From IMG/VR virus record IMGVR_UViG_3300045135_002200, positions 1 to 37,793 of that record: a DNA stretch of 37,793 nt, one strand, 5' to 3'. Below are positions 1 through 37,793 of this stretch, one piece after another. The stretch comes from a virus. Under the pieces are notes generated by a model that did no database searches, had not been told where the DNA came from, and saw only the letters and a program-made list of their open reading frames with translations. A program made the position numbers and the translations under genes. Each line of letters starts with the position of its first letter. Within the stretch, counting starts at the first letter, position 1.

Positions 1-38
1 TGTTGTATCGTTTGTTGTATCGTTTGTTGTATCGTTTT
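1..38. repeat. 12-bp origin iterons, cluster 1 (cut by window edge)
   Basis: Three tandem copies of TTGTATCGTTTG start at 3, 15 and 27, the last ending TTTT. The first two bases fit the tail of a further copy, so the array continues beyond the window. The copies lie inside the replication initiator gene, where each encodes NDTT on the minus strand. Direct repeats inside the initiator gene are a hallmark of lambda-type origins. Confidence 0.85.
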
Positions 39-537
39 GAATGGGCGATTGCTCAAACCCCCCGATATTACTGGGCTGCGGGGCAGCGAGACTTGTATCG
101 TTTGTTGCTCCATTTGTTGTATCGTTTGTTGTATCGTTTGTTGTATCGTTTTTTTCGGGTGTTTGACGACTATTTGACGCATTATCTTTATTAAGCTGAC
201 GACTAAATGGCTTTTGGTGGTTTTGGTAGTTCAGGACAGTGATAAAGCTCGTGACAGAACACGTTGTAATTTCAATCATTAGCTCGGCTTCCAGTCGATT
301 TAAGAACCGCTCAACCTTATTCCTAGACCAACCCCATTTCTTCGATAGCGTGAGCTTGGAGCGCACTTGATCGCCTACGGATAGATCGAACACCTTGCCC
401 TTAATCTCTATGCGCTTCGACTCATACGCTGCGCCCATAATCAGATCAATGAACGCCTCGCGTTTTGAATAGGCGCGACCATCTGCCAGAGCTTCATGCT
501 CCATCAAGCCGCGCTGTATCAAAACAAAACCGCTCAC
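1..537 (-). CDS. Phage replication initiator (O-like), C-terminus off the window
   Basis: The reading frame starts at GTG 537 and is still open at position 1, giving 179 residues. The start overlaps the stop of the upstream gene as TAGTG, implying translational coupling. Residues 60-90 look like a winged helix-turn-helix (KKWGWSRNKVERFLNRLEAE) followed by a beta wing ending in VLNYQNHQKP near 102-110, the pattern of N-terminal DNA-binding domains in phage replisome organisers. From residue 130 on the protein is low complexity with repeated NDTT units, because the gene contains 12-bp iterons. In lambda, gene O likewise carries the origin iterons within its coding sequence. The inferred role is to bind these iterons and recruit host helicase. 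The missing C-terminus would normally hold the partner-binding part. The family call rests on motif resemblance only. Confidence 0.75.
   Translation of the reverse strand, partial: MSGFVLIQRGLMEHEALADGRAYSKREAFIDLIMGAAYESKRIEIKGKVFDLSVGDQVRSKLTLSKKWGWSRNKVERFLNRLEAELMIEITTCSVTSFITVLNYQNHQKPFSRQLNKDNASNSRQTPEKNDTTNDTTNDTTNGATNDTSLAAPQPSNIGGFEQSPIQNDTTNDTTNDTT
93..152. repeat. 12-bp origin iterons, cluster 2
   Basis: Five phased 12-bp units start at 93, 105, 117, 129 and 141. Four match TTGTATCGTTTG or differ at the last base. The unit at 105 is degenerate (TTGCTCCATTTG). A 54-bp spacer with a GC-rich core separates this from cluster 1. The T/A-rich tract that follows (about 148-190) could be the unwinding region, which is inference. 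Confidence 0.85.
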
Positions 538-749
538 TAATGCACCACCTTTCTGAAACGTATCTCGGAACCGTTGGGGTGAATGTTTGTCACATTGACC
601 CCTCTGGCATGTACTCTTCTTAGCGCCTGCTTCACAGATATGTCAGCCGCTAACGCTAACGCCAATACCTGATGCTGAAATTTTTTATCACTATCAGCAA
701 AGGCCGTGAGTAATTCATCGTCATCTACTACTTCGCTTAGTACGCTCAT
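537..749 (-). CDS. Hypothetical early protein, 70 aa
   Basis: Not recognised. The ATG at 749 is preceded by AGGGGA at suitable spacing. The protein is mixed alpha/beta in character, with an acidic N-terminus (EVVDDDELL) and a basic C-terminus. It sits between the RHH-like gene and the replication initiator in the leftward early operon, and its stop overlaps the initiator GTG by one base, so the two are likely translated together. In lambdoid maps this slot often holds small regulatory or replication-accessory genes, but nothing here identifies which. Confidence 0.7.
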   Translation of the reverse strand: MSVLSEVVDDDELLTAFADSDKKFQHQVLALALAADISVKQALRRVHARGVNVTNIHPNGSEIRFRKVVH

Positions 750-806
750 ACCTTATCCCCTAAGAATCTGCCGCAATTCTCTTGTAGCGGTCAGATCAAT
801 GATTGA

Positions 807-1034
807 TTATTCGACAACCCCATGTTCACGGAGTATTTGTTCAATGCCTGACGGTGACAGATCAACACCTAGCTCTTTTGCGTATGCTTCAAGCCCGCGC
901 TTGGCAAACTCAACGGTTGCGACAGCGCGACATTCGCCCAACTCGGCAGAGAGCGCGAGTATTGCGTCATGCGTGCGTTCATCCATGCGCACAGAGTACG
1001 CACACGTTTTAGCTTCTCTCTGGATTAGCTTCAT
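807..1034 (-). CDS. Small putative ribbon-helix-helix-like regulator, 75 aa
   Basis: The ATG at 1034 has a strong GAGGAG site upstream, which decides this start over longer upstream frames. The first 16 residues end in a possible beta strand (AYSVRM). Two predicted helices follow (ERTHDAILALSAELG and AVATVEFAKRGLEAYAKEL), an order seen in CopG/Arc-type DNA-binding proteins. It occupies the position of a CII-type or second early regulator, right after the Cro-like gene. The Cro-like reading frame, if read through its amber codon, ends inside this gene at 1009. Function is inferred only from fold pattern and position. Confidence 0.65.
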   Translation of the reverse strand: MKLIQREAKTCAYSVRMDERTHDAILALSAELGECRAVATVEFAKRGLEAYAKELGVDLSPSGIEQILREHGVVE

Positions 1035-1209
1035 GGTTATTCTCCTCAAAATAACGAACCAACTTGAACCACGTTTCATAGCGCGGATTGAGCGTGCTGC
1101 CCTCCGAAATCTTCTAGATCGTACCAACGGGCACGCCAGAGGCTTTCGAGATTGCGACATAACTCTCAGTGCGATTCTTCAAATGATCGCAAACTTCATC
1201 CAACAACAT
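1009..1209 (-). pseudogene. Cro-like HTH gene interrupted by an in-frame amber codon
   Basis: ATG 1209 follows a GAGAGG ribosome site and opens a frame of 31 codons, then TAG at 1116-1114, then 34 more codons to TAA at 1009. Read across the stop, the product resembles small Cro-type proteins of phages: a helical start, then SYVAISKASGVPVGTI, the amber codon, KISEGSTLNPRYETWFKLVR and a short tail. The stop falls within the presumed recognition helix region, where relatives usually carry an aromatic or basic residue. The gene is divergent from the repressor and directly behind the leftward promoter, as expected for Cro. TAG is an ordinary stop elsewhere in this genome, so recoding is unlikely. 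A point mutation, sequencing error or suppressor dependence are the options. Confidence 0.75.
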
Positions 1210-1237
1210 ACATCTGCCTCTCAGTGTGTGATTTTAG

Positions 1238-1267
1238 AGCATAGCCCATAAATGGGCTTTTATTCAA
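1238..1267 (-). promoter_or_regulatory. Leftward early promoter overlapping an operator
   Basis: On the minus strand TTGAAT (1267-1262) and TATGCT (1243-1238) form a sigma-70-like pair with an 18-bp spacer. The palindrome AGCCCAT-N2-ATGGGCT sits in the spacer and overlaps the first base of the -10 element. A start near 1231 would give a short leader with the Cro-like ribosome site. This geometry is typical of a repressor-controlled lytic promoter. Confidence 0.65.
1243..1258. promoter_or_regulatory. Operator-like palindrome, repressor/Cro intergenic region
   Basis: AGCCCATAAATGGGCT has perfect 7-bp arms around a 2-bp centre. The core CCC-N6-GGG with an AT-rich centre recurs three times upstream of the rightward operon. 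It lies between the divergent Cro-like and repressor genes and is followed by TTTTATT on the plus strand, so a weak terminator is an alternative reading. Confidence 0.65.
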
Positions 1268-1294
1268 CAGATGCGGGCCGGAAGAGGCGTTAAT

Positions 1295-1675
1295 ATGCAG
1301 GCACACTTAAATATGCTTGAAACGACAATGGATAATCGAAAGATCTTATCTGCAAATTTGGTGCGCCTGATGAACGGCAACCCAAACTGCAATACACAGT
1401 TAAAACTGGCTCAAAGAGCCGGACTAGGTAAAGGTACGATAGGGCGCATACTGCACGAAGAAGTCAGCGTGACAGGTGATACGTTGAGCGCGCTCGCCCA
1501 AGCGCTCGGTGTCGAGGCTTACGAACTATTGATTGACCACTCAAAACCGCAAACCGCAGCGCCCGTCACAGCAGACGATACGTTTGATGCGATTGTGGCG
1601 ATTATGCAGAACTGGGAGGACGAGGACTTTGAGGCTTTTCAGGGGATGATTCGTGCGTACAAGAAGATGCGCTAA
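1295..1675 (+). CDS. XRE-family phage repressor (CI-like), 126 aa
   Basis: The start at ATG 1295 is chosen because GAAGAGG lies about 7 bases upstream. Other in-frame ATGs at 1271 and 1328 lack such a site. Residues about 20-75 form a helix-turn-helix of the XRE/Cro-CI type: LAQRAGLGKGTIGRILHEE with the TLSALAQALGVEAYELL helix after it. The C-terminal part is short and acidic and lacks an S24 peptidase (Ser-Lys) domain, so RecA-stimulated self-cleavage is not expected. It is divergent from the Cro-like gene across one operator, the standard arrangement for a lysogeny repressor. Likely targets are the CCC-N6-GGG sites at 1243-1258 and 2038-2115, which is inference. Confidence 0.85.
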   Translation: MQAHLNMLETTMDNRKILSANLVRLMNGNPNCNTQLKLAQRAGLGKGTIGRILHEEVSVTGDTLSALAQALGVEAYELLIDHSKPQTAAPVTADDTFDAIVAIMQNWEDEDFEAFQGMIRAYKKMR

Positions 1676-1847
1676 CGCGATGTAGCCGTTGCCGCTCAAC
1701 TGCTTGTACCAATAGAAGCAGTACACCGCTGCTGACACTTAACTCTTTCAGAGCTTCCTTTTTCACGCGACCACACTCCTGCGTTACAATTGATTACGTG
1801 ACCGCTAGTATCAAGAGTGATCTGTTTTATGTCAAACAACGTAGTGC

Positions 1848-2006
1848 ATGATTTTTTTAACATTCCGCTCTATCCCACAAGGGATAGATGGCTTTTTCTC
1901 TGACCAACGCAATTTTCAAAGCGGCCAAGACTTCCTGCACGACAATATAGATCGACTAATTAGCGACTACGAGACATATTACGGACCACCTAAAAAGCGC
2001 GAATAA
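1848..2006 (+). CDS. Small hypothetical protein, 52 aa, possible frame change at its start
   Basis: The frame from ATG 1848 ends in a protein-like sequence (DGFFSDQRNFQSGQDFLHDN, then a charged tail). An overlapping frame starts at ATG 1829 (MSNNVVHDFFN...) and stops after 24 codons. The two meet at a run of seven T at 1852-1858, so the annotated start may be wrong or a frame change may join them. Neither start has a strong ribosome site (weak AGAGTGA before 1829). It lies alone between the repressor and the operator cluster. No function is assigned. Confidence 0.45.
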   Translation: MIFLTFRSIPQGIDGFFSDQRNFQSGQDFLHDNIDRLISDYETYYGPPKKRE

Positions 2007-2017
2007 CGCGCATTTTG
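1997..2017 (+). terminator. Possible weak terminator
   Basis: GCGCG-AATAA-CGCGC forms a 5-bp GC stem spanning the stop codon of the 52-aa gene and is followed by ATTTTG. The T tract is short, so confidence is low. Confidence 0.35.
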
Positions 2018-2037
2018 TCTAAGTTTTAATATAACAA

Positions 2038-2053
2038 AGCCCTTAAATGGGTT
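2038..2053. promoter_or_regulatory. Operator-like inverted repeat, right cluster site 1
   Basis: AGCCCTTAAATGGGTT shares the CCC-N6-GGG core with the site in the repressor/Cro region. The following eight T residues also make it a candidate rightward terminator, so it may do both. Confidence 0.5.
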
Positions 2054-2068
2054 TTTTTTGGTTGCAAT

Positions 2069-2086
2069 AGTCCCAGATATGGGCTT
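2069..2086. promoter_or_regulatory. Operator-like inverted repeat, right cluster site 2
   Basis: AGTCCCAGATATGGGCTT carries the CCC-N6-GGG core, centred 32 bp after site 1. A weak promoter pair (TTGCAA at 2062, TTAACT at 2085, 17-bp spacer) would place this site in the promoter spacer, as on the leftward side. Confidence 0.5.
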
Positions 2087-2101
2087 AACTAGCTCTTGTC
2101 G

Positions 2102-2115
2102 CCCCATTAACGGGG
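2102..2115. promoter_or_regulatory. Operator-like inverted repeat, right cluster site 3
   Basis: CCCCATTAACGGGG is centred 31 bp after site 2 and about 28 bp before the first start codon of the rightward operon. Binding here would block transcription into the recombination genes. Its centre is less similar than the other sites. Confidence 0.45.
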
Positions 2116-2136
2116 TTATTATCTGAGGGAATAACA

Positions 2137-2316
2137 ATGCAAGACCTAGACAGACGCATTCAACAAGTCAAAGGCGAACTCAACATGGAGCGCGTCAGGA
2201 ACGAGCACGCAGACGGGCGCGCATGGCATCAATCCAACGCCCGTATTGATCGTTTAGAGCATGATCTTCGTTATTTGGAGTCGTTAAAGCGAGAAGTTGC
2301 GGAGGTGTCAGCATGA
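2137..2316 (+). CDS. Small coiled-coil hypothetical protein, 59 aa
   Basis: ATG 2137 follows GAGGGA. The product (MQDLDRRIQQVKGELNMERV..., ending LEHDLRYLESLKREVAEVSA) is strongly charged and looks like one long helix or coiled coil. It is the first gene of the rightward operon, directly behind the operator cluster. Its stop overlaps the next start as ATGA, implying coupling. It is not recognised beyond that. Confidence 0.7.
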   Translation: MQDLDRRIQQVKGELNMERVRNEHADGRAWHQSNARIDRLEHDLRYLESLKREVAEVSA

Positions 2317-2519
2317 ACGCGCTCACCATCAATACACTGATCTTGCCGGACAGTATCGGCACGACTGAGATACAAGCCATTGCACGCGAGCATGATTGTG
2401 ATGTGATTGTGCTGCGCGACAACCTGTATCGCCTTGTTGATCTGCGCGAGCAACCAGAGCAAAAGCCTGCTCGCAACATTTTAAACTTTTTCAAGGGAGT
2501 ATGTCGCCATGACCGCTAA
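2313..2519 (+). CDS. Hypothetical protein, 68 aa
   Basis: ATG 2313 has a strong GGAGGTG site and overlaps the previous stop (ATGA). The residues suggest a small alpha/beta protein (ALTINTLILPDSIGTTEIQA, then VIVLRDNLYRLVDLRE) with a basic, Cys-containing tail. It overlaps the next gene by 11 bases. Position suggests an accessory protein to the recombination module. Its function is unknown. Confidence 0.65.
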   Translation: MNALTINTLILPDSIGTTEIQAIAREHDCDVIVLRDNLYRLVDLREQPEQKPARNILNFFKGVCRHDR

Positions 2520-3183
2520 AAAAGGACTAGAGGGGCTGCGCGCACCTTTCCCCGCCCACCTGATAGGGAAGCTGCCAAAGCCAACGAAGAAGCAAACAGA
2601 CATTGTAAGGCAGGACTCCCGACAAGGCATTCGCTGTGAGTTGTGCCAAGCATGGCATCACCCAGATGTGGTGCATCTTGATTATGTTGGTCACGCAGCG
2701 CTAACAGATCGGCTGCTTGATGTAGACCCAGAATGGAACTGGTCGCCCGTTGGCAGTGAAGTGCCAGTGTTAGACGGGAACAACGGTATGTGGATAAAGC
2801 TAACGGTGTGCGGAGTGAGCCGATTAGGTTACGGCTCTGCGGGTGATAAGAAAGGTGGCGATGCAACTAAAGAGGTGATTGGGGACGCGCTTCGTAATGC
2901 CGCTATGCGCTTTGGTGCAGCACTGGACTTATGGCACAAGGGTGACTTGCACTTACACCATGAGACTGACGAGACAGAAGAGCAGCCAGAGCCGCAAGCA
3001 CCCCCGCTCAAACTCTATACGAACCAAGAGTTTCAAAATCTCTTTGGTGCGTGGAAGCAGCTTATTGAAATGGGCAAGCAAAGCGTGGATAGCATTTTGA
3101 AAGGCATGGCTGAAAACCACCGCGCCATGACACCTGAACAGCGCCAACAACTAATGAACGTCAAGGGAGTAAACGCAGCATGA
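2509..3183 (+). CDS. Rad52/Erf-like single-strand annealing protein, 224 aa
   Basis: Phage annealing proteins of this kind pair complementary single strands exposed by a partner exonuclease. Residues about 60-145 hold the family-like core: YVGHAALTDRLLDVDP, then GMWIKLTVCGVSRLGYG, and GGDATKEVIGDALRNAAMRF, which resembles the Rad52 DNA-binding segment with its helix of conserved A/R residues. An N-terminal basic stretch and a CxxC-x2-H motif (CELCQAWHH) precede it. The C-terminal third is a charged helical tail after a proline/glutamate linker. The YqaJ exonuclease gene follows with an ATGA overlap, the usual exonuclease/annealase pair. The assignment is by motif and context. Confidence 0.8.
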   Translation: MTAKKGLEGLRAPFPAHLIGKLPKPTKKQTDIVRQDSRQGIRCELCQAWHHPDVVHLDYVGHAALTDRLLDVDPEWNWSPVGSEVPVLDGNNGMWIKLTVCGVSRLGYGSAGDKKGGDATKEVIGDALRNAAMRFGAALDLWHKGDLHLHHETDETEEQPEPQAPPLKLYTNQEFQNLFGAWKQLIEMGKQSVDSILKGMAENHRAMTPEQRQQLMNVKGVNAA

Positions 3184-4637
3184 GAACACTCAATGTAGAG
3201 CAAGGCACACCAGAATGGCACGCAGCGCGAGCCGAGTATCTATTCACCGCATCAGGCGCGCCCGCCATGATGGGCGACTCACCGCACAAAAGTCGTGAGG
3301 CATTGTTGCGCGAACTGGCGACAGGCGAGAAAGAAGAAATATCTGCGCACACACAGCGCATCTTTGACAAAGGCCATGACGTAGAAGAGTTGGCGCGTCC
3401 TATCGCAAGTCGCGTCCTCTTTAACGGCCAATCCCTGCCGAACACGGTAGGCGTATCACTGGTGGCCGAGGGTTTAACGCTACTGGCTTCGTTTGATGGC
3501 TTGAGCGCAGGCAATGAAGTCTGGGAGCATAAACAGTGGAATGAAAAGAAAGCCCACAAGATGCTGCATGAAGATACTCTGTTGCCGGAGTATATGTGGC
3601 AGCTAGAGCACCAGATGCTAGTCGCAGGCTCGACTATCTCATGGTTTCAAATGAGCGATGGCACAGAGGAAAACTGCTATTTCAAACTGTATATGTCTGA
3701 CCCTGCCAAGCGCGCAGAGTTGATTGCGGGTTGGTTGCAGTTTAAAGCCGATCTAAGCGAGTGGCGACCTACCGCCAGTCTGGACGTAGTGCCTGCAACA
3801 ATGGCAGAACTGCCAAAGCTGCACATGGTTGCCACTGGGCAGATCACCCAGAGCAATATCAATGAAGTGGCCGCAGCCGTGAAGCACATTATTGACACCC
3901 GATTGCAAAAGCCGAACACGGACGAGGAATTTGCGCAAGTAGAAGCCTTTACCAAAGCTGCCGCGAAAGCAGCCAAAGCCGCGAAAGACAAACGCACAGA
4001 GTTGTTATCTATCTATCCTGAAATCGCCACACTGGATGACATGGTGAACGCGCTTGATACGGCCCGACTGCACGATCAAAAGTTGGTTCGTACACGCAAA
4101 GATGCAATTCGCTACAGCATGATTGATGTAGCGCGGAGTGAATGGGAAGCGCACAAGATCAAGTGCGAGGCCGAGATAGGCACGACTCTCTGTATCACGA
4201 CCCCTGATTTTAGCGAGGCGATCAAAGGCAAGAAAAACTTTGATTCCATGCAGGACGCGATCAATACCAAAGTCGCCCGCGAGAAAGTCACTCTCACTCA
4301 GTTAAAAGATCAGGCGCTTGAGAACGCAGAGAATCTTCCTGACGGGCTTTCTGTCGATGATGTGCGCGACTTCCTTGATCTAGGTAAAGAGAACTTTGGG
4401 GCGCGTTGTGTGGTGTTACTACAGCAGCGTGAAGCACAAGCCAAGCAGTTAGCCGAGGCAAAAGCAAAAGCAGAGGCTCTAACGAAAGAGCAGCCGAAGC
4501 CGAAGAAGCCAAAGGCCGACCCATTGGTGCAGGAGTTGATGGATTTAATCGCCAGTACAGAGGGCGCAGTAATGAACGAGATTGCAGCGAGCGTTGTTGC
4601 AACCTTTATTCTTGGTCGAAGCAAGCAAGCAGCATAA
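3180..4637 (+). CDS. YqaJ-family phage exonuclease (lambda Exo-like), 485 aa
   Basis: This enzyme should resect 5' strands at double-strand ends to feed the annealing protein encoded just upstream. The nuclease fold lies in residues about 5-205: GTPEWHAAR near 9-17, [10 protein letters not shown] near 23, [11 protein letters not shown] (E69/E70) and the metal site with D106 (ASFDGL), E116 and K118 (WEHKQW). Residues Q141 and Q145 match the trailing conserved glutamines. The C-terminal 280 residues are an extra helical, Lys/Ala/Glu-rich part, longer than the usual exonuclease, with coiled-coil segments near 260-280 and 425-450. Such extensions are common in large YqaJ proteins of phages. Confidence 0.88.
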
Positions 4638-4647
4638 GGAGATAGGC

Positions 4648-4836
4648 ATGTTAATTCTAACGCGAAGAGTTGGTGAGAAATTGGTTATTGGTGATGATAT
4701 TGAGGTGGTTATTTGTGCGCTGCATGGCAATCAAGTGCGATTGGGCGTTGAAGCGCCCAAAGGTATCTCTGTGCATCGTGAAGAGATTTACAAGAAAGTG
4801 TTAGCCGAGCGCGAAGCACTAAAAGCAGCAAGTTAG
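4648..4836 (+). CDS. csrA: CsrA/RsmA family carbon storage regulator, 62 aa
   Basis: ATG 4648 follows AAGGAGA. The whole protein aligns without gaps with E. coli CsrA in its first 50 residues: [32 protein letters not shown], and SVHREEIY. The RNA-binding residues L4, R6 and R44 are all present. CsrA dimers bind GGA motifs near ribosome sites and alter translation or stability. Here the gene lies between the exonuclease and SSB genes and ends in an intrinsic terminator. It may control host or phage mRNAs during infection. The identity is clear, while the phage role is inference. Confidence 0.95.
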
Positions 4837-4848
4837 GTCAGAGCGTTT

Positions 4849-4873
4849 AGGGGTGTTCCGCGCCCCTCTTTTT
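4849..4873 (+). terminator. Intrinsic terminator after csrA
   Basis: AGGGGTG-TTCCG-CGCCCCT gives a 7-bp stem (one T:G pair) followed by CTTTTT. It separates csrA from ssb, so ssb needs readthrough or its own promoter. Confidence 0.85.
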
Positions 4874-4892
4874 AATTTTTGAGGATAAGATC

Positions 4893-5423
4893 ATGGCAAG
4901 AGGCGTAAACAAAGCAATCATCATTGGCAATCTTGGGCAAGAGCCTGAGATTAAGAATCTGAATGACGGTGCAGTATTGGTCAATCTATCGGTAGCGACA
5001 GACGAAAGCTACAAAGATAAGCAGACTGGGCAGATCGTCCCGAAAACAGAATGGCATCGCGTTGTTGGTATTGGTCGCCTAGCTGAAATCTGCCGCGACT
5101 ATTTGAACAAAGGTTCAAAAGTCTACATCGAGGGCAGGTTACAAACCCGCAAGTGGCAAGATCAGTCAGGACAAGACCGCTACACAACAGAGATTCGCAT
5201 GTTTGAAATGCAGATGCTCGACAGTAAGGGTGACAGCAATCAGCAGCCGCAGCAACAGAACAATTACCAAGCGCGACAGCAGCAGCAGCAAGGCTATCAG
5301 GCTCAGCAGCCTCAGAACAACTACCAACCGCAGCAGCAGCCCGCCCGCAATCAGGTGCAGCCCTCGCCTATGGCGCACTTGCCAAACGCAGGCGCGGATT
5401 TTGATGATGATATTCCGTTTTAG
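4893..5423 (+). CDS. ssb: Single-stranded DNA-binding protein SSB, 176 aa
   Basis: Residues 1-110 form the OB fold of bacterial [60 protein letters not shown] and [20 protein letters not shown] glutamine-rich linker (about 113-160) precedes an acidic tip ending DFDDDIPF, the standard docking peptide for replication and repair partners. ATG 4893 follows GAGGAT. It completes a Rad52/Exo/SSB recombination set. Confidence 0.95.
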
Positions 5424-5444
5424 CAGACTATTTAGGAGTTGAAC

Positions 5445-5648
5445 ATGGCTACTCGTAAATGTATAGCCTGCGGCAATGCGCTCTCAGGGGCGCAGCTTAA
5501 TGCGTGCAGTCGGGCTTGTAGAAACAAAGTGGATAATATGAAACGTGCAGAACAAGCTAGTGATGTGCTAATGCGCAATCGTTTCCTCTTAGCTGCATCG
5601 AATAATAGTCACGCAACAATGGCGAACCGATACCAGAGGTGGGTGTAA
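5445..5648 (+). CDS. Small Cys-rich zinc-finger-like protein, 67 aa
   Basis: The start at ATG 5445 is fixed by AGGAG six bases upstream. A longer frame would need a TTG overlapping that region. The N-terminus has CIAC and CSRAC spaced by 12 residues (MATRKCIACGNALSGAQLNA...), a probable four-Cys zinc site. The rest is helical and basic. The stop TAA overlaps the next ATG (TAATG), coupling it to the DUF4224-type gene. The role is unknown. Confidence 0.7.
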   Translation: MATRKCIACGNALSGAQLNACSRACRNKVDNMKRAEQASDVLMRNRFLLAASNNSHATMANRYQRWV

Positions 5649-5857
5649 TGAGTGATTTATATTTAACAAAAGACGAAGTGGAGCACATTACGGGCAAGAA
5701 GCACGCCAAAGCGCAGCGAGCCGTATTAGCGGCAATGGGGTATAGCGTGAATCTTCGTCCAGACAGTACGTTTTGGGTCCCGCGAGCGCAGTTTCTTGAA
5801 CAGCAAGTGAAGCCGCGCAAGTACAAAATGAACTTGGATGCGCTCAATGTCGCCTAG
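5648..5857 (+). CDS. DUF4224-type protein, possible excisionase, 69 aa
   Basis: ATG 5648 is used because AGAGGTGGG lies just upstream and the codon overlaps the previous stop. The sequence SDLYLTKDEVEHITGKKHAK with AQRAVLAAMGY and a later WVPRAQFLEQ fits the small DUF4224 family, which is typically encoded next to phage tyrosine integrases and is thought to act like a DNA-binding excision factor. It overlaps the integrase start by 20 bases, in keeping with a linked role in recombination direction. Confidence 0.75.
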   Translation: MSDLYLTKDEVEHITGKKHAKAQRAVLAAMGYSVNLRPDSTFWVPRAQFLEQQVKPRKYKMNLDALNVA

Positions 5858-6968
5858 TATCGAGCGTAAGGCGGCAAATAAAGCGTACCCGAAGTATTGG
5901 CGCTTACGCAGGCGGCACAATAAATTCATTGTGTCGTTTCGCGTGCCGACTTCAATCCGCCACTTATGGGAGAACAAAGCCGAGGTCACGCTTGGCTTGG
6001 GCGATACGCAAGCCGAAGCCGAGCGGCAGGCGTTCTACACATGGGCGAAGAAGATACATGCTGACACCACGCCTATGAGCATGGCTGATCTGTTCGATAA
6101 ATATTCAGCCGAAGTTATCCCAGAGAAAAGCCCCAAGACGCAGAGCAGCAACCGAGACAGCATTAAACGATTGCGTGCTGTGTGTGGCGAGATACCCGTT
6201 TTAGCGTACAAAACGCACATGGCGTATCAATACAGGGATGCAGTCGCCAAAACGAAATCAGAGAAAATTGCGAATCTGGATTTACAGGTGCTATCCCATT
6301 GTTTCACCAAAGCCTTTGAATGGGGTGTTGATCTAGTAGAGCACCCAATTAAAGGCAAGGTTACAAAGTTTACGCTGCAAGCGCGTGATCGTTATGTGAC
6401 AGACGAGGAACTGGAGTGGTTCTTGTCAGTCGCCAATCCATTCTTGAACGCTTATATCCCGCTCAAAATAGCAACAGGCAAAGACCAGTCAATGATACTG
6501 GCCATCAAGCTCACAGATATTAAAGAGGATAGTCTGTTTTTCCCGAAGCGGTTTAAGACCGAGGGTAAGAGTAAGAATGTCAAAGCGAGTTCCATGCCGT
6601 TCATGCACAACGGCCAAAGCACAGGCTTAAAAGAAATACTGGATGGCATTCTGCTCTGGCGCAAGAGCGTCAAGAAAGCATGGAACAGCGAGTATTTGTT
6701 TGTGGCCCGTACTGGTCTGCCGTACTTCGATGGCAAAAACAACTCAGCATTTAAGTCGATCTGGCAGCGCGCCATGACTAAAGCACTAAAAGACACAGCG
6801 CTAACCGAGAAATTCACGGAGCATGATCTTTGCTCTAAAACCGCGAGTGACGTAGAGACAGTCGAAGAGGCAGCGCGATTGCGCGGCCATACCAATCTGC
6901 GCACCACCACACAAAACTACCGAGTGAAGCCGGAAACGGTCATACCCCATAAAAAAAAGGACCAATAA
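5838..6968 (+). CDS. int: Phage tyrosine integrase, catalytic arginines replaced, 376 aa
   Basis: The layout is that of a phage integrase: an arm-binding N-terminus (residues 15-70), a core-binding helical domain (82-180) and a catalytic domain (185-370). In the catalytic domain the segment TGKDQSMILAIKLTDI aligns with the usual TGxRxxDLLxL, putting D216 where the first catalytic Arg belongs. EHDLCSKTASD aligns with HDLRAK, putting C332 (TGC at 6831) in place of the second Arg. The later LRGH (H351) and nucleophile Y361 (TTTQNYRVKPE) are intact, and Lys candidates occur near 237-250. The gene runs from an ATG inside the preceding DUF4224-type gene. The fold is confident, but activity is doubtful. 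Confidence 0.88.
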   Translation: MRSMSPSIERKAANKAYPKYWRLRRRHNKFIVSFRVPTSIRHLWENKAEVTLGLGDTQAEAERQAFYTWAKKIHADTTPMSMADLFDKYSAEVIPEKSPKTQSSNRDSIKRLRAVCGEIPVLAYKTHMAYQYRDAVAKTKSEKIANLDLQVLSHCFTKAFEWGVDLVEHPIKGKVTKFTLQARDRYVTDEELEWFLSVANPFLNAYIPLKIATGKDQSMILAIKLTDIKEDSLFFPKRFKTEGKSKNVKASSMPFMHNGQSTGLKEILDGILLWRKSVKKAWNSEYLFVARTGLPYFDGKNNSAFKSIWQRAMTKALKDTALTEKFTEHDLCSKTASDVETVEEAARLRGHTNLRTTTQNYRVKPETVIPHKKKDQ

Positions 6969-6969
6969 G

Positions 6970-7149
6970 ATGCGATCAATGAAAACAGGCACAGAGTCGA
7001 AACGCGCAAAGATTGAGAGAGACTTGCGCAAATTCTTACGCGCAGGCGGGAAAGTACAAGAAGTGCCTATTGGTATGGGCAAGGACGCTGCACGCAATAT
7101 GCAATGGAAAGCCATGTCTATTGAGTCAGCAAGCAAGGCGGGCTTATGA
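6970..7149 (+). CDS. Small basic hypothetical protein, 59 aa
   Basis: ATG 6970 begins two bases after the integrase stop. An AAGGA site lies at the integrase 3' end. The product is basic and helical (KRAKIERDLRKFLRAGGKVQ, then PIGMGKDAARNMQWKAMSIE). Its stop overlaps the next start (ATGA). The mix of Arg/Lys and the short length suggest a nucleic-acid-binding accessory protein, but no family is recognised. Confidence 0.6.
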   Translation: MRSMKTGTESKRAKIERDLRKFLRAGGKVQEVPIGMGKDAARNMQWKAMSIESASKAGL

Positions 7150-7295
7150 GCTATAAAGTCTATTTCAAAGACGAGCATGGCAACAGTTGTTCGTTACGCC
7201 TTGCCGCAAGATCGAGCGCGCACGCGATACAGGAAGTGTACCGAGCGTTTTCGATCATTGGTGCGCCCATATCAGGCGCGCACACCAACTACTAA
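7146..7295 (+). CDS. Small hypothetical protein, 49 aa
   Basis: ATG 7146 overlaps the previous stop. The sequence starts with a probable beta hairpin (MSYKVYFKDEHGNSCSLRLA) and ends with a helix and a Gly/Ala-rich tail. It is compact enough to be one small domain. Tight coupling with its neighbours supports it as real. The function is unknown. Confidence 0.55.
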   Translation: MSYKVYFKDEHGNSCSLRLAARSSAHAIQEVYRAFSIIGAPISGAHTNY

Positions 7296-7308
7296 AGAGA
7301 GGTAAGTG

Positions 7309-7509
7309 ATGGCAAATCTATTGGCAATTCTAGTGCTAACAGTGACATTTGCGCTGATAGTCCTACCCGCATTAGGCGTGATATTCGGCCCAGATGGGCA
7401 GACCTACGGAGAGGCTATCGAGAATGGCCTGATGTACGCAGCAATAATTGGCATATTTGTTTGCGGGTTATTCGGGCTTACATGGGCTATCGATCAATTA
7501 GCACGTTAG
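7309..7509 (+). CDS. Small membrane protein, 66 aa
   Basis: ATG 7309 follows GAGAGG at good spacing (an adjacent GTG at 7306 is the alternative). Two hydrophobic segments are evident, residues 3-26 (LLAILVLTVTFALIVLPALG) and about 42-62 (MYAAIIGIFVCGLFGLTWAI), joined by a short polar loop. It is probably an inner-membrane protein, perhaps a lysogenic-conversion or exclusion factor. That role is only a guess from its place among small accessory genes. Confidence 0.65.
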   Translation: MANLLAILVLTVTFALIVLPALGVIFGPDGQTYGEAIENGLMYAAIIGIFVCGLFGLTWAIDQLAR

Positions 7510-7521
7510 GAGTAACAAGCA

Positions 7522-7695
7522 ATGCCTGACATAACCATGTGCAAAGGCGAGGGCTGCACGATCAAGAACGAGTGCTACCGCTTCACAGCCACGCCTGACA
7601 AGTACAGGCAGTCTTGCTTTGTTGAGTCGCCTTGTACTAAGAAGATGGGCGGTACTAGCTGTGATCATTACTGGCCGAATAGGGATAACAAGTGA
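7522..7695 (+). CDS. Six-cysteine small protein, 57 aa
   Basis: ATG 7522 follows TTAGGAGTAACAAGCA. The product has six Cys (CKGEGC, NEC, QSC, SPC, TSC), suggesting metal or disulfide binding, and ends in a polar tail. It has no signal peptide, so zinc binding is the likelier option. Its stop overlaps the next start (TGATG). The family is not recognised, although similar Cys-rich small proteins are common in phage accessory regions. Confidence 0.6.
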   Translation: MPDITMCKGEGCTIKNECYRFTATPDKYRQSCFVESPCTKKMGGTSCDHYWPNRDNK

Positions 7696-7853
7696 TGGAA
7701 GTTTTTAGAATAATTCTTGTTGGCGTTCTGGCAATTCTCTCTTTTGTGAATTGTTGGCTTTGGAGTAAATCAGAAAAAGGAACAGTTGAAGAGCTTGGTT
7801 ATATGGTCAAGTCATTCAGCTTCACAATCTTGATAGGTCTTATCGAACTGTAA
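7695..7853 (+). CDS. Small membrane protein, 52 aa
   Basis: ATG 7695 overlaps the preceding stop by one base. Residues 3-23 (VFRIILVGVLAILSFVNCWLW) form a clear membrane segment and the last 15 residues (FSFTILIGLIEL) a second hydrophobic stretch. The charged part between is short. It is probably an inner-membrane peptide of unknown role. It ends at the first copy of the repeated GTAAGTAATTAGGAGT module. Confidence 0.55.
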   Translation: MEVFRIILVGVLAILSFVNCWLWSKSEKGTVEELGYMVKSFSFTILIGLIEL

Positions 7854-7868
7854 GTAATTAGGAGTTAG
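7850..7868 (+). repeat. Repeated gene-boundary module, copy 1
   Basis: GTAAGTAATTAGGAGTTAG carries a stop codon and the AGGAG site of the YopX-type gene. The same text recurs at 8277 and, for 16 bases, at 8450. Confidence 0.75.
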
Positions 7869-7871
7869 GTT

Positions 7872-8288
7872 ATGAGAGAGATTAAGTTTAGGCAGTGGTT
7901 GGGCAATAGGTTCTCTTATTGGGGTGTTGGTGTGAACGAATGCACTTTCGTATCACCCGCTTCAGGCAGTGGGATAAACGCCCTAACAACTCCGCATATG
8001 CAGTACACAGGGCTAAAAGACAAGAATGGCGTTGAGATTTACGAGGGGGATATTTTCAAGGCGCACACATACCCCTTTTACAGTGATAACGACTTGAATT
8101 ATCTAGGTGTCATTACCTATGAAGATGACGCGGGCTATATGGGGTGGTATTACGACCTACATACTGTAAGCGATAGAGTGCGAGGTTCTGCCTGTGGTGG
8201 CGGTATGCCTGATCTTGAACATGCAGAGTTGGAAGTCATCGGTAACATCTACGAGAACCCTGAGCTTTTAGAGGCTGTAAGTAATTAG
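7872..8288 (+). CDS. YopX-family protein, 138 aa
   Basis: The protein opens with MREIKFRQW, has MQYTGLKDKNGVEIYEGDIF in the middle and ends with EVIGNIYENPELL, the three conserved blocks of the YopX family found in phages and prophages of many bacteria. Its function is not known. The central segment is likely a small beta-barrel. ATG 7872 follows AGGAGTTAGGTT. The last codons (VSN, stop) are part of the repeated boundary module shared with the next gene. Confidence 0.88.
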   Translation: MREIKFRQWLGNRFSYWGVGVNECTFVSPASGSGINALTTPHMQYTGLKDKNGVEIYEGDIFKAHTYPFYSDNDLNYLGVITYEDDAGYMGWYYDLHTVSDRVRGSACGGGMPDLEHAELEVIGNIYENPELLEAVSN

Positions 8289-8295
8289 GAGTTAG
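8277..8295 (+). repeat. Repeated gene-boundary module, copy 2
   Basis: GTAAGTAATTAGGAGTTAG is identical to copy 1 over 19 bases. It encodes VSN-stop of the YopX-type gene and supplies the AGGAG of the following 54-codon gene. Confidence 0.75.
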
Positions 8296-8296
8296 T

Positions 8297-8461
8297 ATGA
8301 GCCATTTGAATGGGTTTGAAGTTATTGGTGGGTTCTGGCGATTCAGGCGACTCTTGTATGCAAACACACCCTATGTCTGTTTTTTCTACGGGCAAAGCAC
8401 AGCAAATAAAATATTCTGGCGGTTTTACTGGCTTACGCCAAACACAGATGTAAGTAATTAG
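8297..8461 (+). CDS. Small aromatic-rich hypothetical protein, 54 aa
   Basis: ATG 8297 follows AGGAGTTAGT. The product is rich in Phe, Tyr and Trp (GFWRFRRLLYANTPYVCFFY and IFWRFYWLTPN) and may associate with membranes, although it has no clean hydrophobic helix. It ends VSN-stop exactly like the YopX-type protein because both genes end in the repeated boundary module. The function is unknown. Confidence 0.5.
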   Translation: MSHLNGFEVIGGFWRFRRLLYANTPYVCFFYGQSTANKIFWRFYWLTPNTDVSN

Positions 8462-8465
8462 GAGT
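8450..8465 (+). repeat. Repeated gene-boundary module, copy 3
   Basis: GTAAGTAATTAGGAGT, identical to copies 1 and 2 over these 16 bases. It again spans a stop codon and the ribosome site of the next gene. Confidence 0.7.
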
Positions 8466-8473
8466 AACAAGTG

Positions 8474-8632
8474 ATGCGACCAATTACAGTAAATCACGGA
8501 AAGCAGTTTGGTTACGCAAACTGGTACACGTTTTATTGCCCAACGTGCCAGAAGCAAATAACACGACAAGAAACAGAGCATAAGCCCTGTAAGTGCGGAA
8601 GCAAAATCGAATGGGCAGTTGAAGTTGATTAA
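8474..8632 (+). CDS. Zinc-ribbon-like small protein, 52 aa
   Basis: ATG 8474 follows AGGAGTAACAAGTG. CPTC (residues about 22-25) and CKC (about 39-41) form a four-Cys ribbon in a basic context, typical of small nucleic-acid or protein-binding phage proteins. It ends in an acidic strand (EWAVEVD). The next reading frame, starting at TTG 8625, overlaps its end. No family is assigned. Confidence 0.6.
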   Translation: MRPITVNHGKQFGYANWYTFYCPTCQKQITRQETEHKPCKCGSKIEWAVEVD

Positions 8633-8717
8633 CGAAAAACTATTAGCAACAGCAGAGATCGCATGGCTTGTTCTGGCGATAGCGGCCTTTTTTATTATCG
8701 GATATAAGGTGATTTAG
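8625..8717 (+). CDS. Possible 30-aa single-span membrane peptide (TTG start)
   Basis: A frame from TTG 8625 overlaps the previous gene by 8 bases and encodes INEKLLATAEIAWLVLAIAA followed by FFIIGYKVI, a single membrane span. Its stop is directly followed by the ATG of the next gene. The TTG start and weak ribosome site make this tentative, but without it an 85-bp gap would break a tightly packed operon. Confidence 0.4.
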   Translation: MINEKLLATAEIAWLVLAIAAFFIIGYKVI

Positions 8718-8942
8718 ATGGAATGCAAAGATTGTAAAAGTGTCATTGATCAAGCGTGTGAGGATGCGCTACTGTTCGGTAGCTCAATGATAGAGTTTAC
8801 TCCTTCTGGTTGCAGATGTATTCCAGTGCAAGAAGTAACAAAGCCCTTTCTTATCGCGCCAGATGAAGAGTCTGCGAGCGCATTAAAAGAGCAAGCGCCT
8901 GATATTACCGTTATTATTCAAAATAGATTGCCTAGAATATGA
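8718..8942 (+). CDS. Hypothetical protein, 74 aa
   Basis: ATG 8718 abuts the preceding stop, with AAGGTGA upstream. The N-terminus carries CKDCKSVID and later Cys residues (ACEDA, GCRCIP), so a metal site is possible. The C-terminal half is acidic, then hydrophobic (DITVIIQNRLPRI). It is the last gene before the attachment site. Not recognised. Confidence 0.6.
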   Translation: MECKDCKSVIDQACEDALLFGSSMIEFTPSGCRCIPVQEVTKPFLIAPDEESASALKEQAPDITVIIQNRLPRI

Positions 8943-9002
8943 GCTGCCTAGAAGCAAGGAGTGATTTAGATGTATAAGAAAACATAGTGCCGAAACCGTT
9001 GT

Positions 9003-9033
9003 TTTGTGGGGACGAAAGCCGTTTGTGGGGACG
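9003..9033 (+). repeat. Integrase arm-type sites, left arm of attP
   Basis: TTTGTGGGGACG occurs twice, at 9003-9014 and 9022-9033, 19 bp apart. An inverted near-copy lies on the other side of the tRNA-like core. Repeats flanking a core in opposite orientation are the expected arm sites of a tyrosine integrase. Confidence 0.7.
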
Positions 9034-9048
9034 GGCATGTCTGGGAAG

Positions 9049-9098
9049 TGGCGCGGCTGACAGGATTTGAACCTGTGACCATCTGGTTCGAAGCCAGA
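9049..9098 (-). other. attP: attP core: 3' half of a tRNA-Arg(UCG) gene
   Basis: On the minus strand these 50 bases read as the 3' part of a tRNA: anticodon stem TCTGG/CCAGA with loop CTTCGAA (anticodon TCG, Arg), a 5-base variable loop, T stem ACAGG/CCTGT with loop TTCAAAT, a 7-base acceptor strand and an encoded CCA end. Sequence upstream of the anticodon stem does not form a D arm or acceptor 5' strand, so this is not a complete tRNA gene. Phages that integrate into tRNA genes carry such a copy to rebuild the tRNA after integration. The crossover would fall at the anticodon loop end. The core lies 2.1 kb from the integrase gene, farther than usual. Confidence 0.8.
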
Positions 9099-9148
9099 AT
9101 TTCTATAGCCTTTTTCCCTAAATAAATCAAAGGTTTGAGTAAATCACC

Positions 9149-9160
9149 ATCCCCACACAT
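9149..9160 (-). repeat. Integrase arm-type site, right arm of attP
   Basis: On the minus strand TGTGTGGGGATG matches the left-arm repeats at 10 of 12 bases in inverted orientation, about 50 bp beyond the core. From here to 9313 no gene is seen. Confidence 0.55.
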
Positions 9161-9313
9161 GAAAGCTCAAACAAATATAGCCGCCTTATAAAACAAGAGC
9201 TTACAATGCTGCGTGGGACAGCTTTTTGCGCCCTGAGATTCTAACTAGATTGCCTTTTAAATGGTACTCCATGCAGTACATTTAGATCACCAATAACAAG
9301 CAGGGTGATTTTC

Positions 9314-9568
9314 ATGTACTATTGGACGCATAAGAACGGCAGATACTATGCCGCCATTATTTCCCAAGACCTATTTGGATTCTGGACAGTGCTCAAAGTA
9401 TGGGGTGGCGCGGGTCGTACCGAGTCACAAACAAGTATCATTGCGTGCGACTCCCCGCAAAGCGCTCTTCAAGAAGTAGCGAACATTGCCGCGACTAGGC
9501 GACAGCATGGCTATCTCATGCGCCAACCGCTTCACACTATGCCCAAACCAGAACTGGCCGCGAATTAG
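9314..9568 (+). CDS. WGR-like small protein, 84 aa
   Basis: ATG 9314 is preferred over GTG 9305 because AGGGTGA sits about five bases before it. The sequence MYYWTHKNGRYYAAIISQDL, then FWTVLKVWGGAGRTESQTS and a C-terminal helix ending RRQHGY, resembles the WGR domain (a strand with W-G-[G/R]-x-G-R, then a helix with RRxxGY). WGR domains bind DNA ends or proteins and occur as stand-alone phage and plasmid proteins. It is the first gene after attP. Confidence 0.6.
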   Translation: MYYWTHKNGRYYAAIISQDLFGFWTVLKVWGGAGRTESQTSIIACDSPQSALQEVANIAATRRQHGYLMRQPLHTMPKPELAAN

Positions 9569-9789
9569 TGGTGGCACTCACCGTTGTTGTTCTGATGATG
9601 CTCATTGCGGGCATCATTAAGACAGGCAATCTCGTGCTCGTTTTCCCTATCCTGTTCTTTATCTATCTACTCATGGACCATGAAAAGAAAGGCAAGCCCG
9701 ATAACAGTATAGATGCGCTATTCGGACTGCTCTTCTTTCTTGGTCTGGCGGGTGTACTACTGCGTATGCTAGAAAGCCTCTTCCGTTAG
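9568..9789 (+). CDS. Small membrane protein, 73 aa (holin-like size)
   Basis: GTG 9568 overlaps the previous stop as TAGTG, and GTG 9571 is also possible. Hydrophobic segments are residues 2-18, 22-36 and 50-68 (DALFGLLFFLGLAGVLLRML), with a charged loop between the second and third. Size and topology would suit a holin, but no endolysin gene is visible nearby, so this stays open. Its 3' end overlaps the end of the convergent giant gene by 21 bases. Confidence 0.6.
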   Translation: MVALTVVVLMMLIAGIIKTGNLVLVFPILFFIYLLMDHEKKGKPDNSIDALFGLLFFLGLAGVLLRMLESLFR

Positions 9790-12700
9790 TTTTGAAATAC
9801 GCTTGCTTAACTCATTCTTCTTCTTACGCAACCGCTCGATCTGACTGCGCTTCATCGAAGCAGAGTAGCGCGTACTCTTGGTGATACGGTCAATTTCCTT
9901 ATTAAGCTGACCAAGCTGCTGACGCGCACGCCCTAGCGCACCGCGATATTTCAGCTTGCCACCGCTCTCTGTTCTAAGCTCGCTTGCTCGCGCATAATCC
10001 CCGTCTTTCTGGTAGGCGCGAATCGTGCGGTAAATCTCGTCTACTTCTTTCGTGCGCTCATATAGATCAGTGGCGTACTGCGTTGTCTTAGCGTTCTTCG
10101 TGCCGCGATACAGCGCCTTAAAGACAGGTAGCTCGTCAATCGTCCAGTCTGGCTTAACAGGCTTGCCCGTTGCCCAGTCTACCGCCAAGTCTGCACCGCC
10201 AAGCGCATAAATACCCAGTGTGCCAGTGTAGCCTTTCCAAAGATGCTCAAGCTCTTTAGGCGATAAACCAAGCCATGCCGCAGTATCACGCAGCGCGACA
10301 GCCGTTGAACTGGTGCGCGAGTTAAAGCGGGCCGATTTCAATTTACCCTCGTCTGACATACCCTCGATAGGCGTGCCAAAGAAGAATGACTTATTCGCAA
10401 TCACTTCTGCAACAGGCATTACGGCCTGCGGAATCGGGTTAACATTCAGGGTGTGCATGATGTTGTGCGCGAGTGACCACGTTAATTTACTGCTTGGCTG
10501 ATTACCAAGAGCGACATGCGCCATACGTTCCGGCATCGTGCCAAAAATAATACCAATCTCAAACGGCTTAGGTATGCGGAAATGATGATCGCCCATAAAG
10601 ATATGCCAGTTTGCGTCTTTATCCCAATCTGGTAACTGCTCGTATCTTTCTTCGTCATCATTGAGAAACGCAAGTGCCACACTCCACATTGCAATCTTCG
10701 CGCCTGCGGCTGCAACTGCACGCCAATCATCCCTAGAGGCTCGGCCCAGTTTATTGAGGCCCTGTAGTCGCGCATTAAGGAAAGGCACAAAGTCCGTAAA
10801 GAATGTCAGTGCTGCAAAGTTTCCGCGCAATGAGTAGTCCATCAAGTCTTTTGATTCATAGACCGCCTGCGCCAATGGTTTGCCTGCGGCTAATGCTTTC
10901 TTGAACGTGCCTAGTCGGTTCGCGTTCTCCACTTTATCGCCCCATCCTCGGTAGGTCTGCCAACCATTTGATAGTGCGCCTTTCATCTTCTCTTTGGTGT
11001 TTAGCTGCGAGTTCTCGTAATCGTCTAGCGTCTTGCCTTTCAAACCTTTCGCTTCTAGCGCCCTGCGCACAATATCCGCTGACGCATTAGGGTCTGTGCC
11101 ATGCACATAGCCACCCTGAAAAGACGCGCCCGCAAACATGAGCGTTCTATAATCTTCATCCTCTTTCCATGCGTGCTTCATGCCCTCCCACGAATCAACA
11201 CCAAACTTAAACTGGTCTGGGTTGATCGCCCAAGCATGTACCGCATCCCTGATAAAGTTACGCACGATAAAGTCAGGCGAGGCCGTGACACCCGTTGTTA
11301 AGAGTCGCTTAAAGTAACGCGCTCCGCGCATCATTGTACTGTTAGAGCTTTGCGAATCCATGCTCGTAAACGCCCGCAACAAGGACGGTTCATGCACTCG
11401 GTAATACTCATTCTTCCCGTTACGGCTGACGCGAATCACATCAGGGTCAGTCGGTGCGGTAATCGCCCACATCATTTCATAAGACTGGCTATCTAACTTC
11501 GCCACTTCGTCTATGATCTGCTCTTCTGCGGTATCGCGCTCAAAGCCCAATACCTCGGCCACCTGCCGCCTAAACTCTCTATCCGCTTTGATACGCTTGT
11601 TCAGATCAGACTTAGGAATCGCGGCTTGCGTATAGCGCATAGTCTCATTCTGTAGATCGTCCGTATCTTTCAGATTATCTACCGCTTTGAGTAGCGCGCT
11701 ATTTTTCATGGCGCTGTCTGTGAGCTTAATCCAGTTCGTGAGTATGTTGCTCAATAGATCATTGGTTGGTAGCGTGCCACCAATTAACTGTCGAACACCC
11801 GCGCTCTGGTGTGATAACCCTCGCTTGGTTCGCGGTCCTAGCAACGAACCACCATCTACGTCTGCTTGACGATAAAACGGTATGTAATATTCTGACTCCC
11901 ATTCTGCGCGTGATGCAGCGTCAATTAGCCCTGCTTCTTCGCTCAAGTCGAGCATGGCTTGGTTGATCGCCTTATATGCCTCGTGCGCCTGCTTAAATGC
12001 CGCCTCTTTACCTTTCGCCTTATCAAGCCCTGTCTGTATATTCTCTTCGGTCAGGTTGTTTTCGCGCCCCTGCTCCATTAGCTCTTGCGCACGTTTACTG
12101 CCCATCCATGCAAGCCAGTCGTTCAGGTCAGGCCCAAGCTCTGCGAATATCTCCATCAAGCCCTGCGTACCCTCTTTGTACTGAATAATCCCGTCTTTCC
12201 ATTTCGGTGCGCCATATTTCAAGATGCCGCTCATTACATCGGCAACACCTGTTGCGAGTCGTGCGCCCACATAGCCAGACTTCGCCATGTCCGTCACGCC
12301 TGCGCGATCTTCGGCACGCTTCAATCCCACCATGCCATCAAAGAAGCCCTCATAGCCTCGCTGATACACTGACCATTCAGGGTTAAACAGGTTATCGACT
12401 ATCTCACGGATAATGTCGTATATCTTTTGCATTAGCGTCTTGGCTTCGGGAGCGGATAAACCCATCTTCTCCATTAGCTCTTGATCTTCTAGTACGCGCT
12501 CACGCGAGAACATCACGGAGTTGGGGTTTTTCTGGTACTTCGGATTTTTAACAAGCACCGTTGGCCCGACTTGGATTAGTTCATCACCAGATACTACTTG
12601 CTCCATTGTGTCTGCATTGTAGTAATAGCTTCTGCGCTCTGGGTCAAAGCCCACCTGAACCCAGTCTTTTGATTGCATGGCTTTCTGTGCGCGTGCGTAT

Positions 12701-15700
12701 AGCGATTGTATAGGCTCTTTATTCCACTCGCCTTTAATCTGCGCGAATGGTGATTTCGCTTCACCCATTGCCACCTTTAATGCCGCCTTGCCATAGCCCT
12801 CTTCTTTCAAGACAGGGTTGCGCACGCCCGCAATAGGTACATAGCCGACAGTGGCAGAACCTTTGTGTACCGTTGGAATCCAAACGCCATGATTTGTATA
12901 GGCCGGAATATCCAGTCTGACACCCACACGCTCGCCATCTTTAAGTGCGCTAGTCGCACCAATCTTCGGCACTTTGTTGGAGGCAAGCGCTTTACGCATA
13001 TCTGCAACAGACGCAATCTTAGGCAATTCATCCCGCGCAGCAGCAGGCTTGTTCGCGTCCTGTATGCGGTTAAATTCAGCCTTAGTAATCTCGCCCTTTT
13101 CAAAGCGCTTGGCCGCAGCTTGAATGGCAGGCACACGTTTAGCAGCCTCTTTGTGATTCATGCCGATACGTGAATTTTCACGATCACGCGAGAAGCGCAC
13201 ATCACTACCACCGCCACCAGAGGGAGGCGTTGTATCATTTTTAAGTGCTTTACGCGCACCGCTCAATACCGCAAACAGATCAGTTTCGCCCATCTTACTG
13301 AGCTTGATAAAGCCATGCTTGTTTAGCCATGCCCGCAACAGGCCGATCAATTCTTTGATCTTGCGCTTCACACTTGGGCGGCTCTTTTGCGCCATGTGCG
13401 CCAGTAGCTCGTCCATCAGCATGAGGTCGATATTTTCTACGTCATGCCCCTCAAGCGCAAAGCCCTCAATGTAATCGTTGATGACTTTCTCCGTGAAGCC
13501 GTACTGCTCACCAAACTTTATGACACCCTTGCGGCCACCAATCGCCATAAAAATCTCGCCCAATTTGGACTTAAACTTTTGACCAAAGAGCTTGCGTACA
13601 CCATAATGGCCTAGCGCTTCATGCAAGATACTTTCTTCAAGCAATCGCTCTGTCTTGTGCATATCACGAACGAGGTAAATCGTATCGACATCGTTATCGA
13701 ATACAGCATATACCTCGTCTGTGCCCTGATTGGCGGCTATGTCCTTTATCTTTTGCGGCAGTTGTTCAAACGTATCAACAAGCGTAATGACGCTGTTAGC
13801 GCCACCCCACTTCCCAGTAACACGCCTGATAACTTTATCTGCCTGCGCTGCGCTGATCGCACCATCGCTCTTCGGGGTCGCACCACGTTGACTATTGATA
13901 CGCCCCTTAGAGAATCGGACTGAATCTGAAAGGCGCGATACATCTGCGCCCAGTGTTTCCAGTAGTTGCTTATTCGGGCTTGGCGCGCCCTCTGGCAGAG
14001 AATCTACTTTCTCAATTTTGGCGTTGCCTGCTTCAATGTCCACATCTGTGCTGTAAGTATAAAGATGGACGTACTCGCCTGTAGACTGCTTGATTGCAGG
14101 TAAAGCCGCACCTCCGATAGAGTCAAATTCAACACCGAGCGTTTTAAACGTATCTCCCTCATGCGACACAGTAACAGGTTTAAGGTTTTCCATATTAAAC
14201 TGCGTTCTGCTGACGTTGCGCTTGGTGTCTGAGTCAATATACTTGTTCGGGGTTTCCCCTCTGCGTATCTGCTCCTGAATGTCTGTCAGCCTCTCTTCCA
14301 CCGATAACCAGTTATTCAGTTTGACAGCATCTTGCGCAGCGGCCTTTTCGCTTGAAATGTCGCCCTCCATTAGAATCTCGGCATTTTTTAACGAGTCGCG
14401 CATCGTGCGCACATTGCTTTCTGCCTGCGCTTTCGCAGTCGATAGTCTGGTTTTAGCTGTGGATAGATCAAGTAGATTAAGCAGGCGCATAGAGCCTGTC
14501 ACAGTCGAGATAGGTGACACATCAGAGTGGTGCAGATCATGTTTCCCATTATTGCCTGTCAATGTCACGGTTGCGCGATACGATGGCGAATCATCTTTAT
14601 CTGCCGCCATGCTTAGACGGTCAAAGGAAACAGACACGCCATACCCGTTCCCTATATCTACCGAGCCTGACCAGTTCTCACCATCTTTCACCGCTGCTGT
14701 TGCCGGATTGATAATGCGCTCTTTCACCATATCAGCATACGGATGATCTATCGTAAGCAAAGAGGGTGTTTTTGGTCTTTCTGGCTTCTTCTCTTTCTTC
14801 TTCTGATCTGGCTCTAGCCCGCTCCAACGGTCACTCGCCTCTCGAAACTCATCCATTGCCAATTCAAACGACTGCTGCTGCTCTTGCATTATGTCAGCGT
14901 ACTCGCCTAAATCGAAATCTGCGGCAGCAAAATTATCAACCAACGGGATAACAGCCTCATACCGCGCTATCTTATCAGGGTATGTTTCTAGCGTACTTTC
15001 TGCCCCTCGTTGGCTAGAGGCTTTCGCTAAGTAGGTGGTCATCTTATTGGCTTTATCTAAATCGCTTTGCAGCTTCAGCTTATAGATTGGATTACCTGTT
15101 GAGCTTGCCTTGAAATTCGCATAGCTGTCTGCGTCACTCGCGGAATCATCCACAAATTCATCAAGCCCACCAGAGCGGAATTGCTCAATCGCTTTCGCTT
15201 TGCGCTCCAATATCTGCCACATAACAGGGTCGCTTGAGCCTTGTGTCGCATACGCCACAATCTCGACTTCAAACCCGTCAGGGTCAGCCGCATACAGCAT
15301 ATTACCCTGTCGGATAATGCGCCCCTCGCGCTGTTCCATGTCGGACGGTCGCCACGGTGCATCCATGTGATGAAGCGCCACTAATCGCTTCTGTGCGTTT
15401 GTACCCGCGCCCATCTTTTGCGAACTACCAAGCAATACCCGTATCTCACCATTATTGACCAGATCAAACAATTCCTGCTTCGCATCTACCGTCTTATAGT
15501 CATGGATAAACGCGATTTCATTTTCAGGTATGCCCGACTCCATCATCATGGCTTTAAGGTCATCGTAGACACTAAAGCCTGTGTCGGCTGTCAGCACCGT
15601 ACTCTCAAGCTCGCGCATCATATCCTGCACTTTTTCGGCCTTATCGCCTGTCAGCCCCTCACTCTCCAGTACGCGATTTACTTTTTCAGCAATATCCCGA

Positions 15701-18700
15701 AATGTCATGCTATACGCATCCGTATCGTACAACTCCAATCTACTGCGCACATACGCTGTCGCTTCACGGCTTGGCATAACACCCTTAGCCAGTGCCACTA
15801 AATCGGCCCGCGCATTTTTCTCTGCGGTTTTAGCAGGCGTACCCATATCACTAAAGATAAGTTGCGTGCCTTTCACAGAATCATACTGGTCATAAATGCG
15901 CTTCACGTTTTTCGCTGCTCGCGCTACCTTACCTGTCGGGTCACGAGGCAGCGTTGGGTCTACTAGCCGTGAGTCGAGCGAGGCTTTCTTTGCATCACTC
16001 AATACCCATAAAGGATTGTCGATCTTAGAATATTCTCTGCGCTCTTCCCTGCCTGTAATCGCCTGTATGCCTTCCATGCGCGCAATCAGGTAATCGTTAT
16101 AGCGTTTTTGAGACTCGGTAGCCTCGGCCATATCAAGCTGACGCTCACCGCCTTTTATGTTCGGAATTGGGAATCGCGTACTCTTGCTTTCACCTGTTTT
16201 TTTGTTCTGCTGTTGTACGTCCTCTGCATAGATATTCACCATATCCTCACGAGTAATAACATCACCCACCTGACGATATAAAGCAGAAAGCGCTTTGACA
16301 TTATGAATGCCCTTTAAGACTCTGCGTTCTTTGATCGTGCCTGTTGGCGTATATTCTAGCGCTGTATCTGTACTTAAAAACGAGCCTGCAAACGCATCAA
16401 ATTGCGCAATATCCATTTCTTTCAACTGGTCATACTGGAGGTAATACATCATGGTATAAACCTCGACCAAGCTGTTACTGATAGGCGTACCCGTCATATA
16501 GGTGACACCGCCATTTTCAAGCGATTGAATGTCGCGCAGCTTCACCAGTAGATCGAGCGCACGATCAGAACCCGCAGGCGAGTTCATGCCCACCACCTGA
16601 TCGCTTGATGTAGAGTAGGTTAAGTTCTTAAATTCGTGCGCCTCATCGACCACAAGATAGTCAAAGCCTACGTCCTCAAACTCAAAACCTATATCATCCC
16701 CTGCACTCTCCAAGCTCTTTTTCTTGTCTTTCAGCTTGTCGTTCAGGCGCGTAATCGCCTGCTCAATCTGACTAACAGAAGAACCTCGGCTTCCACTCTC
16801 TTTCGCTTGATTTCTCGCCTCTTCTAACGCTTCTCGATACTCTGCAATCTTGGCGTTAATAACGCGCTCAAACGACTCATAAGAATTAGGCAGCGCTTTT
16901 AAGTGGGAGTGGCCCATGATGATTGCGTCATAGTCGCCCGTAGCCGCACGCGCAAAAAACTGCTTACGATTTTTGGCGCTCATCTGTTTTTCCGAGGCGA
17001 CTAGAATGTTTGCTCCTGCATACAATTCGTAAAAGTCAGCCGCAAAACTCCCGATAATATGATTTGGTACGGTAATCAGGGGCTTTTTACTTAACCCTAA
17101 TCGTCTGCGCTGCATCACTCCGCTAATCGCTGTAAAGGTCTTGCCTGCGCCTACCGTATGATCGAGCAATACAGACTTCGACATGACCATTCTGGCCGCG
17201 CCATCCAACTGCGTTTTACGCATTTCAATAACTGGATTTTGACCAACTGGCTTGAAGTACAAGCGCCCGTTGTATTTACGCTCTGCTTGCGTATTAACAC
17301 GATCATTAAAGTTTTGCGCCACCGTGATCTGGGTGGCTTCGTTGTTCTGCACAAAGGTTTCAAACGCAGAAGCAAGGTTGTTTATGAGTAGGTTGACTTG
17401 CTTTGTACCCTCTTCGTCCTTTCTACGATCAGAACTTGGCCCTTCGTAGATCACTAGAGACTTGCCATTTGCTGCTGCATTAAAGAGTTCGATAACACTC
17501 TTATGGTCATTCTTAAACTGCGCGCCTATCTCGGTGAGCGCGCCTATTGAATTACCCTCGGCCATGATCTTGCCGAGCTTGCGGTTAATGCTTACTTTGA
17601 TGGCTTTCCCGCCAAGCGCTTCAAGAAAATCCTTAAATACTTCGGCATCCACCCAAGGAGCGCGGATAGAGGCTTTTACTTTATCCACCGGAATATCCGC
17701 AGGAAGCACTCGCTCTAGGTGCTTAATGTTGGCATCTAGTCCCTGCTCTTGCGCCAGTTTGTACTTGGCTTTTACATTGCCTGACAAGTAATCGTCTACA
17801 AAGTCATAGTCGCCCGTTTCAGGGTTTAGGAATAGGTATGGCGAGTCGCCAGTCGTTAGCTTCTCTTTCGCCTCGCTGCGCGATATGCCCATTATTTTTG
17901 CGACATAGGACAGATCAATCTTGCCGTTTTCCTGCATGGAAAAGCTAACAGCATCATCAACCGTCTTAGCGGAGCTTGGTTTTTTGTAGGACTCAATGAC
18001 GCGCCCATCAAAGATAGCGTGTTTGCTGATCTTGCCGCTCGCTTTGTTAAACGAATCCAAGCCCGATTCAATACCCAAGTCGCCACGCAACAAACCGAGG
18101 TTGTCATCAATGGAGGCCGTTTTGGTTTTCGTGCTGTGCTCCAAGACAAACGCATCGTACTGCTGATTGAGCTTTTTACGCAGCGCGTTCATTTCTTTGA
18201 GGTCTTGCTTTTCTGCGCGTATCAGAGACAGTGCAGTATTGCGCATGTTTAGAATAGATTTTAGCTTTCGATACTTGGCATCCCCTAAACGCGATGTAGC
18301 GCTATCCAAAAATTTGCGCACTTCAAGCTGCATGGCTGCTTTGCTCTTGCGCCCCTGCACATAATCCTCAACCGCTTTAAACGCCTTATTATTGGCTTTT
18401 AGTTTGCCTCGCGTATTGAGTAGCTTTTCTTTGTAGGTTTTCTCAATCACAAAATCATTTTGCGAAGTCAGGCCATCTAGTAGCCGCGCATTATCTGACC
18501 ATGCTGTTTTACTGGTGACTTCAACCACGTTCGCACCAGAGCCGCTATCCTCTTCGCGTAGTAAGATTTTGCCTTTGTCGTTGAGCATCATGCCGCCTAC
18601 AGGCAAGTCACTCTCTGATAGCAGCACCTCACCGCTTAGGCTGTCTTGCTCTTCCGCTGTCAGTGTCAGGTCCACACCGTCAGCCATCTTTTTCATAGCC

Positions 18701-21700
18701 TTAGCAATCGCGGCTTGCAAGTCGCTATGCTCGTCTGTCGGATGGACCGTCAACTCCCCGCCTGTACGCTCACCGTACATCGTGCCATCCATTGCTGCGC
18801 GACCAAGCACCATGTCGGGATTGTCGATGAAATATTGATTCATCTTCACGCCATTGGCTTCACCGCTATTGTTCGTCCAGACAAGATTCTTAGACTGCTC
18901 ACCCTTTTTCAACTTACGGAACACCACAATATCAGTCGTGACTTCTGTTCCGGCATTTGACTTAAAGGCTGTATTAGGTAGGCGCACAGCCCCGACAAAC
19001 TCCATAGTCTTGCTGAGTTGCGCGTGATTTTGGTTCTTGGTGTCCAGAAAGTTCTTGGTGATGACCATCATCATCAAGCCGTTGTCGTGCAGCAGTTTGG
19101 CGCTCTTAGCAACCATGTAGTTATGCAGACTTAGCCCTGATATGTCTTTGTGCTTGTCGTCATAGATCGGGTTTGCGCCAAAAGGCGGGTTGCCGATAGC
19201 AAGGCTAAAGACGTTCTCTTTAAAGCCTGCATCTTGAAATCCTTTAACCTGAATGGTGGCATCATCATAGATCAGGCTTGAGATAGTGCCTGTAATGGTA
19301 TCAATCTCACTGGCGAACCAGTCAGAGTTCTCGCGCATATCTGCGGGCTGCCAACCTATAAAGTTACCAGAGCCGACCGATGGCTCAACAATCCGCATCT
19401 TAGAATCATTCAAGCCAAACGCTTCAACACCTGCCCACATACCTTTTACCACATCCTTAGAAGTGTAAAACGCAGTCGTGATCGAGGCGCGAATGTTGTT
19501 GTATTCGGTTTCAGTAACGAGAGACTTTAATTCGTTGTTCGCATCTTGCGCGTATTTGCGCGTAGTTCTGGAATCGAACACTTCACGCAAGCCACCCCAT
19601 CCCACATAGCGGGCAAGGGTTTCTTTCTCTTGCAGAGTTGCTTTGCGCTTTTCTCTGACAAGCTGTTTGGCTAATCGTATTGCTGACAGGTTCGCTTCAA
19701 CACGCTCTTTTGGCGTGCCATTGGCTACCCCCTCAACATCATCAAGATTTAGGCTTGATGTTTCAGTATCACTCGCACCGCTTCGCTTTGTGCTTGAGTT
19801 GCGTCCACCCCGACTCCCACCAGAGCTTCCGCTTCTGCTGCCGCCATTTTTCCGAGTGCCACTATTTCCCGTTCCCGCATTGTCTTGCTCATTTCCTGAT
19901 ACTTCGGATTGTTCATCAGTGCTTGTGCTATCTGTTCCTGCATCGTCACTTTCATCGTAGTTATCCCCTACAATTTCATTTTCGTTATTGGTGTCTGGCG
20001 TATCATTCACCACTTCCTCTTCTAATGAAAGAGAATCTAACACATCATCAATATTGGCCGCTTCTACTTCTGCCGCCCCGCTCAGGCCCTCAAACTCTTG
20101 CGTTCTTGGGTCATACTTTGCAGCCATATACCACGATTTAAGGTATGGCTTAACCATATCACCTAAATCATTCACCATCGCCTTAGAGTAGGCGGCAAAG
20201 GTTCTCGCGCCCTTTTCTATATGATAGCCTGCTAGGGTTATGCCTGCCTGCACTAGCTCAGGGTCAAGACCGCTATTCATTTGGCCTAGCTTGGCTTTCA
20301 GTAAAGCGCGCGCCTTTTCTGCTGCATCCTCGGTGAACACAGTATTTTTTGATACGCTTGGTTTTTCTGGCTTTTGAGGCTTCTCAGGTTTAGCCGCAGT
20401 CGGTGTCTCTTCGGCCTGCTCTTCGGCTTTCGCCTCTTCCAGTAGCGCATCCCAATCGGCCATCATAGCCGCCACTTCGTCATCAGAGGGTATGTCGCTT
20501 AACTCTTGCTCGTCCAATGCTGCCATTTCAGCATCCATTTCAGCATCAAAGTCATCGTCCGATAATGCACCCTCTACTTCCGGCTCTACTTCTTGTACAG
20601 ATTCCTGTTCAACTGGCTCTATCTTTTCTGTTCCGGCAATCTGCGCATCCGTCCACTCAGACATAGGCGGCAAGTAGTTGATTGGTGTCTTAGCGTTGTA
20701 ATCATCGGCCAGTGCTTCATCAATTTTTGGCAATATCTTTTCTAACACGGACGCTTCTTTGCTTGTCCATGCCATGTGCGCCAAGTCTCGCGTAGGTATT
20801 TTATCGTGAAAGATGATGTTGTGATGTGCCAACTGCGCATACAGCGCTACCGCTTTCCATGCGTCCTCACGCCACCCATCAAAGGCGATAGGCGCTAAAT
20901 CAATACCCTCAAACTGCGGGGTGATGCGCGCCTCTGTGCTGCCATGCGCCTCTCTAAACTCATCAAACTTCTGCTGCGACTCAAAGACAAAGCCACCATG
21001 CGCGCCACCGCCATCTTTGCCTAGCCCTTTTAGCGTGCTCGCTACATTACCCGTTGATTGCGCGCCCCACTGTTGCGCTAAGGCTTTCATTTCCGGCAAG
21101 GCGTACACTTTGCGCGGCACATAGCCACCGCCAAGCTGTACTGATAGCGTGCTAACATCGTAGTCTGTAGTAGACATAACAAAGCGCAATCGCGTCTTGG
21201 ACGCTTGCATTAACGCTTCGCCCTCTAAAGGCGGGTCTACGTCTGCTTTGTTATCTGATTCTTGCGACTTGTTAGGCGCTAACGGCTTGAGAATTGAACC
21301 GTTCGGTTTCTTAATGTCTTTAAAATCTTCATCAAAGAGATAGCTTTCTGCGCTGTCCTTATCTGCCGGAGTGAGCGTTTTTCGTCCCACCATTTCACGG
21401 AATTGACGGGCGTTAAAGTTATCACCGACACGCTCCGCTTCTGCAAGCGCGTTTTCAGCTAACCATTGGTCAACGCGAGATAGCGTGTTGGCTGTTTTAA
21501 TGCGCGTAGAGGTATCGACTTTCGGGAATGGCGTTGTGCTTGCGCCAGAGGTTGTTAAAAGCACTGTGCCTTGCGCGTAGAGTTGATCTTGCTGATACGG
21601 TTGCGGCTTGCTTTCGCTCGACTTGTCCTTGTCGCCCTTGCGCCACTTCATGTAGTCCGCATCACTCACCTCAATATCTCGGTCAGCATCAAAGACTTGT

Positions 21701-24606
21701 TGGCGGGCTTTGCGTAGCTCTTTCTCCAGAGAAGCGCGCTCTGGCGTACCCTCTTTGGCGCGCTTCATAGCACGCTTAATGCGCGTTACTTCCCGCTCAC
21801 CAATCGTCTTGCCTGTCGGCTTATCCTCGTCTGGCTTGGTATCGGGTTTCGTTTCTGCGGTTGGCGGGTCCGTTAAATCTAGTTGGTTCGGGTTAGCATC
21901 TGCCGGACGATTAGAGCCTATTAACGAAAAGCTATTCGTCTGCTCGTCAATCTTGGCTTTGGCTTCGTCCTGCTTCTTCTTGCGCTTCGCTTCTGCAATT
22001 TGCGCTTCACGTTCAGCAAGTTCCTGCTCCGTGTAAGATGTTAAGAGTCCTGTTCCAGTTCCTTGATTCTGTTCTTCAACTCGCTCGCCTTGTACGTTTT
22101 GAGCTTGAGCTTGCCCTCCTGACGTAGCGCTAGTAGTCGCTCCGCTTCCGCTCGCAGTTGCTTCACTCGTTTCTGAAAGATTGCTTTCTTCATACTGATT
22201 ACCTTGTTCTCGTCTGTCATCGTACTTTCCTGAACGAATAAGCGCATATATGCTTGAGGCTAGAGCTTCCGCGCTGTCTGCCTGCATTTCTAACTCGTCT
22301 AGGGCTTCTTTGGGTACACCTGCATGACGAGCCGTTTGAATGGCCTCAACTGCTAGTTGCTCAGAGTGGCTTAGTTCTAGGTCTGCGTCAAACTCGCTTT
22401 GGTCGATTTCATCCATGTCATAGTCAAAATTAGGCGCATCTTGCGCTGCATCCCATGACGGGGAATCTTGCTGTGCTGCCGTTAGGCGCTCTAGTAACTG
22501 ACGCTGCTTACGCTGCTCGCGCTTCTGCTCGCGCAACTCGCGTGTGTACGCCAAGTTCTCGTCACTGTTATGCCCTGCATCTATTTCATCCATCAGCATG
22601 GAGATAATGCGCGCTTGTCGTGAACCTAACGCCTCGCCCTTTAACGCCTTATCAACCGCACGTTTTACATCGTCCGTTGACGCGCCTGTAGCCGCCAACA
22701 AATCTTGCCCCCACTGAGGATTAGAAGAAGATGTGCGCCCAGTAATTACGCCATGCTCATTTCTGACATACGCAATACCGCCACCCTTAACCAACTCTTT
22801 CACCATGACGGGCAGTACGTCTTGATAGCTGCGCTTACCCTCACGCAAAAAGCGCTCGTCCGTTAAGCCTTGCGGCAAGCGCTCTTGGCGCTTCTGCTTG
22901 GTCTGTAGGCGGTCATAGTCATCTTTATACTTATCAATGATCGCTTCGCCACCGCGCACCTTGTCTACGCTATTGCTGACAACCTCGCGTATCTCGTCTG
23001 GGTCAGAGTCCATGCGAGGCGTAATAGGGAAAAGCGCCTGCTCGTCCATGCCATTATTGAGATTGCCTTGCGGAGTGACTGTGCCCTCTAGCTTGTCTTG
23101 TGGTGGTGGTAGTTGTTTTTGCTGTTCTGTCAGGGTTGGAATCTGGCTTTCTGTAACTGCGCCCGTACCACCTTGATCTATATTCTGCTGTACTTGTTTC
23201 TGCCGCTCTTCACGGCTTAGACCGCTACCAGACAGCAAGCCCTTGTTGCCGATTGGTGCAAATTCGTCACGCACCTTAGCTTGTCGTTGTTCGCGTGCTT
23301 CCGTACCGCTAAGAATATCCTCTTCGCGCATATTAAAAGGCGTGTTATCAAGCGGCTTGCCTTGCGCATCCAACTCGCCCTGCACCGCGCCTTGTCGCTG
23401 ACCTCTTAAAAAGCCTGCTTGATCTGGTGTAAGTTCGTCACGCTCTGCGACAGGGTTAAGCTGTGCTGTAATTGCATCGAGTCGTCTTTTGCGCTGCAAT
23501 GCTGCTGATACCGCTTCATCACTGTTCGGGTCAAAGCCCTCAAGCACACTATCGGTTAATGGGTCAGCCGTATTGACGACCTCTTCACTTCCCGCTACCG
23601 CCTGATCGAGCGCATCACCACCCTTGTTTGCTGCATCTTCGCGTGCCTTTTTCACACGCTCACCGCGATTGCTTACGCCCTCAATCGCGCCAAACATCGC
23701 GCCACCAACTGAACCCGCACCAAACGCATCAAAATATTGGCGCTGCTGCTCGCTTGAAAAGAGCGTTCGGTTATCGTCAATCCATTTCTTTGCGTGTTCT
23801 TCGATAAGTTCCTGCGAGGCTTCCGTGATGCCCTCAAGCGCCATTTGCTTGCTCATCGACTTAACGATGCCATCTTTAGCGACATCCATTAGCTCTTCGC
23901 TAACACCCATTTTCCGCAAGAATCGTAACGGAACAATCGAGTCAAGCACACCCATCGCTGCGCCATGCGTAAAGGCCGTTTGCCACTTACTGCCCTCGCC
24001 CTCAACGTCTTGTAGCTCGCCCATGACAGAGCCTTGATTTAACGGGATATTGGTTAAATTCTCGCCAACCAGTGCGCCCGCGCTTTTTGCCATCATTAGC
24101 TTTTTCGTGGCTGCTTTTTGCGCAACTTCTAACGCAACGCCTTTTTCTACTTCTTCTTTGACGTACTTCTCTAATCCTTTTTCGACCAGTTTGCGCCCTG
24201 CAACTGCACCAAATCCACCGCCCGCAATCGAAGTAACAGCAGTTGGGATAACTTGCCCTGCTGTAAACGCCAACCAGTCTCCGAAATCTTCCGCACTACC
24301 TACATCACTAAGTCTTGCAAAGCCCGCATTTTCCTCGGCTTCGGCCATGTTCTCGTTATAGGTATCTAAGCCCCAACGCTTGACCGAATCTGCGCCAAAC
24401 GCATCACCTAGCATAGCGACAAAACCACCGCCCATCGCCTGCGTGGAATCAATGCTAGACAGCAAGCCTTTCGTAAACTGGCTACGCTCCCCGCTGCCAC
24501 CCTCTCCCACTATTGGCTCTGGTGCATAGCTGCGAAAGCCCCGCCCTCCGCTCTGCTCGTTCAGGCCCATTTCTTCGTCAAACTCGGTCCAGTCGTAATT
24601 AGACAT
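9769..24606 (-). CDS. Giant polyvalent virion protein: methylase, SNF2 helicase, zincin, LPD38-like, 4945 aa
   Basis: It belongs to the DarB-like polyvalent proteins, carried in the virion and thought to enter the host with the DNA and protect or remodel it. Visible parts in order: hydrophobic segments near 111-137; long disordered, charged linkers up to about 1620; a gamma-type N6-adenine methyltransferase (about 1640-1900) with EPSVGSGNF near 1740 and NPPF near 1805; an SNF2/DEAH helicase (about 2470-3150) with GAGKT near 2485, DEAH near 2653 and QREGRIIRQG near 3091; a zinc metallopeptidase motif HEALGH near 3662; a conserved segment near 3950-4030 (RRSYYYN...ELIQVG); an LPD38-type region near 4430-4750 (SPDFIVRNFIRDAVHAW, then FVPFLNARLQGLNKLGR); and a basic coiled-coil end. 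All catalytic motifs look intact. It is the last gene of the leftward virion operon. P1 DarB, for comparison, is about half this length. Two other reading frames are nested within its linkers. Confidence 0.93.
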   Translation of the reverse strand: MSNYDWTEFDEEMGLNEQSGGRGFRSYAPEPIVGEGGSGERSQFTKGLLSSIDSTQAMGGGFVAMLGDAFGADSVKRWGLDTYNENMAEAEENAGFARLSDVGSAEDFGDWLAFTAGQVIPTAVTSIAGGGFGAVAGRKLVEKGLEKYVKEEVEKGVALEVAQKAATKKLMMAKSAGALVGENLTNIPLNQGSVMGELQDVEGEGSKWQTAFTHGAAMGVLDSIVPLRFLRKMGVSEELMDVAKDGIVKSMSKQMALEGITEASQELIEEHAKKWIDDNRTLFSSEQQRQYFDAFGAGSVGGAMFGAIEGVSNRGERVKKAREDAANKGGDALDQAVAGSEEVVNTADPLTDSVLEGFDPNSDEAVSAALQRKRRLDAITAQLNPVAERDELTPDQAGFLRGQRQGAVQGELDAQGKPLDNTPFNMREEDILSGTEAREQRQAKVRDEFAPIGNKGLLSGSGLSREERQKQVQQNIDQGGTGAVTESQIPTLTEQQKQLPPPQDKLEGTVTPQGNLNNGMDEQALFPITPRMDSDPDEIREVVSNSVDKVRGGEAIIDKYKDDYDRLQTKQKRQERLPQGLTDERFLREGKRSYQDVLPVMVKELVKGGGIAYVRNEHGVITGRTSSSNPQWGQDLLAATGASTDDVKRAVDKALKGEALGSRQARIISMLMDEIDAGHNSDENLAYTRELREQKREQRKQRQLLERLTAAQQDSPSWDAAQDAPNFDYDMDEIDQSEFDADLELSHSEQLAVEAIQTARHAGVPKEALDELEMQADSAEALASSIYALIRSGKYDDRREQGNQYEESNLSETSEATASGSGATTSATSGGQAQAQNVQGERVEEQNQGTGTGLLTSYTEQELAEREAQIAEAKRKKKQDEAKAKIDEQTNSFSLIGSNRPADANPNQLDLTDPPTAETKPDTKPDEDKPTGKTIGEREVTRIKRAMKRAKEGTPERASLEKELRKARQQVFDADRDIEVSDADYMKWRKGDKDKSSESKPQPYQQDQLYAQGTVLLTTSGASTTPFPKVDTSTRIKTANTLSRVDQWLAENALAEAERVGDNFNARQFREMVGRKTLTPADKDSAESYLFDEDFKDIKKPNGSILKPLAPNKSQESDNKADVDPPLEGEALMQASKTRLRFVMSTTDYDVSTLSVQLGGGYVPRKVYALPEMKALAQQWGAQSTGNVASTLKGLGKDGGGAHGGFVFESQQKFDEFREAHGSTEARITPQFEGIDLAPIAFDGWREDAWKAVALYAQLAHHNIIFHDKIPTRDLAHMAWTSKEASVLEKILPKIDEALADDYNAKTPINYLPPMSEWTDAQIAGTEKIEPVEQESVQEVEPEVEGALSDDDFDAEMDAEMAALDEQELSDIPSDDEVAAMMADWDALLEEAKAEEQAEETPTAAKPEKPQKPEKPSVSKNTVFTEDAAEKARALLKAKLGQMNSGLDPELVQAGITLAGYHIEKGARTFAAYSKAMVNDLGDMVKPYLKSWYMAAKYDPRTQEFEGLSGAAEVEAANIDDVLDSLSLEEEVVNDTPDTNNENEIVGDNYDESDDAGTDSTSTDEQSEVSGNEQDNAGTGNSGTRKNGGSRSGSSGGSRGGRNSSTKRSGASDTETSSLNLDDVEGVANGTPKERVEANLSAIRLAKQLVREKRKATLQEKETLARYVGWGGLREVFDSRTTRKYAQDANNELKSLVTETEYNNIRASITTAFYTSKDVVKGMWAGVEAFGLNDSKMRIVEPSVGSGNFIGWQPADMRENSDWFASEIDTITGTISSLIYDDATIQVKGFQDAGFKENVFSLAIGNPPFGANPIYDDKHKDISGLSLHNYMVAKSAKLLHDNGLMMMVITKNFLDTKNQNHAQLSKTMEFVGAVRLPNTAFKSNAGTEVTTDIVVFRKLKKGEQSKNLVWTNNSGEANGVKMNQYFIDNPDMVLGRAAMDGTMYGERTGGELTVHPTDEHSDLQAAIAKAMKKMADGVDLTLTAEEQDSLSGEVLLSESDLPVGGMMLNDKGKILLREEDSGSGANVVEVTSKTAWSDNARLLDGLTSQNDFVIEKTYKEKLLNTRGKLKANNKAFKAVEDYVQGRKSKAAMQLEVRKFLDSATSRLGDAKYRKLKSILNMRNTALSLIRAEKQDLKEMNALRKKLNQQYDAFVLEHSTKTKTASIDDNLGLLRGDLGIESGLDSFNKASGKISKHAIFDGRVIESYKKPSSAKTVDDAVSFSMQENGKIDLSYVAKIMGISRSEAKEKLTTGDSPYLFLNPETGDYDFVDDYLSGNVKAKYKLAQEQGLDANIKHLERVLPADIPVDKVKASIRAPWVDAEVFKDFLEALGGKAIKVSINRKLGKIMAEGNSIGALTEIGAQFKNDHKSVIELFNAAANGKSLVIYEGPSSDRRKDEEGTKQVNLLINNLASAFETFVQNNEATQITVAQNFNDRVNTQAERKYNGRLYFKPVGQNPVIEMRKTQLDGAARMVMSKSVLLDHTVGAGKTFTAISGVMQRRRLGLSKKPLITVPNHIIGSFAADFYELYAGANILVASEKQMSAKNRKQFFARAATGDYDAIIMGHSHLKALPNSYESFERVINAKIAEYREALEEARNQAKESGSRGSSVSQIEQAITRLNDKLKDKKKSLESAGDDIGFEFEDVGFDYLVVDEAHEFKNLTYSTSSDQVVGMNSPAGSDRALDLLVKLRDIQSLENGGVTYMTGTPISNSLVEVYTMMYYLQYDQLKEMDIAQFDAFAGSFLSTDTALEYTPTGTIKERRVLKGIHNVKALSALYRQVGDVITREDMVNIYAEDVQQQNKKTGESKSTRFPIPNIKGGERQLDMAEATESQKRYNDYLIARMEGIQAITGREERREYSKIDNPLWVLSDAKKASLDSRLVDPTLPRDPTGKVARAAKNVKRIYDQYDSVKGTQLIFSDMGTPAKTAEKNARADLVALAKGVMPSREATAYVRSRLELYDTDAYSMTFRDIAEKVNRVLESEGLTGDKAEKVQDMMRELESTVLTADTGFSVYDDLKAMMMESGIPENEIAFIHDYKTVDAKQELFDLVNNGEIRVLLGSSQKMGAGTNAQKRLVALHHMDAPWRPSDMEQREGRIIRQGNMLYAADPDGFEVEIVAYATQGSSDPVMWQILERKAKAIEQFRSGGLDEFVDDSASDADSYANFKASSTGNPIYKLKLQSDLDKANKMTTYLAKASSQRGAESTLETYPDKIARYEAVIPLVDNFAAADFDLGEYADIMQEQQQSFELAMDEFREASDRWSGLEPDQKKKEKKPERPKTPSLLTIDHPYADMVKERIINPATAAVKDGENWSGSVDIGNGYGVSVSFDRLSMAADKDDSPSYRATVTLTGNNGKHDLHHSDVSPISTVTGSMRLLNLLDLSTAKTRLSTAKAQAESNVRTMRDSLKNAEILMEGDISSEKAAAQDAVKLNNWLSVEERLTDIQEQIRRGETPNKYIDSDTKRNVSRTQFNMENLKPVTVSHEGDTFKTLGVEFDSIGGAALPAIKQSTGEYVHLYTYSTDVDIEAGNAKIEKVDSLPEGAPSPNKQLLETLGADVSRLSDSVRFSKGRINSQRGATPKSDGAISAAQADKVIRRVTGKWGGANSVITLVDTFEQLPQKIKDIAANQGTDEVYAVFDNDVDTIYLVRDMHKTERLLEESILHEALGHYGVRKLFGQKFKSKLGEIFMAIGGRKGVIKFGEQYGFTEKVINDYIEGFALEGHDVENIDLMLMDELLAHMAQKSRPSVKRKIKELIGLLRAWLNKHGFIKLSKMGETDLFAVLSGARKALKNDTTPPSGGGGSDVRFSRDRENSRIGMNHKEAAKRVPAIQAAAKRFEKGEITKAEFNRIQDANKPAAARDELPKIASVADMRKALASNKVPKIGATSALKDGERVGVRLDIPAYTNHGVWIPTVHKGSATVGYVPIAGVRNPVLKEEGYGKAALKVAMGEAKSPFAQIKGEWNKEPIQSLYARAQKAMQSKDWVQVGFDPERRSYYYNADTMEQVVSGDELIQVGPTVLVKNPKYQKNPNSVMFSRERVLEDQELMEKMGLSAPEAKTLMQKIYDIIREIVDNLFNPEWSVYQRGYEGFFDGMVGLKRAEDRAGVTDMAKSGYVGARLATGVADVMSGILKYGAPKWKDGIIQYKEGTQGLMEIFAELGPDLNDWLAWMGSKRAQELMEQGRENNLTEENIQTGLDKAKGKEAAFKQAHEAYKAINQAMLDLSEEAGLIDAASRAEWESEYYIPFYRQADVDGGSLLGPRTKRGLSHQSAGVRQLIGGTLPTNDLLSNILTNWIKLTDSAMKNSALLKAVDNLKDTDDLQNETMRYTQAAIPKSDLNKRIKADREFRRQVAEVLGFERDTAEEQIIDEVAKLDSQSYEMMWAITAPTDPDVIRVSRNGKNEYYRVHEPSLLRAFTSMDSQSSNSTMMRGARYFKRLLTTGVTASPDFIVRNFIRDAVHAWAINPDQFKFGVDSWEGMKHAWKEDEDYRTLMFAGASFQGGYVHGTDPNASADIVRRALEAKGLKGKTLDDYENSQLNTKEKMKGALSNGWQTYRGWGDKVENANRLGTFKKALAAGKPLAQAVYESKDLMDYSLRGNFAALTFFTDFVPFLNARLQGLNKLGRASRDDWRAVAAAGAKIAMWSVALAFLNDDEERYEQLPDWDKDANWHIFMGDHHFRIPKPFEIGIIFGTMPERMAHVALGNQPSSKLTWSLAHNIMHTLNVNPIPQAVMPVAEVIANKSFFFGTPIEGMSDEGKLKSARFNSRTSSTAVALRDTAAWLGLSPKELEHLWKGYTGTLGIYALGGADLAVDWATGKPVKPDWTIDELPVFKALYRGTKNAKTTQYATDLYERTKEVDEIYRTIRAYQKDGDYARASELRTESGGKLKYRGALGRARQQLGQLNKEIDRITKSTRYSASMKRSQIERLRKKKNELSKRISKLTEEAF
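19749..19955 (-). CDS. Nested ORF in giant-gene linker, 68 aa helical protein
   Basis: This frame lies wholly inside the giant gene, same strand, +1 relative to it. ATG 19955 is preceded by AGGGGA eight bases upstream. The product (MKVTMQEQIAQALMNNPKYQ, then SKTMREREIVALGKMAAAEA and QAQSEAVRVILKHQA) looks like an ordinary folded helical protein. Over the same bases the giant protein is a Ser/Gly/Asn/Asp-rich linker (residues about 1551-1619). That contrast is what overprinting predicts, with the nested frame constrained and the host frame free. Function is unknown. The alternative is a chance open frame within low-complexity DNA. Confidence 0.55.
   Translation of the reverse strand: MKVTMQEQIAQALMNNPKYQEMSKTMREREIVALGKMAAAEAEALVGVGVDATQAQSEAVRVILKHQA
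22041..22220 (-). CDS. Nested ORF in giant-gene linker, 59 aa basic coiled-coil protein
   Basis: Also within the giant gene and in the same +1 frame. The start ATG 22220 is set by AGGAAAG just upstream (AGGA, seven bases, ATG). A longer frame from 22247 has no such site. The product (MTDENKVISMKKAIFQKRVK, then QLRAEAERLLALRQEGKLKL and KASELKNRIKELEQDS) is Lys/Glu/Leu-rich and heptad-like, as in small DNA- or protein-binding phage proteins. The giant frame here is a Ser/Thr/Gly/Gln linker (residues about 796-855). Existence is supported by composition and ribosome site, not by homology. Confidence 0.55.
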   Translation of the reverse strand: MTDENKVISMKKAIFQKRVKQLRAEAERLLALRQEGKLKLKTYKASELKNRIKELEQDS

Positions 24607-24643
24607 AGATAATCTCTTAAATTTTAATCTTTAGGTGGTGGTG

Positions 24644-25576
24644 TTACTTGAAAAGCCAGTTGCCAATGGTGGCCTTTTGCCCGTTGATTGCGCCCTTGCC
24701 TGCGTAATGATCTATCATGCGCTGCTCTTCTTCGGTGCGTGCCGGAGCGCCCGCGCTTGGCGCTTCTTCTGCCACTTCTTCTGGCGGCAATTCTGCGGCC
24801 AGTTCCGCAAAGAGCGAGCCTATTTTTGGATGGGTTGAAAGTGTGCGAATCGCCTGATTGCGGTCTACGCCATCTTTCTTCATTAGCTTGCTAATCGCGG
24901 CTTCTGGGTCGAATGGTGTTGGGTGCTTCACACCTAAGATCGAGTCGATATGCTGCTCGTACACCTGAATCTCCTGCCCAACCTGATTGATTAGCTCGGC
25001 ATTTTCGCCACCCATATCTGCGCGCAGCTTTTCAATTTCCTTATATTTGTTATCAAGCAACATCTGGAAATACTGAACCTGTTGGTCTTTAGAGCCTTTC
25101 TCTGTCTTTGGACGAAGATCAATCAATGTGCCATCTGCTTTGCGCTGAAAGGTGGGCACGCCTTTGCCTGCATCCGACAGATTGCCCGCATCATCAAGCC
25201 ATAGGTCTTGCACCATGTTTTCTTGTTTATTGTTATCTATTGCTGTCTGCTGCTTTTTAAGAAGTGCGTCTTGCTGACTAAGCCCGTTCTGGTTTCTTAT
25301 CTCTTCAAGGCCAAGATTGTTCTTGTTGCGCGTATCTTCCATCTTCTCGGTATGCCCAAAGCCGACCTCTTGCCGCTGAGTTGCGTTGGCGTGACTCGTC
25401 TCTTCAACTTTCAGGTTGTTGCCAAAGCGCGTTTCCTCCAACTCTGCCGCATCCTCTTTTTTGCGCTTGCGCATGTACTCTTCAAACGCCTGCTTTGCCT
25501 TGAGTCGCGTGCGTGCTGCGATACCGCCCGCGCTTTTCTCTGCCGCGCCTAATGCGGCCATCTGTAATAAACTCAT
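24644..25576 (-). CDS. Internal virion protein candidate, 310 aa
   Basis: ATG 25576 overlaps the preceding gene's stop and follows GAGGGG. The protein is highly charged and helical. Residues 20-110 contain repeated RxxxNLxxEE-type segments (for example RFGNNLKVEETSHANATQRQ and TRNKNNLGLEEIRNQNGLSQ) suggesting a long coiled coil with an internal repeat. The C-terminal third is more globular and ends before an Ala/Pro/Glu linker and a short conserved-looking tail. Position directly before the giant protein suggests an inner core or ejection protein. No enzyme motif is seen. Confidence 0.75.
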   Translation of the reverse strand: MSLLQMAALGAAEKSAGGIAARTRLKAKQAFEEYMRKRKKEDAAELEETRFGNNLKVEETSHANATQRQEVGFGHTEKMEDTRNKNNLGLEEIRNQNGLSQQDALLKKQQTAIDNNKQENMVQDLWLDDAGNLSDAGKGVPTFQRKADGTLIDLRPKTEKGSKDQQVQYFQMLLDNKYKEIEKLRADMGGENAELINQVGQEIQVYEQHIDSILGVKHPTPFDPEAAISKLMKKDGVDRNQAIRTLSTHPKIGSLFAELAAELPPEEVAEEAPSAGAPARTEEEQRMIDHYAGKGAINGQKATIGNWLFK

Positions 25577-26112
25577 GCCATTTGCCCCTCAGTCTGTTGT
25601 GGCTGACCACCGCCCATCTGCCCTTTCGCTTCCATATCCTCGACCTTTTGCATCATCGCTACATAGACCTGTCTATCTTCTGGGGTGAGCGCTTCGCCCT
25701 GCGCCTCTTGCGCAAAGATCGCCAAGCCATCGTAAAAGGCATCTTTGGTTAATGGTCCAATATCGCCCTGCGGAGCGAGTTGATTCTTGATCGCCATTGC
25801 CGCCAATGCTTTCGCGGTTTCGGCTGCGGCTTGAAACAGCACATCGGGCGCTAATTTCTTGCCGGACATGATCGCGCCCTGATTTACCATCGTGAGCAAT
25901 CGGCCTAAAATCGTGGCCATGCCTTGCTGCAAGTCTGCACCGAGCGCGTGCAGCACCGCCTTTTCACCCTCTGGCGAGACAATCCACTGAATCATTTGCC
26001 CTGCCGCCATATCGTATTGCCCCTGACTACCCTTGCCTGATGGCTTACCTTGTGGCGCTTGCTCTTGTGGTACTTGTTCTTGTGGCGCTGCGCCACCCAG
26101 TAAACCTTGCAT
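25573..26112 (-). CDS. Small virion protein candidate, 179 aa
   Basis: The N-terminus is Gln/Pro-rich (PQEQVPQEQAPQGKPSGKGS). Residues 35-120 are an Ala-rich helical bundle (AAETAKALAAMAIKNQL) and the C-terminus is a Gly/Gln linker. The protein has no signal peptide or enzyme motif. It sits in an unbroken row of genes for internal virion components, with an ATGA overlap to the next gene, so a capsid-core or ejection role is plausible. Confidence 0.7.
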   Translation of the reverse strand: MQGLLGGAAPQEQVPQEQAPQGKPSGKGSQGQYDMAAGQMIQWIVSPEGEKAVLHALGADLQQGMATILGRLLTMVNQGAIMSGKKLAPDVLFQAAAETAKALAAMAIKNQLAPQGDIGPLTKDAFYDGLAIFAQEAQGEALTPEDRQVYVAMMQKVEDMEAKGQMGGGQPQQTEGQMA

Positions 26113-26116
26113 AGTG

Positions 26117-27115
26117 TTATCCTATTAAGCCTTTGCTGTAGTTATTCATATTGACCTGAGCGACCCCAAACGCAGCATTGGCTTTCTCTAATGAAGTGCC
26201 TGTATCTGGTACGCTTGGCGTGCTTGGCGCTGTCGTTTGTTTGTCTTTGCCGCCCAAGCCGTTATCTGCGACTTGCTGCTGCGGCCCACCAATGCCGAGG
26301 CGATTATTTTCGTAAGCTGTGTCTATGGCATCTGTTAGCCCTATATCGGTTGCTGTGCTCACAGCCTTTGAGCCAAGCAATGCACCGACTGGCTGACCTA
26401 CAACGCCAAAGCCGAGCTTTGCGCCAATAGGTGAGGCTAATGAAGCTATCGTGGAGGGAACAAAACTACGGCCAAACTCGTTCACGGTGTCGGCTGTAGA
26501 CTGCGGAACACCGAGCGTTTCCATATTGTCGGAGTAGATGTTCGCGTTATAGGTGTCTTGCACCGCCTGAACAGCAAGAGGCGCAGCAGGACTAAGTAAT
26601 GCAGAGGCAGGCTTGGCGATATCAAAGCCTAAGTTAATCGCGTTTTGCGTAGACGTTCTGGATTCTCTTGCGGCTGTTTGTTTATCGTTGTACGTCATTG
26701 CCTGTCTCGCGTGATCGAAACTTCTGCGCGAGCTTTCCGTCATTTGATCTGGATGCGATAAACTAACGGTTGCGTCCATTTGACGATTAGCGGCAAACGG
26801 GTTTGTGTGTCTGCGCTGCTCGTCTGTTTGCCTACCCTCAGTACGACGACCATTATCTGCGCTGTCGCCAGTAGGTGAGTTTTGCCCTCCTACATCTTTT
26901 TGACCGCCTTTGCCTTTGTCGGTGGATTGAGTGCCTGTGTTGCTAGTGTTATTTTTGTTTTTGTTGTTTTTATTCTTATCGCCACCGCCACCCATGCCGC
27001 CCTTGCCGCCAGAGCCATCACCACCACGACTGCCATTACTGCCCTGACCAGAACCACCACTACCGCCAAACTTGGCGACAATCGCGCCTGCTTCTAATAG
27101 CCGCTCTAAGTTCAT
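26117..27115 (-). CDS. Gly-rich internal virion protein candidate, 332 aa
   Basis: Residues 15-75 are a Gly/Ser/Lys/Asn linker. Residues 160-260 contain hydrophobic stretches (PASALLSPAAPLAVQAV and STIASLASPIGAKLGFGVVG) that could insert in membranes during DNA ejection. The last residues (VNMNNYSKGL) repeat a motif at the C-terminal side of the adjacent 106-aa protein. The start overlaps the previous stop (ATGA). Together these suggest a membrane-active ejection or core protein. No family was recognised. Confidence 0.7.
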   Translation of the reverse strand: MNLERLLEAGAIVAKFGGSGGSGQGSNGSRGGDGSGGKGGMGGGGDKNKNNKNKNNTSNTGTQSTDKGKGGQKDVGGQNSPTGDSADNGRRTEGRQTDEQRRHTNPFAANRQMDATVSLSHPDQMTESSRRSFDHARQAMTYNDKQTAARESRTSTQNAINLGFDIAKPASALLSPAAPLAVQAVQDTYNANIYSDNMETLGVPQSTADTVNEFGRSFVPSTIASLASPIGAKLGFGVVGQPVGALLGSKAVSTATDIGLTDAIDTAYENNRLGIGGPQQQVADNGLGGKDKQTTAPSTPSVPDTGTSLEKANAAFGVAQVNMNNYSKGLIG

Positions 27116-27432
27116 TGCGTTGGCTTCTTAGGTGCAAGCAATCCATTGGTGAGCGCGCCATTCGTTAAGCCGGAGTTGTAGTTGTTCATGTTAATACTGC
27201 CCACTTCCACTTTGTCCTGATCTGCCTCAAAGCGCTGCTTCTGTCGCAACAAGTCGCGCTCATGCTCCTGCGCATCTTCCTGTAGCAGATAAGCGCTTGC
27301 TCCGTTTGCTGCACCCTCGACCAGATTTGCGGCCCACTCGTTCGTACTCAGAAACTGGATTGTTTTTTCACCGCCAGTCACAATTCCGTCATACAGATCG
27401 CTACCGAAATCACTTATCCCGTAATCACTCAT
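27112..27432 (-). CDS. Small virion protein candidate, 106 aa
   Basis: The N-terminus is acidic and Gly/Asp-rich. Residues 33-50 are mildly hydrophobic (AANLVEGAANGASAYLLQ) and a helix with Glu/Arg follows. Residues 81-89 read NMNNYNSGL, matching the C-terminal motif of the neighbouring 332-aa protein. ATG 27432 begins three bases after the previous stop. It is probably a small core component bound to the same partner as its neighbour, which is inferred from the shared motif. Confidence 0.7.
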   Translation of the reverse strand: MSDYGISDFGSDLYDGIVTGGEKTIQFLSTNEWAANLVEGAANGASAYLLQEDAQEHERDLLRQKQRFEADQDKVEVGSINMNNYNSGLTNGALTNGLLAPKKPTQ

Positions 27433-27435
27433 ACC

Positions 27436-28203
27436 CTAAACCTCCGTAAACTCTGCCCAGTCTTGCGACCATTGCGGCATTTGCTCAAATATCGTCTGCA
27501 AAGCCGCTCGATCTGCGTTTCGTATCTCTAACGTGCTCGCAATCAACTTCTCTTTGGTGGCCGCATCTACGCCCTGCATTGTCTGGATTTTCTCGATAGC
27601 AATTACGGTATCTTGGCGCATCTTGTCCCACGAACGAACATACTCCCCTTTCAGGTTGGCCGAGGCTTCCGCGCTCATTTGCTCCATCCTGCCGGACTGC
27701 TCTAGGCGGGTTAAAAACTCTTTCGCCTCAATGTCTCGGTCTGTCTGCCATTTACTTAGTTCTTGGCTTGAGTTGAACTCTTGCGCACGATTATCGGCCT
27801 GCTGATTCGCCATGCTCGCAGCATTGTCAGCCGTTGCATTAAACTGCTGTGCTTGGTTGTTTGACTGCTGATTGGTCATAGATTGCGAATGGTGGGTTTT
27901 CGCGTCTTGTTGCGCGATAGGCATTGCAGCGTCAATCGCTGCACCATGCGCTGCACCGACAGCAAAAGAAGAATTGAGAAGCCCGCGCTGATTCGCCATC
28001 TGCAAGCCTTTCGTTTCGGCCCGCTTCATGTAATCCCCGCCCTTATCCAAAAGCGAAGTCATTTGCCCTTGCACTGTGGCTTTGTCGCCCACTTCGCGCT
28101 GATCTGCTTGGTAGCTAGTCGCCTGCGTTTGCGTAGGTGTTACCGCTGTCTGCGGTTGGTCTAGGTTGGTATTGGTCTGTTTCGTACTGTTGATTAACGC
28201 CAT
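27436..28203 (-). CDS. Virion structural protein candidate, 255 aa
   Basis: A Thr/Gln-rich N-terminus (residues 1-50) is followed by a segment (QMANQRGLLNSSFAVGAAHG AAID) of a kind found in internal virion proteins of several podoviruses. The middle is Asn/Gln-rich and helical and the C-terminal third contains a charged helical region (WDKMRQDTVIAIEKIQTMQG). No enzyme motif is seen. It starts the group of internal proteins that leads to the giant protein and is probably one of the core proteins. Confidence 0.7.
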   Translation of the reverse strand: MALINSTKQTNTNLDQPQTAVTPTQTQATSYQADQREVGDKATVQGQMTSLLDKGGDYMKRAETKGLQMANQRGLLNSSFAVGAAHGAAIDAAMPIAQQDAKTHHSQSMTNQQSNNQAQQFNATADNAASMANQQADNRAQEFNSSQELSKWQTDRDIEAKEFLTRLEQSGRMEQMSAEASANLKGEYVRSWDKMRQDTVIAIEKIQTMQGVDAATKEKLIASTLEIRNADRAALQTIFEQMPQWSQDWAEFTEV

Positions 28204-28206
28204 GCG

Positions 28207-28647
28207 CTACTCCAAAGTTAAGTTGACATGGAACACAACGGCATCAAGCCCGTACCATGACAGAGAGGGTTTTAAAGGGATGCGATAGAAAACAACTTCG
28301 GGCGCGATCATCGGACAGATAATCTTTTTGGAATGGTCATAAGCACCCTTGCGGCACTTGCCTGACTCTCGATAACCATAGACTGCGCCTGCATGAAGAT
28401 TGAACTCTAAGCCTCTGCTGTAAGTACGAAAGGTACGACCAACAACAAAGCTATCATCGTGATATGAGTTTGTGAAATAACCGCCAAAGACCTTGTTGTG
28501 CGAGAGAATGACGGTTCTGTGAAACCCGTTGTAATCGCCATCACTCATGTGCTTAGAGAAGCCGCCAAGCGTTAATCGCGTTTCGGCTTGTGCGAATTGC
28601 AGGCATAAAAAAACCGCGACTAGCGCGGCTGTGAGTTTTGCGATCAT
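28207..28647 (-). CDS. Secreted beta-rich protein with signal peptide, 146 aa
   Basis: Residues 1-21 form a typical signal peptide (MIAKLTAALVAVFLCLQFAQ, cut likely after AQA). The mature part alternates polar and aromatic residues in short strands (GGYFTNSYHDDSFVVGRTF, LEFNLHAGAVYGYRESGKC), as in a small outer-membrane barrel or periplasmic lipid-binding fold. Two Cys could form a disulfide. Export of a protein encoded among virion genes points to cell-surface change, such as superinfection exclusion, or to release. The start overlaps the preceding stop (TAATG). A terminator-like hairpin lies in its signal-peptide coding region. Confidence 0.75.
   Translation of the reverse strand: MIAKLTAALVAVFLCLQFAQAETRLTLGGFSKHMSDGDYNGFHRTVILSHNKVFGGYFTNSYHDDSFVVGRTFRTYSRGLEFNLHAGAVYGYRESGKCRKGAYDHSKKIICPMIAPEVVFYRIPLKPSLSWYGLDAVVFHVNLTLE
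28591..28616. repeat. 26-bp perfect repeat, copy 1 (in signal-peptide coding region)
   Basis: These 26 bases are identical to 34840-34865. They include a run of seven A (T on the minus strand) and GCGAATTGC. Here they are coding. The second copy is in the terminator region before the scaffold gene. Confidence 0.8.
28607..28628 (-). terminator. Terminator-like hairpin inside a coding region
   Basis: On the minus strand CCGCG-CTAGT-CGCGG is followed by seven T. It overlaps codons 7-14 of the secreted-protein gene. It would act as an attenuator only when translation is absent or slow. Confidence 0.5.
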
Positions 28648-29249
28648 TAGAACCTCAAGAAATTAGAGTAAGTGCAACTTGCGGCAATCGCTTGGCCTTG
28701 TATATTAAATGCTGCTGCAAGTGTGTCCCCCTCGGCAGAAGTAAGCGATCTGTAGTAATTGATCTGCGTCCCAGTCACGCCACTTGTGCGCGCCAGAGAC
28801 ATAGTTACCCCTGCACCTATTAGCTGATTATATACGTTGAGCGTAACAGAATTAGGGTAGTATCTGTTGTTCACGCTAAGGGTTTGGCCATCGGTACTTT
28901 TAATGGCTAGCGTCATGCTGTCAGAAGAGCTGTTGATAAAATCCAAAGAACTTACATATAAACTGTCTACGTCTAGTCGCGCATTAGTATTGGAAGTCGA
29001 GTAGTATAAAATAAACCCGCCATTGGATGCCTTTGCTGTTTTTGTGTTTGGAGTGCCTAGAGCCTTAAAAAAGTCAGCAGGGCTACCTTTGCCATAGAAA
29101 TCATCAGGCAACTTAACATTCCCTGCGCTCTTCCCTGTAAGCGTTAATACCGCAGCATCATCAAACCTTAGTTTTGTGCTAGTTGGATTGCCTAGTTCAA
29201 TATTCACATCGTCTGGAAATTTTATTTTGCCGCTAGAAGCCATTACCAT
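28647..29249 (-). CDS. Tail fibre/tip protein candidate, 200 aa
   Basis: The protein is rich in Ser, Thr, Asn and Gly with short strands (KIKFPDDVNIELGNPTSTKL, LRFDDAAVLTLTGKSAG) and ends with a beta-rich segment. This composition is that of a fibre or spike tip. It is encoded just after the main fibre gene. ATG 29249 follows AAGG, and ATG 29243 is an alternative. The receptor-binding role is inferred from position and composition. Confidence 0.65.
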   Translation of the reverse strand: MVMASSGKIKFPDDVNIELGNPTSTKLRFDDAAVLTLTGKSAGNVKLPDDFYGKGSPADFFKALGTPNTKTAKASNGGFILYYSTSNTNARLDVDSLYVSSLDFINSSSDSMTLAIKSTDGQTLSVNNRYYPNSVTLNVYNQLIGAGVTMSLARTSGVTGTQINYYRSLTSAEGDTLAAAFNIQGQAIAASCTYSNFLRF

Positions 29250-29252
29250 AAT

Positions 29253-30317
29253 CTAAGCCTTTATGTAGCCAGTAGGTTCTACATTGCCATGCAGGGTAAT
29301 AGTTGAGCCTGACTTGCTAATCATGGCCTCCAGTGCAGTTATCCTATTCCCCAAACTTGTAATCGAAGCTGCTTGAGTTCCGTTGACAGTCACCGCGCCA
29401 TCCGCTGTTGACTGTGCGGTTGCTGCGTTCGTCACCGCTGTATCTGCTGTGCCTTGCGCGGTTGCTGCGTTAGTCACCGCTGTGTCTGCTGTGTCTTGCG
29501 CCGTTGCTGCGTTAGTCACCGCTGTATTGGCTGTCGTCTGCGCGGTTGTGACCAGTGCATTAACATCACGCACCGCCTTAGAAGAAGCGTAAGAGCCGCT
29601 GCTATTCAAAACAAGAGAATCGCTAATGCCGTAGTTCTGGACGTTATTCAGCCCAACATCTGACTTAGTGAGCGTGACGACACCCGTTCTGCCTGCAACA
29701 CTCTGTACTGCTAGGTTTGCCGGAAGAATCTCATACGTCAGATCGGCCTTAATAGATAGCTCGTCCTCTACGACAACTGCGCCCACTTGCGGCAATGTGC
29801 CATCAACCGTAATGCGCCAATACTTGCCTGCATCTACCTCAACAGGCGTTGGGATAGGCAATGCACCGCCTGAAGCATCCCAACCCTCTTGCCACTCCCT
29901 TGCGCCACTGGCCGCTAAGGTTGCCTGCTGCGCGGCTGTCTGCGCCTCCGTTCGATAGGTCGCTGTGTCCGTCCTCCACGTTGAAACATCGCTATGCCAA
30001 GTACCTACATCACTATGCTTGCTCGCTACATCAGGAAGCAGCGTATCGGTAATGTTTGACTCGGCAGCAAGCGCGCTTGTATTGGCGCTTTGCGCGGATA
30101 TTTCTAAGGCTTTTAGTGTTCCCCAGTTAGCCGCATGGTTATCTTCTGTCGGGTCAGCAACATAGAAAGGCGTTAGAAACCCCGTTCCATCAGGTCTAGG
30201 CTGCGGCAGTAGGTCAAAGCCCACCTGTATGCTGACAAATTCTTGCGCCACCTCTTCGGCCCGCGCCAATGCGCCCGCTAAAAACGTGCCGGAATAATCA
30301 AAGTAATCGTTGCTCAA
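29253..30317 (-). CDS. Tail fibre protein, 354 aa
   Basis: Residues 1-80 resemble the particle-binding N-terminus of podoviral fibres (FDYSGTFLAGALARAEEVAQ ... LLPQPRPDGTGFLTPFYV). Residues 80-150 are Ala/Ser/Thr-rich and likely a trimeric helical stalk. VAGRTGVVTLTKSDVGLNNV near 210-230 is a hallmark of phage tail-fibre repeats. After it come 14-residue tandem repeats (TADTAVTNAATAQ) encoded by 42-bp DNA repeats, then a short tip. The start overlaps the nozzle-like gene (ATGA). It should bind the host surface. Confidence 0.85.
   Translation of the reverse strand: MSNDYFDYSGTFLAGALARAEEVAQEFVSIQVGFDLLPQPRPDGTGFLTPFYVADPTEDNHAANWGTLKALEISAQSANTSALAAESNITDTLLPDVASKHSDVGTWHSDVSTWRTDTATYRTEAQTAAQQATLAASGAREWQEGWDASGGALPIPTPVEVDAGKYWRITVDGTLPQVGAVVVEDELSIKADLTYEILPANLAVQSVAGRTGVVTLTKSDVGLNNVQNYGISDSLVLNSSGSYASSKAVRDVNALVTTAQTTANTAVTNAATAQDTADTAVTNAATAQGTADTAVTNAATAQSTADGAVTVNGTQAASITSLGNRITALEAMISKSGSTITLHGNVEPTGYIKA
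29419..29544 (-). repeat. Three 42-bp tandem repeats in the fibre gene
   Basis: Units start at 29419, 29461 and 29503, each opening GTTGCTGCGTT on the plus strand, and differ at only a few bases. They encode 14-residue stalk repeats. Copy number could vary by slippage and change fibre length. Confidence 0.85.
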
Positions 30318-31912
30318 CGTCTAGTCCCTCGTAAGGAGTATTGAATGGTTGCGTCATACACAATGAAAGGCTTGTCTGTTGCGCTCTTGTGATAGACCAA
30401 GATGGCAAGGTTGCGCCCTATGCCGCCTATATCGACTCTGGCCTCACTCACAATCTGAGCCGACCAGTTAAACTCATTCCAGTTCGTGTTTTCCCATGCA
30501 CCGCCACCGCCAAGCAATGAGGCATCAATCGCCCTATGCCCGCCATGCTCGCGTGAGCCATAATCAAACTCTGGTTTAATCTGTAAGGTAAGGTTGGTTT
30601 CCGCTTCCAAGCCGATAATCAGGCTGCGGAAAAACTTGTTCGTATTGGGTGAGCGTAAGTGCGAGAACGATAACTTTAAGTAAGATTCAATCTCCGCACC
30701 GTCAAAGCTCGTGCCTTTCTCAAGCTCATAGACGTATCTATCCCCTGCACCAACAAAGATGCGCTCTTCCCCGTTTTCATCTTCGGTAGAGCAAATGGAA
30801 AGCGGGGAATATGGGTCAGCCTTGAAAGGGTAAAGCGCTCTGGAATAGCCATCTAAAGACTGATTGCCAAGCGTGAGAGAAATAACTTCCGTTCCCTCTG
30901 GGTGACGAAAGAACATCATGTATTGGTTACGATCACGCGAAATACAGCTACCGCACAAATCATTCTTGCGCGCCAAGACGTAGCGCTTAATGGGCCTGTC
31001 TATCGTGCCGGACATGAAGTTACCAAACGACTGTGTGGCCGACATGGTGGTTAGACCTCGATCATCCAGATAGAACAGATCGCCTAAATCCTGAATCGAA
31101 AATTCGCGTGCGCCCGCCCTGTCTTGCTGCGTGCGTAAATCTTTATTCAGCCAATCGTCTTGACTTGTGCCATACAAGATAGAGATTTTGTTGCGCATAA
31201 AGATGGCTAACGCACCACCCACCGTTGGCCGCATACCCACAATTTCATCCCCTGCGCCATACGCCCCTGCACCCCCTGTTGCAGCGTCCCAGTCTGTCGG
31301 GTCGCCAATAGCAGAGTGGACGTACTGCCCATCAGGATATGCCAGAAACAGATGATTAGAGTGTGCCGCTATGTGTGTTGGCGCGGTTGTTTCTCCGGCA
31401 GGCGAAATGCTTGATATAGTCGTTCCATCAAACATCTTGGCGCGATTAACGCCATCCACCCAGAACATACGCTCGCCATCCGTGTTCCCGTAGAAGTTGT
31501 GTGTAATAAACTCAAACGTGCCGTAAGCATCCCCTACCGTACCAACCAACTCCCACCCTGCCGGAGTCGATTTATACATATTACTGGTATAGCCATCACT
31601 CGAAATACGCACCGCATACAGCGCGCCTTTGAAGTAATGTATGCCCTGCACCTGACCGACACCATCTATATGCGGAGCGCTAGGCACATAACCAATAGCG
31701 GCTCGTGCAGCATCAGGGTCACTCGCCACACTAGGCGCTTCTTGACCGTCAAACCGCTCGTAACCCCCGACACGCCTATAACCACCGCCCGCCTTAACAT
31801 CATAGTTCTGACATAAGATCATTGAGCCTGCCGGAATCTGTAGAGGGTTGCTCTCTAAATCCAAGCCGCCAACGCACGCGACAGTTTCAAAACGTCTGTT
31901 CTCTTTAATCAT
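30314..31912 (-). CDS. Tail nozzle/stabilisation-type protein, 532 aa
   Basis: The protein has an N-terminal strand region (RRFETVACVGGLDLESNPLQ) and a series of repeated blade-like segments (for example HFYGNTDGERMFWVDGVNRA, HLFLAYPDGQYVHSAIGDPT and LGDLFYLDDRGLTTMSATQS). This suggests a beta-propeller like tail nozzle proteins of podoviruses (T7 gp12 and P22 gp10 type). It follows the adaptor gene with an ATGA overlap and precedes the fibre. No enzyme motif is seen. The class is inferred from position, size and the repeated strands. Confidence 0.75.
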   Translation of the reverse strand: MIKENRRFETVACVGGLDLESNPLQIPAGSMILCQNYDVKAGGGYRRVGGYERFDGQEAPSVASDPDAARAAIGYVPSAPHIDGVGQVQGIHYFKGALYAVRISSDGYTSNMYKSTPAGWELVGTVGDAYGTFEFITHNFYGNTDGERMFWVDGVNRAKMFDGTTISSISPAGETTAPTHIAAHSNHLFLAYPDGQYVHSAIGDPTDWDAATGGAGAYGAGDEIVGMRPTVGGALAIFMRNKISILYGTSQDDWLNKDLRTQQDRAGAREFSIQDLGDLFYLDDRGLTTMSATQSFGNFMSGTIDRPIKRYVLARKNDLCGSCISRDRNQYMMFFRHPEGTEVISLTLGNQSLDGYSRALYPFKADPYSPLSICSTEDENGEERIFVGAGDRYVYELEKGTSFDGAEIESYLKLSFSHLRSPNTNKFFRSLIIGLEAETNLTLQIKPEFDYGSREHGGHRAIDASLLGGGGAWENTNWNEFNWSAQIVSEARVDIGGIGRNLAILVYHKSATDKPFIVYDATIQYSLRGTRR

Positions 31913-32556
31913 GCTAAGGGTTTGGCCTGCATCATCGTTGGTAGGTACTCCCCATTCAGCGTAGAAAGCATCTTGGCGTAGTTCTCCGCTGCGCGCTGAT
32001 ACAGATTGCCCGCCTCGTCATAACTCGCTAACTGCATTAACGCACCCCAAACAATCAGCAAGTGATACGCTTCGGGCAAATCGGGAACATCGGTGTTATT
32101 GGTTAATACTTCGGGCGCTCGGTAATACTCGCCCTGAATGGTTACGTCCTCACCCAAGTCTGGATAGACCTCGATCAAGCCGTTTTCTTGCGCCACGATA
32201 AACGGGTACGTCTGCGGGCTGTCTTGCTCCCTGCGGTACTTGCGCAATTCTTCAATAGAGACATGCAACGGATAAGTGCGCGAGCCATCGGCCCGCTGCA
32301 CCATAATGCTGTCTGACTTTAGATCGCGCATATCCAGAGAGATTAACTTCTGTGTTTCACCACTGGTCATGCTGATGCTGAAAGGCGATAACTTAAATCG
32401 CCAATCTTTCCGCATTACCTGAATCTCGGTCCATGCTTGCGCAATCCAGTCAATGACGCGCTGCATTTCACCTGACTGACCATCTACCGAAGCAGGGCCA
32501 TTACCTGAATAGCCCGCCTCTTGTCGCAGGCGCTTGCACAGCGCTAAGTAATTCAC
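31909..32556 (-). CDS. Head-to-tail adaptor protein, 215 aa
   Basis: Features include a helical N-terminus (MNYLALCKRLRQEAGYSGNG, then RVIDWIAQAWTEIQVMRKDW), a beta-rich middle (YPFIVAQENGLIEVYPDLGE) and a C-terminal helix (LPEAYHLLIVWGALMQLASY). This matches the gp6/tail-tubular-A-like adaptors of podoviruses, which join the portal ring to the nozzle. ATGA overlaps lie on both sides. The assignment is by pattern and place. Confidence 0.75.
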   Translation of the reverse strand: MNYLALCKRLRQEAGYSGNGPASVDGQSGEMQRVIDWIAQAWTEIQVMRKDWRFKLSPFSISMTSGETQKLISLDMRDLKSDSIMVQRADGSRTYPLHVSIEELRKYRREQDSPQTYPFIVAQENGLIEVYPDLGEDVTIQGEYYRAPEVLTNNTDVPDLPEAYHLLIVWGALMQLASYDEAGNLYQRAAENYAKMLSTLNGEYLPTMMQAKPLA

Positions 32557-32933
32557 TGTGCAGCCACCACTTGATAAGGGTAACGAGGCACTTTTGAATA
32601 TTCTGTCATTTTGTCATCCCATACCGTCTTAGTGGCATGATTCAAAACCTCAATCACAGATAGAGGCACAGAGACAGGCTTGCCGCGCTGCATGACAAAG
32701 TTCCGGCCATTGACACCAACAACCACTGGGCGCTTATCCATTTCGCTTTCTGCACAGATAATCGTAATACGCTCTTCTTTTGCGAATGTTTTAGCATTGA
32801 CCACTTCCGGCTCAACATCGTCAATTTCGCCAAGCGCTGCATTGATTTTCTTCTGTAGTGCTGCGGCTGACATTTTGCTATCAAATTCAATACCGAGCGC
32901 TTCCGCTTGTTCTGCTAATTCACTTTTTGACAT
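32553..32933 (-). CDS. Head-associated protein with HeH/SAP-like N-terminus, 126 aa
   Basis: ATG 32933 is used because GAGAGAG lies upstream, whereas a TTG at 32948 would overlap that site. Residues 1-40 (MSKSELAEQAEALGIEFDSK, then AALQKKINAAL) look like a small helix-extended-loop-helix fold that often binds DNA or protein. The rest is beta-rich (RPVVVGVNGRNFVMQRGKPV). Its place between capsid and adaptor suggests a minor head or completion protein. A terminator precedes it, so it may be expressed less than the capsid. Confidence 0.65.
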   Translation of the reverse strand: MSKSELAEQAEALGIEFDSKMSAAALQKKINAALGEIDDVEPEVVNAKTFAKEERITIICAESEMDKRPVVVGVNGRNFVMQRGKPVSVPLSVIEVLNHATKTVWDDKMTEYSKVPRYPYQVVAAQ

Positions 32934-32957
32934 GGTTTTCTCTCTCAAATTAAGACA

Positions 32958-32982
32958 TAAAAAAAGCGGCCCGAAAGCCGCT
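32958..32982 (-). terminator. Intrinsic terminator after the capsid gene
   Basis: On the minus strand AGCGGC-TTTCGG-GCCGCT is followed by a T run. It lies just after the capsid stop and would reduce transcription into the downstream genes. Confidence 0.85.
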
Positions 32983-32999
32983 CCTTACTTTGAACAGGA

Positions 33000-34001
33000 C
33001 TACGCCTGCTCTGTGACACCTACCTCAACACGCATCATCCAACTTTCGTTTAGAATCACCGCCTCAAAGTATGTTTTCCAACCGACATAACCACGCTGAC
33101 CGAGTGGGTCGTCTTTGGTTGGTGTAGATGGGTTTAGTACAGATGGCGTAATCGCCCCCGCACCTTTCAACGGCACAACGCCATACGCTTCTTTTGCCAC
33201 ATAAATGACTGAGTAAACGTCAACATTCGTTTCGTCTACCGCCACCATGCCGTTTAGAGAAGCCGCGCCTGCGCCTAGCATTGGCTCAAGCACTGGCGAA
33301 AGAATGTAACGCACATCCTCGACCTTACCGATTTCGTAAGGTAGCGCTTTCATCTGACCGTACTTCTCGCAAGGCGTGAAGTTCGGCATATCACGAATGT
33401 CACTCTCCAAGTCCGTGTGTGCAAACGCAATGAACGCTGCATCGACTGGCTCAGTTGAGTAGTTCGGAGAAGAGCCCACCATAGAGGTGATTTTCTTCGC
33501 ACGATTCGCTTTAAGCGTTCGCGTCACAGCACGTTGCTTGCCAAGCGATAGCGCAGAGTTGACGCCTGCGCGAGTCGTACCATTGGCGTAAGATACGTTT
33601 GTGCCGCCCTGCAAAATGCCCCAAGTCAACACTTCCACCGTTTCTGCGGCTTGCTCGCCACACATGACGTTAGAGTCTTTCAACACTGGGTCTTCTGACA
33701 AATCATCGACTACATCAGAGATTTCAACCACATCACCGTATTGCTTGATGGTGACAGTGACTTTCTCATACGCCATTTTGCGTGCAGCAGGCGTTTCACC
33801 CTCTGTCAAAGGCGTGGTTGCAACAGGGAACGGAATAGGACGAATCCAAGAAACCGTATCTGCTTTGTTTTTTGGTAGTGGTTTAGACTGACCAAACTTG
33901 TTTAGAACCAAAATTGGTTCAGCGTGCGACAATTGATCGGCTGCCGCATACGCAGCAGTACGCTGCGAAATATCACCGTAGGAAGTACCTGTGTAAGCCA
34001 T
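33000..34001 (-). CDS. Major capsid protein, N4-gp56 family, 333 aa
   Basis: The sequence fits the N4-gp56 family of HK97-fold capsids: MAYTGTSYGDISQRTAAYAA at the start, TVSWIRPIPFPVATTPLTEG, VTVTIKQYGDVVEISDVVDD, LESDIRDMPNFTPCEKYGQM, and a C-terminal GYVGWKTYFEAVILNESWMM. It follows the scaffold gene. It is a complete gene of typical length with no sign of an N-terminal prohead propeptide. Confidence 0.93.
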   Translation of the reverse strand: MAYTGTSYGDISQRTAAYAAADQLSHAEPILVLNKFGQSKPLPKNKADTVSWIRPIPFPVATTPLTEGETPAARKMAYEKVTVTIKQYGDVVEISDVVDDLSEDPVLKDSNVMCGEQAAETVEVLTWGILQGGTNVSYANGTTRAGVNSALSLGKQRAVTRTLKANRAKKITSMVGSSPNYSTEPVDAAFIAFAHTDLESDIRDMPNFTPCEKYGQMKALPYEIGKVEDVRYILSPVLEPMLGAGAASLNGMVAVDETNVDVYSVIYVAKEAYGVVPLKGAGAITPSVLNPSTPTKDDPLGQRGYVGWKTYFEAVILNESWMMRVEVGVTEQA

Positions 34002-34006
34002 GATGC

Positions 34007-34798
34007 TTAACCTCGTCTTTTACTGTTCACTCGTGCATTGAAAGCGGATTCAAAATCCATATCGTCCCCCGCTCTAGCGATTCGTTTGCTAGGCGCGGCC
34101 ACGTTACTTTCTAGGCGTGAGCGGTTTTTGTTTCGGGTTTGGTTTGCGCCCGTCATTGCCTTGTAGCTATCCAAAACGTATGCGGCATCTGCGGCATCAT
34201 TGGAGTGGCGCTTGGCTTGAATGAAGTCGGGCTGATCGGCAATCCAGTTGTCGAACTCGTTTGAATTAGCAATCTCTTGGAAGTCAGGATGGCGGCTTTT
34301 TAATGCGGCAATCTGCGCTTCTTGAGCGTCTTGCTGTACGCGCTCGGTTAATGGGCTGATCTTGTGCTCGATCTGGCTAAGGCGATCTTCTACGACACTG
34401 TTTAGTCGTTGGTTAATGGCCTCTGCCACTTCGGGCATATCTTCTAAAAGCTCGTCCCATGAACTCCCGTTCAGGTCTTGAGCTAGTTGGTCTTGTGCTT
34501 GTGCGTGCGTATTTCCCTGTGCCGCACTATCCACTTGAGAAGTGAGCTTGTGGTTTAACTCTTCAACTTGGCGCTGATAGGCGCTAATACGTCCGTTGTT
34601 AGATTGGAATTTCTGGCGGTAATCGTCCCGCTCGCGTTCCAACTCGGCTAAACGATCTTCAAGCGTGACCTCTTCGGGTTCGTTGTGCTCTTCGGGTTCG
34701 TCTTGCGCGTCAACATCGGCTAGATTCTCGATCACCTCCTCGCTACTCGCCTCACCAAAGGCGGCTTCAAAATCATCCATTTCACTTTCTGTACTCAT
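34007..34798 (-). CDS. Capsid scaffold protein, 263 aa
   Basis: This is an acidic, helical protein with a coiled coil around residues 45-110 (LEDRLAELERERDDYRQKFQ, YQRQVEELNHKL) and a basic C-terminus (KRIARAGDDMDFESAFNARV), the expected layout for a scaffold whose basic tail binds the capsid protein. Position directly before the capsid gene supports this. ATG 34798 follows AGGAG. Two terminators lie about 30 bases upstream of its ribosome site. Confidence 0.85.
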   Translation of the reverse strand: MSTESEMDDFEAAFGEASSEEVIENLADVDAQDEPEEHNEPEEVTLEDRLAELERERDDYRQKFQSNNGRISAYQRQVEELNHKLTSQVDSAAQGNTHAQAQDQLAQDLNGSSWDELLEDMPEVAEAINQRLNSVVEDRLSQIEHKISPLTERVQQDAQEAQIAALKSRHPDFQEIANSNEFDNWIADQPDFIQAKRHSNDAADAAYVLDSYKAMTGANQTRNKNRSRLESNVAAPSKRIARAGDDMDFESAFNARVNSKRRG

Positions 34799-34830
34799 TT
34801 CTCACTTCTCCTGCGGCTAATTAGCGGCAC

Positions 34831-34852
34831 AAAAAAACCTGCGAATTGCAGG
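34831..34852 (-). terminator. Tandem terminator 2 upstream of the scaffold gene
   Basis: On the minus strand CCTGC-AATTC-GCAGG is followed by seven T. The hairpin shares sequence with the 26-bp repeat. Confidence 0.7.
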
Positions 34853-34865
34853 CATAAAAAAACCG
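34840..34865. repeat. 26-bp perfect repeat, copy 2 (terminator region)
   Basis: Identical to 28591-28616. Here it spans the junction of the two tandem terminators. Confidence 0.8.
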
Positions 34866-34880
34866 ACTCAGTGGTCGGTT
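34856..34880 (-). terminator. Tandem terminator 1 after the portal-linked gene
   Basis: On the minus strand AACCGAC-CACTGA-GTCGGTT is followed by T residues. The stem begins in the stop codon of the 68-aa gene. Terminators here isolate the portal transcript from the scaffold/capsid transcript. Confidence 0.8.
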
Positions 34881-35085
34881 ATATGTATTGCGCGTTCAAG
34901 GGTGGCGGCTCGTTAGGCGGCTTCTCTAGGTGCAATAATTCATCAATTAGGTAAATGTTTGCGCGCAAGGCTTCATCGTTGCCCCCGCCTGCAATCAAGT
35001 CGTTCACGCATTGCTTACGCTTCTCGTTCAATACGCGCGTAACGGCTTTCCAAGTCTGTGAGTAAGGCTCAACTGTATGAGTCAT
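34879..35085 (-). CDS. Small portal-linked protein, 68 aa
   Basis: The gene starts within the 3' end of the portal gene (17-base overlap) and ends at the tandem terminators. The product is helical (TWKAVTRVLNEKRKQCVNDL, IYLIDELLHLEKPPNEPPPL) with a proline-rich tail. Small genes are common directly after portal genes in this phage type, but the function is not known. The start ATG is at 35085. Confidence 0.7.
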   Translation of the reverse strand: MTHTVEPYSQTWKAVTRVLNEKRKQCVNDLIAGGGNDEALRANIYLIDELLHLEKPPNEPPPLNAQYI

Positions 35086-37159
35086 AGCCCGCCTGCATGT
35101 TCTTCTCTTTAAGAATGTGATCTGCTTGTTTGATATTCATGTCAATGGCCGCAATGTCGCGCTTGGTCTTGTCTTTCTGTAACTCCAAGCCTGTACGCTC
35201 TTTAAGCTGCGCAATGGTGATCTGTTCGCGTGAGGCAATGTTCGCCATGTCTATCTGGGCGCGGTTCTGCATTTCCTGCTGCTTCAAGGAAAGCTCTTGT
35301 CCGGCAATCTCCTGCTTCATCTGTAGCTCGGCCTGCTTCACTTGTAGCTTCATTTGCTCCAATGGGTCGATAGGTGGCGGCTGATTCGCTCGCGCCTCGG
35401 CATTTTCCTGCACTTTCTCTGGTGGCAGCATCACGCTTTCAGAGCTTACCTGTAGGGCTTTCACGATTTCTTTGTAAGTACCCTCCCAGTCCGTCAATTC
35501 ATCAAACTTCGGATTAGAGCCTGCCAAGTTACCAAAGGTCATTAGTCGCTCTGCCTGCATTTCTCTGGCCAGTAGTGCGCTTGAGCCTCGCGCATCTATG
35601 TTGAAGTCGCCTTTGATTTCAGGGTTTTCGTTAAACTGCATATTCCAGTTGTAGTAGGCGGTAATGTGAGGACGGGTAACATCATCATCAAAGTTTTTCA
35701 CGGCTCGTCTGAGTACGATATTGGCGCTGTTCATCAGCATGTCCATGCCGTGTGCGGTTTTAGTGATATGGCCGCTCTGCTCGCCCTGCGCAATCAATGG
35801 CAGGTTGGTTTCTTCGTCTGCAAGCTGTCGCGCCATCTGAAAGATGTTCATTAGCTCGGCTTGGTTGTTGTTGATCTGATAGACCTCAAACGCCTCGCGC
35901 ACTGGCACGCCTGTTTTCTTTTTCTTCCAGAGCTTTCTAGGCGCTAATTCCCACTGGCCATTTAATGGCTCAATCGCATCTTCATCAAACACAATCTGCG
36001 GTCCTGCGGATAAACCACCGTTATCTAAGATCATTCTCATACAGGCATTGATAACAGCCTGCGGGTTTCTCATTAGATAGGGCACGCCAAAACCAAAGAT
36101 ACAGCTACGGTCTTTCTCCCAGTTAAACACTCGGTAAATCTCTTCTTGCGTGTCCATTGGGTGAACAGAGGCGCGTATTACGCGATTTCCGATAACCAAA
36201 ATCGTGCCAAAATACTCGACAAGGCTATTATCCTCTTCAATCTCTGCGCCTGCGGCAATCAGATCGTCTTTATTGATCGGGCCGTTGTACTCCCACATTT
36301 CATAGCACGTTGATTTTGTTGCCTCGGTTAAGCCACTAATGGCCCGCAATTCGCTATTCCAGTTATGCGTTGTTTGCGAATTAAGCGCGTCCTCGTCTAG
36401 CGCAGCCTGAATCTGATCGGCTAGATAATTCGGATTTCTCGCAAGCGTGATTAACTGCTTACGAGTGACAAAGTGGCGCTCTAGTACATGCTCCGCTTCG
36501 TTTATCTTGGTGGCCGAGCTTTCAGGGTAGAAGTTCCATAAATCCACATACTGCGTGCCTGCGCTAAAATCATCCTGATACGACAACGAACTATTGCCAT
36601 ACTCGTCTGTTTTCCATTGCTGATTCGTGCGCCCTACAACAACTGGACCTTTCATTACGCCCGTACCAAACACGCACGCATCATGGATAACATCGCGCCC
36701 TATGGCCGGATAGCTCGACTCAGTGAGTTGGTCGTCTATCTCTTTGGTCATGGCCTCCGCACGCTCTTTGGCTTCTCGAATAAGCGCATGAGCTGTCTGT
36801 TTCTGCTGCGGGTCATCACCCTGAATAGCGCGACTCAATTCTGGTACAGGCGTTGGCCTAATACCCCAGTTGCGGTCATCTGTCGGAAATAACATATCCG
36901 ATAGCCGCGCCTCGGCTGCGTTCGTCTTGTTGCGCGTCAGGTTGGCAAAGATGCTACTGCTCTTCGCTTTGCGCATTTCGTTTATTTCGTTTGGCTCGTA
37001 CTCGCCTTGATACTGGCGCATATCCTTAATCCAACGATCTTCGATTGCGCCTCTTGTCGATACGGCATCCAACACCATGACCTGTAAGCGGCTACCTAAT
37101 ACCTGTAGTCGCTCGCTGTATTGATCTGGTGATTCTTGTTCGTACTGTTCTTCTTGCAT
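35069..37159 (-). CDS. Portal protein, 696 aa
   Basis: The start ATG 37159 overlaps the terminase stop (TGATG). A TTG at 37162 is less likely. The protein has a portal-like arrangement: helical N-terminus, beta-rich wing (residues about 170-220), core (residues about 330-420: GFGVPYLMRNPQAVINACMR), and then a long C-terminal helical barrel rich in Gln/Lys/Glu (residues about 590-680). It is flanked by terminase and scaffold, the standard order. It forms the ring at one capsid vertex through which DNA is packed and ejected. Confidence 0.9.
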   Translation of the reverse strand: MQEEQYEQESPDQYSERLQVLGSRLQVMVLDAVSTRGAIEDRWIKDMRQYQGEYEPNEINEMRKAKSSSIFANLTRNKTNAAEARLSDMLFPTDDRNWGIRPTPVPELSRAIQGDDPQQKQTAHALIREAKERAEAMTKEIDDQLTESSYPAIGRDVIHDACVFGTGVMKGPVVVGRTNQQWKTDEYGNSSLSYQDDFSAGTQYVDLWNFYPESSATKINEAEHVLERHFVTRKQLITLARNPNYLADQIQAALDEDALNSQTTHNWNSELRAISGLTEATKSTCYEMWEYNGPINKDDLIAAGAEIEEDNSLVEYFGTILVIGNRVIRASVHPMDTQEEIYRVFNWEKDRSCIFGFGVPYLMRNPQAVINACMRMILDNGGLSAGPQIVFDEDAIEPLNGQWELAPRKLWKKKKTGVPVREAFEVYQINNNQAELMNIFQMARQLADEETNLPLIAQGEQSGHITKTAHGMDMLMNSANIVLRRAVKNFDDDVTRPHITAYYNWNMQFNENPEIKGDFNIDARGSSALLAREMQAERLMTFGNLAGSNPKFDELTDWEGTYKEIVKALQVSSESVMLPPEKVQENAEARANQPPPIDPLEQMKLQVKQAELQMKQEIAGQELSLKQQEMQNRAQIDMANIASREQITIAQLKERTGLELQKDKTKRDIAAIDMNIKQADHILKEKNMQAGYDSYS

Positions 37160-37793
37160 CAATACCCAACCGTCTGATTAGCAATAGTGGAATGTCCAAC
37201 TTGTTTCTTCATGGGTGGCGTGCTCGCTATTTCGTGCATCATCATTACCAAGTAGCGCAAGGTGTCCATAAGGTGATCGTTCTGTTTTACAATGCGCCCT
37301 TTCTCGTCACGCCTGTAAATGCGGTACTCAGAGCGCGTATGCTGTAGGGTTTCAAAGAGCTTTAAGCGCCCTGTCGATAATCGTTGATAGACTTCCAACA
37401 AGCCCGCCTCGACTGCGTTGTTTGCAGGCACGAGCTTTAAACCGTTGGCTTCGTAACGATCTATGAGGGTTGTACCGTCTATTTGGCTGCGACCTCTTGA
37501 AGCAGGGTCGATTGCGCCTTGAATCCATTTGCCCCGCGCTTGAATGGCGGCAGCATGTACAGCAGGCTCGGCTTGTCCTCGGTAATGTTCCGAGTAACAA
37601 TAAATAATATCGTTCTCTCTATCCCAAGCGCCCCAAAGCGCTGCGGTCTTACGCCATCCCACATCGAGCGCATAGGCTCTAGGGAAATAGGCAGGCAACT
37701 TAAAAGGCTTAATAAATACATCTTCTTCCGGCACTGGATAGATAGCGCCCGAACCAAGCGAGGGTATGCCGTTACGCCTCGCCTCTTTCTGAT
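37159..37793 (-). CDS. terL: Large terminase subunit, C-terminal nuclease part (partial)
   Basis: The frame is open to the right end of the window, so the ATPase half lies outside. The visible part starts with EARRNGIPSLGSGAIYPVPE, a linker typical of large terminases, and continues with the RNase H-like nuclease: ALDVGWRKTAALWGAWD (first metal Asp), GAIDPASRGRSQIDG (second Asp) and NDHLMDTLRYLVMMM (third Asp). It cuts the concatemer and powers packaging with the portal. The stop overlaps the portal start by one base. Confidence 0.9.
   Translation of the reverse strand, partial: QKEARRNGIPSLGSGAIYPVPEEDVFIKPFKLPAYFPRAYALDVGWRKTAALWGAWDRENDIIYCYSEHYRGQAEPAVHAAAIQARGKWIQGAIDPASRGRSQIDGTTLIDRYEANGLKLVPANNAVEAGLLEVYQRLSTGRLKLFETLQHTRSEYRIYRRDEKGRIVKQNDHLMDTLRYLVMMMHEIASTPPMKKQVGHSTIANQTVGY

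Follow-up and report, generated by a model that had tools for sequence, protein, structure and literature searches.

The minus-strand frame at positions 1209 to 1009 of the window probably represents cro in an immunity switch of the lambda type, carrying a single nonsense change at codon 32, and this change appears to be recent on the scale of protein divergence. The window, meaning the whole stretch of DNA analysed, is the complete record of a viral contig of 37,793 bases. It represents a fragment of the phage genome since genes are cut at both ends, a replication gene at the left and the large terminase gene at the right. The reading of the frame as cro with a nonsense change is supported by homology on both sides of the stop, by a divergent CI-like partner, by palindromes that resemble operators and by TAG being a normal stop codon in the window. 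The gene is of a known kind, and the stop in it is unremarkable, either a nonsense allele or an error. The features of the region are as follows.

807 to 1034, minus strand: next gene of the operon, 75 amino acids, its start overlapping the 3' end of the Cro-type frame, with its own ribosome site (1047 to 1041)
1009 to 1209, minus strand: Cro-type gene of 66 codons plus a terminal TAA (1011 to 1009), broken at codon 32; from translation, family match and profile
1114 to 1116, minus strand: premature TAG codon in the recognition helix; from translation, homology and structure model
1217 to 1222, minus strand: ribosome site GAGAGG, 7 nt ahead of the ATG at 1209 to 1207; from sequence
1238 to 1267, minus strand: weak promoter-like site, TTGAAT (1267 to 1262), 18 nt, TATGCT (1243 to 1238), with 8 of 12 consensus bases
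1243 to 1258, no strand: operator-like perfect palindrome with 7-base arms, AGCCCATAAATGGGCT; from sequence
1271 to 1675, plus strand: CI-like repressor gene, intact and divergent from the Cro-type gene; from homology
2038 to 2116, no strand: three more operator-like sites (2038 to 2053, 2070 to 2085 and 2101 to 2116) related to that at 1243 to 1258

Translation of the minus strand from 1209 to 1009 gives one internal stop, the TAG at 1116 to 1114 (codon 32). The family phrog_9425 (PHROG 9425, transcriptional repressor) matches residues 3 to 57 straight through this stop with an E value of 2e-8. The first-pass annotation, where a complete Cro-type frame broken only by this TAG had been described, is correct in its coordinates and its gene call. 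Among named proteins, the Cro of Pseudomonas phage PAJU2 comes nearest, with 45% identity across 53 residues (E=6e-5), and a protein from a Lachnospira eligens plasmid is just as close. A profile was built from 11 homologues with the window left out, and the stop was masked as X when the whole frame was scored. The 11 homologues had been found with the Cro-type frame, so that the profile is partly dependent on the frame; the phrog_9425 match is independent of it. Against this profile the 31 residues before the stop score 23.5 bits and the 34 residues after it 22.8 bits, while the maxima among 2000 shuffles of each half are 6.4 and 7.2 bits, respectively. Because the two halves score alike with a profile built without the window, their sequences identify them as parts of one helix-turn-helix protein in which the half after the stop is no more decayed than the half before it. 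The whole frame, at 57.4 bits, ranks first when all six frames of the window are examined for segments that span a stop (1926 in total), and the runner-up (17.7 bits) spans the terminal stop of the same gene.

The locus shares with phrog_9425 its helix-turn-helix sequence, which each half matches alone, as well as its setting, as a small gene opposite a CI-type repressor and first in a replication operon. What it lacks is an uninterrupted frame with a full helix-turn-helix, due to the TAG at codon 32, and in this record it is a broken member of the family with no working Cro. None of the homologues found ends naturally at residue 31. An alignment of 6 homologues was too divergent for scanning, and neither sequence searches against solved structures nor a structure search from a single-sequence model returned anything informative.

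Residue 32 falls in the third helix of the domain, which by homology is the recognition helix, and a single-sequence structure model, of low confidence, has a helix at residues 28 to 36. The placement of the stop within the recognition region by the first-pass annotation is sound, but an aromatic or basic residue at this position in relatives, as stated there, does not survive comparison with the 11 homologues, whose residues in this column are variable (Q, A, D, A, M, R, H, Y, N, N and R). The predicted product is a stub of 31 residues without the end of the recognition helix. By inspection of the sequence, the stretch beyond the stop offers a single in-frame start-type codon, a TTG located 18 codons on. 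Restart of translation past the stop was rejected, as this TTG comes too late for the DNA-binding domain.

The immunity region has the layout of a lambda-type switch. The CI-like repressor gene is intact, although a peptidase domain was not matched in its product, and in PAJU2, 8P, USP_25 and CF418P1 a CI homologue likewise adjoins a Cro-type homologue on the opposite strand. The Cro-type frames of these four phages are open at the position of the stop. Located 3' of the gene for the 75-residue protein are a gene for a 70-residue protein and then a putative replication gene, assigned by its place and repeats. Positions 1 to 165 hold tandem TTGTATCGTTTG repeats that code for a TNDT-rich stretch of the truncated left-end gene, and these could be origin iterons within a replication gene. 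On the CI side there is a gene for a single-strand annealing protein and, farther off, an integrase-like gene whose matches are weak. Family searches gave nothing significant for the 75-residue protein. A weak single-sequence model gives it a possible ribbon-helix-helix pattern, and it might be a second early regulator.

Control elements for the Cro-type gene had been described in the first-pass annotation as a promoter, an operator and a ribosome site. The ribosome site GAGAGG and the perfect palindrome are both present as described, but the promoter is only a weak one by its agreement with the consensus, and the promoter scan did not list the TTGAAT-18-TATGCT site. The palindrome at 1243 to 1258 sits inside this promoter-like site. 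The three related sites at 2038 to 2116 have centres 31 to 32 bp apart and lie ahead of a plus-strand early operon that starts at 2137. The four palindromes are likely to be the operators at which CI and Cro would bind. Together, the group of three and the single site resemble the two-operator layout of lambda.

Based on the position of the stop, translation of cro would end inside the recognition helix to leave an inactive stub. Loss of Cro would be expected to leave CI synthesis without its shut-off and early transcription undamped, and by analogy with lambda the phage would grow poorly in the lytic mode for as long as CI works. When cro is repressed in lambda, plating drops by 4 to 5 logs, with the caveat of polarity that the knockdowns also hit downstream genes (PMC10695390). 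The gene for the 75-residue protein should still be expressed because it has its own ribosome site, and polarity would be mild at most. A genome of this kind could be maintained as a prophage, or else as a minority variant. Several points weigh against the interpretation as a cro gene with a nonsense change. A consensus error is possible. The change has no placement on a tree, as a near relative with the gene was not found in the searched records, and the impairment of the phage by loss of Cro is carried over from lambda only. In addition, the 75-residue protein might act as a second regulator and soften the loss.

The search for close relatives covered several sets, from which records very near the window may be missing. 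No close relative of the Cro-type gene was found by DNA in phage records, none in viral contigs either by protein or by the exact DNA around the stop, and none in species genomes. No Cro-type match occurred in 31 related contigs picked by their capsid or portal gene, and no Cro-type relative in 275 genomes of one family, an empty result of little weight. A gene of the capsid region (33000 to 34001) shares about 71% identity with genes of Halomonas sp. McH1-25 and Litchfieldella xinjiangensis, and this similarity to prophages of Halomonadaceae hints at the host group.

Stop codons are used in an ordinary way in the window. The 34 listed genes end in TAG (13), TAA (11) or TGA (10), neither the many in-frame TAG codons nor the avoidance of TAG as a stop that mark phages with a reassigned TAG are seen, and ARAGORN found no tRNA gene in the window, and hence no suppressor tRNA gene, although the contig is a fragment. 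No Rfam element was found in the window. The TAG at 1116 to 1114 is the only internal stop within the 15.4 kb of coding sequence that has homology to related loci; this count was filtered, since antisense frames overwhelm the unfiltered one. One open frame on the minus strand (9769 to 24606), 4945 codons long and beside the structural genes, takes up 39% of the contig. Three late genes, at 27436, 28207 and 29253, end in TAG, and in each case the ATG of the following gene comes 3 nt later and in frame. Relatives were compared for the one at 27436, where they keep two separate genes, and since the first of these ends in TAA, TAG or TGA the junction reads as a true and ordinary gene boundary.

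Since the codons beyond the stop have kept their protein-coding character, the lesion is either recent or an error of the consensus. The first-pass annotation had noticed that these codons remain protein-like and had called the change a fresh mutation if not an error, and the nearly equal scores of the two halves agree with it on both counts, with the proviso that a consensus error is equally expected to leave the codons undecayed. It is possible, though the case for it is tentative, that the phage has an intact cro and that the stop was introduced by sequencing, assembly or the merging of variants. The lesion is a single one of the substitution type in one viral contig, for which one error suffices, and otherwise the gene shows no decay and the contig is clean. 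In contrast, the 4945-codon open frame and the freedom of the 15.4 kb from other internal stops point to a low error rate. Alternatively, the gene may have been lost longer ago and be a pseudogene on its way out, with its role passed to another regulator such as the 75-residue protein encoded at 807 to 1034. The possible ribbon-helix-helix pattern from the weak single-sequence model of that protein would fit such a role, but the protein lacks a significant family match, the Cro-type frame bears no second lesion, and its two halves on either side of the stop score equally well, so that an older loss is considered unlikely.

The remaining alternatives would have the codon read through. Decoding of TAG as an amino acid by the phage or by its host, which would make the gene whole, is scarcely credible. 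The frame past the stop is conserved, and phages with a reassigned TAG are known (e.g., PMC10607447), but 13 of the 34 genes end in TAG, which refutes the genome-wide version, no tRNA gene lies in the window, there is only one internal stop in the homology-covered coding sequence, and relatives use any of the three stop codons at the boundary at 27436. Reassignment of the stop codon was rejected on the TAG ends, the lack of a tRNA gene and the single internal stop in 15.4 kb. According to the first-pass annotation, a phage lacking Cro might lean toward lysogeny or need a suppressor host. The lack of a tRNA gene in the window and the place of TAG as the commonest stop also speak against a strong amber suppressor in the host. 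The amber codon could instead be kept on purpose, with low read-through or a weak host suppressor yielding a little full-length Cro, as the codons after the stop fit the family as well as those before it. The same match is predicted by a recent mutation or an error, however, no relatives with the stop were found in the searched records, and no read-through element was recognised by Rfam, which need not hold one. A maintained amber is accordingly highly improbable, and there is very little to commend the extension of it in which the amber acts as a tap on Cro, a trickle of read-through protein in the natural host setting the balance of lysis and lysogeny.

The case mainly serves as a caution that one stop in one assembled viral contig needs the support of reads before it is taken as biology. 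Should the nonsense change in cro be genuine, the lytic side of a lysis-lysogeny switch carries a natural nonsense allele here, which by analogy predicts a phage that would be poor at lytic growth and would survive as a prophage. The immunity region with its four candidate operator sites also provides a workable outline of the switch in an uncultured temperate phage.

Among known systems, PAJU2 ORF060, a putative repressor Cro (AP009624), is the named protein with the 45% identity given above, and it resembles the Cro-type gene further in lying opposite cI and in being followed by two small genes and replication genes. PAJU2 differs from the window in that its Cro is uninterrupted and its CI has 234 residues as compared with 134. 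The Cro/CI-type repressors of Pseudomonas phages 8P and vB_PaeM_USP_25 share the arrangement of a short Cro-type gene opposite a short CI homologue, but their Cro-type genes are uninterrupted, the next gene is NinG instead of a replication operon, and identity is low. In the switch of the Uetakevirus group (epsilon15, phiV10, BUCT554 and vB_EcoP_ZX5), a homologue of the CI-like repressor precedes recombination genes and has replication genes on its other side, and the ZX5 repressor has been shown to hold lysogeny (PMC9782041). Unlike the window, these phages have a small gene opposite the repressor that does not match the Cro-type frame. By layout, the one aspect compared, the region resembles cI-cro of lambda, where the repressor and Cro genes diverge, each of two early operons has operator sites, and replication genes lie behind cro.

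Follow-up and report, generated by a model that had tools for sequence, protein, structure and literature searches.

A phage integrase with Asp and Cys at its two catalytic arginine positions and candidate replacement arginines nearby

The window, meaning the whole stretch of 37,793 nucleotides from IMG/VR virus record IMGVR_UViG_3300045135_002200, encodes a tyrosine integrase without Arg at either canonical catalytic position, which is probably an active lambda-type integrase of a temperate phage with both arginines relocated, to Arg238 and Arg349 (Table 1). The more specific proposal, that in an active enzyme Arg-I has moved two residues ahead of the catalytic Lys (K−2) and Arg-II into the helix before the box-II His, with the acidic residue of the catalytic hexad shifted as well, has somewhat better than even chances. 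The case for activity draws on the substitutions, their co-occurrence with new arginines, conservation, the architecture of the attachment system, purifying selection, and a relative that appears to be integrated.

Table 1. Integrase residues, attachment features, and associated genes, with positions in the window
Feature	Position	Strand	Basis
Cro/CI-type HTH regulator; fits a temperate phage	1271..1675	+	Domain match
DUF4224/excisionase-like protein, directly upstream of the integrase gene	5648..5857	+	Domain match
Tyrosine integrase of the lambda type, 376 aa; Asp replaces Arg-I, Cys replaces Arg-II	5838..6968	+	ORF, profile, AF2 model
Asp216 (GAC), Arg-I position	6483..6485	+	Alignment; context ATGKDQSM
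Met219 in place of the usual hexad Asp/Glu; acid now at 216	6492..6494	+	Alignment
Arg238 (CGG), two residues before catalytic Lys240; proposed Arg-I replacement	6549..6551	+	Alignment, co-occurrence
Lys240 (AAG), β2 catalytic lysine	6555..6557	+	Alignment
His329 of the HxxR motif, kept	6822..6824	+	Alignment
Cys332 (TGC), Arg-II (HxxR) position	6831..6833	+	Alignment; context TEHDLCSK
Arg349 (CGC), LRGH; proposed Arg-II replacement	6882..6884	+	Occurs only with Cys332
His351, box II	6888..6890	+	Alignment
Tyr361, nucleophile	6918..6920	+	Alignment
Exact 12-mer TTTGTGGGGACG, present twice with starts 19 bp apart; probable arm-type sites	9003..9033	+	Repeat search
Predicted attP core, matching the 3′ half of a tRNA-Arg(TCG) in reverse complement	9049..9098	+	46/50 vs. 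tRNA beside L008 integrase
Arm motif repeated in inverted orientation beyond the core	9147..9157	-	Repeat search

The register of the protein against lambda Int was set with a profile of 80 relatives and with the fold match of an AF2 model. The family profile matched lambda Int at 6.6e-27, starting from residue 1, and by this profile the protein appears to have an N-terminal arm-binding region as in lambda Int. The AF2 model based on the 80-sequence alignment (pLDDT 93.2, pTM 0.76) matched lambda Int (1z19) with a Z score of 20.9 and an rmsd of 2.7 across 262 residues. A model built from four sequences was discarded, its catalytic domain having a pLDDT of 50.8. Profile and fold alignment both gave the pairs R212/D216, K235/K240, H308/H329, R311/C332, H333/H351, and Y342/Y361 (lambda/window). 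The first-pass annotation, which had read an Asp and a Cys at the two Arg positions with His351, Tyr361, and the rest of the frame intact, was thus borne out: the ORF is uninterrupted, His329 and Lys240 are kept as well, and the structural alignment that it had named as a possible refutation places D216 and C332, not arginines, in the catalytic positions. It is hardly credible that the sequences are misaligned and the canonical arginines lie elsewhere in the register, as the weak Pfam match (PF00589, 18.1 bits against a gathering cut-off of 27.1) might be taken to mean, since the flanking motifs TGxDxxxxL, EHDLCxKxASD, and GHxN..TT...YR align without gaps to relatives with HDLR, and the profile and fold alignments to lambda Int concur.

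The integrase fell into no NCBIfam family. Homology to the PF00589 catalytic domain and its fold was found with the profile and the AF2 model, the Pfam score alone being below the cut-off, and the Tyr nucleophile, β2 Lys, HxxR His, and box-II His of PF00589 are all present (Y361, K240, H329, H351), while Arg-I and Arg-II are absent from their canonical positions (D216, C332). Since known members also lack one Arg, the protein is best described as a superfamily variant and not as a canonical member. It shares with lambda Int the fold, the arm-binding N-region by profile, the K/H/H/Y residues, and an attP core with flanking arm-like repeats, but has Asp, Cys, and Met at the positions of Arg212, Arg311, and Asp215, respectively, and adds Arg238, Arg349, and a tRNA-Arg core.

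The loss of Arg-I was compared across 87 sequences from viral contigs, GTDB genomes, and phage records. In 43 of them, Asp, Ala, Ser, or Gln stood in its place, and the absence of Arg-I spans a broad clade of relatives. An Arg at K−2 (R-x-K, here R238-x-K240) was present in 42 of the 43 sequences without Arg-I, vs. 1 of the 44 with it (Fisher 1.5e-22, phylogeny ignored). A tree built without these columns required nine changes for each trait, and the independent pairs on supported branches went in opposite directions in 4/5 cases (p = 0.125), too few for significance. The acid at 219 was lost in 18 of the 20 members with Asp216, vs. 1 of the 67 others, so that it has apparently shifted by one helical turn, to 216.

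A K−2 arginine has counterparts in other tyrosine recombinases. IntDOT, which keeps Arg-II, has the residues S259, R285, and K287, the substitute arginine being R285, two residues before K287. Cre carries an Arg at K−2 besides its Arg-I, and the K−2 Arg is therefore not exclusive to enzymes without Arg-I. Members of the CTnDOT integrase subgroup lack Arg-I, and a different, downstream Arg substitutes for it (PMC8138268); the window protein is likened to IntDOT/IntCTnDOT, which belong to a Bacteroides conjugative transposon family, by analogy and not by alignment. Among the relatives, the β-proteobacterial DUF4224-linked integrases (TGMARSDLL ... IQRHKT; e.g., that of Xanthomonas phage PBR31) resemble the window in having Ala or Ser for Arg-I, an Arg at K−2, and downstream repeats at 19-bp spacing, often beside a tRNA, but differ in their intact HDLR Arg-II, the acid present at 219, and LLxH in place of LRGH. 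A Polynucleobacter element whose integrase has Ala at Arg-I was found with att repeats at both ends, 29.7 kb apart.

The second arginine showed a narrower pattern. Cys332 and Arg349 occurred together in all four sequences with the combination of Asp216 and Cys332 (the D/C sequences) and were absent from all 83 others. Arg349 replaces a Leu (lambda L331), turning LLxH into LRGH beside the box-II His, and in the AF2 model it lies at the end of the helix preceding His351. Only two basic residues were gained relative to the sister clade, R349 and, in the linker, K174. Elsewhere in the clade, Lys stands at Arg-II in L118, L119, and L128, and a conserved, intact group (L109, L110, L113, L115, L122, L126, and L127) has ERDLR for EHDLR, with Arg at the HxxR His. 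With Lys at Arg-II or Arg for His329 in these members, the active site appears unusually labile. We know of no described relocation of Arg-II, while the move of Arg-I has a precedent in another family.

A small subset of tyrosine recombinases has Lys as Arg-II (PMC4499138), and one such integrase, Pal_Y-Int_1, was shown to be active (PMC12884075). Together with the CTnDOT type, these members indicate that the premise of the first-pass annotation, that both arginines are needed, was too strong. The active Pal_Y-Int_1 also lends some weight to an unlikely alternative, in which the enzyme is active with R238 as the Arg-I substitute, Arg-II is dispensable or replaced by K334 or a partner subunit, and R349 is structural. 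Variation of Arg-II in the same clade fits this alternative, as does the near invariance of K334 across the family. Lys, however, preserves the charge and Cys does not, and R349 and C332 always occur as a pair, with R349 found in no other sequence. Moreover, K334 occurs with or without Arg-II and hence is no specific substitute. Taken together, the shared substitutions and the new nearby arginines suggest a working, rewired active site over a broken gene, and R238 and R349 fit the earlier idea that a nearby Lys or Arg might substitute.

The three other D/C integrases come from IMG/VR phages (L003, L007, and L008) and share D216, C332, and the LRGH Arg at 53%–63% identity. Judging by their different gene neighborhoods, these phages are not close copies of one another. 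Among the four integrases, dN was 0.20–0.45 and dS was saturated, which indicates that the integrase has long been held by purifying selection. As judged by its presence in independent phages, the D/C state is more than chance or random decay. It would therefore be very improbable that the integrase was recently inactivated in a phage losing lysogeny: two catalytic residues are altered and the change from Arg to Cys takes a single transition, but the identical state is found in four diverged phages with intact ORFs, with saturated dS at low dN and with associated Arg gains. A decayed, frameshifted integrase fragment in L009, in which HDMC occurs but R349 does not, could be cited for recent inactivation, and its appearance is that of simple decay. 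The first-pass annotation had left the choice between an inactive enzyme and a divergent subgroup whose active site is altered; the latter is well supported by these results and the former found no support.

In the focused tree, the four D/C sequences lie on one side of a branch, with a support of 63/40 for their monophyly. The pairing of C332 and R349 is thus probably one evolutionary event, represented by four sequences on a weakly supported branch. Scans for the HDxC and LRGH patterns returned the same contigs only, besides chance or decayed matches, and no D/C member was found among the relatives read from the GTDB scan and about 1,150 proteobacterial genomes (L142 left out).

The surroundings of the integrase gene look like those of a functional integration system. 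By sequence, the features of a heterobivalent lambda-type system are all present, namely the N-domain, a tRNA core, 19-bp repeats, and a DUF4224 Xis. At the predicted attP core, Rfam scored a tRNA just below threshold (28.1 bits, cut-off 29 bits; E = 3.5e-4). The pair of putative arm-type sites is the sole exact 12-mer pair at 19 bp in the window, and exact repeats with 19-bp spacing were found downstream of the integrase gene in 39/94 relatives vs. 2/94 upstream, which served as the control. The tRNA-Arg half-core is also present in L007. In L008, a complete tRNA-Arg and the start of a second tRNA lie beside the integrase gene at the contig end, as expected of an integrated copy; the attR copy of this element was not found on the contig, which covers one element end and stops before the other.

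In L003, a tRNA-Lys half lies about 100 bases past the integrase stop at 5484, and the other three D/C phages use tRNA-Arg(TCG). The target thus seems to have changed within the D/C group, which speaks against a dead enzyme, since such an enzyme would not change its target. This bears on the possibility that the recombinase fold has been repurposed, either to regulate by binding DNA or to serve as an accessory protein without catalysis. MrpR of Bacillus phage SPβ is such a repressor, keeping K and Y without equivalents of Arg-I, the His, and Arg-II (PMC10516654). The window protein shares with MrpR the tyrosine-recombinase fold and the lack of both canonical arginines, but it differs in retaining the Lys, both His, and Tyr, whereas MrpR is also without the HxxR His. 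It further differs in its att system, with Xis, tRNA cores, and arm-like repeats preserved beside the integrase. Three of the D/C phages have a tRNA-Arg core and L003 has a tRNA-Lys core, a difference that suits an integrase which works and switches targets, and no other recombinase was recognized among the window ORFs scanned, in which small ORFs were partly covered. A regulatory or accessory role consequently appears quite improbable.

Several further features of the region were recorded. In the window, about 2.1 kb of small genes (6969–9048) separate the integrase gene from attP, and in L003, L007, and L008 the core lies within about 350 bp after the integrase gene. Directly 3′ of the integrase gene, a small protein is encoded that carries a SutA RNAP-binding domain (6970–7149; Pfam E = 4.4e-7, just above the cut-off), and a phage CsrA homologue (4651–4836; Pfam E = 2.5e-22) is flanked by YqaJ recombinase and SSB genes. 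A single ORF of 4945 aa on the minus strand (9769–24606) has SNF2/helicase, methylase-like, and LPD38 domains; its product is a polyvalent protein of the virion type and of giant size. At the start of the contig, TGTTGTATCGTT is repeated in tandem, three copies in all (1–37).

For the favored explanation, an active integrase with both arginines relocated, the following mechanism can be proposed. The integrase would use a tRNA-Arg(TCG) gene as the insertion site of the phage and the DUF4224 protein as its directionality factor, and would cleave DNA by the usual Tyr chemistry. Arg238, next to Lys240, would take the role of Arg-I as the phosphate-binding arginine, and the acidic residue would have moved from 219 to the vacated position 216. 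Arg349, two residues ahead of His351, would take over from Arg-II, now Cys332. Two points of this mechanism are inferred: the activity of the integrase, and the contact of R238 and R349 with the scissile phosphate.

The R-K-H-R-H/Y motif serves to call integrases active or dead. If the proposed explanation is true, catalytic arginines can migrate within the tyrosine-recombinase fold, and caution would be called for with motif-based integrase filters. C332 and R349 form a ready-made pair for experiments on the rewiring of a phosphotransfer active site, and the wider integrase family is a source of new tRNA-targeting integrases.

Follow-up and report, generated by a model that had tools for sequence, protein, structure and literature searches.

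Methylase-helicase giants of the DarB type are thought to enter the cell by injection alongside phage DNA. To our knowledge, overlapping phage genes are known mostly as isolated cases. DarB-like polyvalent proteins have been described with a methylase-helicase dyad (Iyer et al. 2017, PMC5512222), and a search of the text of that paper found no mention of overlapping genes or of a gene in another frame. Small accessory proteins, Ulx among them, belong to the Dar system of phage P1 (PMC9024508, PMC12810830); Ulx is listed as helping DarB localization (PMC9024508). A DarB-like giant is carried in the virion of phage JC1, as found by mass spectrometry, and the same phage has an embedded Rz/Rz1 pair (PMC9144972); JC1 is one of the relatives analysed here, and the virion finding applies to it and not to the locus described below. 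Through de novo overprinting in viruses and bacteria, a single stretch of DNA also comes to encode two proteins, one of which is disordered in that part (PMC8227390). In the open-access papers searched, we found no report of an overlap in the linker of a DarB-like protein.

A DarB-like giant and the frame nested in its linker

The window, by which we mean the whole 37,793-base virus record that was analysed, contains a giant gene of 4945 aa at 9769-24606 on the minus strand. By its domain matches, its product is a DarB-like polyvalent protein, with a predicted adenine methylase and a SNF2-type ATPase within a single very long protein that also carries LPD38, similar to the methylase-helicase dyads already described. 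Among the Pfam matches, LPD38 scores far over its cutoff, SNF2-rel_dom and Helicase_C barely over theirs, and Eco57I slightly under (23.2 vs 25.3). ORFs neighbouring the giant match head and portal families. Elsewhere in the window, positions 3180-4637 (+) encode a RecE-like exonuclease (phrog_7655, E 2e-102).

Along the giant, a conserved domain (NSGLDPELVQAGITLAGYHIE..YLKSWYMAAKYDP; 20056-20406 (-)), 76% identical in locus L003 and 68% in L004, is followed by a Ser/Gly/Asn linker at 19749-19956 (-), comprising residues about 1551-1619 (DESDDAGTDSTSTDEQSEVSGNEQDNAGTGNSGTRKNGGSRSGSSGGSRGGRNSSTKRSGASDTETSS). The VGWGG motif of the methylase lies near 19605, with the Eco57I-like adenine methylase domain at 19021-19245 (-) (Pfam residues 1788-1862) and the SNF2-type ATPase domain at 16609-17181 (-) (Pfam residues 2476-2666). 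The initial annotation had placed in this linker a same-strand, +1-frame ORF of 68 aa with an AGGGGA ribosome site, and the sequence bears this out. The ORF runs from ATG to stop at 19955-19749 (-), coextensive with the linker and entirely within the giant ORF at an offset of +1, and the Shine-Dalgarno-like AGGGGA (19964-19969 (-)) is 8 nt upstream of the ATG. A second possible overprinted ORF of 59 aa, as yet unproven, is found at 22041-22220 (-) in another Ser/Gly/Thr linker, where an open +1 frame has AGGAAA before its ATG; it has no homologue among the fetched loci.

An open frame of this kind could arise by chance in a low-complexity linker and go untranslated. When we shuffled the synonymous codons of the giant gene 500 times, the shuffled giants each contained a mean of 2.35 ATG-started alternative-frame ORFs of at least 68 aa, and the span 19955-19749 was still open in 382 of the 500. 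Because shuffles yield such lengths by chance, the length of the ORF is no evidence for a gene, and the case for one therefore rests on comparison with relatives. The chance reading also draws on the tblastn searches of phages, in which neither the window protein nor its homologue from locus L002 found a match. The predicted structure argues against it. An AlphaFold2 model of the window protein, built from 23 aligned rows, is compact and all-helical (pLDDT 91.4, pTM 0.74).

Small genes at the linker site of related giants

In each of three viral loci found by a first search, an alternative frame of this region holds a nested ORF of good composition. Searching with the aligned upstream domain yielded 80 viral loci and 16 genome loci, and a second nested family used as query added 16 more. 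Of the 134 fetched loci, among which some contigs occur twice, 118 contain a nested ORF that matches a profile, located in the linker region ahead of the methylase or SNF2 module. All 126 nested-profile hits fall within a long ORF in frame +1, as do, in the same frame, four further hits listed as partial, whose loci end shortly after the hit. Sixteen loci lack a profile match; two of these are PBC5, in which an indel splits the giant, three (L072, L082 and L109) carry family K, and several of the remainder have Shine-Dalgarno (SD)-led +1 ORFs that are unconfirmed candidates.

The nested proteins fall into at least nine sequence families without detectable similarity between them. Two are large, family B (MYQVPxxxWNxIA..) and family C (MNLNNWIELGRQHWKE..); A, E, F, G2, H, J and K are smaller. 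Relatives with an unannotated small gene at this site are spread over many phages and prophages. An extra gene inside a linker had been proposed as a rarely described layout; the layout is present, but it recurs across many phages and is occupied by several unrelated small-gene families. No stand-alone copy of a nested gene was found in phages, in plasmids or in the 298 and 369 sampled genomes.

Window and L002 nested proteins are 28% identical over 57 aa (blastp E 1e-6, in a single comparison), with a global score of z 6.8 that 0 of 1000 shuffles equalled. L002 scores z 7.3 against L122, which itself scores z 9.6 against family C (HMM E 4e-9); compared directly, window and family C give a weak z of 1.5. 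These scores suggest that the window ORF joins family C by way of L002 and L122, with only distant similarity. The interval from nested gene to methylase motif is 146 nt in the window and 131 nt in L002, a common position. The nested frame also aligns better than the host frame (16 identities and BLOSUM 73 vs 10 identities and BLOSUM 20), which argues against a chance open frame, as does the conservation of nested genes at this site among relatives. A scan of viral_contigs with the window-L002 alignment yielded none that was confirmed.

Searches of structure and family libraries gave no convincing match for these proteins. The family B model has eight helices (pLDDT 92.6). At E 0.001, Foldseek returned nothing from BFVD for the window and family B models, nor from PDB for family B, and the best VIA-align Z values (7.7 for the window model, 3.3 for family B) are within the range usual for helical bundles. 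No nested protein scored above cutoff against Pfam or NCBIfam, and none had a convincing match among the PADLOC families, a library of defence proteins with few anti-defence ones. PHROG 938, labelled 'endolysin', was considered for family C and set aside: the match covers the profile's last 102 positions, which we read as PBC5 orf33, a CDS in which an indel has run the upstream part of the giant and the nested frame together.

We inspected the annotation of 18 phage records (Skulduggery, Parlo, Ruegeria 45A6, Vibrio 1.232.O, ZX1, PBC5, BcepIL02, Atu_ph08, JC1, Pavtok, USP_18, POI1126, BKO1-TP3, Y7, Mwe-JY07, Itty13, LASTA and DC1). None has a separate CDS for the nested ORF; BKO1-TP3 has no nested hit at all. 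In PBC5 (L010, about 3068-3336) the nested sequence forms the C-terminal end of the annotated orf33, because the indel joins the frames. In Itty13 the CDSs annotated over the nested stretch are on the other strand, and in a Comamonas plasmid the nested copy lies under the LPD38 CDS. A relative with a broken nested frame and an intact linker would have spoken against the initial annotation; none was found. PBC5 presents the reverse, a split giant with the nested frame intact, although the split may be a sequencing error.

Other +1 ORFs were seen in these giants. L030 (1437-1707) and L074 (1830-2043) have another nested pair elsewhere in the giant (E 1e-7, differences 25/12/30). Short basic +1 ORFs ending ..KPLG or ..QPMG in L032 (399-555), L063 (1746-1971), L078 (2721-2940) and L085 (1479-1806) show an excess of differences at nested position 3 (31/21/54). 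Short upstream +1 ORFs in L003 (about 2640-2773), L066 and L079 have a KQALVKLAKLPxxKRKRLMxLEAQ-like sequence in common (E about 0.03). Finally, a +1 ORF in L067 (2650-3099) resembles an HNH homing endonuclease; Pfam gave no match to it at 0.01.

Selection on the two frames and signals for translation

Counted by nested codon position (1/2/3) over close pairs independent of one another, differences numbered 113/108/210 in family B and 118/99/232 in family C. We estimated omega by scoring each difference for its effect in both frames, using four pairs from B and eleven from C. Nested omega was 0.32 (0.18-0.38) in B and 0.19 (0.13-0.24) in C, with both intervals below 1; host-linker omega was 0.72 (0.22-1.08) and 0.99 (0.64-1.63), respectively. 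Counted by host codon position in family C, differences were 56/37/208 upstream, 156/54/50 inside the nested gene and 71/45/245 downstream, so that the codon periodicity flips within the nested gene. In 99% of the family B pairs and 91% of the family C pairs, identity was higher in the nested frame than in the host frame. In the measurable families, these patterns indicate that selection maintains the small protein and that the overlying stretch of the giant drifts almost freely.

A screen of 4072 alternative-frame ORFs, unguided by the families, returned eight nested-constrained groups, all in frame +1 and none in frame +2. The printed representatives of these groups lie within about 1.5 kb past the upstream domain, except L014, whose nested ORF (5670-5991) is further downstream than the others. 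In a laxer screen, pairs with z above 2 numbered 455 in +1 vs 9 in +2.

The proposal that the linker is free while the nested frame is constrained is thus supported in relatives, where the codon-position comparison of both frames points to purifying selection on the nested frame and a near-neutral giant linker. For the window we infer constraint from distant homologues, because window and L002 are saturated at the DNA level (nested-position differences 36/26/36) and close relatives of the window are absent from the loci found. Its ORF presumably has the same properties as its relatives.

Start signals bear on how the nested frame would be read. Families A-C provide 74 distinct nested starts; 70 of these are ATG, and an SD core is found at 61 (82%), vs 9% of background +1-frame ATGs. 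A programmed frameshift from the giant, producing a truncated fusion in place of internal initiation, would account for a phase that is constant throughout, and it would fit PBC5, where the upstream part of the giant runs straight on into the nested frame. A conserved start Met with its SD core argues against such a fusion, as does a nested-frame stop immediately upstream of the start in L006 and L009. We consider frameshifting highly improbable.

What exceeds chance expectation is the nested-frame homology, the recurrence of a small gene at one place and in one frame across more than 100 related loci and the codon constraint in the two large families. An untranslated chance frame appears improbable on these grounds. 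We therefore favour, at a rough probability of 85%, the reading that 19955-19749 (-) is a real overprinted gene, expressed by internal initiation on the mRNA of the giant. Ribosomes would bind the message of the DarB-like giant at the Shine-Dalgarno site that belongs to the nested gene, start there and produce a small, soluble, all-helical protein. The disordered linker of the giant would then be a by-product of reading the nested gene in the other frame.

Possible function, origin and comparison with known systems

The nested families sort by the module that follows them. Family B precedes the SNF2 module (41 loci have that motif next), with the GKT motif 164-236 nt past the hit, mostly at 209-212, and families C, A, E, F and J lie ahead of the methylase wherever a motif is in reach. 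This sorting could reflect either functional pairing or simple linkage. By analogy with the P1 Dar accessory proteins, the small protein may serve the methylase-helicase module encoded just after it as a dedicated partner, either helping its assembly or inhibiting it; we offer this tentatively, as somewhat short of an even chance. Such a partner, made together with the giant, could hold the giant inactive, or serve its loading into the virion or its ejection. More speculative is the general form of this idea, in which the giant methylase-helicase genes of many phages and some plasmids obligately carry an overprinted linker gene, from at least nine families, as a matched partner controlling the loading or activity of the injected giant.

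Two accounts of origin differ in which frame came first. The small gene may be the older, an upstream gene and a methylase-helicase gene having fused across it so that the linker is the young frame; we regard this as plausible, if not quite an even bet. Near-neutrality of the linker over a constrained nested protein favours this account, and the small gene sits directly ahead of the enzymatic module, with a family that tracks module type. The failure to find a stand-alone or unfused copy in phages, plasmids or the sampled genomes weighs against it. The Acidovorax plasmid pACP4.3 has a family-E copy (L135 5304-5594) annotated as a hypothetical protein of its own, WP_162290891, with the methylase CDS annotated from 5897, after the copy; yet no stop interrupts the methylase frame from 4870 on, so that it spans the copy, and the annotated start at 5897 may be placed too late. 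We rejected this copy as a stand-alone ancestor in conjugative plasmids on account of that open frame.

Alternatively, the small genes may have been born de novo, several times, in a pre-existing disordered linker, and may act as small effectors, such as anti-defence proteins, instead of partnering the giant, which we think possible but slightly less likely. The lack of unfused copies together with the many unrelated families favours birth inside the linker, and newly arising overlaps on the same strand are expected to favour phase 1 (PMC2542354). The strict sorting of families by downstream module instead suggests a tie to the giant, and the PADLOC comparison, limited as that library is in anti-defence proteins, provides no convincing match for an effector.

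If the nested gene is real, as we favour, it has partial parallels in known systems. The P1 Dar system is similar in that a small protein is made with a DarB-type giant; in a P1-like record, however, the presumed Ulx gene is separate and downstream of darB, whereas the genes described here are nested. Homology to Ulx also found no support: the 146-aa gene presumed to encode it from its place next to darB showed no similarity to any nested profile. Embedded Rz/Rz1 spanins likewise have one phage gene entirely within another, on the same strand and in another frame, but with a different host gene and a different type of protein. An Rz1-type spanin was excluded for the window protein, which has no cysteine, hence no lipobox, and is modelled as a helical bundle.

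At a single site in one giant gene family, more than 100 sampled loci have a small gene, from several unrelated families and in a single phase, providing a ready data set on the origin and persistence of overlaps. These genes also hint at a component of DarB-type systems that may have been missed, and they represent a class of gene thrown out by standard annotation. They differ from the de novo overprinted genes described previously (PMC8227390) in that one site holds several unrelated nested families in a single phase, with the host part near neutral. Overprinting itself is of a known kind; what appears to be new is a single linker site repeatedly filled by different constrained small genes across a giant-gene family.
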